The notes under the pieces: generated by a model | The model's input: the letters and a program-made list of their open reading frames with translations, nothing else | What the model was told of the DNA's origin: nothing | The model's database searches: none | Assembly (NCBI GenBank): GCA_037043015.1 | Contig: CM073327.1 | Location: 17,714,727 to 17,778,726, forward strand | Reading direction: 5' to 3' | DNA from: Bryum argenteum | Lineage: Eukaryota; Streptophyta; Bryopsida; Bryales; Bryaceae | DNA: 64,000 nt | Translations under genes and position numbers: made by a program | Shown here: positions 1-64,000 of the stretch, in pieces | How positions within the stretch are numbered: the first letter of the stretch is position 1 | How the letters are laid out: every line of letters begins with the position of its first letter

Positions 1-979
1 ATAACTCCTAAATGCTTGTTTTTTACCGAACTTCTGAAATGAAATCGTTTGCATCATTTACACCATTGTAGGTGTTTTAGAGAATATCTATAAGTAGAGA
101 CTTCTCTATCATATGATTTAGGACTCGACATTGAGAGATTTAGCTGTAAAGTGTAGCGTTTCACATATTTTGTCCTTGCTTCCGAGCTTTGCGAGTTGAT
201 GATAGGCCCACAACCGCCTATATTGTGCAGATAACCGGCTTGTCTTGCGTTTGCAAGACTTACATCTTTAAGCTGAGTATAAATTATAATTTTCATCTTA
301 ACGGCTTAACCAACAATCACTCTAACTCCCTCAAAAAGGTTCGGGGAGACAATCGAGAAGTAGTTGATCAAGTAGAAGTTCCTAATGTACAAGTGATCCA
401 ACTCAGTCTCATTTTCAATATTCTCCAGCATTTGTTTCAACCTTTTTTTTTCATTTCATTCTTTATGTATTGATACTGCTCTTAACACTCTACAATGGAG
501 ATTTTTATTTTGGCACTTGAAATTTTTAGCAATTAGCTTGTTTTGTCGAGCGGACTGAAATTGACCATACATTATTGACACCACATATAAAAAGAAATCG
601 GGAATTACTAAAAATGTCATGGATATAGTGTGTTGTGTTGCGCAAATTTTGTTTGTAATCAAATTAAACTCATGTGACTACAACACAAGCATGAAGTTTG
701 TGCTATAAACGTGGAAGCTCTTGTGGTGAAAGTGCTTAATTGTTTAAAGATGCAGTTTGTACATGCGAGTCCGATTTTTAGTCGAATCGTTCAACCTTCG
801 TGCAAGAAGACTTGCTGGTTGCAGCCACCATAAACCATCGATGCATTTGTGTCCATGATGTTCATAAAAAGTAATATTCAAAATATATGCTACGCGTACT
901 CTCCCAACTTCTGTCATAATTTTTATCGCATTTGCGCTTCTCTCCGCCGTCGCTCATCTCTTCGCAGCCGTGCTTGTCT
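1..979 (+). repeat. Left inverted arm (long TIR)
   Basis: Matches the reverse complement of 6612-7591 almost base for base. Short ORFs at 189-473 and 456-662 have identical mirror copies at 7118-7402 and 6929-7135, which reflects the duplication and is not evidence of coding. The inner boundary is sharp near 979, where the minus-strand ORF 862-1569 leaves the repeat. Confidence 0.93.
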
Positions 980-1569
980 CTGATCATTATCCCAGAGTGT
1001 GATGATTCTGTGGTGGAGGGGTCTTGATATACTGGTCTCTTTACCTGACGCCGTGTTCTATTATTGCTGGATCCTTCTTCAGTGGATGATGCTGGAGAAG
1101 ACAACATTCTCTTCCCTCCTCTTCTTCTGTACACCAAACCCCGTTTTGGAAATGAAAATTGATGCCTTGACCCTGCTTGTTGTTCCGGCTCCTGTCTAGG
1201 CATGTTATCTCCGTAAGCTTCCCTCAAGCCCTCTCCATTAAGCACATCCGGTGGTGGTCTCGGTCCTGGTCGTATTGGTGACAAACTTGGTTCGCTGCTA
1301 TTGCCGTCATGTATCTCCGGTGAGCGGGCGTGCCGTGCAGTTGTATTGCCCACATACTCCTCGTTGTCCGGGAACCATAACTTCAACAAGACATCAATTA
1401 GTTCCGCCCCTTTTATGTCCTTAATGTGGCTGGTATGTATCTGAATCAATAACCGCCTAAGACTGGTCAGTATAAGTGGTGTCCCGTTGAGATTACCCTC
1501 CGTCACTGCCTGATATAGGTGGTGTAATAATACCTTGCTGGCATACTGTGATGTCTTCTTCAAACACAT
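862..1569 (-). CDS. Hypothetical 235-aa protein, partly inside the inverted arm
   Basis: An uninterrupted minus-strand ORF; I do not recognise the family. The N-terminal third is helical and hydrophobic, rich in Leu and Ile (residues ~10-70). The middle is Pro/Ser-rich with a PGPRPPP stretch. The C-terminal half is strongly basic (RRRGGKR, RTRRQVKR) and looks like a nuclear or nucleic-acid-binding tail. The last ~40 codons lie inside the left inverted arm, so the same C-terminus is present at 6612-6729 without the rest. The frame stays open upstream of the Met for about 20 codons, which suggests that 1569 may be internal to an exon. It may be the element's own gene or a captured one. Confidence 0.4.
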   Translation of the reverse strand: MCLKKTSQYASKVLLHHLYQAVTEGNLNGTPLILTSLRRLLIQIHTSHIKDIKGAELIDVLLKLWFPDNEEYVGNTTARHARSPEIHDGNSSEPSLSPIRPGPRPPPDVLNGEGLREAYGDNMPRQEPEQQAGSRHQFSFPKRGLVYRRRGGKRMLSSPASSTEEGSSNNRTRRQVKRPVYQDPSTTESSHSGIMIRDKHGCEEMSDGGEKRKCDKNYDRSWESTRSIYFEYYFL

Positions 1570-2574
1570 TATTTCGATTAGTACCTTGATCCTCTCCTGG
1601 TACTTGTCTGTAAAGCCGTTGATTCGGTTTATGCATGTTCAGGAATCAAATCTTGAAGTGGTGTGAAGGATTTGAAACATTGCATTGAAAAAGGTTTCAG
1701 AGAAGAAAATTTTATCGATGCTCTCTCAAATAGTTTGTTCATCAACAATAAGGCTTGTGATATAATAGATTGAGCACGGAATCTTTTGTTCGAAGAAGGC
1801 GAAGTAATTATTTTCGCAATTTTCATTCGAATTTATTTTGATTGTTTTTATTTATTCATTCATGTTATTCTAATTTTTTATAACTTTTTGTATTGTTATT
1901 AAAGAAAAAAAATTGATCAGGTTTCTGAATTTATAACGTATCTTTAATGTCTGCCTTATACTTATACTTTATCAAATTACATTCAAAAACTTGGGTGGTG
2001 GTTTATTTTCTTAAAAATGTTAAGAAGTCGGATCTTAATGTTCTTTACAAAATAATAAAATATCATTTTAAATTTATATGAGAAGTCACTTGGTGAATGG
2101 TATTTCTGAAAAAGTTGATTCTTCGGATAGTTCATGTTCTATTTGATCTTATTTTTAATAAAATATAAAATGTTATTAAGAACTCGGTAACTGGCTCATC
2201 TTCCCAAAACTGTTGATAAGTTAGATTCATGATGTTCTTTAATAAAATTATTAAATATTATTTGAACTTTTCACGTGAGAACTCATTTGGTGGATTGTCA
2301 TCCAAAAAGGTTGACTGTTCCGATTTCTGATTTCCTTTATAATGTTAAAATATTAGATAAATATTTAATTAATATATACAATAGATATTATCTTTCTCTA
2401 AAAGATCTGAAATAGTAAGAAAATTTTTGCTTCAAGAGGAAAAAATTAAAATTTAGAGTTAAATTAATTATATGATTTGGATGATAATTTCCTTTGTAAA
2501 AAAGTATAAAATTTTGTTCTTGATTTTGAATTTTTGATAGATTGATTTTATTTATTTTATTCAGAATGATGAGC
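1570..2574. other. AT-rich stretch without recognisable gene
   Basis: Strongly AT-rich. The only ORF of note is 65 codons on the minus strand at 1629-1826, adjoining the hypothetical gene; it could be an upstream exon of that gene, but there is no independent support. Short motifs of the type TTGATAAG/TTCGGAT recur at about 2030, 2115, 2220 and 2310, as if from old internal duplications. Confidence 0.5.
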
Positions 2575-3430
2575 AAGAGAAGGAGAAAAAGTCCATTTAA
2601 ACGGCCTCGTGAGAATGTTACTTTATCAAGTGGTCAAGATTTTATATAAGGAGAAGATGAAGATTTCTTCTATTCCGCATGGATTAAAACAGTTGCTCAA
2701 TAAGGATTTAATAATCATTTAACCGAAGAATTCACAAGAATATGGGGAAATTGGAGTTATTTTACTCTTTTCCATTGAAACAAGGTTTGAATTGGATGAA
2801 AAGGAGAAAGGATTTTAAGTGCTCTTAAGAATGTTGTCAGAGAAATAATTTGTCGGTAATTATGAAAAACTTAAACTCCATGTGTTCAAAAAATATTTCT
2901 CTACTGTTTAACATATTTACCCTGTTTTATCACCATTAGCATACAGAGGTTCTCAAGTACGAAAGATTATTTATGGTAACCAAGGAGCAAAGCATACCAA
3001 GAAGTTTCAAAAGAACTTTGATTTACCTGCAGTCATGGGGGATTATGAGAAACTTACAAGTCGAACCTGTATTTTATTCAATGGTACAAATGAATTGTTT
3101 TTCAGATTGTAAATGGAAAATTCAATGAGAATGATCTGCAGGAAATGACTACTTTGGCATTATACTTTGAAAAAAATGGTAATGCTGTGAGGAATGATCT
3201 AATGAAAAAAAGAATAAAAGGTGGCATGAGAATAATGTGTCATGGTTTTCGCGAAGGCCACGGATATATTCGAAAGTAAATACTATTATTTTAAATAGTA
3301 CTTTTATATTTTTTTTTCGAAATTTTTATATTTTTTATTTGTTTATTTGTGATTTAATGGCTGACCTCATCACTCTGGGTCTGGTTACTGGGAGAGTGTT
3401 TGAAATCATGAGACAGAGTCTGATGTGATT
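2575..3430 (+). pseudogene. Unrecognised coding relic with frameshifts and stops
   Basis: Plus-strand translation gives protein-like pieces separated by stops, for example around 2590-2690 (basic, then DEDFFYSAWIKTVAQ), 2940-3060 (IIYGNQGAKHTKKFQ, NFDLPAVMGDYEKL) and 3060-3110 (CILFNGTNELFFRL). They read as a decayed multi-domain protein that I cannot name. The end of the region (3178-3380) is duplicated at 5945-6145. Confidence 0.35.
3178..3380 (+). repeat. Internal direct repeat, copy 1
   Basis: The stretch from GCTGTGAGGAATGATCTAAT through an A/T-rich tract to the sequence ending CTCATCACT recurs in the same orientation at 5945-6145 with scattered differences and small indels. The duplication lies inside the inverted-arm composite and brackets the zinc-finger and copia fragments. 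Confidence 0.75.
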
Positions 3431-3904
3431 GCTTCATCATGTTTGAATTTGTGTCTTATTCGATTCGTATGTAATTTAGAACGTGCTCTTATTTTCCTCC
3501 AGTTCATGTAGTACTATAGGCCCAAAGTTCGTATAAGTATTTTGGAAAGCTACCTGCAGAGACGAACAAAATTCCAAGTGAGATTCATCTTGTGTTCTTT
3601 TAAAAGCGGTCTAATTGTTCCTTAATTCAAGGCTTGTCGATATCTTCATCTGCATAGCAATCGTACTTCTTCATCTGCATAACAATCACACTTCTTTCGA
3701 TTAGACAGTTACACTATAGTATGAATTCTTCTGCCTTTCTTTCGATACGATTACCGAATGTTTATTGGAGCTATAAGAGCACGAAACAACACTTCACATG
3801 CCTAATTTTTTTTAACCAAATGTATAATTTTAGATGAATTATTCATCGGCTATGAGGAAATGATTTGATACTTGTTGTTGTGAATAGTAAAGTTCTGAAT
3901 CACC
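3431..3904. other. No gene seen
   Basis: Contains a short local duplication around TTCTTCATCTGCATA (3640-3690). It may act as the upstream region of the zinc-finger fragment starting at 3905. No promoter element is convincing. Confidence 0.4.
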
Positions 3905-4464
3905 ATGGAGTGCAAAAATATATGGTGTGACGTATGTGACGTGGAATGCAACAGCTTAGAAGCACTGATGAAACATAACGCGGCAAGAAGACACATTAAG
4001 ATGTTGGAGCAGTATGGAACCGATCTCAATTACAGCGTAGAGGATTTGGCCATAAAGTACACTTTGCAGCTGCCAACTAACGAATTGGCAACAACTTCTA
4101 CAGGAAGTATGTATTCTAATTCATTATGAGATGCTTACATTGAAGAGTTTCATTTTTGAAAACTGATTTGGATTCCGATTATACTCTATAATTGTTTAGA
4201 GAAGGAACTTTAGATGAAAGCCGTATGCATTGTTGCTCTTGCATATTTATTATTACAAATGCAATGTGTTGTTGTGTTATTTTGTTTTAAATGCAGACTT
4301 CGAACCGAAAATGAGGAAGATATGCAAGATGACCTTCAATGATGACAAGGCAGTGGGACAACATAAGATCTCTAAAACACATCTGAGCAACTTGAAAGTT
4401 GCTGGATGGGAAGAGGTTAAGAGTTTAGGATCTTACAAGATGATTCTAACGAATTATGCCCAAG
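3905..4464 (+). CDS. Two-exon C2H2/U1-like zinc-finger protein fragment, captured
   Basis: Exon 1 runs from the ATG at 3905 to 4106, before a GTATGT donor. Exon 2 runs from 4297, after TTTTAAATGCAG, to about 4464, before GTAAAG. The phases agree across the junction. Exon 1 holds a complete zinc finger of the U1/matrin type, CDVCDVECNSLEALMKHNAA followed by RRH, i.e. C-x2-C-x12-H-x5-H near residues 9-31. Exon 2 holds a related second finger (CKMTFND..., then QHKISKTHLSN), but its first cysteine is replaced. Such paired fingers bind RNA or DNA in plant nuclear proteins. No good third exon follows, so this is probably a captured piece of a host gene with its intron. A functional truncated gene is possible but less likely. 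Confidence 0.6.
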
Positions 4465-4868
4465 GTAAAGCATCTTTACAACCTTGATTTCGCTCAAATG
4501 TTTCAATGATGCTCACTTATTAGCAATGAGAACTTTGACGTATTTTTCTCATCAAACGTTAATATTCTAGGTACCCGTAAGTATAAGCTTCCCTTAGATA
4601 AATTGCATATTATCCAAGAGTTTTGAGAGCATGGATACTAGATCCCTGCAACAGTCAAAAAAGGTCTTCATTGTATGTGGATGGGAAGTGGGAGAGGGAC
4701 ACAAGCTAGAGACATATGACGAGAGATTCGAGGATTCTGATGAGCTGCTGTTTTCTGTAGCTGTGATTTACGACGAAGAGATCAAGGCGATCGTCGTTTA
4801 TGAAGCAATTGCCACTGGGGATCTTTTTAGCTTCTGGGAGCTTGGTAGTGTGCTCCAACCGATAACCG
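4465..4868 (+). other. Intergenic within the composite, with an 80-codon unknown ORF
   Basis: An open frame at 4631-4885 encodes an acidic peptide (ERFEDSDELLFSVAVIYDEE) of unknown family that runs into the copia fragment. It may be another captured exon. I see no splice evidence strong enough to join it to the zinc-finger exons. Confidence 0.3.
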
Positions 4869-5935
4869 ATGCTTATGAAGTTTAGGGCTCATTTTCCCGA
4901 TAAGCGAATAAAGACTTTAAGAATGGATAACGCCATAGAATTTAGGTCTCACTCATTCGAAGATTATTGCACTGCGTCCGGGATTGCACTCACGTATACA
5001 GTCTCGTACAAGCATGCGCAAAACCGACTCGCCGAGGTCTACATCAAGAAGGTCCAGTTAGTCACAAGACTTTTGCTTTTACATGAAAACTTTCCCGCCA
5101 CGATGTGAGGTCATGCAGTTTTGCATGCCGCCACGTTGCTGCGGTTCAGGCCAACGCTAATCAACTCACAAATGTCATTAGAATTGATTTCAGAAAGGAC
5201 CCCGAATGTTCGACACTTGCTTATATTCAGGTGCCAAGTATTCATACCGGCACCCAAATCTCAAGTCAAGACATAGTGTCCACCGAGTCGAGGGTGTTTA
5301 CATAGGTTTTGATAGTGCAAGAATCATAAGGTACTTAGACCCTAAAACCGGTGCCCTTCACAAGGCACGATTTGAAAATGTTGATTCGTAGAGGATGTTT
5401 TCCTCTCGGTTTCACACCAAGGGGAAAACAAACCACTCATATTTTGTGCTACTCAAAGCTTCACTATGAATCCCAATCTTAGAACTGCCATTTCTGAGAC
5501 CGAGGTCCAGAAATTGCTACAACTCCAGAGTATCGCGATCCGGGTGCCATATGCCTTTGATTCCGGCCCCAAGATACTCCGTAACCCCATCCCAGACTCT
5601 GGCAATCCAAAGTCAGCACCCGGAATGAAGCCAGCAAAGGAGCCTAAGATCTCACAGGAACCCAGAATTCCCAAAATTACGAAACAGCCCAAGACGCCCA
5701 AAGCGCCCAAGGCCTAACGGGTCAAAGTAGCAGCGAGTTGTGGTCCCCTTGAAACCCAGCGAGCTGAACTTACTTTTTAGCTAGCACCCCAGCCACCAGC
5801 CGAACCTCACTTGTCTCAACTCGAGGATTTGAACCTCGCTTCAGGGAATCGGGGTCCGCACACGCGGTTGAGGTGATGGGATCATACCAAGGCCACTACA
5901 CCCAATCCCATCGGAACTCCGAAATTCAGCCGCCA
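4869..5935 (+). mobile_element. Ty1/copia pol fragment (integrase to post-integrase linker)
   Basis: Collinear with 13128-14200 of the full copia element, for example RMDNAIEFRSHSFEDYCTAS against RMDNAMEFRSHSFEDYCTAS, and the later SETEVQKLL region. It has no LTRs, and frame changes occur near 5110, 5210 and 5390. The TGA that ends the integrase frame after PATM lies at the same codon as in the full element. It is a DNA fragment carried inside the inverted-arm composite, not an independent insertion. Confidence 0.9.
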
Positions 5936-5944
5936 ATAGAATCA

Positions 5945-6145
5945 GGTAAAGCTGTGAGGAATGATCTAATGAATAAAATGATAATGCTATGAGGAATAAT
6001 CTAATGAAAAAAAGATGGCACGAGAATGATGCCATATTGGAACGTAAGTTCTATTATTTCAAAAAATACTTTTATATTTTTTTCAAATTTTTCAATATTT
6101 TATTTGTTTATTTGTAATTTAATGGCTCACCTCATCACTTTATAA
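5945..6145 (+). repeat. Internal direct repeat, copy 2
   Basis: Second copy of 3178-3380, same orientation, with an extra partial repeat of GAGGAATNATCTAATGAA inside it. Confidence 0.72.
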
Positions 6146-6611
6146 TTCTTTTCTTATTTATTTGACAGTGAATGCCTAAATCATTTTCCTCACGACATAT
6201 GAATCCGTGTAGAAGATGACTATAACCCCGTCATCATAGAGATACCTCAGGCCAAAGTAAGCAATTGTCTTCAAGAAGTTCGATTGATTCGAATTGCATC
6301 GTGGGATATGGAGTTCAAGATCGGATACTTCCTAAACGCAGAGACCGTTAGGATAGTCGGCAAGCATTAAATTGACGCCCTTTTTATTCCTGAACATGCA
6401 TATTATCCAAGGATCAAACTTCACATGTGCTCTGTTGCACGTCATCTTAGTCACCCACACCTCTTTGCAAACAACATGTTCTTCCATAAAGATCCAAATG
6501 AAAGGAAACATCCTCGGCCTCGAAGTCAATTACGTCGGTCTCCATGTCATTAGCCTTTATTATGAATGTATTGAACAGTTCCGAGCTTTATAGTTCCGAG
6601 TCCAACTGCAA
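6146..6611 (+). pseudogene. Unrecognised coding relic
   Basis: Plus-strand readings such as VEDDYNPVIIEIPQAKV and LIRIASWDMEFKIGYFLNAE look protein-like but are interrupted by stops and frame changes. I do not recognise the family. It adjoins the right inverted arm directly. Confidence 0.3.
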
Positions 6612-7591
6612 AGACAAGCACGGCTGCGAAGAGATGAGCGACGGCGGAGAGAAGCGCAAATGCGATAAAAATTATGACAGAAGTTGGGAGAGTACGCGTA
6701 GCATATATTTTGAATATTACTTTTTATGAACATCATGGACACAAATGCATCGATGGTTTATGGTGGCTGCAACCAGCAAGTCTTCTTGCACGAAGGTTGA
6801 ACGATTCGACTAAAAATCGGACTCGCATGTACAAACTGCATCTTTAAACAATTAAGCACTTTCACCACAAGAGCTTCCACGTTTATAGCACAAACTTCAT
6901 GCTTGTGTTGTAGTCACATGAGTTTAATTTGATTACAAACAAAATTTGCGCAACACAACACACTATATCCATGACATTTTTAGTAATTCCCGATTTCTTT
7001 TTATATGTGGTGTCAATAATGTATGGTCAATTTCAGTCCGCTCGACAAAACAAGCTAATTGCTAAAAATTTCAAGTGCCAAAATAAAAATCTCCATTGTA
7101 GAGTGTTAAGAGCAGTATCAATACATAAAGAATGAAATGAAAAAAAAAGGTTGAAACAAATGCTGGAGAATATTGAAAATGAGACTGAGTTGGATCACTT
7201 GTACATTAGGAACTTCTACTTGATCAACTACTTCTCGATTGTCTCCCCGAACCTTTTTGAGGGAGTTAGAGTGATTGTTGGTTAAGCCGTTAAGATGAAA
7301 ATTATAATTTATACTCAGCTTAAAGATGTAAGTCTTGCAAACGCAAGACAAGCCGGTTATCTGCACAATATAGGCGGTTGTGGGCCTATCATCAACTCGC
7401 AAGCTCTGAGAAGCAAGGACAAAATATGTGAAACGCTACACTTTACAGCTAAATCTCTCAATGTCGAGTCCTAAATCATATGATAGAGAAGTCTCTACTT
7501 ATAGATATTCTCTAAAACACCTACAATGGTGTAAATGATGCAAACGATTTCATTTCAGAAGTTCGGTAAAAAACAAGCATTTAGGAGTTAT
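6612..7591 (-). repeat. Right inverted arm (long TIR)
   Basis: Reverse complement of 1-979. The outer limit is a minimum because the left copy is cut by the window start. About 110 bp of ordinary sequence separate it from the copia 5' LTR. Confidence 0.93.
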
Positions 7592-7704
7592 ATTTCCAAT
7601 AAAGAAAGAAAATGCCATTATAATCATTCTGCGTGCTAAGATCACCTGTACTTCAGGCCTCTCTACCAAACCAAAGACTTTCAGACTATGTCTCTAGGCA
7701 TTTT

Positions 7705-7973
7705 TGTTGTGGAGGAGCTCGGTGCATCTTCCGGATCGCCGCCTAAACACTTTATTCCCTTATCCACAGAAACGGTTAGCGGCATTGATTAGAGCAGATA
7801 GCGGAGATCGTGTAGGTACGTGCATTGAATGCACGACGGCGCGAAAGCCGCCACTCCTCATCAATTTGTTCCTACTCCTTTTCCCACTACTTAAGCTTCC
7901 ACTCCCGTTTTCTCGGGCTCTTCTTCTTTGCATTTTCTCTTCGTCTTCCGGAGCTCTGTCGTAGCTCCTAACA
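7705..7973 (+). repeat. copia 5' LTR (269 bp)
   Basis: Begins TGTTGTGGAGGAGCTC and ends GTAGCTCCTAACA. It is the same length as 16761-17029 and about 90% identical. ATTTT precedes it at 7700-7704. Confidence 0.95.
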
Positions 7974-8661
7974 AAGTTATCGGACGCCTCTTCGAGCTTT
8001 TTCCGGCTGAGTTTTCTTGTTTACTTCCGATTATCTTCTCCCCGAATGATGACTCACGGTGATAGATTAACTTAGGTCCGGTTAGATTAGTGTCTGGCTC
8101 GCACAAGACGCCCGCCGTCATTGTAATCGTAGCAAATCGCGCCGCCATCATCGTAGCCACCAAGACGCCGCTTTCAGTCTTCCGCTACCAAACTTCCCGA
8201 CTGCAGATAGGATTCAAAACCAAAAGATCACAGACAATGTAGACAGCCGCAATTGATAGCCCCGGCTCTTCTGACGAGTAACAAAAATCACCGTACCCAC
8301 TAGATCTCATGCTCAATCCTGTAATTATGGCCACCATGCGTGAAACCCGCACACAAACGCTGATGTTCGACCCACTCTCCCCCGATGACAAAAACTTTCT
8401 GGAATGGAATAGTGACGTAACAACGTATCTCTGCGTCGAAGAACTATTGTTGACAGACTACTCACCGTGCACATTTGAATATCAAAGGTTTTTTTGCAAG
8501 GTGGGTATTAGTTTTTCACTATTTTTTTTTAACATTATTATTAGTAAATGAGATGAGATTATATTGGAAAACTGAAATGACAATTTTATTGAAAAAGTTG
8601 TGACCTTTCAAAAGTTAGATTCACATGACTATGCACCAATGTGTCCACAATGTACTATTCA

Positions 8662-10756
8662 CTAACCGTGCACATTAGACTTTACTATGGGAGATACAAA
8701 TGTTGCCCTTTTCTTTGTAGCTACGGAAAGTTGATGAAGTTTTACAATTGGCTTGTTGGCTTTTGTCGCCAGTTTCTTCTCAAGTTGTTGTTGTATTTTG
8801 GCTTCTTTTTTAGCCTTGGCAAGGTCTTTTCTTGTCTTCTTCTTTTGTTCTTTCTCATAGAAAATATCCTCTTCTTCTTTTGCTGCTTTCAACCTGTTTA
8901 TGGTAAATTCTTCCGAAGTAAGGTATTTTCCGTGAGGATTCAATCTCTTAGGATTTTTTGGTTTCCTCCTCATGGAAGATAGATACGAGGGGATTTTCAA
9001 AATGCTGGATAGAATTCCACTTTTCAATTTACAATTGCCATCCCTGCGCAGTGACAAAAAAATTCTAAGCATCAAATAATGTGTGTGAATAACTTGAGTT
9101 TGCAAAAAAATGTTCAAATAACTTTGAAAGAATTTATAAAAGTCTAATTTTTTCTTAAGTAATAGATTAGATGACTTACCTATCATCATCACGTGTTGAA
9201 AAAACTGACCCTCCTTCAAGCATCAATATCAATTGTTTTATACACGTTCTCTTAGAATTCACTTCTGTTTCTTGGAATGTCAAGTTTTGGAAGTCCACAA
9301 GCAACTTCTTCAACTGGAAATAAACATACATTGACAACAAGTAAATACAACATCTATATGAGAGCAACTAAAGCAACTAAAGAAATCCAAAATTTAATTT
9401 TAAAATGCTTGGCACTTTTCATATTCTTAGTTTAGAGAAGCACACTTACTATGTTCACTGTTTTGTCCCAAAGCAACACCTTCTGTAACCGTATGTAAAA
9501 AGACATCTACATTTTTTATCAAATAAATCCCACAATCTGTACCATTGTCTTTTGGTTGCTAAGGAACCTACATACACATAACATTTTTCAACATAAATTA
9601 AATTGTACCATATTATTTCAAAGACAAAGTTCATTGTAATGTGCTTGTTAACAATACATTTTCAAATACATATGGTAAATTTGTAACTTACTTCAATCAC
9701 TTGCATTTGAAGCTCGAGTAGGTCTTTCTTGGAAATCTTCAAAGATTCCAGGTTGTTTTGCCTTTCCCATTCTAAGCTTAAAAAACTGCCATGTACAAAT
9801 AACAAATCATGAAGGCTAATGCATTACATTCAATTGATGATCTACAGTAGAAGACAGAATGAAAAAAAAAAAAAAAATCATTTAATTTGTAAAGACTTAC
9901 AGCTTGATATGTTCTTCTACTTCGAGATGAGTTGTTGATTTGAGTGAATTCAAATGTAATAGACCAGTTTCATTTCCAAGGGAACACATAACAATTATGC
10001 TCCAATGTCCACTGTCAAAAAAAAAAAAACAAACATAGTTAATCATTAGCATTTTGGAAATTAAAATGTTCAAATAACTTTTCAAATAGGATCTTATAAA
10101 ACATATATTGAATACCTGAGTAAAATAGGCAAAAAGATATAGTCACACTTGAAGATATTGATGCCTTTGAACCAACGTGTAATTATCTTGAATCCGTTTT
10201 TAGCATCCTCCTTTAGAATGATCACAAGCTTCCTGAAAAAGAAGCTACTGAAGAAATATAATCCGGGCTTCATATACTGGTGTTTCTTTTCTTGATATTT
10301 GAGATAAAAATCCACCGTTGTGTCTGTTAGGCATTGACCCTTGTTGAGAGACTCAAAATCACTGATCCTAAGAGTCACTGGGTTAGGATTATCACATGGC
10401 CACAGAAGTGAATCTTGAACCACTGTTTGTGCCTCATTTGGCATGTCAATGGATAATTCTTCATATGCATCATCATCAACATTTTGATGCAACATCTCTT
10501 TATCCAAATTTTCTTGGAATTCCTCATTTTCTTCTTTCACACATGTAAGCAAAGGTAGACTTGGCCCATAGTATCTATCCATTGCACTTGAATCCACTGG
10601 GAAGATGCCTGTCAAGCAATAAAATCCAATTTTTTTAAGGAAAATAATGCAAGGTGCTAGAAAGTTCTGAAAGAGAGGCAGAAGACTAGTTCTCGTTGTT
10701 AGCCAGTGATAGGTTATCCGCCATTGGAGTATGAAGGAGCAAGAAGGAGAAATCAT
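8662..10756 (-). CDS. Ulp1/SENP-like C48 cysteine protease, multi-exon, inside the TA element
   Basis: Ulp1 proteases remove SUMO or process its precursor. Probable exons, high to low coordinate: 10756-10116, 10011-9901, 9776-9692, 9558-9450, 9313-9180, 9043-8662, each bounded by GT/AG on the minus strand. The first carries the family's start (LRISDFESLNKGQCLTDTTV, then FFSSFF). The second carries the catalytic His in GHWSIIVM. The fourth carries the Gln and Cys in QPKDNGTDCGIYL. The usual catalytic Asp of HLDSL reads Asn here (LHLNSLKS). The last exon is a Lys/Glu coiled coil. The join of exons 4 and 5 gives an early stop in one phasing, so the 3' half is uncertain. It may be a captured host gene or an element-specific accessory protease. 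Confidence 0.7.
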
Positions 10757-11341
10757 TCATGCAAAGAAATTGAAGCTTTCGCTAACCTTAAGGAGTTGTT
10801 GTTGTGGTGCAGTAGCGGGAGAAGACTCGATGCTTGGAACGGCTTCATTTCCTCCCTGATACACTACTAATCGACTTGAACGATTTGCAAGATCTGCACT
10901 AATCGATGCGGTTGTCACACTCCGTGCAATTCTCGCGAGAGCAACAAGCATGGAGAACAACAGCTATGCAGGGAGTAAAAATGTACCGCAATTGTGTATC
11001 CCGAAGAGACGAAGGGTTAGGATCTATTTGGAGGCAAGACAAAAAACGCATAGCCTGCTGTAGAATCCGCTTCAGAATCGAAGATGAGAAGCATGGTAAG
11101 AGTTTGTGTTTCGGAGGAAAATGATGAGCCGAAAGACGAGACAGCTTGCGTTGAAGCGAGTTGACAGACAGTGAAGTTTTAGGGCCCAATCACAATCATG
11201 TCATAATCAAGTCACAATCGACAGTCGATATTGCATTTGAGAAAATCGGACGACCAAGATCAAAAGTACACGGTAAGTGGCACTGAAAAGTGTGTTGTAT
11301 GCACGGTAAGTGGAAGTGCACGGTGAGTAGCCTGTCTACAA
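10757..11341 (-). other. Upstream part of the Ulp1-bearing element
   Basis: Minus-strand ORFs at 10757-10960 and 10899-11189 could be 5' exons of the protease gene. They encode Ser/Leu-rich peptides with no recognised domain. The last 80 bp hold the subterminal repeats (CACGGTAAGTGG and CACGGTGAGTAG) and the right TIR. Confidence 0.4.
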
Positions 11342-12234
11342 TAGACGGCGCACTCGACCGCGCAACAACAGCGGAGATGGCTACAGCATGGCACTACTAA
11401 GCGCTGATGATAATCAAGCGACACCTCGACCCGTCGCTCCGCCAACAGTATATCGAATGTCAAGATCTCGCGGATCTTTGGCAACAACTTCAGGAGCGAT
11501 TTTGCCACGGTACAAGTCTCTTACTTCGGCAAGCTAGAAGTGAGTGGATGAATCTTCGAGTTCTGGATTTCCCTAACATGCAGGGTTTTAATGCCGAACT
11601 CCATCACATCGCCGCACAACTGCGAATGTGTGGGGACCGTGTGACCAATGCGGAGCTGATCGACAAAACGTTGTCCACGTTTCCACCGGCAACCGCGATC
11701 CTGTCCCAACAGTACCGGAACACGAGATTCGCAACCCATCCCGAACTCATGTCGAACCTCCTGATGGCCGGAAGCGGTCATCATCTTGCTCAAAAATGCG
11801 GAATCACGGCCGCGCCCGCGCGAGGTGCACAACACGGAACCAGCGCCAGTATCACAACCTGCTGTCACCACTACTCCGGGACCAGCAAGTGCCACCACTA
11901 CGACGACCACCGATCGTGAGACTCACAGCACGGAGGTTGCGAAGCGGAACCCGTGTGGGCACACTAGCCGAGGAGGAGGCCGCGGCCAAGATTCCAGAGG
12001 TGAGCACTCCAGAAACCACTACCGTAACAGTCGGACGGATGGCAACCGGAATGACAACCGCGAACGGGACTCAAATCAGAGGTACTAAACTACATTCAGT
12101 TCGACTCTCAGTACAAGAGGAATGGCTAGTCCAGTCGGTCCTCTAAATCTGATCACGGCCCTGTTCCGTGTCATAAGTGCGGGCGTCACGGGCACTTTGC
12201 CCGAGAATGTCGTACCGCACCATACTTTGTCGAC

Positions 12235-12738
12235 ATGTATCAGGAATTGCTAAAATTGAAGGAGGAGAAGAGGAAGGTGCACACCCTTGATGCTCCCTCC
12301 TTCAGCAATGTCGACCTTGAGAACTACATGACACAGCTTAGTCCAGACATTGTGTCCAAACCGGGTATCGCACTGCTTGATAGTGCATCTACCCACACGA
12401 TTTTGAGGAGTCCAGCGTTCTTTGAGTCTTCATGCATGCGCGGACCCTAGCAAGAGTGCAAGGTGCTCACCATTGCCGGAAGCCGGAACTTCATGTTCCG
12501 GGAGAGCCGGGCAATGATTGAATTGCCAGGGGAATTCTCCCTCGTATGTGAACGGGCCATGTATGCCCCTGATGCACCCCGGAGCCTGATCAGCTACCGG
12601 GACTTGCGAAAGAATGGGATCCATATCTCCACTTCGGTGGACGATAATGATGATGGCACGGGGGTGCTCAAACTCCAACATCGCACCGGCGCGCTCATTG
12701 CAGTAAGAGCAACTACGACGGGGCTCTACCCAGTCTAA
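12235..12738 (+). pseudogene. copia aspartic protease region
   Basis: In the same frame as the zinc knuckle. The active-site motif LLDSAST (about 12382-12402) corresponds to the D-S/T-G/A triad of copia proteases, here D-S-A. The frame is interrupted by TAG at 12448 and TAA at 12736, both one transition from Gln codons. The C-terminal part (ISYRDLRKNGIHIS) is the usual lead into the GAG-pre-integrase domain. Confidence 0.85.
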
Positions 12739-13881
12739 GTGAATGTGCCAAGTTCAACCCAGCTCGAATGCCACTTCACCGCGCTGCCCCGTGCACAGCT
12801 TTGGCACCGGAGATTCGGCCACCCCGGCACCACCATACTCCGCTGGATGTTGCCGATACTAGAAGGCCACCCGTTGAGCACAAGTGACGCAGACAAGGCG
12901 CCAGACTGCGTAGCGTGCATCCAAGGGAAGTACTCGAAGCACCCATTGAAGTGGAAGCTCCCTACCGAACTCCCACAACCGCTGGAGCGCCTGCACGGTG
13001 ACATTTGCGGCCCGATCAACCCCCAATCGGGTCAGTTATCCTATTTCTTAGTATTAATAGACGCTTCTGGTAGCCACGCCGAGGTGTCATTGTTGACAAC
13101 TCGCAACGTGGCGTTTCCCAAACTCTTAGCTATGCTCATAAAATTTAGAGCCCATTTTCCAGACAAACCAATAAAAACGTTAAGAATGGATAACGCCATG
13201 GAATTCCGATCTCACTCATTTGAGGACTATTGCACGGCGTCCGGAATTGCGCTTACATACGGAGTTCCGCACGAACACGCGCAAAACGGCCTTGCCGAAG
13301 CGTACATCAAGAAAGTCCAATTGGTCACTAGGCCTTTACTTATTTATGCTAACCTTCCCGCAACGATGTGAGGACATGCATTTTTGCATGCCGCCACGTT
13401 ACTCACCTTCAGACCAACGCTAATTAACTCACAGACACCCTTAGAATTGATTTCGGGAAGAACCCTAAATGTCCGACACTTGCGTGTCTTCGGGTGCCAG
13501 GTGTTTGTACCGGCACCCGAACCCCAGGTCAGAACCATTAGCATCCACCGCGTTGAAGGCGTTCACGTGGGTTTTGATAGCCCAAGTATCATACAATACT
13601 TGGATCCCAAAACCGGTGCCCTTCACGAGGCACGGTTTGAGAACTGTCGTTTTATAGAACATGTTTTCTCTTCGGTTCCCAACCAAGGAGAAAACAAACC
13701 ACTTGTCTTCCGCGCCACTCAGAGCTTTACCATGAACCTCGATCCCAGAACCGCCATCTCTGAGACTGAGGTCCAGAAACTATTGCAGCTTCAGGGTATT
13801 GCTAACAAGGTCCCGGATAGCTTCGAATACTTCGTAATCCCATTCCGGGCTCTGGAAATCCGAAACCAACACCCGGGATGA
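12739..13881 (+). pseudogene. copia integrase (DD35E) with HHCC domain
   Basis: The GAG-pre-integrase zinc-binding region reads LWHRRFGHPG... followed by CVACIQGK, giving the H-H-C-C pattern. The catalytic core retains all three acidic residues: D in HGDICGP, D in RMDNAMEF and E in QNGLAEAY. A TGA at 13369 replaces the Trp normally found after the NLP-T-M segment; the same frame then continues to 13881. Two of the three nearby stops are shared with no other copy, but this TGA also occurs in the fragment at 4869-5935. Confidence 0.93.
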
Positions 13882-14589
13882 AGCCCGTCAAAGAACCCAA
13901 GGCTCACCAAGAATCCGTAACCCCTGTGGTCCCGGGCGCCCAAAAAATCCCGTAGGCACCCAAGGCACCAGCAGCCAAACGGGCCAGAGTAGTGACAGCT
14001 AATGTCCCCGTTGAAACCCAATCTGAAATTGCAGGGTCCCAGTCTTCAACTGAGTCACATTTGTCCCAACCTGAGGATTTGAACCTCACTTTGGGGCCCG
14101 ACCACCCAGTTGGGGTGATGGGATCAAACCAAGGCCACTACACACGATCCCATCGGAACTCGGAAGTTGAGTACCCTCCCGAAGTTCAAACACCGATAGA
14201 ACTAGAAGTAAAAGCCTTCATAACCCAATTGTTATTACTTGATAACGACGCCACGACCCTTCAGCAAGCATAGAAGCGACCACATTGGCCACAATGGAAA
14301 CTCGCGCTTGAGGCCGAGTATCACTTACTTCGTAAGCACGAAGTGTTTGGTACTTTGCATACCTCATATCTAAGCCCATTGGTTAGAAATTAGTCTTCAC
14401 GAGGAAACGAAACGAACAAGGGCAAGTGACACGCTATAAGATAAGATGCGTCGCCCAGGGTTTTAACCAAAGACCGAGAGTGGACTTCGACCAAACATGC
14501 TCCCCGATCATGGACTTTCTTCCTTCCGTTTTCTTCTTGCTTTAGTCATGTGCGAGATGACCTTGACCACGAAGTTACTCGACGTGGTA
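13882..14589 (+). pseudogene. copia linker and N-terminal reverse transcriptase
   Basis: The linker (13882-14270) is Pro/Thr-rich and frameshifted. The RT start is readable in pieces: the [20 protein letters not shown] block near 14395-14455, then VAQGFNQ..VDFDQT, then [20 protein letters not shown] at 14530-14588. The reading stops at the TA where the 829-bp MITE enters. Confidence 0.85.
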
Positions 14590-15418
14590 AGGTAGCGGCA
14601 CCCATAACCATCCCACTAAGCAAATATGGTTGGTTACAACCACCAAGGAAGCTTGAAAAAAATATTTACACATTAGCAATTGGGAGTGAAAAATATTTGC
14701 TGTGAGAGATGAGGTTTTGTGAAGAGAGTGAATTTATAAGAATATTTAAAAGTACAAAATGAACATACTTATAGGTGGAGCTAAAAATGACCACCATTGA
14801 AGTGTTTGTTGTCATGTAGCGGCTTAAAACCAAGAAAGATAGTTCCTATAAAAGTTAAGCGGGGAATTGAAAAACGTCCCACCGTGGTTCAAAATTCCAA
14901 GCTGTGGATAAGCAAAAACTACCAGTAGAGGAAGAAAATGTTGGCCCCTCCAATCCCTTCACCAAGCACTAGTAACGAATAAACCAAAAGTCAAGGCACC
15001 TAACACCGCCATCCAAAGACAGAGAAGTGTGACTTTTCTCTCCTTAGAATGCACCTTTAAACCAGTCATTAGTCCATTAATTTGCCATGCAAATCACTCC
15101 AAACCAACCGCTCAACCACCTCTCAATATTATTTCATTAAAACACTATGCAGTTTACAACATGACACACAACATCCATTTCGAACACATGACATGCACAT
15201 TACAACATGACATACAACATTCATTTCCACACATGACATGCACTTTAACATGGCATACAACATCCATTTCCAACCAATTGGTAGTAAAGCACGCTTTAAT
15301 GTACACCCATTACTGTCCCTTTTTCACAACAGTCAACTATGGGTCTAAAAAGGTTAGCAATAGGTACACTTATAGGTCACGCCAATGGAGACAGGGATAC
15401 TTATGGGTATCACTACCT
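14590..15418. mobile_element. 829-bp MITE inserted in copia RT, TA target duplication
   Basis: The ends are AGGTAGCGGCACCCATAACC and the inverse of AGGTAGTGATACCCATAAGT, with the similarity reaching about 25 bp. TA flanks at 14588-14589 and 15419-15420; removing the insert with one TA rejoins the RT frame (...LLDVV to TAYLYG...). There is no coding capacity. An internal tandem array at about 15160-15275 repeats a ~35-50-bp unit built on ACATGACATGCAC and CAACATCCATTTC. The TA duplication points to a Tc1/mariner-type (Stowaway-like) origin. Confidence 0.9.
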
Positions 15419-15420
15419 TA

Positions 15421-16740
15421 ACCGCATACCTCTACGGCAAGTTAGATGAGGAAATTTTCATCAAGCACCCGCCACATTTCCTGGATACCACTCCAACACC
15501 GCAAGCTGGAAGACACAATGGCCTTCGCTTGCGGAAGGCGTTGTACGGGCTTAAACAAGCCGGGCGGGCTTGGTACCACCACCTCCGCCGTTTCCTTACT
15601 GAGAAAGGATTCATCCGCAACCAAGCATTGTCTTGCATCTTCGCTCGAGCCGAGCGAGGTGAGTTTGTCATTCTTGCCGTGTACGTTGATGACATAAATC
15701 TTGTTGGATCGCCAAAGATGTGCATACAAGTCAAACAACTCCTTGTCGCTCGCTTCGAGATGAAGCTACTTGGACGAACTTCCTTTTGTTTAGGTCTACA
15801 TGTTCATCATTGCCTAGATGGTAGCATCCTGCTACACCAGGAGACCTACACGAAGAAACTCCTCCACAGTTTCAATATGGCGCAAGCAAATTCCGTATCC
15901 GCCCCGATGATAGGTCGAAGCAAGAGTGGTGATAACCCGTACCAACCTTGCGAGGAGGACGAGGCCGAAGTCGACAAAACCAAGTACCTCGTGGCGGTCG
16001 GCGCCCTCCTGTACCTGGCAACACACACTCGCCCCGACATAGCGTTCGCCACAAGCGTTCTTGCTAGACATAGCAGAAACCGTGACGCGCCACCGAGCGC
16101 CATCAAACATCTACTCAAGTACCTCCGCACGGAGGACTTGGGCCTTTACTTCACGAAGATCTGAGATGCAACCATCACCAGCTATGCGGACGCCGGCTAC
16201 AAAACCGATGAGACAAATGGCAAGATTTAAACCGGCTATATCTTCCTCAAGTGTGGAGCACCCATCTCGTGGGGAACAGACCGTGACGGCCACCTTGACG
16301 AATCACGCCGAACTCATAGCGCTTCACGAGGCGGCCCGGGAAGCGGTATGGCTTCACCATGGTGAGTTCCATTTATGAAATGTGCGCAGGATTAAGCAAA
16401 TATCGGGAGCAACGACCATTTACGAGGACAACGCCGCCGCTATTGCCCAAGTCGGAGCGGACTTTATCAAAGCAGACCGTGTCAAGCACATAAGTCCAAC
16501 TCTATTCGGTTATATGCAAGACTTGGTGGAGACAGACCAGGTGTGAATGCAGAAGATAGAGTCTGCCCGCAACATATCCGAGATGCTGACTAAAGCTCTC
16601 CCCGCGTACAAGCATCGCAAGCTTGCCCGCGCTGCTGGGATGAGGGCCCTCCAGAAGCTTGAGTCCTCCACTTAGAGAGCGAACGGAGAAGTAACTCTTT
16701 TCTCCTCCTGAAACCTTCCGGGGAGGAGTTTTTAGCGAGC
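15421..16740 (+). pseudogene. copia reverse transcriptase and RNase H
   Basis: The RT continues with TAYLYGKLDEEIF, ALYGLKQAGRAWY and the catalytic YVDD at about 15680. RNase H begins near 16165 (SYADAGYKTDE) and runs to TKALPAYKHRKLARAAGM at about 16585-16640. Breaks: TGA at 16162, TAA at 16228, a frame change near 16275 (1 to 2) inside the RNase H domain, and a TGA near 16540. The apparent Met at 15385 lies inside the MITE and is not a true start. Confidence 0.92.
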
Positions 16741-16760
16741 CTTCCTCGTTCGAGGACGAG

Positions 16761-17029
16761 TGTTGTGGAGGAGCTCGGCGCATCTCCCAGATCGCCGCTC
16801 AACCACTTCATTCCCTTATCCACAAAAACCGTTAGCGGCATTGATTAGCATAGATAGCGGAGATCGTGTAGGAACATGCATTGAATGCACGAGGCGGCCA
16901 AGCCGCCACTCCTCATCAATCTGTACCCACTCCTATTCCCACTACTTAAGCTTCCACTCCCGTTTTCTCGGACTCTTCTTCTTTGCATTTTCTCTTCGTC
17001 TTCCCGGAGCTCTGTCGTAGCTCCTAACA
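16761..17029 (+). repeat. copia 3' LTR (269 bp)
   Basis: Pairs with 7705-7973. Preceded by the short purine-rich stretch CGAGGACGAG, a weak polypurine tract. Followed by ATTTA. Confidence 0.95.
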
Positions 17030-17847
17030 ATTTAGAAGGAGTCAAGATTGATTGTTCTTTGAAGCTTCTGTACGATTTGATCAAGCATGTTTGCTTTCTG
17101 GTACTTGATCACCGACTCTGCCACATTGATTTGCTCCTACGGTAGCGTTGGATTGATAAATTTGGTGAGTTGTTGCCCTCTGGAAGTGTTCGGAGACGAT
17201 TCTGAGAATAATAACGGTGGGGAGTGATCAGTTGCAACGAGGAGCGGTTCCGCGATTAAAATTAGGGCATGAACGGAGGGGAGGTGGTTGTGCTAAGGTG
17301 GCGGAGAGGAGGACAAACGGAGTCGCGAGGGCCGAAGACAACCTCGGGAGGTCTCTCGCATGCCACCGGAGGGATCAGAGGCAACCCCGAAGAGTCTTGG
17401 TGTGTGTCGGGAGCGGGCTACTATACGGGAAGTGCACCCCGCGAATGGCCTCCGCCAAACGCTCGTAACCACTATAATCCGGAGATCCCCAAAAGTGCAA
17501 AGAACCTTTAAGATTGGCATATTTCAACGCAAGGTGCATTTTCCTTACTTCTGACATATTTTGAAGGATATGATTATAAGATCTAGTACATAGCTCATAC
17601 GTGTTTATATATGTTAAATCTTAGGTTTAAGTACCTTACCGTTTGTGAGATCATAATGTTCAAAGGAAAAAATAAAATAAAAAATCTTTCCTTGCTATGA
17701 AATGCGAAAGTAATGTTATGGGTTCCCAATAACCATGTTTGAAAGAAAATTTGACATGAACCACTTCAACTCTAGAAGGTTTTGTCCAATTATGACCAAT
17801 CACAAGGTTCTCTATGGAGAAATATTTTACACACAAGGCTATCATTG
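17030..17847. other. No gene seen
   Basis: 17215-17470 is GC-rich and open in several frames on both strands. None of the readings resembles a known protein, and I take the open frames as compositional. The rest is AT-rich. Confidence 0.4.
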
Positions 17848-18121
17848 TGTTGGGAGCTCAACAGGAGCTTGGAGAGACAAAGGATGCAAGGGAAAAGAAG
17901 AGCCCGCCAAAGGCGGGGATCGCAGCTCAAGTAGAGAGAGTGGGTGGTTACAATCAAGAGGGAATGGCGGCTCGGCCGCCATGCATTTAATGCACGAGCG
18001 TACCACGATCTCCTCTATCTACGACATTAAAGGCAACTAACGACTCTAACGGTTTGAGTGGGGATACGAAGGAAAGTGGGTGAGTGGTCACCCGGGAGTT
18101 CCGCCGGGCGCCTTCACAACA
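17848..18121 (-). mobile_element. Solo LTR of a related copia family
   Basis: 274 bp from TGTTGGGAGCTC to CCTTCACAACA, the reverse orientation of the copia LTR at 7705-7973. They share order and many blocks (GAAGAGCCCG, CATTTAATGCACG against CATTCAATGCACG, ACGATCTCC) but are well diverged. A perfect 5-bp target duplication CATTG lies at 17843-17847 and 18122-18126. This is what LTR-LTR recombination leaves behind. Confidence 0.88.
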
Positions 18122-18299
18122 CATTGAATGGTAGAAATCAGTGAACAGCAACTGAAGTGCTTGTGCTTTGAGATTGAGGTACAAACAGTAATAGGATTCT
18201 AGGGTGATTTCAGGTTTGGGAAATAATAAGCGGAGGGAGGGACAGCAAAAACAAAAGGGAAGGTCGTTTGTGGGTGCATGCCAAGGTGAGTGATCCATG

Positions 18300-18640
18300 C
18301 AGAGCATTCAGGCCCATTATCCCTCCACTACACAGAGCGGGAGGTAGACGCTGCTCGGTTGCCCGCCTGACGCGGTGCCCCCCACTTTAGCGTCGGCCCG
18401 ACTCTGCCCTCCGGCGGAATCGAACCGGCGACTCCATGTTTGGAGTGGACAGGCCTTCGACATGTCTACACAGGCCCATCCCTGGAGCCCCACATCCACA
18501 CCCTCCTACCCCCGCTCGGGTAACAGGCGGACGCTACCCCGCCCAGATGTCTATTGCACTTTTTCTTCCCCTCATAAACCAAAGCGTAACCATCGACACA
18601 GGCAGATCACCATCTTCGATGTGAAACCCTAGTGAGCCCC
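18300..18640 (-). repeat. Possible tRNA-derived SINE (B-box only)
   Basis: On the minus strand GGAGTCGCCGGTTCGATTCC contains a perfect RNA polymerase III B box (GGTTCGATTCC) in a GC-rich ~250-bp block that stands out from its AT-rich surroundings. I cannot fold a cloverleaf around it, and an A box at the normal distance is missing, so it is not called a tRNA gene. A SINE is the likeliest reading. Confidence 0.4.
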
Positions 18641-21600
18641 TCTTTCATGTTTCGAAGACTATCAAGGACTCTCGGCCGGTCACAAGGAAGCAAACAGTGT
18701 GTCGAAGCTGTACAAGCGTACGAACCCCATCTCCTGGACAACCTTCTCAGAATTCGAATCGCTGTAAAGTAGCTTTTCAATCTGCGAAACTGCGGCCTCA
18801 CCCTTAGTCATCCTATCACTGATGTACCCTACAGAAAGAGAATGACGCTTTTACTTCTGCACTGGTCAGCCCTTCACAAATCAAAACGTCTACATTGTTG
18901 TCGTCCTGCTACTCCTCCGGGGAAATCTCAAGTCAAACAGGCAGTGCATGTATGCATTCACTCAAAGTGCATCTGCGTGACCATGCACTTTTCATAGTCG
19001 CACTTGTACAAAAACACAACCATCTCGTGGATCAGTCACAATCTAGTGCCGATCAGGGACACGATCTGCGGCCGCAAGAGTTTGTGTATCGATCACTTTA
19101 TTACCCTCTCGTCATTGAAGCGATGACGACATTCACAAGGGCAATCCATTGAGTCTGAATCCGATGGATATCTGTAGAGAGGACTTCCGCTGCCTTGGTT
19201 GTATATACCCGTAATAATAATTTGTCTTGCAGTGGTTTCCTTGTTGTCCACTGTCTCGTGATCTTCAGTCCACAGTCATTTGACGTTCTGATTGCCTTTC
19301 TGATGTGATCTTCGGTTCACTTCTCTTCCCCCATGTCATCACATCAGAAGCGCGTCACTTACTGTCAAGAGTGAGCTCGACAAAAGTCCGGAGGTTCTCT
19401 GTGTCCATCAACTTTTCAGAAAAGCATCGGTGGCCTGAAAACTTGTAGCCCCTCCTCACTTCGCACTTCATGCAAAAGGCCACGGAAGTTTGAACCTTGC
19501 GTTTTTTGATATTCTCCACCACTTCACTTTTCCAAGGATGAAGCAGACGCCTCAGAAGCCATTTCACTCCACCACGCTCCATGTGGGATGTTGTGCTAAA
19601 TTGTGTTCAAATAACAGGTACACAAAGTCCTTGAAACCACCTCACTCCACTTGCAGCACTTTCAGAAGCCGCAAAGTAACCCCTGGGACGATTGTTTCGT
19701 GCTCTAAGGGGGTTGGGAGTACCAGAATTGATATCTCGTGAAAAAATCAAACCTTGCAATAGCAAAGTTTCAAAAATCCCGAGTTTTTGTTATTCCCAGT
19801 TTTTTCGTAGAGCACCTGTTATGGACATGACAACGAAGCAGCATACTGTCTCTTTAAAGGTCTGTTTTTCGTGCATACTGAAGCCCGAGCAGGTTGAGGA
19901 TCGCATCGAGGATGTTAAAAGGTCATGTTTCTTTCGATGGGGGTTGTATGCTTCCAGCTTCTGCTTCTCGGCATATATCTTTGTGCGGCTTCAACGTATG
20001 AGCGGGCCAGTAAATGTATCACAAGGATGCTTTATGGTACCCGCAGGAGCAACCGGAAAACACCTTCTGTGATGGCATCAGCTGATGCTTACATAGATCG
20101 TTTCCAGTTATCCATGTCGAGAAAACTGAGAAACGTTCACTGCATCCATGTTGGAGGCTGAGCTGCTTTGCACAATTCTTGGCTCTGAATTGATATGTTG
20201 ATTGGACTATGATCGTTACCCTAGCAGGTGAAGCCTTGCGTGACTATACTGCCTGCTTTTCCGTCGACGAGCTGCACGAAAGTGCTGGTGAGGCTGTATG
20301 TTTAGAGGTTATAGTCACAAAACGATGCTGATTACAGAGATATTACGGCAATGTCGGAAATATCAGCCAGCTCGAAGCGGAAGAGGTCATCACCTCAAGT
20401 GGTAAGCAAATTGGGCTTGTTAACGTTTTTCACCACTTCACTTTTCCAAGAACGAAGACGCCTCAGAAGGGGTTTCACTCCACTGAACTTCATGTAAATT
20501 GTGATTGCTACATTGTGTGGTAACGAGTACAAGAACGTTGCACAACTCCTATAATCGACTTCCCCGCATGCAGAACTTTCAGGAGCCGCTAAGTAAACCC
20601 CTAAGTAACCAGTTGAGTAAACGTACTGGGCTCGAGACGAAGTTGCTTTTCAGGTCAAGTCTTCTGAAGATTCGGATGTCTGCAATCCATAGAGGCCAGC
20701 TTAAGAGGATTTCTTGATGTCTCAGAATTATGTATTCCTGGAAGATTATAATCAGAGTATTGCAGTACACTAAGAACTTTGTCTGCCCTTAACCATTGTT
20801 GTTTGGACACGTATGCAAGGTTATGACTACTCAAGTTCGGAAAATTTACAAATTGCTTCTACCTCAGCGTGTAGCAAGTCGCAAGCGCATGAAATCTGAG
20901 GTGGCTGAAATGGAAGTCATCTTGTGGTCCAAGGATGATGATTTGATGACGCAAGAAGTGCAGGCTACAGCAATCACTGCCACTCAAAACCACTTCAAAT
21001 TACTAAGCACACAGGAGGCTGCACAGATATCTCGCAACTAACGTACATACCGTACATTGCAATAAAATAATTGCTCTTCCGAGGACATTAAGTAACAAAC
21101 GCAGTTGCAAATATACCGACATAGTAACATAAGCATAGTGAGAGCATAAAGATTCACATCCGGAGAAAGTGCTGATGAAATCATTGTGTTGCTTTATTTC
21201 ATGAACAAAAAATGAAATGAAAAATAAAATTTGCTTGATTGACGTATCAATGTATGAAACGAATGAATCTGTAACATGCTATGATGCTCCTTCACTGACA
21301 TCGTGAAGTTCTCATTCAAAGAGAGATTGAGCTCCTATACATGAGAAACCTGTACAAAGAACCTTGCACAAACTACATGTGTCATCAACCAAGTCTCCAT
21401 GTCGGCCATCTCCTTGAAGCTCCAGAAAGGTTGGAAACATCACCATCCTGCTTTGAAGATATTATCCAGCACTCAGCGACACTACCAGATGTGTAGAAAC
21501 TGAACCAAGGCCGATTCAGGGCCGAACATATGAAAATAATATGCTCGTCATAGTGGCAACAGATCAAATGTGCTTACATGAAAGTCAGTGCAAGGTCCAC

Positions 21601-21742
21601 CGCACGAGTCCGCACCCTCCGCCATCAACTGCCGAGGGCTCACGTATCATCAAGTCTCCACAGATGAGCTCCGTTGCGATGGCAACCTCAGACGGTCAAC
21701 AACACAAACGAGGTAAAAACATCAATGTACATAGATTCTTGC
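18641..21742. other. Intergenic with an internal ~190-bp duplication; no gene recognised
   Basis: 19512-19690 and 20430-20620 share CACCACTTCACTTTTCCAAG, GACGCCTCAGAAG, TTTCACTCCAC and a block near AACTTTCAGGAGCCGC in the same order, so this is a diverged direct duplication. Open frames at 19692-20072 and 20796-21041 (KIYKLLLPQRVASRKRMKSE) are protein-like but unrecognised; they may be remnants or long UTR. TTTATT near 21195 may be the polyadenylation signal of the minus-strand gene that follows. Confidence 0.4.
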
Positions 21743-22564
21743 TCAATCTGAACTGCCATAGTCAGAACAAGCATCGTCATGCTCATCAACGACACTAATA
21801 CACGAACCACCTCTCTGCAACCTTTGCCGAAGTTCGTTCGCTTCTTGCTGCGCCAAAAAAAGACGTTCCTTCAGTGTCAGATTCTCGTCCTCCAGATAGG
21901 CTATGTGACTTTCCTGTTCTGCAAGACGGACTTCCATGAGCTGTGCCCTGTGGCTGAGACCGTTCCCCGAAGGTAAAGTCAACTCAAAACGGCTAACATC
22001 ATGATCTAGCTGTTCCTCCACTTGCTGGACGGACTGCGGAGGATCCTGAACTTCATTCACCCGGCTACCGGTTTCATCTGGACAAAACTTAAGATGAATA
22101 AGACCTTCCATGGAGCCATAGCCATAATCTTTAACATCTCCCTCTAACTGAGGAGCAGGGGACGCAAACACAGGGGTTGACACAAAAGCAGGAGTAGCAG
22201 GTGTAGCAGGGGAGGCTGTGGAAGCCAAGCCCCCTGACTGACGAACTCTCATCAGGTAGGAACTGTCGTTGAAGGGAGCCCGGGGAGGTACCCGAGGCAC
22301 GCTCTTCCTTCGTTTCGGAAAGTGCCTGCGCGTCCTGATGCGGTTCTGACGCTGCAACTCCATCAGCCTCGGGGGATCGTACATGCCGGCCGCACTGTTA
22401 GCCACCGCACCGGGTCGTTGATGTTGCGCCGAAGGCTTGTTTCTCTTCCGAGGACGCCGATTCTGGTCACCACTGGCTCTCCACTGGCGCTTCTGTGGAG
22501 CGAAACTCCCTCTAGGGACGCCATAGCCGGCCTGCTGATTTGCAAAAAACATCGTAGAGTCCAT
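21743..22564 (-). CDS. Intact 273-aa nuclear-type coiled-coil protein, function unknown
   Basis: A single uninterrupted ORF with balanced codon use, unlike the decayed ORFs around it. Residues 1-55 are polar and basic, with RRPRKRNKP as a likely nuclear localisation signal. Residues ~80-105 carry RRKSVPRVPPRAPFNDSSYL, which looks like a conserved core motif. A Pro/Thr/Ser-rich linker follows (~115-135). An acidic segment leads to a leucine-rich coiled coil at about 205-252 (EVRLAEQESHIAYLEDENLT then LKERL..., heptad spaced). The tail is acidic and Ser-rich. It is probably a plant-conserved protein of unknown role; I cannot name it. I chose the first in-frame Met. The gene is isolated from both neighbours. 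Confidence 0.78.
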   Translation of the reverse strand: MDSTMFFANQQAGYGVPRGSFAPQKRQWRASGDQNRRPRKRNKPSAQHQRPGAVANSAAGMYDPPRLMELQRQNRIRTRRHFPKRRKSVPRVPPRAPFNDSSYLMRVRQSGGLASTASPATPATPAFVSTPVFASPAPQLEGDVKDYGYGSMEGLIHLKFCPDETGSRVNEVQDPPQSVQQVEEQLDHDVSRFELTLPSGNGLSHRAQLMEVRLAEQESHIAYLEDENLTLKERLFLAQQEANELRQRLQRGGSCISVVDEHDDACSDYGSSD

Positions 22565-23440
22565 TGCAATACACAGAACTTCCGCAAAAGACGGCTAACA
22601 GAGTAACTAGTGCTCACAACACGACGTCGAATCAACAGGTCGGAGCACTTCCGCAACTCGATGACTTGTTCAGGTTCCACCACTAGCTTGCTTCCCGTCC
22701 AAGGGTTTCAAGGCACAAAGTCCCTACGGATCTGTGGCGCCTCTGCCAAACAAGAAAAGCTCCCCAGTAAACGTGACCAAAGACAATTATCGCTGGCAGG
22801 AAAGAGCGACAGAGCCAAATGACAAGGGTTCCAAAGGTGTCGAAAACTCGTGAAAAGCCGCACGGCCGCGTCTTGATTTCTTCAAGCGAATTAAAAACTC
22901 TGAATCGTCCACTCCTAGCGCCTTAGTGATCTCCTTCTCTCTCTAAAGTACGACGCTGAAATTGCCAACCCTTCCAAGACACGAGATAGCTCTGGTTTCT
23001 TCGCAAAAACAAACGCGTAATGAGCGAACGGCAAGGTGCTGGCGAGGAAGATGAGGCGGTGGGTGCGTTTGTCGTGTCCCGTAACCGTGGGACCTGTCAC
23101 CTCGGGAACACTGAGACCAGAAATTGTGGCATTGAGTTACCGTGGAACCTGTCGCCGTGAGAACAGTTGCTGTGGGGCCAGTCACCGTGGCACAATTCCC
23201 GTTCAAGCCGCGGACTCAATGAAACATTCCTCAATGAAACTCCGTCCCTTTTCTAAGGGGCCGGCGTGAATTCGTATGCTAATATCCCGATGGCCACCGG
23301 ACAAGGGGAAATTGGAACAATAATACAGTGAATTCATCGCACAATGGATTGCAACCCTTGAAAGGTCAAAGTGTGAAAAAACCAACTCAAAATTAGAGCA
23401 ATAATCCTTACCGCATAGAAAAGGCCTCAAAAAACAAAAA
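22565..23440. other. Upstream region of the 273-aa gene
   Basis: Probably holds the promoter and 5' UTR of the minus-strand gene. At 23075-23185 an imperfect minisatellite repeats CCGTGG(G/A)(A)CCTGTC about four times (CCGTGGGACCTGTCACC, CCGTGGAACCTGTCGCC and similar). No ORF is convincing. Confidence 0.4.
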
Positions 23441-26400
23441 AAATAAAAGATTTACAATTAGAGGTCTAAGTAATTCAGAACGTCAATTTCACCTTCAATT
23501 CTATATGCTATCATCAAAACATATTAGTATTACCTTGCAGCGTTGCCACGCTCACTTATATACTTTAACCATGTCTCTCTTGTTTTTGTGCTAGATCTTA
23601 AATACCTAAGGTCATTTTTGAAAATTTTAGTAATTTGGGGACTATAAATACTTGAAAATTCAAAATCTCACAATCAATTGACCTGTTTCACAATTTGATT
23701 GTTTTCCACAATTTTACGGAAGAACACGTTTTTAACAAAACCTCATGTGCCTTAGATCTTGCAGTGCTCGGGATACCAAGTGTCACAAAACAAATTTCAA
23801 TCCATGTTTTTTGATTTATCAATGAAAAGTAAGGCTTCATTTCGCGTGATGTGTTGAATGCTAAAAAGAGTCATCATGAGTTTAATCGACAAGTCGGATT
23901 TTCTTTTGCCAATTTGGAGTGATAAATTTAAAGAAAATTGCATAATTCTGTTTTCTTTTTTGTTCAATTGGGTAGATTTGCATGGAATTTAACTAGTTGG
24001 AATACAAAGGTTGAGAGAATAGTAATGGGATGTAACATTAATTCGGAGTAAAGAAACTAAATATTAACAAGATCACCAAATCAGGAGAATTTGAGTAGAA
24101 TAGAGAATTCCCCAGTGAGGCAAGAGTCCGAGTGAGTAAAATAAATAAACCCTAAAGACGTCAGTCGACTCGGACAGTAGGTTTTTAGAAGAAAGATCAA
24201 TCCAATTGGGGTCAAAATTAGCAAGGCAATAAGCAACATTTGTTCATGGAATATGATGTATCGTGTTTAATTCACCAATTTATATATGAAAGTAATAAAG
24301 GTATGGAAGTAGGGTTATAGAAGCATTATTGAATTCATTTTGTGTAGTGTCGTTGTAGTTCAAGTTGGATTGTGTCTATTGAATGCCATTCACGGTGAGA
24401 GAATTTTAAAGTTGGTGGTGTTGAGTTGTGTTGTAAAAAGGGTCATTACTTGGGTAATAAGCTTAATTGGCTGTGAGTACTAGATTGTTGAAACTACCAA
24501 ATAGGGTATCACATGTATGCATAAAGAAGACAAAATTCTATTTGGAAATTCCAGGTAGTCATTTATTTGAGTGTAAGTTGAGAAGGTAGCAAATTGGAAT
24601 TGTTTGATTGTGGAGATTGACACGAAGAAGGGTAAAAAATCTAAAGTAACTCATTTAAAATGCGGATGTTGTAATTGTCGTACTTATAATGAGCAAAAGT
24701 GTGAAGTGAAAGGAATGAATGTCAAATTAGAGATTGCAAGTAAGAAAGAAAATTGTGGAAGTGAAGTGAATAATGACTTAATGGTCAAAGGGAGAAGAAA
24801 CACCTATTTGGGTTAATAACCATTCTTGTAAGTGTCAAATAGGTTGGAGTGTCTGTTAGAACAAGAATCGAGGATTGGTTTTGAGCGAGATGATTAGAAC
24901 TTTATTCGATCGTTGTGATCGAAAATAGTTGATACTCGCTTAAATTCTTGATAAGAGATAAGTCAGTGTCATCGAACAGTTCTTGTGCGGTTATAAATGA
25001 AGAGAGACAAATTGTATTGCTTGCATGTATTGATATCATCTACAATATATGTTAAGTATATGTTAATTCTTGCTATGATTATATACTCTCGGTCTATTTG
25101 TCAATGTCTAAGTATATTTTTGTTATGATCAAGCCATAACAGTTTCGACTTGGGATAAATAAATGCTAGATAGTCAAATTGGAATGTGGCCAATAAATAA
25201 ATAAATAAATAAAACAATCAAGTAAAAGGCTTAATTGGAAATGAGATCTAAAGGATGCAAGAACTAAGTGGGAAAACCCAGTTCATGATTCTACCGAGCT
25301 GGAGAAAAACATAAAATAAAGGAAAGCTTGAAGTGAAAGAGAATTCCTACTAGGAAAACATTTCACCTTCAATAATAATATATTAAATAAATAAAAATTA
25401 ATGATTGGATCAAATTGAAGTTAAGTTATTACCTATGAAATACAGTAAAATAGAAATTATTTTTCTTGGGTTTTGGTTGCAATGACCTCACGAACTTAAG
25501 TTAGAAGTAACCATGTATAAACATTGCCTCTTTGAAACGAAAGTTTACTATTAACTTTCATTTTTAAATAGAGTATTGAAAATAAACTTACTTACAGTGA
25601 GAGTCTCTTGAATAAAATTGATTAGGTTCTTCAACTCTTCAACTTTTTTCTTTCACAAACTCTTTATTCTCCTTCCTCATCTTTCTTGTTGCTTTCCTCC
25701 ACCATTTCCTCCATGAGACTCATAATTTCATTCTTAGTTAGTAATTTTCTTTCTATCATTTAAAATGTTTAATGACGTTAAACCCTTCATTTCTTATTTG
25801 CTTGCAAGGTTGGAGGCTTCATACCTTCCAACCTCCTTCTACATGGAGCAAACATAACAAAAACCCCCTCATTTTGAAAGATTTTTTTCCCTAAAATGTC
25901 TAAAGACAATTGGGTTGAAACATTACATATTGGCATTACTACTATGTCTCTTGTAAACCTCTTTGTGGAACTAAATAGACACTATAGTGTTAAAGCACAA
26001 TATCTTCACAAACTGCTTGTTTAGTTTGTCCACCTTCATGAAAATAGGAAGGTGTGAAAGGGTTAATGAAAAGACATCTTTTCATGCTTTGGCTTCTTCT
26101 GTCATTTTCTCTCCACTAGTAGTTTTCTTAGCTTTGACAATCACACTTTCCAATGTAACTTGGAGTTTTTCAATCTTAACACTAATGTTGATGTTGTTGC
26201 TACCATTAAGATAAAATTCTCTTATTTTCTTTTTTGGACTCTCATGATTTGTAATGTATGACCTCTCTTGAAACTACTTCAAATAATCCCCTTGAAAACT
26301 TGAGGCCTCATATTCCTTTCAAAAAGTCACTTTTCACATGTAGGTTAGTATTGATACATATGTTATGAAAGTTTTTGCGAACTTTCTCGATTATATGTTG

Positions 26401-26967
26401 ATCATTAAGAACAAGGATGAAGGGCCTTCAACAAAGGAATGACTTCGTATTCCAGTATTCAACAAATTTGGTGTAATAAATGTAGCTCATACACCTTTTG
26501 TACCTCCTTATCCGACACTTAGCCAAACAATATTGATGTGGTCTATGAGGTTATTTTCTAAACCAACGTCCCTAGTTTTAAGCCTCAATAAAATCTAACT
26601 TTTTAACATAGACATGCAACAAAGAAGACTTGGATTGAAAAAAGATAATTGCAACATGGAAATCATAAGAGAAATTTGTTTCTTTGTTGCTGTTGATGTC
26701 TTAAGAAACATCGGTGTTGCAATAATGTTGGCATTTTCCTTCATTTATGTGCTTCGATATAACACTTGAGAGATTCTTCTGAAAGTCATTATTGCGGATC
26801 TTGCCTCTTTGCTTCATTTTCCAAAAAACCTCTAGTGACCATGTCTCTGATGAGATCTTACCGTAGTAACTTATCTAAATCTTCCTCCTAGGCTAGAGTC
26901 TTCATTACATGAAATTTCATCCAAAATTTAGATCCTTCATCCACGGGTATTAACCTTTGTGTTTCAA

Positions 26968-27060
<93 letters not shown>

Positions 27061-29040
27061 TGTGTGTGTATTTTTAATTTTTGAAATTTTTGTTAATGCT
27101 TTTGTTGATTTTTTCATTATAAGGTCTCTTTAGATTTTCAATTGGTGACTTTACTTTCATTTCATCCACGAAAACATGATTGCATTAAGTATTAAAGTGC
27201 TCCATGATAGCATAAATAGTGCTAACAGTGCAAAACTTCAAATAATGAAATATGTAAAATGCTTATGGAAAGAAGCAAAGCAATGTGCGATGAAGACCAA
27301 TACAAATAATCCAAAATATATAAATGCACAGTAATGTAATAAAGAGTGAAGCAAATATAATACAATGTAAAAATAAATCTGAAGTGATACATTTCTAGAT
27401 GGTGTTCTAGTATCGTACTTGTTCGTTACCTTCTGTGGCATGAGGTACACACTTGTTTCTTGTTCTTCTAGTGAGTATGTCCGTACTTGTATTGTTAAAG
27501 CATATCTTCATTAATTTCAAATCAGTGGTTGTATTCTCCTTCTGCATTGGGCCTAAACTCAAGATTACTTGCTTTGCAACAGCTCTTTGTCGATGAGCTC
27601 ACACTTGCAATTCTGTAGCTGGGGCAAAAAATGACCAGGGTCTTCACAAATTTGCTTGTAATCCTAATCTTTGGAGTGTTCTTTAGTAACTTTTCACCAA
27701 AAAGTGGTCTTATCAGTGAGAAATGGTAATGAATAATTGTTCACTAGTAGCTTGGTTCAAATTTGAATAAGATGATTGCAGGGTGGAAGCAACATCAGCA
27801 CAATGAGTTGAGAGTGAGAGTATGCGCTCGTATTCCTTGAAGCAGGCTAAATTTTGTCTTACACTTAATTTTGAAACGCTCAATGTTTGTAGCTTAAAGG
27901 TCCAACATCAACTTCCTGCCCAGTTTTTAGTTCTCATACTCAAAGCTGCGCTCTTAAAGATTTCACTTCGTCCTTCCATATTTCATTGAAATGCGCCATG
28001 GGAAACCGACACCCCTCATTAGTGACCCTAGTTATAAAACCAAAGCTTGTGGTGTCTCTAAACCCATAACTAACCTCTAACTTCAATTAAATTGTAGCTT
28101 CTTATTATATAAAATTTAAAATTTGCAACAATTTAATCATAAAGTTTAAAAGAGTAAACTTCAATTTATAATTTATCAAATTATTATATATGTATTTATT
28201 TAAAAGTGCCACCGATATTACTTTAATATTTTCATGTAGAAGTGGAAATATGATTAACAATCCAATTGCATAAATAAATAAGAACACCAAACCCTTGTAG
28301 GTCTGGCGTGAATAAAATGCCCGTTCGACCTACCTTTGATGATATGCCGACGGGACATAACAACAATGACGTAGGATCCAATTGCAATAAAGTACTTATG
28401 AACAAAAAAGTGCTTCTTCTTCATTTTAAAAGCACTATTGAACAAAAAAAATAAATTAAAATTAGTGATTATTATTTTTTGGCTCAAATAATAGCCTTGA
28501 ACTGGTAAAATTTGCCTTGAATTGTACAAGAGGAAAAATAGTATGAATCTAAACCTTTTGCACTAGAATCTATGCTATATCTTCAAAACCTCTTGGACAA
28601 AAGTAAGAATTTCACAAAATGATCTAAACTTAAATTTGATTGCAACCTAGCAAATAAGATTTAGATAAAACTATGGATGAGGAAGATACAACTTCTTAAA
28701 GACCATGCAATCTTTGGGTTCATACTTTGAACTTAGGGACTTAAAGGGATTAAAAAACAAACACTCACTAATCACATAGGTCCTATTTCACTGTTCTTCC
28801 GATTTTTATTTGCTGAAAGTTGTAAATATTCTAAAGCTTGGATAAAAATAAGGATTCTTTTATTATCAAATACAACAATAAGAGGCCATGTGTATTATCC
28901 ATATCTTATTTACATTATTTACTATATGGTTCTTTATATCACTACCTATAACAATTGCCATGGGCACATGAGCCATACGACTCTAGCAAATTGCCTGCGC
29001 ATGTGGGTTGGCGGGCCGCCACACCCCCCCCCCCCAATTC
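23441..29040. other. AT-rich intergenic region, no recognisable gene
   Basis: No ORF above about 90 codons and none with a familiar motif. Pieces at 25600-26900 look like very old transposon relics on the minus strand but cannot be assigned. The region contains the dinucleotide repeat at 26971 and an uninterrupted cytosine run at about 29022-29034. Confidence 0.5.
26971..27057. repeat. (TA)n microsatellite, ~87 bp
   Basis: An uninterrupted TA dinucleotide tract, followed by a short (TG)n tail (GAGTGTGTGTGTA). Likely to be length-variable and cruciform-prone. Confidence 0.97.
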
Positions 29041-29642
29041 CATGGGGGCAACTCGCAGCCCTCTTTTATGGATTTTAGGGCGTCTCTAGACTACCGGTAG
29101 TGAGCAGGCAGCGGCCGCAGCGATTGACGGAAAGGAGAGGGGCAGTACCACACCAGAGGCAGTTTTCGCAGAGGCAACGTGACTTGTCTTGCCACCTCGG
29201 AGGAGGAAACTACCAGGCCGAAGAGCCTGGAAATCTTGCATTTCCGGTCCATGTCATTGGCTAAGTTAGCACCAGACTCACAATTTACAGCTCTTGGCGG
29301 CGCAACCTCCACTCTCCGTCGCGCAGCCTGCTTTGTGCGGTGTCGCTCCCAGCCTCCGCGCTTCACTTTGAAGCATCCGCTCCTCGGATCTTCTTGTCGT
29401 CCCGTTCAACTCGAGCGACTATCATGGAGTCCTAGAGGCCATTGCGAGACGCGAGTAGCGACAACTCAAATGCCCCAATAGGTTAGTATCCTCAGGTTGC
29501 CGTGAGCAATGAATTCCGCTCCTATCGTCCGAGCATTTCGGCACCATTTTTTCACGATTTTGCAGCAATGGGAAATTAAATACAGTTCCTCATTTTCCAT
29601 CCCTACATGACCCCAGTTCCTGCCGTGGGATTTGCCTCTCCT
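29041..29642. other. GC-rich stretch at the left of the Harbinger element
   Basis: 29085-29470 is GC-rich compared with its flanks and open in several frames without a recognisable product. It may hold the promoter or 5' leader of the Myb-like ORF1. GACTACCGGTAG at 29089-29100 resembles the inverse of CTGCCGATAGTC at 41633-41644 (10 of 12), but no matching target duplication confirms these as element ends. Confidence 0.35.
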
Positions 29643-30299
29643 CCACAAGATATTTGTAACTCCATCGACCTAACTGAAGGCTCCAAGAAACAAACCTCCG
29701 AAGAATGCATGACAGCATAGTCCAAGCCCACCAGGAAACGAATAGTGTATTGAAAAAGTACAGAAATTGTCGAATTGGACGACGTCAAAGAGGATGTCGA
29801 GCTCCTGAAGAATGCGGGTCAGTGGAAGGATCACTGGATGATTCAACTCATTTCCAAACGGGAGGAGATGCATGACAAGTTCAGAGCAACACCAAAGCAA
29901 GGTATTTTTCTTCTTTTCTCTTTCTATGCGATTCTAGCTCTCTCGTAAGACAAAACCCTAGTAGATGCTTCAGGAGCTTTGATTTGAAGCTACAACCAAA
30001 ATTACATTCTTGAAATTATAATTGCTGATTAGTCTTACGAAAAACTAATATTGTCGTACTAGTTAGGCTGTTATTAATGGTAGAGTGGCATTTTGTTATC
30101 ATTTTAATAACAGTCTAAAGAGCTCAATTTGCTCTTTGCTATGCTCTTCACTTACTGATATTAATGGGTTGTTTTCAACTACAATAAGCAATGAATCCTT
30201 GATCCTTAATGGGTTTAGCCAAGTGATTTACGTAACCACCTCTAATTGCATTTGTAAGCTTGATCAGTATACTTGACTATTTAGTGATCTCTCAAATAC

Positions 30300-30720
30300 T
30301 ATAAGGTAAGTACTGGAGTTGATTATTGATAATCATAATGCTTAGCTTGAAGCATTTGAAAAATTGAACTAGTCAAGTATGCTAATTGATTGGCCGTAAC
30401 ATTTAAGAAATCACAAATGCTTTCGGAAATAGTCAAGTATATTGATTTGCCTCAATCATATGATTGAGGCATCGCGGAAGCACTTAGAAATAGTGAGATT
30501 AGCCCAATACTTAGCTTGAAGCATTTAAGAAATCACCAAATCAGTTACTTGACTAGCCTTAAATGCCACCGTGATTTTTCAGATGCTTCTAGCTAATCCA
30601 TTAAGCTCATAAGTAAAACTAATCAATTCCCAGATGTATTTGTGATTTCTCAAATTATGGTTTCAAGCTAATTAGCATATTTGACTCTGTTTGAACTCGA
30701 TTGTCATTTCTTAAGAACTT
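30300..30720. repeat. Short dispersed repeats in the ORF1 intron
   Basis: Variants of ACTTGACTA/TAGTCAAGTA and of GCTTGAAGCATTT with AGAAATCAC recur in both orientations at about 30265, 30375, 30430, 30550 and again at 36893. They may be subterminal binding repeats of an old element or simply local duplication. Confidence 0.45.
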
Positions 30721-31425
30721 ATGATGGACCTTTTGACGCAACACATGGATCATGTAGAGAGAAGAGTTAGTATTTCAGATGAAGGTCGGCAAGTCCAACT
30801 TTATCTTCTTGAGCGTATTAACGTCAAACTTGAAAAAGTACTCGAAGGTTTCACTATTCTCAATGATAATTTGTCCATAGTAGCAATTAACCCCTAAAGG
30901 CCCAGGAAAGCCGAATCGGCGTTTTGCAGTTTTGGGCACCTTAGATGAGAGGTCAAATTTTGGTGTTTTGGGCTGTAATTTGGTGTGTGTGTCGGGAAAC
31001 ATAGTAATTGTGTGTGGTAAAATTTGCAAAGTAAGATTCCAATTTTAGTGCCTTGTAGAGCAAATTTTTGATTTGGAGTTGAGAAAGGGCAGAACGGGTT
31101 GTTGTTGTGGCCACTAAGGAACAAGGTGGAAATGGGGGCAGTTGCGAGGGTCACTCGAGAAAACTCCAGAGGGGCAGGGGTTCCAAGCAGGGTTTTGGAG
31201 GACCCAACATTCGGCAGAATTGAATGCTTTGGGACTGGCCAAAGATTGACGCCCCCCAAATACATGTCATAACTACAAACTTCGTGAAACTGGCGGCTGA
31301 GAACACACTGACATGGGGCGATTCAAATTTCAGAATTTGAATGAGAAACTCATGGAAAGATGTTGGGAACAACAAACAGCATACATCAAATCCAAAGCAT
31401 ATTTCAAAAGTAACAAAAATCCATT

Positions 31426-32337
31426 ATGGCTAGTTTTGCAAATTCTTTGGACGGGGTTCCTGTGACTGCTGCCATCATTTCACTAGCAACTACCGATTCG
31501 AGAGAGGCGAGTGCAACAGTAGGAGAAGGATTCATCGAGGTGCCAGTATGGACCGAAAATGATCAGAGCACTGAAAATGGTGATTACGCAGTAGAGTCTT
31601 CGGCCAGGAGATCGAACAGCTCCTTCGTGGTCCAACTGTACTTGCCGCCGAGGTTGAGCTTCAGCGAGAGGAATCGGCGGCGAACTGTACGTGCCAGGGA
31701 GGTCGACGAGTTCCTTCGGAGGCGTACTGCAGCTGCCTCCGACCGTCCAGCTTCAAGGTCGCCGCTGCATCAAGTTCGGCAGCCTGCAGATCATCACCAA
31801 CTTCGGCAGCCCATGCGCCAGTGAGCGATCAGATGATTGCACAGATCGAGGAGCGATCACATCAACGGGTTCGAATACATGAACATGAACTTGGTTTGCA
31901 TGTGGAACTTGCATGGTAAACTGACATCACATCAACTGACTAATATGACCATATGCAGGAACCCAATACTGCGGTTGTGAGTGTCGGAAACTTGCAGCCA
32001 CTTCTTATTTCGACATTGCCGCCTCCATCTGCCGATCCAGAAGCTCGCCTTCGTTCCTGGGCTGTACGCAAACACCTTCGAGCACATCAGATTCATGACC
32101 TCCTTTCACTGCTTGATCAAAAACATTTGCGCAGTTTACGCGTTCGTAAGAAGTCCAAAGCTTGGCCAAGAAATCCACAAGCAAATAATTTCCGACACCA
32201 TTTCTACAGGCAAGCCGCACATATTCTAGGGTGGGTTGATCAACACGCTTTTGAGCAAGAATTTCTTGATATTGTCAAATCTACTTGGCCCGATACAAGC
32301 AATGCCTCCACGTCGATCATGGAAGAAGTCAAAGGAG
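31426..32337 (+). other. Possible 5' exons or accessory ORF of the piggyBac element
   Basis: Several plus-strand readings look coding: a helical, charged stretch near 31835-31913 (MIAQIEERSHQRVRIHEHEL) and 31953-32337 (HLRAHQIHDLLSLLDQKHLR, then a basic stretch, then EFLDIVKSTWPD). GTGAGT at 32338 and ACAG before the ATG at 32415 look like an intron. However, the phases do not match the long transposase frame, so the link is unproved. It could be a separate accessory gene. Confidence 0.4.
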
Positions 32338-32414
32338 GTGAGTATCTCTTGTGTAACATGTACCTAAATTTCATAGTTGAGAGTTATGAGTAATGTCTAA
32401 CTTGGAGAATACAG

Positions 32415-35054
32415 ATGGAGTGGGACAATATTCCAATGAGAAGGAGTTCACGTCTACAGACACAACCGGAACCAACTACGGTTCCTCCAAGCCCACCATC
32501 TAGTCCTGAAGCAATATTACCTCCTCAACATCAAGAATTGCCAGATCTAGGACCTGGAGTTGAGCTCATGACCTTCCCTGATACAGATGTTGGCTTCAAC
32601 GGCGAGTACTTGAATTCGCAATCTCCAGTGCATGCGTATTACCCAAGCTCAGAAGAATTGTGTAATGAAGAAGGAGAAGATGATAGTGGTATGGAGAGAG
32701 CTGCAAGTCTTGAGGATATCCTCTGGCCACCTGAAGTCTTGCTTGCAGCAATAAACTTTGGCCGAAGAGGACGGAAGAGAGGTGGTGAGATCTACAATGC
32801 TGGACCTGATCCCGAAGAAGCAAGCGGGAGTGGTGAGATGCACGGACCAGCGCTGCAGCTAGGCGTCGACCAAGATTGCGGTGATGCAACGGCGTTGCGA
32901 CTAGTATGGGACTCAAGCCGGCGGACTGCGGGCTGGCACAGCGCCGCGGCCACGAGGTCGGGCCACGTCGGCGAGTCAAGCGCGTCGGCTGCCAGCTGGG
33001 GTCCGGCGCCGAGCGCAGCGGGGCATCTCCAGCCGAACAGCAGCAACGGCCGGCACGCCTGCTTACCCGGGCACCAGGGCCTTCCTGTGGCGGGTGCATC
33101 GCCTTCTGGCCTTCCCCTTACAGGCCATACGCTTGGGCTACAAGGGCAACCAGTAGTTGTGACTTCAGAAGAAAATATTGGTCAATTCACATTGCAGCCA
33201 AATATTTTTATTGGGGAGAGAAGTACTGGTATTGGGCCTGGAGAATTCTATGGCAATGATACTGAGGGCGGTAATAATAATATGGAGTGGGATGATGATG
33301 TTGAGGAAGAACATATAATAAGAAGGAGAATGACACGCAATGGTGTGAGGGATGATTTGGGTGGGAATGATAGTGAGGACTTACCCAATTTTGAAAGTGC
33401 CTCTGATAGTGATGGAGATAATCGTAACGATGGGTTACCCCATCAACAAGAGGATATTAGGTGGCAATTTAGGAATGAGACTTGGGGAAACCCAAGTATT
33501 ATGTATAATCCAATGCCGATATCATTTTTGGGGAAACCCATGGGTCCTTCTCGTCATCATCGTGGTATGCCAAGTTTTATGGATTTATTTGGCCTCTTTT
33601 GGACTCCACACATGTTGGCCACTATTGTTCAAGAAACTAATCGGTATGCAAATGCTCCTTTAGATGAGCATGGAAATACCAAAGGTGGTCCTACTTGGGA
33701 GAATATGACAATTTCGAGCCTCAAAGCATTTATGGCCTTAGCCATATATATGGGGTTGAGGGTTCAACCTAATGTAAGAACATATTGGATGCGTGATGAC
33801 CTCTTTGGATGCCCAAGTATTTCAAATATATTTACACGGGCCCGATTTCAAGACATTAGGAGATGTCTCCATCTTACAAACATGGAAGGACAAACTAGAG
33901 GGGACCCGGTTATGACAAAATCGGTCAAACAAGATGGTTAGTCAATGCTATGAGAGATCAATGTAAAAAGGCATGGTTTCTTGGAAAATATTTGACCATT
34001 GATGAAATGATGATTCGCTATAAGGGGACATATTCACCGATACGTCAATATATGCCTAAGAAGCCTCAAAAGTGGGGCTTGAAGGTTTGGTGTTTGGCAT
34101 GCTCGATTTCAAAGTTCGTATGGAATTTCGAGATCTATTGTGGAAAAGACAATATTGTAGCCCCCCTTCCCATAGAACAACCTAATATTGTTCTTGGCGA
34201 TGCTCGATTGGCCCATAATGTAGTTATGAGGTTAGTGGATGGCCTTTGGAACTTAGGCCATTGCGTGACAATGGATAATTACTTCACTAGTTTTGGACTT
34301 TTCACAACTCTTTTATCACGGGAAATGTATGCATGTGGGACAATAAGGGCAAACCGGGTTGGTCTTCCCTTAGATTTGAAAAACACCAATTCTTTCAAAA
34401 ATGTGCCTCAAGGCACAACTTTATGGAAAATGCATGACACCCGCACGATATCATGTGTTATGTGGAAGGATAAGAAGCCCGTGCTTCTTATTTCCACTCA
34501 TTATTTGCCAATTCAACCCCCATGTGAGAAGGTAGTAACGGTCCCTCGGCGAAATGGTGCAAGTCGTGAAATGATTCTAACATCCCCGATTTTGAAAGAA
34601 TATACAACTCACATGCGAGGTGTAGATGTTGCCGATCAACTCCGAGCATCCTATTCATGCCAAGTACGGAGCCACAAGTGGTGGCACCGTATTTTTTCTT
34701 CTTATTGGATGTCTCGATTGTCAACATGTATATATATTATTTGGAGTGTGTGAAACACTATCGATATAACCGCACGCCGATGACACACCTTCAATTCAAG
34801 AAGGGCTTATGTGAAGCCCTTCTTCAAGGGTGGCCTATGAGAGATTCACACCCGCGGATATTCCTCGAGCAAGGAACACGCCATTGATTTGTGTACCCAC
34901 ATATACAAAATTACGACGTCGGTGTGTGGTTTGCCAAAAATTTGAACCACATTATTATCGCCGGAAGTGTGGAGACAAATGGATGTGTCTCAATCGAGGT
35001 TGCTTTGAGAAGTGGCACACAGATATTGCCATACGACGCCAACGCCATATGTGA
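32415..35054 (+). pseudogene. piggyBac transposase, full length but with three -1 frameshifts
   Basis: The enzyme cuts and rejoins at TTAA. A long low-complexity acidic N-terminus (MEWDNIPMRRSSRL on) precedes the core at ~33470. Frame 1 runs to the stop at 33941. A one-base loss near 33910 shifts to the frame holding YLTIDEMMIRYKG (first Asp), CVTMDNYF (second Asp) and RGVDVADQL (third Asp). Another loss in a T run near 34692 and one in a C run near 34850 precede the Cys-rich C-terminal finger (CVVCQKFEPHYYRRKCGDKW, then CLNRGCFEKWH). All three catalytic Asp are kept. The damage is limited to these three single-base steps, so the copy is young or the breaks are sequencing errors. Confidence 0.93.
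32820..33130. other. GC-rich block within the transposase N-terminal region
   Basis: A ~310-bp block rich in G and C (GGCGGACTGCGGGCTGG, GGGTCCGGCGCCGAGC) within an AT-rich gene. It encodes Ala/Ser/Gly low complexity in the transposase frame and is open on the minus strand as well. It looks inserted or captured, although the frame is kept. Confidence 0.5.
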
Positions 35055-35119
35055 GTGAATGTAAGTATTTCTTTTTGCATACAAAGAGGAAGCTCAAGTT
35101 TGTTACCCCACATTTTGCG

Positions 35120-35440
35120 CATATAGTACTTTGCTTGTGAATAATAGTACTTTCCTTGTGAATAATACTTTGCTTTATTTCGAACCCCACAAACAAACGT
35201 TAGTAATAATAATATGAATAGTACTTTGCTTGTGAATAATACTTTGCTATGTTTTTTATCCCACAAACAAATATGAATAGTAGTTGAGTTATGAATAATA
35301 CTTTGCTTTATTTCTTACCCCACAAACAAATGACACCACAATAATTTGAATATTGCTTGTGAATAATTCTTTGCTTTGTTTCTTACCCCACATACAAAAG
35401 TTAGTAATAATACTATGAATAATACTATGCTTATGGATAA
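35120..35440 (+). repeat. Tandem array near the piggyBac 3' end
   Basis: About five imperfect units of ~65 bp built from CTTGTGAATAATACTTTGCT, TATTTCTTACCCCACAAACA and TTAGTAATAATA. It lies just after the transposase C-terminal finger. Confidence 0.85.
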
Positions 35441-36585
35441 TTTATTTTTTATTAGTTACATTAGAATTCTTGTAAATTGATAAATTTTGGTGATTTTGTA
35501 GGTGTTCGGCAATCCCTGGAGTCCTTTCTCCAGTTAGGAGAATTCTATTTTGTGCCCTGGAGAACGACTTCGCAAAGGGGGCTTCAATCAGTGCGCCTAC
35601 TGCACGGTACAAGTGGTGGCCAGGGACGGCAGCAAGGCGGGCCAGCTCCTCCAGCTCGGCTCTTTCCAGATCACGAAATTCCTGCCACCTCATGTGGCTC
35701 CCCAAGGTGCCAGTCAAATCCACTTTGTCGTTGCAAGCGTGGGCCTTTTTGTCAGATCATCTTTTTATAGGGAACTTATAAAGAGCTTAGGGAGCTTAGT
35801 AACGGTGGGGAGCAACGGGAAGAAAGCCCTCCCTTTATTGCAAGTGACACATGTCATAGCTATCTACATAGAATATTAGGCAAAGTATTTATGGTGGCAG
35901 TAGGCTATTCATAGCTCTGCCATATTGCCAGCAATGGGCCCGTAAGATTGAGAATGGGTTCCCATTCTTCTTTGTTGCCCGTCCATTTACTAATTTGCAT
36001 ATGTGTGTTTATGTTCTCCAAAATTGTCAATAATTGAGATTTTACTTTTTTTCAAATTTTTTTCCCCATGACTCTGATTTGTGTAAAGGAACATTTTCAC
36101 CGTTCACTTTTGAAAAATTCAAAAGTTGATGGTGGATTTGTATTAGAACCCCAATTTGTTCACTTAGAGTACTTTTTTGCCTCCTTCTAGAAAAAAAAAA
36201 AAATTGTATGAAGGTCCAAAAAGTGGAATGAGTGTCTAAAATTTTGCATGGGTGTGGCCAACTTGATTTCTAACATGGAAAAAATACTAGCAAAATGTTT
36301 AGGGTAACAATCACCAAGTCTCCCTTTGCACCAAGTAGACTATGTCTTTCGGGCAAGCCACAAAAAAATTTCTGCATCAACTTTGAACGTTATGATCTCA
36401 CAAATGGTGCAGATCCAACGGTTGAGATTTGACATGGTAATCATGGATGAAGTTAGGTTCAAGATCTTACGGTTGAATGTTCCAGAATACAATAAAAATT
36501 TATGCCATACTCCAAACTCCACAATGTGGTCAAAAATCGCAGATTTTGAGATTGGAGGTTGCAAAAACGCTTGGGCCTTTAGGGG
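35441..36585. other. 3' part of the piggyBac element
   Basis: A GC-rich segment at 35520-35760 is open on both strands (a 93-codon minus ORF 35442-35723 and a plus reading 35550-35879) without a recognisable domain; it may be a captured exon. The remaining ~800 bp are AT-rich and end in the right TIR. Confidence 0.4.
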
Positions 36586-37306
36586 TTAAATGTATACAGA
36601 AGCAGTCATGATCAATTTTGACTTGTTGGGGCCTATATTATGCAGTAGTAAAAGTGCGTGTTTAAATTGTTGACTTTACGCAGTTTTGCTCATCTAAATC
36701 CCTTCCAGACCGGAGTTTAACCGGTCGAGGACTGGATGTCCGTCGGTCAAATTTTATGTCCGCTTAAAATTTACCAGCGCCTTAAATAATTTATTCGAAA
36801 ATGGAGTTGTGGAACATGGGAAATGGAACTAATTACTGAGGTAATTACTATGTAAAATTTGTGAGTAAAAGTAATGCAAATTAATCGGTCTGGTACTTGA
36901 CTATTTCTACATGCATATGTAACTTTCTCAAATGCTCCAATAGTGCTCGTGCTAGCTTGTGCTAGTTAGGTTGTTATTAAAATGCTATCACATCCCACAT
37001 AGAGCCATTGACTGTTTCAGACTTGTAAAAATGTCTTACGGTTGGACTCGATGTGTAGGCGTAGACAACAGGTTTCGTCTGCACACGAAACTTGTGTCTC
37101 TATGCCCAGATTTCAGGAAAGATAGCGAGGCTTGTAGGAAGTAATGGAGTAGCATCTACAACGACTACAAGAAAGACAAGGCTATGAATCTGATGTCAGG
37201 CTCTCAGCAATCTAAGGAGTGTCGATGGTATCAACTTGTGAACGAGTTCATGTTTGATAGAGCCAATGTTATCTCACATGCCCATGCAAGCGCAGTGAAT
37301 CCGGAT

Positions 37307-37647
37307 CAAGTTTGTCATACCGGGCGGGCACGCCGTCCGCCCCTCCGTCCGCCTTGTCCGTCCGATTGAGTTGTGGCTCGCCCGATAGGGTCAAATGATT
37401 GTTGACTTTTAGTTTAGGTAAAAACACAACGACATGGCAAGGATTTAGGTGAAAATTAAGCCACTTGGCCGCCGCGTACGGGCCGCGTAGGACGCCACAC
37501 ACGCTTTTTACTGCAAAGTTTGTTAGCCACAAAAAATTACACACCCCCTACAATCAAGGTAGGCGGACACGCCCGTCCGTCCGGGACAACTTGTACGCCC
37601 GTTTTGCCCGCCCGACTACCCTAAACACGCCCAATATGACAACCTTG
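37307..37647. mobile_element. hAT-like MITE, 341 bp, 8-bp target duplication
   Basis: Ends are CAAGTTTGTCATA and the inverse of CAAGGTTGTCATA, fitting the hAT terminal pattern (C/T)A(A/G)NG. The 8-bp duplication ATCCGGAT flanks both sides (37299-37306 and 37648-37655); the target is itself a palindrome. It is GC-rich, with subterminal CCGTCCG/CGGACG repeats. It sits in exon 2 of the Harbinger ORF1, and removing it with one duplication copy rejoins the codons for NPD and SPKS. Confidence 0.9.
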
Positions 37648-38507
37648 ATCCGGATAGCCCGAAGAGCACTGCCACACCCGAGATGATTATTACGATGCAA
37701 CCGAGTGGTGAGAGCACATCCAAATCGCCTGAACCAAAGCGCAAAGACAACATTTTCATGAAACGGTGTATTGGTGAGATTAGAGAAACTAGTAAAAATC
37801 TCATGGAGAGCATGAAGGCTAGTGATGACATGAAGATGACTTTATTGATGAGCATGCAATAAACTATGCAGAAGTTGGTAGAAAAGCTCTAGGTGCATGG
37901 GTTGTGTCAGTCACTATCCATTGACAACGTTTCTGCAATGCAAGCCTTAGTCTTTGCCATCCAAAGACTTTTTGCAATAACATTTCTTCTTGCACACCAC
38001 TCTTTCAATGTTTTGCCCCCCGTTCCCATTGCTATTTGGAACTCCTTGGCAGCCTCTTGCTTCAAATATTCTAGATTTCCTATGCAGCTGTCATTAATTC
38101 CCGCCAAGCTATCCAAAGCATGGTTGGCAAAAGCTAGTCTCTCCTATGTGGACATGCCTTGAAATCTACCAAATGTCAATCCGTTGTGGACTTTGTTTGT
38201 TGCCTCCTGCATCCACTCCTTTCTCCAGAATTCTTCTCCAAAAATTATGCAAATGTTGTGTAGAACCAAGCACGTAGAAACCAAGTCATGCACATTCTTC
38301 AAATGCACGTCGATCCTCGTCAACAAAATCCTCCATCTTCCTTTAAGCATTCAAAATGATTGCTCTACGTACATACGCGTCGAGCTTTGCACGTAGTTCC
38401 AGTGGTATTCCACTTGCGACAGTTCGTCTCTGTGGTCCTTGAAGGGAGCCAACATCCATGGACGCCACGGATATGCAGCATCACCAACGAGAGTATACGG
38501 CGGAAGA

Positions 38508-38560
38508 AATTTCAAAGCATGCATCAGATTTGTGACGAATCTGATGCATGCTTTGAAATT
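38508..38560. repeat. Perfect 23-bp palindrome at the Harbinger deletion point
   Basis: Arms 38508-38530 and 38538-38560 are exact inverse copies, with a 7-nt loop TGTGACG. It lies where the catalytic middle of the transposase has been lost. Confidence 0.97.
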
Positions 38561-38619
38561 CTTGTGCGAATTTCTCCATAACGGTAGTAGAAGGCCACCT
38601 AAGAAATTTCTTAAGCATA

Positions 38620-40915
38620 CCGTACTTTAGGGGCACCTTTGCCGCTATCTTGCCGAATAATTATTAAAAGTAGAAAAATAGTGTTCGCCGGAGAAAAAAA
38701 AAAATCTAAAAAATTTGGCATTTGGAATAGCTTATTAATGCAAATTTCGGCATTCATCCTTTTTTCTAACAATAAACAAGGATGTTTCTTCACAATTTCA
38801 TCTGCATTTGGCGGCTTGTGTATCCCTAATCTTGCCCTCATCTTGCCCGAATCTCTCTTAGTGCTCGTTGACATTGTTTTATTCTATTGAAAAATTTGTT
38901 AGTTGTTCCCGTATCCGCTGTTGTACATATTTTGAGAGCAAAAATGGCAAGACAAAAAACTCTAAATAGTATGTTTAGCATCCTCAACAAAGATGAGATG
39001 GAAATACGTGTGCACCGGGATTTTGCAACTCTTGGTGAGAAGTTGGAAGTAGAGCATGCCATGCGCAAAGAAGTGGTAGAGCGGCCAGTTAGAAGGCCAA
39101 AGAAAGAAATGGGGGTTGTGTTGTTAACATCAAAAGTGGAACGAGATGAACACGCGTCAAAGAAGGCAAAGATTAGAGGTTCCTACACTAATTGGTTCTT
39201 GTCTGCTCTATGGAAGCCTATCTATGCGACTGTGAAGCTTAATAAAAACCTTACAGCTGCCTTGAATTATTTACGTATAAAGCACAAGGTACCAGGAGAG
39301 AATTATAGTGTTTACGACAAGCTTTCCAGAGGCTCTCTCTACGAGTGTTTTTCTCCTACAGGCATGTTAAAAGAAGGATACAAGCAACACATCTTGAAAG
39401 AATCTTCTTTTTTTACCGGAAGCAAGCAACATGGTCACTTGCTCTCAGAATTTCTGGATCTAGAAGAGGAGATTATCAAGATGCTCGAGGGACATCAAGA
39501 TGTCGGTCAACCTCTTTGCGCAGCTATTGTACGAGGTTTGATTCGAAGTTTCATTCGAAAGAGAGAACCTAGTTTACTTGAAAACAAAAGTTCAAGCGGA
39601 TTTATGGTTTCACTAACATGGTCCCGCGAATTTGTTCGAAGCAAGTTGGATTGGTCTTATAGGGCAGCTACAGGAGCTGCTCGGAAATTACCAAGCAATT
39701 GGGAAGAACAAGGATTTTGAATGGCTCAGCGAGCGGCATTTCTTGTGAAGGCATATTCCATCCCTGCAGAAACGCTTGTCAATACAGACCAGACTGACAT
39801 TCAATTTGTTCCTACAAGTAGAGCTCAAACTTGGGCGAAAAGAGGGTCAAAGCATGTACTTGTACATGGAATGGAGGATAAGAGGCAAGTTGCAGTTTCC
39901 GTTTTTTCATTAGCGAACGGGACCCTCTTACCGTTTCAAGTCGTAGTTACTGACGTGACAGACAAAAGTCTTCCTCCTCGAAATACAGGACGGTTGCAAT
40001 GCGAAAGAGCTGGATGACAACTTACTTGTACTAAAAATCATTGGTCTAACTTAACGACTTGTTAAGAGTTTGTGGAAACAATTCTACAACTTTACCAAAA
40101 ACAAGTTGTGGAGCGATTGAACATGCACAAGGATTCAAAACTTATATGGTTATTGGCCTGCTGGAGTGTGCACAAGTCAAAAGAATTTGTTGCATGGATC
40201 AATGAGAGACATCCCACAATACTTCTAATATTTGTTCCTCCAAATTGTACATCTATTTACCAACCTGCAGATGTCATTCTTCAACGACCTTTCAAACATG
40301 GTTTTAGAATTGAATTTGATACTTACACTACAGCTATGATTGACAATCAACTTGATGAGAAAGAGGCAAAAGATGCGAAGCTTGATTTTCGCATGTCAAC
40401 CTTAAAACCTTTACTGTGCTCATGGTTGTTTGAGGCATTGCAACATGTCAACAAACCAACAATGATCAAACGCGGTTGGGCACAATGCGGACTTGAACAA
40501 GTATTCGACCCAACATTTCAATCTCTTGCAATAGAAAAACACATGAAGACACCACTTTTCAAAGAGACGCCATTTGAAATAGAACGAGTTGAATCAAGCA
40601 AAATAGAAGAGGAGACTGACCCTAACGACAGTATTGAGGCCATTATGGAAGATGGTTTAGTACAAGTTGCTGAAATCATCACAACAAACAAAAAAATCGA
40701 CCATTTTAACATTGAAATCTCTTACTCAAAAAAGGTAAGTTCCTGCCACAATTTGAACACATGAAGTAGGCACAAATTGTGTTGAATTTGGAGATACTTC
40801 GTCATTCATCTAATTTAGTTTCATGGCTTTCCAGCAAGCTGATAGCATAATTAAATAAAATATCCAGCATAATTGTTAGTAATTATTTTGTGCCGAAGGT
40901 GCCCCTAAAGTACGG
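38620..40915 (+). mobile_element. pogo-like (Tc1/mariner superfamily) element, 2,296 bp
   Basis: TIRs start CCGTACTTTAGGGGCACCTT at both ends (20 of 20 identical). TA flanks at 38618-38619 and 40916-40917. The element splits the minus-strand Harbinger transposase. One DDE_1-type gene lies on the plus strand. Confidence 0.94.
38944..40764 (+). pseudogene. pogo/DDE_1-type transposase with stops and a lost catalytic Asp
   Basis: All segments share one frame. The N-terminal half is Lys/Arg-rich with helix-turn-helix-like repeats (LSRGSLYECFSPTGMLKEGY; RGLIRSFIRKREPSLL). The DDE core shows NTDQTDIQFVPT (first Asp), then GMEDKRQVAVSVFSLANGT, then LLACWSVHKSKEF, where family members have LLDCWSVH (second Asp, here Ala), then FVPPNCTSIYQPADV (third Asp position). 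Stops: TGA at 39718 (one step from CGA), TGA at 40015 (from TGG) and a TAA at about 40054 (from CAA). The C-terminus ends in an acidic tail. Inactive. I chose the Met at 38944 over 38887 because the earlier part looks like terminal repeat sequence. Confidence 0.9.
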
Positions 40916-41454
40916 TAATTGACTTCATGGCACCGCAAATTTGGAAGACTGCTTCTTGACTTGTGGAGAGGCCAATCTTATGCAAATCTGCAATGCTCTG
41001 CATGGAATTACCTGTGGCGAATCTCAATATCGACACAACAACCTTGACTTGAACTGGAATTGTTGACCGCATTCTCGTATCCTACCTCTGTAATACGGGT
41101 GCAAGAGTACTACACAAATACTCAAAAGCAGAGACATTCATATGCATACGTTTTTTGAACTCCCTCGCATTAAATGACTCTAGCAGATTTTGATAAAAGA
41201 AACCGGATTGGTGCAAACCTCTATCGTGAGCCCACAATCGTCTTGGCCGCCTCCCGTGATGTCGCTTGAATCCTTGCAGTGCCAAGGTCATGCAACAGAG
41301 CTGCTGCCAGTGCCATACCACAATTGCCCTTTCATTACTTGATATGGTCTTTAAAGTAGTGTACAATGTGAGTTGAAATAAAAGACAAATGAAGAAATTT
41401 TGGACTTTGAAGTCCATGTAGAGAGGCCGGTCGGACTGTCAAGCTCCGTCACCG

Positions 41455-41515
41455 ACTGACGCTCGAAGCTCGAAGTTGGCTCGAAGCTCGAAGTTGGCTC
41501 AAAGCTCGAAGCTCT
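41455..41515. repeat. Short tandem array, CTCGAAG unit
   Basis: GCTCGAAGCTCGAAGTTG recurs with minor change about three times. It lies just upstream of the Harbinger transposase start on the minus strand and may be part of its leader or a binding array. Confidence 0.8.
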
Positions 41516-41517
41516 GG

Positions 41518-42125
41518 CAGGGCTCTGAAGCCCTAAAACTGCCGCTCCGTGGGAGTGTGGTACCTCGCTCCGGCAGTTGCTAACCTGGCCGAGCATTCCT
41601 AGCCCTAAACTTAGCTACTATAGGTCAGCGAGCTGCCGATAGTCTGACAAGGCTCTTAGGCTGGTTAAGGTTAACAATTGGGCTGTTGGGACCCTCTTTT
41701 TCCCCTCCCCCCCTCGAAAGTCCAGGGAGTTTGTCTTCTCTGTACTCCCATAATCCTCCGTTTGGACCTTTGATAATGTCATACATTTCTTTTTTTTTAA
41801 AAAAAAACTACTTCTTCACTTTTATTCAAATTTTTTTATACTCATTTAATCTTTGAGGTATTTTGATTTTAGTTTTATATTCGTGTAGGTCTTAGGGAAT
41901 TTGTATCAATTAGAGGTTTTGGTTTAAACCTTAAACTACTTGTTATCATTGTGTTTGATTTAAAGAGAAGATGGAGCCTTCTTTTTAAACTCAAGTTGTG
42001 ATAATTTGGATGTTTCTCTCTATGCACATGACCTCTTTTATTAGTAGAACTTCTAAAACACGTCATGTATTAGAAGTATGCAGTTCTTCTTCTTTAACTC
42101 TCCATCTTCTTCCTCTTTCAGTTTG
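41518..42125. other. Between the two Harbinger relics; no gene seen
   Basis: 41518-41720 is GC-richer and includes a C-run (41700-41715). 41780-42000 is AT-rich. It probably contains the outer end of one or both Harbinger elements, but I could not fix any terminus. Confidence 0.35.
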
Positions 42126-42126
42126 G

Positions 42127-43285
42127 CTCAATAGAAGAGAAAGGTCAAAAGTCATTAGGAATTTTTGGGTTGAGCCAAGGCAATCCACACATTGGAATTA
42201 TGTAGAATAAGTAGTTTGAAGATCAAGTGACAATATGCATCATCAGAAACTCAAGCATTTTTATAGAATGAGTTTTTCCGCTTTCAACAACTTGTTGGGA
42301 ATGTTGACTCCTTTTTTTAAGAGTAATTGTGTGCACCAAGTTAGGCCGCAATTAGATATCATGAAGATAGTTGCTTGTGTCCTTTATAGAATAGCTCATG
42401 GGTTTAGTCCAATGCATATGGCAAACCCTTTTAAGGTAGGAGCATCAAACGTAAGGGAGTATGTGGACATAGTTTGTGAGGTTCTCTCTAATGAGACCAA
42501 ATAGTTTTCCCACTGCATTTCTATTCCTACAAGAGAGCGTTTGCAAACCATTATTCATGATTTTGAGACTCTTACCGGGATTTCCAACATGTGCGGGGCG
42601 ATTGATGGTAAACACATTCCTTGGAGGAGCGGCCCAGTCAAGCTGTCACACCGGCGTCTGAAGACTTTTACAACAGGAAGAAGTTCCACTCCGTCATTTT
42701 GCAAGCGGTATGTGACTCCAAACGTATGTTTTCGAATGTTTGTGCTACTCAACCGGCTGGTATGCATGATGGTGGTCAATTGAAAGTATGTAGTTTTTAC
42801 AAAGATTTGAGGGAGCGTCAAATCTTGCAAACTCCTATTTTGGATGTTGGTGGTGTGAATTGCACACCTTTCCTAGTCATCGGTTCTGCTTATCTCATTA
42901 AAACCTTCTTATAAACAATTATAAGGTTCCTAATGATGTAAACAGTAAGAAATTTGATTTCTTAATGAATTCTGGAAGAGTTATAATAGAAACCGCTTTT
43001 GGGAGTTTGAAAAATAGGTGAAGAATCATGAAGCATTTTAATTCTAGATTAGATAAAGCAGCTAGAATTATAGTGGCTTGTTGTTGGCTGCACAACTACA
43101 CTGAGATGTGGTACGAGGTAGAGCCCTTTGTAGCTAGGGGTGTGGATAGAGTAGATTCCCTTTGTTGGATTTGGAAACGTCCGTCTCCCGGTCCGTAAAG
43201 AAGGTGAGCGGGCAAAGAGACGTGGAGAAGCATTGAGAAATGCACTTTTTACTCAATGGGTTTCCAATAACCCAAATGAATGATG
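42127..43285 (+). pseudogene. Second PIF/Harbinger transposase, frameshifted
   Basis: A different family from the one at 37907-41417. The N-terminus reads FWVEPRQSTHWNYVE, then FYRMSFSAFNNLLGML. The catalytic core begins GAIDGKHIPW (first Asp) and continues, after a one-base loss near 42640, with DFYNRKKFHSVILQAVCDSK and GMHDGG (second acidic region). After another loss near 42910 it reads FGSLKNR, then WRI-like KHFNSRLDKAARIIVACC and LHNYTEM. Stops include TAG at 42502 and TGA near 43020 where Trp is expected. Inactive. Confidence 0.85.
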
Positions 43286-43493
43286 TAATCTAGGTTATGT
43301 ATTATTTTATAATTATATAATTTTTGTAAGGTATTTATTTTAAGATTTAAAAATATATTTCTTTTTTTTAATCAAAATTTTCTCTATTACTCAAAGTTCT
43401 AGTCACTCAAGCCACTTTCATGTTCGTGCGGAAGGGTGTTGATTTTAGTGTTAATTTTTGTTTACTATTGTAGCTTGCACGTGATTGGTTGAG

Positions 43494-44092
43494 AGTTAAC
43501 GGAATATTCGTAGTATACTTGTTAGGCTATTATTTGTCTAGTCTATACCCGGCATGTATAGACCCGACAGGCGATACCCGGTAGGGTTAGCAGGTCGGAT
43601 CTCTAGTTGTTGTTTTTAGAGTCTTAGACTCATTTTGGACACCCGACCTTTCTAGCCGACCTGGCAGACTGGTCGGCTGACCTGTTGTTCTCAGCTGGAT
43701 TTGACAGTTAGTCGGACCCAGCCGACTATATGAACTACTCCTCACTATGTGATGAGTGTTACTAGTTTATACACATTGTTGCTAGTATCCTCATCTTCCT
43801 ATCTCGTCTTTCTCTGCTGTTCACTTTGTATGCTTGTGTGTTTAGCAGACCCGACCTTAACCTGTAGGATTTTGACTGTTGTGAGAACTGCGTTATTCTC
43901 TACTCTCGTCTGTTTGGAAGATCCGACCTTAGTGCCTACAGATACACTAAGTCGTCTCACATACGGTAGAGCGAACGCCGATCTCTTGCTGTTTAGACTG
44001 CTTTTGATATTCCGATTAAGCTTAGCATGTCCGGTAGCTCGAGATCAGACTAGACTCGTTTAAGGTTGTTTACAGCAAAAACCCCCTTAACA
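43494..44092 (+). repeat. 5' LTR of the GAG-only element (599 bp)
   Basis: The first base is A where the 3' copy has T, so the terminal TG is mutated here. The end is CCCCCTTAACA. It is otherwise almost identical to 53309-53907. Confidence 0.96.
43727..43735 (+). promoter_or_regulatory. Candidate TATA box in the 5' LTR
   Basis: TATATGAAC, preceded by the GC-rich inverted pair GTCGGCTG...CAGCCGAC at ~43672-43726. The position in the LTR suits a retroelement promoter, with the start of transcription expected about 30 bp downstream. The 3' LTR has the same sequence. Confidence 0.5.
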
Positions 44093-44603
44093 TTTGACGA
44101 CCTATGCTTGAGTTCGATTCCATTGTTTCCAGATCGCGCAGATCTGAAGTAGAGCAGGTAGATCTCCCTCAACATTGGGCTACCGTGCGATTGTCTGGTC
44201 CAGCATTTTGGATCTGTAAATGAGTAGAAACTGTGTAGAGCATGCCGATACAGATGTCGACCTTGCACACATCTGGTCTGAAAGTGTCTGCTATAGAGGT
44301 TTAGGAGTATGCAACCTACTGGTCGGTTGGCACAAAAGTTGTTGGTATCAAGGTTTCAGTAAAAATCTGTCTCCTACACTCAACAGCATCTGACCCAGTC
44401 AGGTAGAGTACGGCAACATAGCTTAAACGCGCCTCGGAGATCATAGTCGCTACGTGTCTATCCAGCAAAAGTAGAGTCGTCTAAGAGTGCTAAGAAATCT
44501 GTAGAGCGGTGTGTGGAAGAAGCTCACGGTGCCAAAAGAACAACTAAGTGAACTCACACAATACACCAGCCAAGCAGACTGCAACCCCAGACTCTACCTG
44601 CCA

Positions 44604-44661
44604 GATCCAGATTCAGATTCAGATCTAAATCTGGATCGAGATCCGAAAAAACCGGATCTCG
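44604..44661 (+). other. Two adjacent hairpins just upstream of gag (candidate packaging signal)
   Basis: GATCCAGATT (44604-44613) pairs with AATCTGGATC (44628-44637). CGAGATCCG (44637-44645) pairs with CGGATCTCG (44653-44661). Both stems are perfect and stand 25-80 nt before the gag ATG at 44686, where retroelement RNAs commonly carry dimerisation and packaging stems. The role is inferred from position. Confidence 0.6.
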
Positions 44662-45884
44662 ATCTGAAAGTGACACGTCACCATTATGACGGGTCCACGA
44701 ACGCGTGCTGCCGGCTCTCCTGAACCAGCCGACTTACAACCCGACCAGCTGGAAAATTCCAGACTGTATCGGGAATGGCGCAGGTTGCAGTCCCGGATAA
44801 ATCCAACTCTAGACACCCGACAGTCGACCCCAAGGGCCGACCCCCTCCCGACATATAGCTTCAGAAGACAAGTCTCAGCATCCACGTCGGATGAAGCGTC
44901 CCTGCACCACCTGATCGAATACACCCAGGGCATGACGGACGTCCCGGAAGGTACAGTCTTTCACGAAACGTCTTTCCCAATGAATCGTGGCGGGTATACC
45001 GACCCGACCCGACCGGTGGTCGATTTGCCACTAACATCGTCAACAGCGGATCGGTACACCCGACCGAGTGTGGCGACACATCCGATTTCGAACCCATCAA
45101 TGCCCCGAAAAAACCGGGACGACCAACCACCACTTCCTGACCGACTGTCTAGTGCCAACCAACCGCTTGTCAGGTACAATCCTGACCCTTCCATCATTAT
45201 GCAAGAGCGTCAGCACGAAATTGATTTACTACGAAGTAGTCGGGCCGAACTTGACCTCCGTCTGGCCACTCTGATGTCTAACCCGGGCCAGGCAGAGCAA
45301 CCGCCCCTACCAGGTCGGACCTCCCAGTTGGCATCATATTACCAGGAACCTAGTTCTCCTGGCCCAATAATGAGCCGACCGGGTACACCCCTAGAAGAAA
45401 GTCCTTCCCCGACTGCTAGACAGGAGTTCGACTCCCATACGATCCATCAGATCCAGACTATTTATAATCAAGGAGTCGACCCGCTAGCAGTCAGACCCGC
45501 CCTACCTAACATTCGCACGCACCCACCGGACGTATTAACATTAGATCCGCCCGTCAACCTTCCACCCGACCATAGAATGTCGACCCCACAAGCTTTCACC
45601 CAATACAGTCATCAGGCACAGCCGGTACAACGGGTCTTAGTTACCCAGCCGACCGCCACACCTGTATCATCCTCGACTTTTTCCTGGCCATTCTCAGCCA
45701 GCACTTATGGTCGACCACTCACTACAAGAAAATGGGTGTAAAACCTACTAAAGATTGACACTGAAATGTCCAAATCAACAAAAAGGCCTTCGCACCTTGG
45801 ATTTCTGTCAATTTACACGGAGTTTTGTCAATTCTCACTCGTTCAAATTTTTTTGTCAAACTTTTGTCAATTTTTTTGGAATTT

Positions 45885-45960
45885 TTTTGGAATCTTAGGG
45901 AATATTCTTGGAATAGTTTGGAATCTTTCGGAATCTTACGGAATCTTTGGGAATCTTTTC
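45885..45960 (+). repeat. Minisatellite of GGAATCTT units in the CACTA element
   Basis: GGAATCTTAGGGAAT, GGAATAGTTTGGAATCTTTC, GGAATCTTACGGAATCTTTG and GGAATCTTTT follow each other, about seven imperfect 10-12-bp units. Confidence 0.85.
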
Positions 45961-46009
45961 ATTACTTTTCAGACATTGATAAAAATGCAAATTGAAAAAC
46001 AAAGATGCT

Positions 46010-46108
46010 TTGGGGCATCATTATTTCTTCAAAAAGAAACAATTGAAAAATTTTAAAATATTTTCTAGATATAGAAAAATCCCTGCATGCAATATTGAAA
46101 AAAAAAAT

Positions 46109-46144
<36 letters not shown>

Positions 46145-46450
46145 GTAAAAATTATTCAAAGTCAACTGGGCAGTAAAAAAAGGCTCTAACCTCAAAAAAA
46201 AAAAAAAAATTCAAAAAAATTTGAAATTTTTTATACATATAGAAAAATACCTGCATGAAGTAGTGGAAAAAAAAATTTTGAAAAAAAAATGTTTTTTTAC
46301 ACCGTGAAAAATATTCAAAGTATGCTGGGTAGTAAAAAAACGCCCCAGCCTCAAAAAAAAAAAAAATTTCAAAAAAATTGAAATTTTTTATACATATAGA
46401 AAAATACCTGCATGAAATAGTGGAAAAAAAAAATTGAAAAAAAATAATTT
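46010..46450 (+). repeat. Three ~160-180-bp A/T-rich tandem units in the CACTA element
   Basis: Units start near TATAGAAAAATACCTGCATG (46065, 46235, 46395) and include AAAATATTCAAAGTA(T/A)GCTGGG(C/T)AGTAAAAAAA. Long A and T runs (up to 27 T at 46112-46139) make assembly length uncertain. Confidence 0.85.
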
Positions 46451-46534
46451 TTACATGGCAAATTAATCGCCAATGGTTAAGTATTTGAATAAGTTACAAA
46501 ATTAAACGCATATATGCATGAATGTTTGTAAGTG

Positions 46535-46635
46535 TTGTGGCGGTTGAAGACATGGGTTAGGGATGAAGAGGTTGTGGGTTCAAACCCGGGTGGCGACAGT
46601 TTGTGAAGTTCGTGGTGGGCCCCACCGGTGGCGGT
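46535..46635 (+). repeat. Possible tRNA-derived SINE remnant
   Basis: GTGGGTTCAAACCCGGG includes a B-box-like GGTTCAAACCC, preceded 35 bp upstream by an A-box-like TGGCGGTTGAAGAC. Spacing and context suggest a tRNA-derived short repeat rather than a tRNA gene, since no acceptor stem closes. Confidence 0.35.
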
Positions 46636-48864
46636 TGATAATGCGTTTTTTTTTTTTTCATGGGTAGTAGAATCGTAGTTACCTCAAGAAGCGTAAAAGT
46701 AGAAATGAAAATAAATAATAATTTCAGGTGCAGTAAACATTAACATTTACTTCCTTTAAAAAAAATCACAATCTTTGGGAAATGGTGAAATTGTAAAAAA
46801 AAGGAGGCTTTGGAGTCCTACGTGGAAGTTTATCACCATAGTGTAATAGTGACATGGCAAGATAAATCCAACATGGCAATTACATTAGCAACCCGTACAT
46901 CCTACGTGTATTTTTCGCAGAATTGACAGCCGAATTGACAAGGTTCTCTCAACTACATGACCGAATCAGGGTACTAAAATTGACACCACAGTTGACAGTT
47001 TTTTGTCATTTTTTTGTCAATTAAGACAACCAGCGCCTTGTAGTGACTAGACCCATTGTCACTACCTATGCAGGCTGTGAGTCTACCAACTGCACCTATA
47101 CAAACGGTTACCCGACCAACCACCCTACCCCATCCATCGGTGTGTACGTACTGTCACACCCCAGGTCATACTATTGAATACTGCCCCTATTTAGTAGCAC
47201 CCAGACCAACAGCACCAGGTCTGGCACCACCTGTCTACTCGGCAGCGGTAGGACCGACTTACTTAGCCGTTCCGACAGCACCTGGTCAAGTACCGCCTGT
47301 CTATCCGACAGCGGTAGGACCGACCTACCCAGTCGCTCCAACAACATCTACACCTGTACCGCCCGTCTATCCGACAGGTACAGTACCACCATACCCTGCT
47401 TACCAGACATGAGCAGTCCCACCAAACTCTGTCTATCCGACAGCAGCATACCCAACCCGCACGACTGCCAGGAAACCAGTGGTCATGCCGACCGATAAAG
47501 AAGGAAAGTGTGCCATGACCCATGTCAACCGTTTTGTCAATGCGTTGATGCTAAATGGAGAAACAGATCCGAATATATGCATTGCCCTGTTTGGTAATTC
47601 CTTAGTCGATGCAAATAATTATAATTGGTTCACCAACCAACGGTCGACCCTACCCTACCAAGACCTGCAGGGCCTAATGGAGGCCTTTAAATACCGGTAT
47701 CAGGATATTGACAATGATGACCAAACCTACCTCATATTCCGTAGTCTCAAACAGGACACTAAGGAGTCGGTGGATGACTATTACGAGCGTATGATGAAAC
47801 TGGCCGGTCAATTCAAAGTATCTCCAGCCGACAATTTCCTACTAAGCAACTTTCGAGCTGGCTTGTTGAAGTATTTGCAGGTAGCGACAGTTGGACTACC
47901 TGATCGACCACCCGCGCGCGAGCAAAGCGATCGGCCAAGCTCGCTGAGAGCGGACTACCGAAGGAACCTGACCCAACCCCTGTTGCCACCCGACTAGATC
48001 AGATCGACCGGACAAAACGAGTTGTATGCAACTTGTGTAAAAAATCGGGACATGGAGAGAGCGACTGCTGGCGGAATCCGGAGAGCGACTTCGCAAAACA
48101 ACGAGCGGCAGAAGAAAACACCGTACCGATGGCGATCGCCACACCAACACCGTCGACATCCGGATCCGGAGTCGACCCCCTCGGGACACAACTCCAAAGC
48201 GCATATTTCCGTGCTCACTTTGCAAGCAGTTGGATCATCCGACCCACTTTTGTCCAATGTTGATGGACCCACGGGTGGTCAAGTTTCTGAATCAGCACAC
48301 GAAGGAAAACAAGCCTAGTATTTTGACAGTGGTGATCGAGGATCTGGCGACAACTACAGTAGGCGTGGTGACAGTCGCAGCTATCACTCGGAGCCAGTTG
48401 ACACCCGACCAGTCGACACCCGACCCTTCGACACCCGACCAGTCGACACCCGACCAAAGAGCACCACCGAAACCGACAGATCGGGACGATGACAGAGGCC
48501 TGCGTGATAAAATGGTGCAGGAAGTCCGCCAGCTCCAACTCGAGTTGGAGTCCCCGACCTTCAACAATGACACGCAGTCAGCAGAGGACACCACGACAAC
48601 GGAATGGGACCCGGATGCGTTACCCCAGCCACCGACCCCACCTCACCAGGAGCGGACAGAGCCGACCCGACCAGTCGACCCAACCTCCACGGTGGTAGGG
48701 GACATACACCAACAGATTCTGACCAGGTTTCACGACTGCAAGTTACAGGTGTCGCTGACGGACTTGTTCCAACTTTCACCGACTCTCACGAGTATGGTGC
48801 GAGATAGCTGTCCCGACCCACCTCACCTGACCCGACAGTCCAGGACCAGTCGACCACAGAGGAC

Positions 48865-49500
48865 GTGTTAATTGCAGCGGCCGAGGTGATCGACCGGCAA
48901 ATGCCGGTCATTTCCGTGTCGGTTGGCAAGAACCTAGTCAAAGACGTTCTGATCGACGGAGGTTCCGGGTCAACGCCGTCGCGGAAGAACGACGACGCGC
49001 GGGGCCTTCCGAAGCCTTCTCCAGCACCCTTCAACCTGAAGATGGCTAACGGTACACTCGCCCGACCTAAAGGTCTCCTCCGGGATGTCAAGATTCACAT
49101 CCATAGCATCCCGTACATCGTAACCATGGTGGTACTCGACTGCTCAACAGTCCAGTCGGACTACCGGATGTTACTCGGTCGACCCTAGCTCCGACACGCC
49201 AAAGTCATACACGACTAGGACAACAATGAGGTACAGATCATGGGCAATGGAACCATCAGGACAGTTAAGATCAACCGACAAATGGGATACGAGGCAGTCA
49301 CGCCACATGCCCTTGTTTGCTACAACTTTGTCGAAGGCATCACCGATGAGGAAGAAACCATACTCCTGGCATCCGACCCGGAGCTGCATCCACTTGGCAC
49401 GATCGACTGGAACCAGATATCTTCTGTCGACCCGACAGTCGACCCGCCAGTCCACACACTAGTATTGTCAGCGGTCCAAACCGTCTATGAAACGACCCGA
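48865..49500 (+). pseudogene. Retropepsin-type aspartic protease of the GAG-only element
   Basis: The frame opens through STTEDVLIAAAEVIDRQ. The active site LIDGGSGS (about 48949-48972) has the D-x-G-S form seen in gypsy proteases, and the flap/second motif region shows DYRMLLGRP. Two stops, TAG at 49186 and 49216, both stand where Trp is expected (GRP-W-LRH; HD-W-DN) and are one G-to-A step from TGG. The frame continues to ~49776. No RT follows, unlike in autonomous relatives. Confidence 0.85.
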
Positions 49501-49647
49501 CCCAACCCGACCCGACCCTGTACCGGGCAGGCAGTCCAACTCAGCAGTGCAGAATCGACACGAGTCCAACATCCGACCGCTAGTCAACGGCACGTTGACC
49601 AGCCACTGACTAGCAGACACCTGGCAGCTGACAAACAGTCAACAGCC

Positions 49648-49700
49648 AGTCCAACGTATTTAAAGACTGAACTCGAAGTTTTCACTTCGAGTTCCAACTC
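49648..49700 (+). promoter_or_regulatory. Candidate internal promoter before the large ORF
   Basis: GTATTTAAAGACTGAAC at 49659 offers a TATA-like box, followed 90-110 bp on by a CT-rich leader (CTCTTCTCCTCTTTTTTTCC) typical of plant 5' UTRs. It is followed by ~800 bp before the best Met at 50552. The sequence supports only a suggestion. Confidence 0.35.
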
Positions 49701-50551
49701 TTACTTACCGTATGGGCAATTATTTAGCCTCATGGCAACGCCCATCTCTTCTCCTCTTTTTTTCCTCTTCTCATGAACACCACGCCGCTTTTGCCTTGTG
49801 TGTTCTTAGTGTAGGAAGAGAGAATCACCATAGCCAAGCCCCCGAGTTGCTTACTACACCGGCACACATCGCCCCACGACGGCAACACATTAGGAGCGCA
49901 GGAGGAGCAGGGCGCAGACGGGCAGGCCGACCTCGCCCCCACAAATGTCGGCCGGCACCCCAGATTAGGGTTACAGACCTACGCGGCCGGAGTCTTCGCC
50001 AACCCGACCTTGAGCAGCCGCAGCCATCACTGCCAGAGATTTCCTTGCGCACGGACAGCAGGCGCACGCGTTTCCGGAGCCGACGTCTTGCTGTCGACCT
50101 GACAAAGCCCTCATCGACAGTCGCATCCGGGCTGGAGCCAGGATGTGCTGTCAAGGGTTTCCGGCGCACCGTCAACCAACAGTTGCCGGTCCCAACAATT
50201 CGCGCGAAGCATCACCGGAGCAGCGGCGAGGGTTTCCGGAGTACCGACACTCACGCGCCGGTACCAAAGGTCGATCGTCCAGCAGCCGCCGCACTCCGTA
50301 GTGCGAGTTTTCGAAACCCCGACCTCAGGCAGTCGGCGGTTTTTAAGAACGGGACACCACCAGCAAGCAAGGGTTTCTGCAAATCTATCCTTCGACCGAC
50401 ACCGCCGAAGACGAGCGGAGATCTAAGAACACCAGTGCCGTCGTTCGAGCAGTTTGGAACAGCCGACCGCAGTCACGTTTCCGTGTTCAGGTCGTCTCTG
50501 CCTTTTCCCTTGTCCTTTGCCGCCATCTACAGGTTGCCACCCGACCTTCGG

Positions 50552-53287
50552 ATGGGGCCGAAGAGCAAGTACACCCCCGCAGGACGACAGCAGCGACTGC
50601 GGCGCGATGACCAGCCGGAACCAATCCGGAATGTTGACGGCAAATACAAGGTCCTGGAGTTCAAGCCGTTCAAACCCTTGGTCGAATGGCTCGATTACAC
50701 ACGCCACCACCCGGAGGAGATGAAGTTCGTGGAGCGTTTGGGCCTCCGATCGTACTTGGAGGACAACATCTGGGCCGACCCCTTTCGCGCGCCACAAATG
50801 CAGCTTGTTGAGGAGTTCGTGAACGCAGCCGACATCGTGAAGGAGACATCGGCGACCGCACGCGCTCGAGGTCGGGTGGTCACGATTGACGTGGAGCTTC
50901 TTCGCCGCGTTGTGAAGCTCCCAACCGGGTCGACCATCACGGCCTTCGTTGCAGCCGACCAGGTACCCGACTACCAGCAGCTGCTGGCCTCCTATCGACT
51001 ATCAGAGGCGAAGAACCAGGACGGCTTCACCATCCTCTATTGCGACCCCCGCCATCAGGCACGTCTACGCGGTATGGTATTCGGCCTTGCCTTTAAACGC
51101 AAATTATCATACGTTAGCAAAGAGACATCCGACATCTTGGCCACTGCCGAGACCCTGGCCTCGTCGGGTAAAGGATCGTGGGACTGGTCGCAATTCGTCC
51201 TCGAGTCCCTGTTGATCGACATCGAGTTCATTCAGAAGTACAGCACCATCATCTGTCCTTTGGCGGAGTTGCTGGATAAGTTACTAGGCGAGTTTTTCGA
51301 CCCAACCCAGGAATCCTACATTCCAATACCCGTGGCGGACGCGAACGTGTTGGAACGAAAACACCGCGATGAGAACATCCGCAACAATTTCCGCGGACCC
51401 GACTACCTCCTGGCGAATGGCGGACTTGGCGTCGACCCTTCGTTTCCACGACCCGACACCAGCACAACAGGTACCAGCATCTTATCCTTACCTGCCGACA
51501 TGGGTAAACGACCATCCGAGGTCGCATCCCGCAGCCGACCAGACAAGGTCGATCCTTCTTCTCCACCGCAACCGGTCGCCCACAGTCAGCCAATTGTCGA
51601 CCTCAACAATCTTCCGTCTCCCGACCCCGCTCACCCGGCAGTCCCATTTTCACCACGGCGGAGCGAACGTCTTCGGAAGAGTCCAGCAATGCTGGTGTCT
51701 CCATTCGACCCATCGAAGCGCCCAACACACAGCAAGAAGCGGCCACGGGATACCTTCAACCAGACCCGGCGCTACAGACGATTAATGACGGGCCCTTACG
51801 ATGAGGAGGACGAGGATGATCGCAGCGAAGTACCTTCTACAGCCACCAACAGCGAAACGCAGCCGAACACCGCGAGGTCGTCCCCGACTCGGCCCACCAG
51901 CCCGACTCCAACACTCGACATTGCCAACCTCGAACCGATGGAGCTCAATCCCACCCAGTTTGATCAACCGCAACCCGGCCTCCGCACGCTTCCGGCAGTA
52001 TCTTCGGAGAAGCGCCCGACCGCCACCCAGGAGCAGACTCCCGACTCTCCCAGAGCTCGGGCGTTAGCTCAGTCCGTGACCATCCGCAGGGGACTTACAG
52101 CCATCCGACATCACCTGGACGAGACGGAGCAACATGAAGTCAACCTCAGCCTTCAGCTCCAGCAAGCTTTGCAAGATCAAGCCGATTTGCAGGGTCGACT
52201 CGACAAGGCCGGCTTGGAGCGATCTCGCCTCACCGGCGACTTAACCAGGCTGCGTCATGAGACCGACCAGACAGTGAAGGAGTTGCAGGAGACCCAACAG
52301 CGCATGACGGCTTTGCAACTAGCGCTGCAGACTGCTCACGACCGCAACCAGCTGTTGACGGAGGTTCACGCCCATAATGAGCGACTACAGACTTCCAATT
52401 TGACGCTCACATTTACGAAAACGACGTTGCAGAAACAGTTGATCAATGCCGACCAGCAGCTAGCAACGACCCGACAGGAGCTGCAGATGGCCCAATTACA
52501 GCATTCGCAGGCCGACGCGAAGGCCCGCCAGCTCCAACAACAACTCAACACACTTTACGAACGCAACACCGAGTGGCAGCTTGAATCCGACTAGCGCGAC
52601 CGACAGCTACTCCGACTTCGCAGATCAAAGTACCGCCTTCGTCTGGAGATGCAGGCTAAGATCCAACTCCTCACCTCCTCAATCAATGCCCTCAACAGTC
52701 AGTCGACTCGTTATCGCCGTCAGCTCGACGCCATCCAGCAGACCCATCCAGAGATCGACCTTCCTACATTGGAGGACGAGGAGGAGGAATTGGAGTTGAC
52801 ACCAGACCCGACATCCCTAGAGAACCAGTCCACCGACGACGACGAGCGCGTACCACCAGGCGAGGAGACACCACCCGACAGCCCCAAGCCGGAGGACCAA
52901 GACCAAGATGACAACAGCAAGCGCGAGGATGACGACCGCTCACGAGGACCCGACATCAGAAAGGGTCGAGATGGACAGGATGACCACCAGGCGACGCCGC
53001 GACGGAGGAACTCAACCCGACCAGGAGCCCGACTAGTCCGGCACAGGAGACAACCAGCCCAGCGAGCACGACCCGACCAGACAATAGGAGCAGCCGATCG
53101 TACCATCACAGCAGGCTCCTCCAACAGCAACAGCCTAGCAATCTGCACCCGACCCGACACGGCCGGACAACCCACCAGTCGATATTCGAGCGCCTTCTCA
53201 GAAGCCTCACCGTCGATTGGTTCGATCTCTGTACGGTCCGACCACCCTCGATCACCTTCCGTGTTAGGCTACAAGTCACGGGAGTGA
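50552..53287 (+). CDS. ~911-codon extra ORF with PMD-like N-terminal domain and long coiled coil, one internal TAG
   Basis: The frame is open from 49712, but the Met at 50552 (MGPKSKYTPAGRQQRLRRDD) is the better start: upstream codons look like untranslated leader. Residues ~31-251 form a compact mixed alpha/beta-like domain (VLEFKPFKPLVEWLDYTR; ADPFRAPQMQLVEEFVNAAD; RGRVVTIDVELLRRVVKLPT) that recalls the plant mobile domain/putative plant transposon protein (Transposase_32) domains carried by some plant retroelements. This is by eye only. A disordered region with basic SKKRPRD and acidic DEEDEDD stretches follows (~340-480). Residues ~520-735 form a Gln/Leu coiled coil, and the tail is charged. 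TAG at 52592 interrupts the coiled coil, one transition from CAG; the same frame continues to 53287. Function unknown. Confidence 0.75.
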
Positions 53288-53295
53288 CTTGTTCT

Positions 53296-53308
53296 AAAGG
53301 GGGGGCAA
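53296..53308 (+). other. Polypurine tract
   Basis: AAAGGGGGGGCAA abuts the 3' LTR start. It is the primer for plus-strand synthesis in LTR elements, so priming signals are kept even though the polymerase is missing. Confidence 0.85.
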
Positions 53309-53907
53309 TGTTAACGGAATATTCGTAGTATATTCGTTAGGCTATTATTTGTCTAGTCTATACCCGGCATGTATAGACCCGACAGACGATACCCGGTAGG
53401 GTTAGCAGGTCGGATCTCTAGTTGTTGTTTTTAGAGTCTTAGACTCATTTTGGACACCCGACCTTTCTAGCCGACCTGGCAGACTGGTCGGCTGACCTGT
53501 TGTTCTCAGCTGGATTTGACAGTTAGTCGGACCCAGCCGACTATATGAACTACTCCTCACTATGTGATGAGTGTTACTAGTTTATACACATTGTTGCTAG
53601 TATCCTCATCTTCCTATCTCGTCTTTCTCTGCTGTTCACTTTGTATGCTTGTGTGTTTAGCAGACCCGACCTTGACCTGTAGGATTTTGACTGTTGTGAG
53701 AACTGCGTTATTCTCTACTCTCGTCTGTTTGGAAGATCCGACCTTAGTGCCTACAGATACACTAAGTCGTCTCACAGACGGTAGAGCGAACGCCGATCTC
53801 TTGCTGTTTAGACTGCTTTTGATATTCCGATTAAGCTTAGCATGTCCGGTAGCTCGAGATCAGACTAGACTCGTTTAAGGTTGTTTACAGTAAAAACCCC
53901 CTTAACA
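53309..53907 (+). repeat. 3' LTR of the GAG-only element (599 bp)
   Basis: Begins TGTTAACGG and ends CCTTAACA; followed by the target duplication TTGAG. Confidence 0.96.
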
Positions 53908-53912
53908 TTGAG

Positions 53913-54409
53913 CAAAGTGGGGGAGAAGTAAACAAACGGAAGTCGCACGCAAAGAGCGAACTCTTCTGTCTACCTGAGTTTAGGCAAACGCGGAGGCGTC
54001 GTTGCTGCACAGACGCTTTCAAACGGAGCCGTTTGGCTCATGTGCGCACACTTAATAACTACATACATAGATCAAACTCAATTTTGCCATCTCTAATTCT
54101 ATATCAAGTAGAGAGATTAGGATATATTAATACAAATGTGAGCATTAATCAAGTTGTAAGATGTTAATAATATATATTCACATTCACATTGATGAAGGAA
54201 TACAAGTTATTGAATTGTGCAAAAACATCATTGAGTTAATGAAAGTAAACGTAAATTTCTGCAAACTTCTTTCTCCTCAGCTCAACATGCTCAAAATAAC
54301 TCATTACAACTGCAAACAATCAAACTAAAATTTCTCATGATAACTACGTAAACTACTATACACATTTGTCTATATTGATTAACGTCGTACATTGCCACGG
54401 CCACTGTGC
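53913..54409. other. Intergenic, likely 3' UTR of the minus-strand AAED1-like gene
   Basis: GC-richer to 54050, then AT-rich. The last 200 bp before the stop codon at 54410 would be the 3' UTR of that gene. No other gene seen. Confidence 0.45.
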
Positions 54410-56889
54410 TTAGGCCATCACTGTTGTACAGCAGCTGTTCAAGATATCGTCGATCTTGGAGTGGTCACCCGTGGATTCATCTTTGCGAGCATAGAGCACC
54501 TTGGAACCCTCAAAAACGTAAACCCCACCCTGCCACAAGTAATGAAACATCCACAAAAAGTGAGTTCTCATTTCAAACAATATTTGAAACTAGTCGAATG
54601 ATAGAAGCACCTTACACCATGTAGGGCAGAACAATTGACCAACACCAAACAGAATTTAGAGTGATATAATAACGATACAAATGATTTTGACGATACAACA
54701 CACAATGTCGAACTCAAGGATTATATGAGTAAACTGCATCTTGAGAGATTGCCAATCAGATGGGATCAGTATTGATGAAGCTCACCTGCTGAAGAGTGGC
54801 ACTCGTGTTGTCAGGCATGACATCCAAGTTCCACCCTTTTACTGCTTCCGCAACCTTGTCAAGACGAGTGAAGATTTGCATCTGCAACAGATTAACAATT
54901 TCAGCGATCCGAATTGCACAAGGGGCCGAAGACAATGGCTCAAAATGTTATTGAGTTATTGTGGTATAGGAAACGTACACTTGCTGGGTTCAACCATGTT
55001 CGAGCCACTCCGTGGTAGAGGCCCAGAGCATCATAAGCCTGACCACAAGCACGACGGTGTCAGATCACACGTATTTGCAGCTTCTTTGCTTTCATAACAA
55101 TGAACTGTGAACTCTGTCAACAAATCATAGTACAAAAGTTGAGTGTAGAACAAACCTTGCGATCCGGATCAGCATAGAGACATTCAGCTGGGAAGGGTAA
55201 CTGTCACAGCAATCAAGTGAAAATCAGAAGAACAAATTCAGACGTTCATCTGTTGAAACTAGAGTTTAGAATTTGTAATGACGAACCCATCAATTCATGT
55301 CTAAATTTCAATGAGCTCTCTATGTCTACGTACGCATTTAATTTCTTGAGTCCAATACACTCAATATATCAATAAAATAAAAATGGACAAAGAGGAAAAA
55401 GCTGGTATTTAAAAGGCTACATGTTCAATCGTGTTCTATCACTCGAACATAGCCTACCAACTTCATCATATTTGTTCCAATCAGATGCAAGAAGTAAATC
55501 ATACACTTACAGAGTTTATCTATATGTCGTCTTACTGAGTGGTTACGTAAATATGCTTCACGAATTGCACAACAACATAATGTAAAATTGGCATGAGTCA
55601 AGGTAAGTTATGATTTGAGGTAAGATAAACATTTCTGAGATGAAAATCTTTTACTGAGGGGAATACATATAGACAATAAACACAGTACGGCCCAAAAAGC
55701 AGGGTCGTTATTATTGGTTGGATACTTAGCAGGTAATCAAATGTTGAAAGATGTCGACATACCTTCTCAGCGAGGACCTGTGCCTTGCTTGAAGGTCCGA
55801 CGCCTATAGTGATCAGCTTATAGCCAGCAGCATCAAATTGAGGTTTTGCTTCACGAAGAGCGGCAGCAAATTCCCAGCTGCATGCATGTATGCGCACAAT
55901 GGTGACGAGTCTGACATTATTGACTACTAAAACTCGATATCATATATCACACATTCAGGCTCCTGCAAATAAAGCACTTATGACCAAGGTTCGAATCTCA
56001 TTTCCTACAGCAAAATCATATGCTCATTATCTGTTCGTTGACTAGGTTGAAGGTAACAAAGTTCTTTCAGTGAGGTGTACATACAGTGCAGTTATGAAAC
56101 AGTCAGGAGCATTAAGATGTTACGCCTCATCTTATAACAAAGTTCCTCGATTGGCACCAACAAAACATCCAAAACTACAAGGACTTACCAAAACGGACAT
56201 CCGAAGTGCCTTAGAAACGCCACAATTGCCTTGCCCTGCATCTCCAAAGCTTCAAAATCAGTCATCCAAATGACAATTGTGGACTTACACTGACTGTGCT
56301 ATCATGAAGATATGAGCTAATAAAACTATAATAACTAGCATTTCCGTAAAATTGACATGAAATATGTATTATCCCGTTGTACGGATATGTGCATCAATAA
56401 AAAGCTTTCGTGTAAGAAATTTTCCTTCAAATACTAAAGTTCGTACTGATGAGCTTTATAACCTCTGCAATTCATCGAATCTAAATGCATATATTATCTA
56501 CAAACAATGGAACGGAGTACAATATTGTGAGACGGCACCTCCACCTTGTAGGAGATGTCAATGAGATTGCAGAAGCTTACATTTCTCTGATCCCAGAGAT
56601 CAGTGAATTTCACAGCAGCACCATCGGCGGTGAAAATGGTGATGTCGTCGAAAGCAGACATGTCCAAAGTCTCCCCCGTGCGCACAGCCGCGTGCGCCAC
56701 GCCTGCTGCTCCCTGCATTTGAGCTCTCCTTCCCGGTTTCGAATTTGATGTCAAGGAGTGCGATATCGCCCTCGGTGTAAACGAGGAGCAAGGCGCCAAT
56801 TGAGTGTTCGAGTAGCAACCCCTATTGAGCCCAACCTGAGAATAGCAGACGAGATTATTCACTGGCGTTTTCAGAAGCAGTCCTTCCAT
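54410..56889 (-). CDS. AAED1/PRXL2-like thioredoxin-fold protein, plastid-targeted, 7 exons
   Basis: Family members are AhpC/TSA-type antioxidant proteins; the plant form is sent to the chloroplast. Exons: 56889-56581, 56235-56189, 55877-55763, 55200-55156, 55038-54979, 54881-54786, 54529-54410. All junctions are GT/AG and all phases agree, giving 263 residues. Residues 1-~60 are Ser/Arg/Gln-rich with few acids, like a transit peptide. Then come DITIFTADGAAVKFTDLWDQ and VAFLRHFGCPFCW (C116-x-x-C119, the redox pair), followed by KLITIGVGPSSKAQ, LPFPAECLYADPDRK, ALGLYHGVARTWLNPAS, and a C-terminal VYVFEGSKVLYARKDESTGD. No stop or shift occurs. Introns are about 100 to 420 nt. The substrate is not established for this family. 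Confidence 0.93.
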
Positions 56890-58788
56890 CTTCGACTCAG
56901 CCTGGATTCCTCGCTATGCAAAATAAGCCTGCACCACGATTTCAAACAGATTAGTGCTAAATCCACCTAGTATCCTAATCAAGGAAGCCACCTTCAAGAA
57001 AATAGCATGCGCGAATATAAAATGCCCTTAATACTCTGATTAGCTGAACGCGGACGAGAAATTGTCCCAAGAAGGTAGCAATCCAAGGCCAATAGCGAAA
57101 CAGTCAATGCAATTGAACTGTAACATGCCTAATTGACGATACATGTGCACGACCCAATCAAGGAATTTAGACGGAAATTACAGCATCAGAGTGTTCCGAG
57201 CTGAATTCTACAACATTCTAGCACCTTAGTTTGAAGCGATATAACTGAGTGTATATATGTTGCACGCAATTGTTCCAGGTTCGAATTGAGCAGACATACA
57301 CAATTGATCCAGCTACGAGTTCGAAAAATGCATACGCAGAAATCCAGTCGCCTTAGTCGAGGTTCAATCGGCTGAAGTAGGGCGGTTAATTGAAATAAGT
57401 TATGATTCGGCAGCTTCAAGCTTCCCGTGGTGGAAAAAACTAGTGTGATCGGCCTTGTGAAGGGCGTTTGGAACAATCTCATCCGTCGATCTTCTCATCT
57501 CGCGGTTTGAATTGAAGCGATGCGGACAGTGGAGGAAGGGCCACGCCGCAGCTGGTGGGCCTTAAAGCCTCATCGGATGAACACCTCATGGATGATAAAT
57601 ATCCGCAGCCAACTGAAAATCCTCCATTTCAAAATTTTAACCGGTCATTGTTGAATTCAACCGGCCATGGCCTGTTGCCACTAAATCCAACCAGTTTTTC
57701 CCCTTTGATTCCGAATTAGAACCGGTAAACCTCCCCCTTATTGCAATTGAACGAGGCAAAAACTTATTCATTCATAAATCACCCAGATTTTTCAGTGTTG
57801 CATATACTAACGCCTAATCGCGTCGAATGTGGAAAAACAACATTTTGAATGGCAAGCAGCAACTTTGAAGAGCCCAAACTTTTTCATCCAAAATTCATTT
57901 TGGGTGATATCACTTGGGTTGGGTCTTAAATAAATTTCAGTTTGTCTTGTAGAAAACAAATATACACTGGAATGTGATTGTGGCCTTTGTTTTAGTAAAA
58001 TCAACTCTTGTTTTTAGGTTTTTAAACATAATGCATATTTTACCATGTAAATCCTCTTTTGATCATATTTTCTTATACATAAAGTAGTATAAAGTACCCT
58101 TGTCCTCCGGACACGCAAAAAAATAGTATTTGATTAATTCGTGAGTAAAGTCCCCCTCGTCTCGATGGGTCAATTCTTTATTTGGTGCTTTTCAAAAACT
58201 ACTCCTATCCTCGGTTCCCTTGTTGATAGTCCCCATGCTTTTTAAGACTTATAGTACGCCCTCCATTCCCTTCATGTTGGTTCTCAATGTTTTGTTGGAT
58301 TTATAGCATATCCTTCCGTTCCCTTCTTCTCGATTTTCATATTTTTCAAAATTTATAGCATGTCCTTAGTTCCCTTCTTCCTACTCCCCGTTTATTGTTC
58401 AGATTCCCCATTCTCCATTATTTTGTTAGTGTCTCCCTATTTCCAAACTCCTATTCCTAGTTCCCATCCTTTGTTTCTTGTTTCCCTAAGTCTTAGTTTT
58501 CATCATTTATTCCCGATTACCATAATTTGTTCTTAGTTCCCAGCATCCGTTCCCAATTCTTATCCTTTGTCCCCGGTTCCTAATTCCTCTCGAATGTTTC
58601 CTTGATCTACGGTTCACTCTTCCTTTGCTCCCATTCTCATGTTCCATACTGAATGATCCTTTGACTTCTTGTTATATTATTGGGATCTTATAAACTCTTA
58701 ACTACGATAAAATACCTATTGGGATCTTTTAAACTCTTAATAACAATCAAATTCCTACTAGAATCTAATTAACACTTCATAACAATGA
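56890..58788. other. Intergenic, including the AAED1-like gene promoter
   Basis: 57180-57540 is mixed in base content and may hold the 5' UTR and promoter of the minus-strand gene. No gene recognised. ORFs at 57186-57482 and 57807-58004 (minus) look random. Confidence 0.45.
58140..58640 (+). repeat. Pyrimidine-rich degenerate minisatellite
   Basis: Dozens of imperfect copies of a (T)AGTTCCC(T/A)TC(C)TT-type word (TTCCCTTCTT, GTTCCCAGCA, GGTTCCTAATTCC) over 500 bp on one strand. Nearly purine-free in places. Confidence 0.7.
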
Positions 58789-58961
58789 TGGTCGTTTTAC
58801 ACTATGGACCATGAAGATTGACCATGGCCTTCTAAAATTTAAGATTGGAGAGTAAAGTGCTCTTGGTCCCATTTGGCTTTACAATACCTTGAAAAAAGGA
58901 GAATGACCACTAAGTTTGAGGTTCCCAAAGTATGCTAAATTTTGCATAGTGGATAATGTTT

Positions 58962-59031
58962 TCATGGTCTCCTTGATTACAGTGTAGTCGAAGCAAATAC
59001 CTCGACTCAACTACAATCAAGGAGACCATGA
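58962..59031. repeat. Imperfect long stem-loop in the MITE
   Basis: TCATGGTCTCCTTGATT pairs exactly with AATCAAGGAGACCATGA. Pairing continues with mismatches inward (GTGTAGTCGA with TCGACTCAACTAC), leaving a short AGCAAATACC loop. Confidence 0.9.
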
Positions 59032-59213
59032 GGCTCAAAAATCATTGATTGGCTAGTGTTCAACTATTTAATGGGAAAAGGAGGAAAAAGGGGAGGGTAA
59101 GAGGGAGAAAGGTGGGGATTTATATTAGAACATTGAACTTAAACTTGTCCCGGTCCAAATCCACTTTACACTACAAGAGTGACCAAACCACTCAAAAATT
59201 CATTTTTGATTTA

Positions 59214-59251
59214 TCATGGTCATGGCTCTTGACCAAGAGCCATGACCATGA
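59214..59251. repeat. Perfect 18-bp stem with 2-nt loop
   Basis: TCATGGTCATGGCTCTTG and its exact inverse, separated by AC. Almost a continuous palindrome, so cruciform-prone. Confidence 0.97.
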
Positions 59252-59428
59252 AAATGGTTTTAATTTTCTTGGTCATAGCTCTTGATACATAGTGTAAAGG
59301 GACCCTGAGATATCACTTACGAAAACTCGTCGAAATTTTTGAAAGTCCTCATGCCGTGTATACATGACGAGATGATGATGGCCACGACTATGCATGGATG
59401 GATCGGCAAGGACAGGCAGATCGTAATG

Positions 59429-59439
59429 TTTTATATATA
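59429..59439 (+). promoter_or_regulatory. Candidate TATA box of the mannanase gene
   Basis: TTTTATATATAGAG, about 590 bp before the start codon. TTACAG at 60015-60020 directly before the ATG (CAATGG) looks like a splice acceptor, so the 5' UTR may contain an intron that accounts for the distance. Confidence 0.45.
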
Positions 59440-60022
59440 GAGATAGGAAACGGAAGCCGACAAATGCGGGAATAAAATAAATGGATCTCCGACGTCACTC
59501 CCGGCGGGGGACCGACCATAGAGCCAGTTGGGCCGGGGAAGATGAATCATGTCTGCACCTGTTCTGCAAACCTTGGTGGCGACCCGGCCCGGCCCCCTCC
59601 ATCCTGCTATGAACAAGTCCATTCATAGACTCATACCTATGCAATTGATCGATCGCTAGCATCGACCAAGTATCAGAGTAGCACTTGGATTCAGAGCTTG
59701 AAGGTCAGATCGAAATCTGCAGTTTGACTGCGAGCTGTTGACTGCTCCGTCGGGGTTATATCCTTCGATCTGATATCATACAACGCTTGGTAGTGAGATG
59801 GGGAATCTTCTTGGCCATGCCGACCTGTAGACAGATTCTTCACCTATCTCCCGCTGGCCTTGATTCGGTTCCAGGAGCAGTCGACCACAGCGGGCTAGCT
59901 AGATAACGATAGGGAGATTGCTAATTGGCGGCAGTCGTGGAGCCCCCAAGAGTGTGGATTCCGTTGGCTATGGCGCTTTTGTGAGAGCGAGGTGGAAGTT
60001 TCTTATCCATTAACTTACAGCA

Positions 60023-62550
60023 ATGGCGAACAGTGGTTTCGTGACGAGAGCGGGGCATCAGTTGATGCTAGATGGGCAGGCGCTCTACGTTAACGGATGG
60101 AATTCTTACTGGTTAATGGTCACTGCCTCCGATGGCAACACTAGGAATCGCGTGGACAAGATCCTGCACGACGGCGCAGCGCTCGGCCTCACTGTGTGCC
60201 GAACATGGGCCTTCAACGACGACACTTGGCAAGCTCTACAGAAGTCGCCCGGCGTGTATGACGAGAACGTCTTTCAGGTGATTGCCCGACTCAACTTGAA
60301 TCGATCCATCCTGAACCTTTTAGGGCTAGTGCGCAGTCACCCTGAATTCTTACTCATATCAGAATAGCACTCAAATCTGCGGTCCAACATCAAGTACTTC
60401 TTCAGAGTTCCACCTTCTTGAACTTCATAATCGCTACAATGTCAGATCTTAGATTCAGTTTTTAAAAACTGAGAATCGTAGATCCACAGCTGGGCATTGG
60501 CAGTATTTCGACGCACACCGCTTTAATCGATTAAGGCTATCCGTTGTCTGGGCGATTCCATGAGTCACCAATGACAGCTTTCAGCATTCAATGTGGTTGT
60601 TGAGAGTCATGATATGGACATGTGATCCGCTTTCGCTTTACTACCCACTGCGTTAAAGCCACTTGCATGATATCATTGTTTCTACCACTTTTGTGAATAC
60701 ATCGCCACAAGGTGAGGATGTGGTGACTCAATTGGAAAGTGTGTTACGGCAGGCTCTGGATTACGTGATTTGTCAAGCGCAACGGAATGGGGTGAAGTTA
60801 CTACTGAGCCTCGTAAACAACTGGAAAGACTACGGCGGCAAACCCAAGTACGTGGAATGGGCAAGGTCCGCCGGAGAGAGTATCGCCTCCGACGACGACT
60901 TCTTCCGAAATGAAAAGTGTCGGCAGTATTACAAAAAACACGTTCAGGTATGCTAAGTTCGCACCCCGCTTGACCAGTGTTTGCGGCCTCAACCCTCATT
61001 CGATATTTCGTTTGGTGAATTTGTCTGGCAGGCTGTGTTGACAAGAGTGAACACCATCACCAAAGTGGAGTATCGGAATGACCCAACCATTTTCGGGTGG
61101 GAGCTCATGAACGAGCCTCAATGCGCATCGGATTCCTCTGGAAACACACTCAAGGTTTGATTTCTTCTCCTGGCGTCTGTTTCATCGGCACTGACTTCCT
61201 GTTAATCAAACAGCTACACAATCTTATCTCTTGAATTTAAAAAATGGATCGTGCTCTCGCAAGAATTTTCGAATTTCATTTGTTTCGAGAAGGTGAGAAG
61301 GAGGAAGTAAATAGAATTTCTGGAAGTTTTGGTGCCTGGAGTACAGGTTTTAGGTTCGCCAATTCAATTTTTGAATTCTGTTCGAAATCGTTAAAAGGGA
61401 GGATATTATCCTAATGTAAATCACATGAAGAGTGACTTCGAGGGAATAGTTCTGATGTATCTGGGTTAGAGACATCCGTGAGTAGACAGGGTCCTATGTA
61501 ATCAGGATCATGATTATTGTTGCCTGGTCAGAATTTCAGATTTCATGACACATCAAGTTAGAGGTACTGAACGAGGTGAAGGTTTTTCGTATTTTCTTCG
61601 ACACTTTGTGGAGTATAGATAGCTTATTCAAGATCAGGATGGCTTATTCAAGAGTATAGATGACTCACTTAAGTGTACAGAGGGCTATTGCTTGAGGAAG
61701 CAGACCATTCTAACAAAATTCAAGAATATGCTTGCAATAACTTGTTGACTGGGGTTCTTCAATTCAGGCATGGATTGCGGAAATGGCTATGCACGTGAAG
61801 AGCCTAGACAGCAATCACCTGCTAACAGTCGGCTCAGAGGGCTTTTACTCATCGAACAGCCAAGGGTGCTGCAGCGCGAATCCGAACAGCTACGCGGGCA
61901 CAATTGGCACTGACTTCATCAAAGACCACCAGTTGCCAGGCATAGATTTTGCTACAGTCCACGCCTATCCAGACTCATGGTACGCTCATCAAACGATGCA
62001 TTGGTACCAATCTTCGAATATTAATAGTTCGTCATCCGCTAATGCATAGTGGTGGTGCAGGCTCTCATCGCAGAATGTGGACGATAAGCTGAAGTTTTTC
62101 GACGGCTGGGTGAGAGCCCATGTCCAGGACGCGGAGAAGGTCCTGCACATGCCAGTGCTGTTCACGGAGTTTGGGTTATCGGACAAGAAAGAGGGCTTCT
62201 GTGAGGAGAAGCGGGATGAGTTCTATGGCATCGTGTATGACCAGGTGCATGACAGTGCGCAGCGCCAGGGCGCGGCCGCCGGAGCTCTCCAGTGGCAATT
62301 GCTGCCGCCTGCCATGTGCGATTGGAACGATGGCTATGGCTTTGACCCTGCTTGCGGCGCTGCCATCTGCAACATGGTCATGCACCAGTCCGCCCGGCTG
62401 CAGTCTAATACCGTCGGATGCGGACCTGGCCATGCAGCGGCCATGTTTGGACAGGCGCATCATCATGGCAATACGTCGTCGTCGTCCTCCCCTGGCCGAC
62501 ACTCCATCTCTAACATGCTCAAAAAAGGCCTCAATCACATCTTTAAGTAA
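60023..62550 (+). CDS. MAN: Mannan endo-1,4-beta-mannosidase (GH5_7), 5 exons, intact
   Basis: Cuts internal beta-1,4 links of mannans in the wall or storage polysaccharide. Exons: 60023-60277, 60753-60947, 61032-61154, 61768-62003, 62061-62550, giving 432 residues, normal for the family. The fourth intron is only 57 nt but has GT/AG, and its removal rejoins TGG codon halves and avoids an in-frame TAG. Family blocks: [38 protein letters not shown] (acid/base E178), HAYPDSW and [10 protein letters not shown] (nucleophile E306). Met directly precedes GFV, the usual mature start, and no signal peptide is visible. Either an upstream exon carries one or this is a cytosolic isoform. The C-terminus has a Cys-rich patch ([18 protein letters not shown]) and a His/Ser tail. 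Confidence 0.93.
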
Positions 62551-64000
62551 ACTTGTGGTGGAGAACACCTTTTCTAAGGTATGTTACTTCAAATCACCGT
62601 CGCATAATTTGTTCAGCAAATAAGGATGATTTGCTTCTGATATCAAGAATAATGAACCCTCTTGAAGCTGTAGCTCAATCTCAAAATGTAATCTGATGTG
62701 AACTCAAACAGATCGACTAAATGACATAAAAGTATGTTCAGAATGAATCATGATGATTATTCTTGGTGCGAAGGCACCCTGTTCTGATCGACAAGAAAAA
62801 CATGATTCTGCTGTTTGACAATCCAAATGATAAGTGGAACATGGTTCGCATTATCAGTTTTTCTTGAAATAATGTTCAAGTACAGTTTTCAGCATGCGCT
62901 GTTAGTAAGGATTATCATGAAAGCATGACTATATGATATAGACGAGAATCAGCTGTGGGTTGAGGGCCACAATTTGCGTCAACCACCTGTATGTGATGAA
63001 AATGATAGATATTGGTAGGGCTCTAATTACGTGATTGGTGTCAAATGTCCAGGTTTTTTGGTGGGAGGCGTTCTTGAGCTGCTGAAGATGAGCGTACTGG
63101 ATTTCGTTTTTTTCTGTGGAATTAAAGACTCCTGTGTGAAGAAAAAGAAAAAAGAATATGAGTGTTGGAAATGGGAGTAGTTGTAGCGGGCTAGCGACAG
63201 GATTTAATTTTTGATCTACATAGTTGTAGATTTCAGGAGTCATCTTTTGCGTCCTTGTAGCAAATGGGTTGGCCAACGAGGATGAGATGAGAATCAACCA
63301 AGTATCATATTTTGTCCTTTCTGATGAGGGACAATCCACGCAAATCCCTGCTCAGCCCCATCTGGGAAGGATTTGAGGTAGTAGAACTGAAGTAGTTATA
63401 CATATGTGGCTTCTACGAAGCATGTAGTTTTTAGGTGGAAGAATAATCGAATCTTATGACTCCATTTCTGGTCTGACTTCCTTTTTGTACACATCTCTTA
63501 TCATTAGGTCTTGAAAATGTGTCTCAATCTCAACTTGATATTGTTCAGCTATTAGCCGAAAAGATACCCTTCAAACGAAAACCAACAAATTTCCACCGTG
63601 GGCCTGATCTTAAGTTGCAAAAAATTGTTGATAAAAATTCTGGGAAACACTCCTTCATAGTGAGGAACCTGAGATGTTTCAAAAGTAACACTTCTTCGGC
63701 ATGTGCACGTGATCAATAGTTCATCTATCACTGTTAACACCATAAATCTGGAGGAAGCTATCAGCAACTTAACACAATCTTGAATTGCAGTGTTTCTTTG
63801 AAACGGAGCTTGAATTAACAATGCTATTACTAGTCCGGAACGGCATTGATGTTGAGATTAAGAATTTATGATCATGTCGTGTAATTGCAAGCTGGACGAA
63901 AACATACAATTTACAATAGCTAGATTGTAAAAAAGAGGGAATGAAGAACTCCGGTTTGCCCCTACATTTTAAACTCAGCGAGGAAAAGCCATGTGTGAAA
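62551..64000. other. Downstream region, no gene recognised
   Basis: The first ~150 bp are likely 3' UTR of the mannanase gene (AATAAGG near 62620, AATAATG near 62650). Minus-strand ORFs at 62929-63339 and 63552-63821 show no known motif and no splice support. Confidence 0.45.

Follow-up and report, generated by a model that had tools for sequence, protein, structure and literature searches.

A pol-less Ty3/gypsy family in Bryum argenteum with gag-protease and a 3' accessory reading frame, probably mobilised in trans

Features of the locus

The window, a stretch of 64,000 bp (C7:17714727-17778726) of the Bryum argenteum genome (258.8 Mb, 25 contigs), contains an LTR element at positions 43494-53907, here called copy A1 (Table 1). 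A1 has the hallmarks of an LTR retrotransposon: LTRs with TG..CA ends (the 5' LTR here starting with AG), a target-site duplication (TSD), a primer-binding site (PBS), a polypurine tract (PPT), and gag. The 3' LTR of A1 and the LTRs of other copies begin with TGTTAAC, and AGTTAAC was seen only in the A1 5' LTR. The PBS stretch TTTGGCGACCTATGCTTGAGTT is common to copy A3 and to B1, a member of a sister family (see below), and carries one G>A change in A1. The two LTRs differ at 7 of 599 sites (K2P 0.0118), corresponding to an insertion about 0.45 My ago at a rate of 1.3e-8 substitutions per site per year, a rate that may not fit this plant.

Table 1. Features of element A1 and its borders, in window positions
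Feature	Position	Strand	Remarks
Target-site duplication (left), TTGAG, 5 bp	43489..43493		
5' LTR, 599 bp	43494..44092	+	begins AGTTAAC
Primer-binding-site region	44095..44112	+	candidate PBS, by comparison only
gag ORF, 5' part	44674..45719	+	
Nested CACTA-like non-autonomous DNA element, 1326 bp	45720..47045		
gag, 3' part	47049..48800	+	frame broken in A1; CCHC-like motifs
Aspartic protease region, LIDGGSG	48808..49455	+	homology to B1 protease ORF; TAG 49186-49188
pol-deletion junction common to A1-A5	49455..49461	+	A6 has 3133 bp with RT-RH-INT here; CAGT at both edges
Exchanged block	49813..52628	+	77-78% identity to A4/A5; flanks 94%
3' accessory ORF (aORF)	50552..53287	+	in-frame TAG at 52592 in A1
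Conserved N-terminal domain of aORF, putative remote Transposase_32 relative	50621..51430	+	
Coiled-coil region	52103..52561	+	FPP match E 9.3e-5, under curated cut-off
Polypurine tract AAAGGGGGGGCAA, directly 5' of 3' LTR	53296..53308	+	
3' LTR, 599 bp	53309..53907	+	
Target-site duplication (right), TTGAG, 5 bp	53908..53912		

Several reading frames of A1 are damaged. A Pfam search of the window ORFs placed a Retrotrans_gag domain (PF03732, E 3.2e-7) at about 47623-47865, within a gag split by the CACTA-like insertion, which has CACTACAAG at both ends, is flanked by an ACT/ACT duplication, and is missing from all four copies compared (A2-A5). The last 81 bp of this insertion (46965-47045) are 100% identical to positions 1-81 of another locus (L071) that adjoins element B2. 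Relative to copy A4, the gag-protease (gag-PRO) frame of A1 has several stops and frameshifts, including the TAG in the protease, and Pfam yielded no protease match among the window ORFs scanned. The initial annotation of this DNA was correct about the LTR element, its near-identical LTRs, perfect TSD, and PPT; its gag is present as a domain but interrupted, and its retained protease holds for the family and not for A1. The single ORF of about 911 codons that it had drawn at 50552-53287 is broken by the TAG at 52592 into 680 and 230 codons, and close to its end A1 differs in length by 7 bp from A2-A4, which shifts the frame.

Searches for the remainder of pol were empty. No reverse transcriptase (RT), RNase H (RH), or integrase (INT) was identified among 198 six-frame pieces (at least 30 aa) compared with pol queries from the pol-bearing locus A6 and from family B (both described below): these queries gave seven scrappy matches of 12-25 aa in the window (E 0.22-0.67), and as a positive control the A6 RT query matched element B1 at E 0.0. 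Four RT-motif patterns had zero matches in the window, and the sole tblastn match of the A6 PR-RT-RH-INT region to the window, at 49165-49590, comprised the protease end and a low-complexity stretch behind it. The earlier statement that no motif of these enzymes is found in any frame was thus upheld, as was the general description of a recent, non-autonomous element of unusual content.

Other features of the window include a SAM_LFY domain (E 1.1e-28) of the LEAFY family, which is characteristic of plants, a Copia-type RT at 15376-16164 (RVT_2, E 9.1e-34), and a 283-aa ORF at 21743-22594 (minus strand) whose end appears coiled-coil-like by eye and which had no Pfam match at E 0.01. A transposase in two ORFs at 32394-34753 (DDE_Tnp_1_7, E 1.6e-18 and 1.3e-47) is one that we take to be PiggyBac-like; two ORFs at 38872-40764, of which the second matches DDE_1 (E 3.7e-5), are perhaps a pogo-like transposase; and a fragment that matches DDE_Tnp_4 over 42612-42914 (E 3.3e-6) lies upstream of A1 at 42220-42914.

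Pol-less copies and pol-bearing relatives

The pol-less family is small, with five copies: A1, A2 (C5:21729545-), A3 (C1:25225760-25234798), A4 (C10:9954058-9963229), and A5 (C1:37936764-37945549), the aORFs of the latter four being 96, 95, 82, and 80% identical to that of A1, respectively. All four copies with both ends found have a 5-bp TSD, each different (TTGAG in A1, GTAAC in A3, ATCGG in A4, GGCTC in A5); for A2, there was no LTR match in roughly 1.3 kb beyond its leader. LTR-LTR divergence was 0.020 for A3, 0.005 for A4, 0.008 for A5 (252 bp only), and 0.026 for A6 (478 bp only). Four LTR-only loci were also examined, three with 5-bp duplications (L018, L021, L022) and one without (L020). 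The gag-PRO frame of A4 is open over 876 codons in the part of A4 examined, and the aORF has stops or frameshifts in four of the five pol-less copies. Among the RT matches listed (40 of 274 candidates scored in one search and 131 of 2756 in another), none lay within 30 kb of the five copies.

A relative bearing RT and the same type of LTR, which the initial annotation had proposed to look for, does exist. Locus A6 (C1:27997972-28026765, minus strand) is flanked by LTRs of the A type (93 and 91% identity; such LTR identities, for A6 and family B alike, come from the 40 of 153 candidates scored), and its protease region runs on into RT and integrase. A6 is itself degraded; its RT lies within a 924-codon open frame, and its RT-RH-INT pieces match B1. 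The window aligns to A6 on both sides of 49455|49461, where A6 is 3133 bp longer. Because this junction is identical in A1-A5 and CAGT stands at both edges of the extra stretch in A6, pol was, by these alignments, most simply lost in one event, the pol-less form then having been inserted several times. A6 is without window positions 50104-52799, that is, most of the aORF (loci L045 and L008); this single copy mirrors the pol-less ones.

A sister family, B, has LTRs about 75-82% alike to those of A. In both B1 and B2, the order is protease, RT, RNase H, integrase, an aORF homologue, and LTR, with Pfam matches in family B pol for RVT_1 (1.1e-27), RT_RNaseH (6.9e-35), and rve (6.5e-13); a Pfam scan of two B pol ORFs showed no second RNase H, and in B1 the aORF, too, has a broken frame. 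The Ty3/gypsy order PR-RT-RH-INT is thus present in B1/B2 and A6 and deleted from A1. The LTRs of A and B1 both begin with TGTTAACGGAATATTCG and finish with AAAAACCCCCTTAACA, and A and B1 have their PBS stretch and PPT in common.

Position and identity of the accessory ORF

The initial annotation had placed a large unrelated ORF in the position of pol. A protein search of the genome with the aORF domain returned 108 matches, and at least 32 of the 63 longer ones (shorter pieces being left out of this count) were preceded on their own strand by an RT no more than 6 kb away. By class, the classes being identity bands, the counts were 0/5 for A, 17/23 for B, 12/27 for C, and 3/8 for D; all are lower bounds, as the count drew on 48 of 131 and 9 of 40 RT matches in two lists, and B2 (C10:13663928) was scored as lacking RT though an RT was read in it. 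In 27 of the 32 RT-linked matches, the gap from RT to aORF is 2.55-3.36 kb, enough to accommodate RNase H and integrase. Because of this linkage and of the integrase-then-aORF order in B1/B2, the aORF is an accessory ORF in sense orientation between integrase and the 3' LTR. This Athila-type arrangement is seen directly in B1/B2, and for A it emerges when A is set against B and A6. The aORF only seems to replace pol because pol has been deleted: B1/B2 have both pol and aORF, and A6 has pol at the deletion junction. The genome search turned up no element that combines pol with an aORF of the A1 or A4 type at 80% identity or more.

The identity of the domain was less straightforward. The aORF domain of A1 had no match in Pfam, and Transposase_32 (PF20167) weakly matched two of the 14 members, A1 not among them, with a best E of 0.0013. 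Profile-profile comparison of the 14-row aORF alignment with two genomic loci passing the Transposase_32 cut-off gave probabilities of 88.6 and 91.2, against 0.1 for a reversed control and at most 3.6 for 60 column shuffles. From this profile similarity, we take the aORF domain to be distantly related to Transposase_32, with a coiled coil following it. The PMD-like domain of the initial annotation was not recovered: PMD (PF10536) matched none of the 14 domain sequences and did not match the ORF of A1. PMD had no match elsewhere in the genome, and control genomes were equally silent, so genome-wide absence does not follow. A profile search of the PDB gave nothing convincing for the aORF domain (best E 0.022), and single-sequence structure prediction (mean pLDDT 35.9) was too poor for a fold search. 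Our best guess is that the product is a nuclear or RNA-handling accessory protein mainly serving the RNA that encodes it. Elsewhere in the window, a 258-aa ORF at 862-1638 (minus strand) is 66% identical over 93 aa to the domain of a distant aORF family (L084) and is likely what is left of a further element with an aORF.

Exchange of the aORF block

The five copies are not uniformly related along their length. In 250-bp windows, A2 and A3 were mostly 0.91-0.98 identical to A1, falling to 0.85-0.88 within the leader and over 48300-48549. A4 and A5 were 0.82-0.99 identical to A1 outside, and 0.71-0.84 within, a single block. A two-edge model placed this block at 49821-52628 (A4) and 49813-52628 (A5), with log-likelihood gains of 194 and 183, respectively; the same model applied to A3 returned only 73 bp and a gain of 21. 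Over the first 620 aORF codons, dS between A1 and A4 is 0.62, versus 0.05-0.11 for within-type pairs and for gag-PRO. By these comparisons, the aORF block (about 49813-52628) is one that was swapped for a diverged version; gene conversion of the same tract would be expected to leave the same pattern. Over the left block edge, A6 is closer to A5 (92%) and A4 (90%) than to A3 (84.5%), and for this reason the A4/A5 type of aORF is likely the older one on the A backbone, the A1-A3 type having likely arrived after the pol deletion. A6 may itself be a recombinant.

An isolated piece of an A1-type aORF (92%), split in two with about 1.3 kb between the parts, lies at C1:12573433-12578412 (L006/L007). 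The fragment at C1:12574933-12576912, 92% identical to the A1-type aORF, was considered as a possible donor, and no A-type LTR was detected in the flanks examined.

Selection after the loss of pol

Selection was assessed by dN/dS, a check that the initial annotation had suggested. Over the 3' part of gag and the protease (750 codons of A4), dN/dS was 0.39-0.58 in 10 of 10 pol-less pairs (Fisher p 1e-5 to 0.014). For the aORF, read in the A4 frame, three of the four within-type pairs were significantly below 1: A1-A2 (0.56, p 0.0096), A1-A3 (0.54, p 0.0036), and A2-A3 (0.35, p 2e-5), and the fourth, A4-A5, was not (0.73, p 0.17). Because the pairs have branches in common, the tests are not independent of one another. 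Corrected roughly for decay after insertion, by means of LTR divergence, the aORF ratios were 0.37 (A1-A3) and 0.69 (A4-A5). The last 190 aORF codons gave 0.48-1.13 in seven pairs, mostly close to neutral. The low ratio for A1-A4 (0.28-0.29) was rejected as proof of constraint: because the aORF block was exchanged, that divergence arose outside the pol-less lineage and is uninformative about it, and constraint was judged from the within-type aORF pairs and the gag-PRO backbone only. These ratios give good support for constraint on gag-PRO once pol had been lost; for the aORF, constraint is supported in the A1-A3 type only.

A semi-autonomous subfamily and its alternatives

Our explanation, in which we have high confidence, is that the A family is a semi-autonomous Ty3/gypsy subfamily that arose by one RT-RH-INT deletion, supplies its own GAG-PRO and aORF protein, and would obtain its enzymes in trans. 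An ancestor of the form LTR-gag-PR-RT-RH-INT-aORF-LTR would have been stripped of RT-RH-INT by a single deletion with a short repeat at its edges. Intact pol-less copies would then yield GAG-PRO and aORF protein from their own RNA, and RT, RNase H, and integrase would come from a pol-bearing relative with the same LTR ends, PBS, and PPT, which could belong to family B or be an A element that has pol, A6 for example. If RNAs were packaged together, template switching could account for the exchange of the aORF block. Judged from sequence, the pol-less family is thus probably mobilised in trans by a related complete element; for wheat partner elements, trans supply and template switching have likewise been inferred in the accounts concerned (PMC11302176, PMC9744471).

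The initial annotation had raised the possibility that the element carries a captured host gene. The aORF has no canonical retroelement domain, and the N-terminal domain in A1 had no Pfam match, as such a capture might predict. Yet the domain recurs 108 times in the genome, at least half of the longer matches lie behind an RT, mostly at the regular spacing given above, and the aORF regularly follows integrase in pol-bearing families, all of which makes it a gene of the family and recent capture highly improbable. An ancient host-gene origin may still apply; 31 of the 63 longer matches have no nearby RT listed. Unlikely too, if less so, is the notion that the copies are pol-deleted remnants spread by chance with an aORF under no selection. 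It would fit the broken aORFs of four copies, the A4-A5 ratio, and the near-neutral C-terminal part of the aORF, but it sits poorly with dN/dS below 1 in every gag-PRO pair and most within-type aORF pairs, and with repeated separate insertions flanked by TSDs.

The difference between the A1-A3 and A4-A5 aORFs might alternatively reflect fast evolution in place rather than block exchange, and accessory ORFs have indeed been described as very fast-evolving or as independent acquisitions (PMC6317226). We regard this as quite improbable here, given edges that are sharp in two copies, the elevated dS confined to between-type comparison, and the affinity of A6 for A4/A5 across the left edge. Exchange of the block within a semi-autonomous, trans-mobilised subfamily remains our preferred reading. 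Going one step further, and tentatively, a pol-less lineage may be unable to lose the aORF: RT and integrase could be borrowed, GAG-PRO and aORF would be needed in cis, and the aORF would be swapped as a module for a diverged version instead of being lost. We consider this extension possible but doubtful.

Comparison with known elements

TR-GAG elements have GAG as their only coding gene. The A family is like them non-autonomous with gag, and departs from that definition in also keeping a protease region and a large aORF. The initial annotation had suggested a distinct non-autonomous class; this does not stand, as GAG-protease elements without RT and INT, and defective elements that keep an aORF, appear in published accounts (PMC9744471, PMC11302176, PMC11963269). 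In wheat, the Gypsy elements RLG_Sabrina_SA and RLG_WHAM are described as having GAG and protease, no RT or INT, and essential motifs in common with an autonomous partner (PMC9744471). The A family similarly keeps a GAG and protease frame (A4, 876 codons), has lost RT/INT, and has the LTR ends, PBS, and PPT of a pol-bearing partner (B1). In contrast, the passages describing these wheat elements make no mention of a 3' aORF (PMC9744471), and their homology to the partner is given there as a few motifs, whereas A and B LTRs are about 75-82% alike and the pol-bearing sister is recognisable.

Other systems share other parts. (i) RLG_Quinta and RLG_Cereba, also of wheat, pair a gag plus unknown-domain element with a partner across a recombined block (PMC11302176). 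They are centromeric, Quinta is said in that description to encode GAG and DUF1 only, without protease, and the exchanged block is gag rather than the aORF as in A (PMC11302176). (ii) Retand clusters 2 and 3b of Alopecurus myosuroides (55 and 43 copies in Table 1 of the source) contain GAG, AP, and TRP28 with RH/INT absent (PMC11963269); the text there names one such cluster, and the table has no RT column. Their accessory ORF is antisense and of TRP28 type (PF04195) (PMC11963269), unlike the sense, putatively Transposase_32-like aORF of A. (iii) The 3'aORF(+) of sunflower Athila 14 is a 3'-terminal sense ORF whose 487-aa product partly resembles Transposase_32 (PMC11728184). The A aORF likewise is in sense and 3'-placed, and is putatively a remote Transposase_32 relative; the Athila 14 ORF stands beside GAG and POL, whereas that of A has about 900 codons and a coiled coil in a pol-less element. 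Each part is therefore known from the accounts above; our literature search of open-licence papers returned no pol-less element with a Transposase_32-type aORF, that is, no combination of GAG-PRO without pol and such a 3' aORF.

These results remove what had seemed a new class of element and leave a natural experiment in its place, in which one deletion parts the borrowable functions (RT, RNase H, integrase) from those retained (gag-PRO and aORF). What accessory ORFs do in plant LTR retrotransposons has been described as unclear or unknown (PMC7264820). Constraint on the aORF in pol-less copies would argue for a benefit to the element that carries it, and, if the aORF is indeed needed in cis, the function of plant 3' aORFs would become testable through a natural deletion series.
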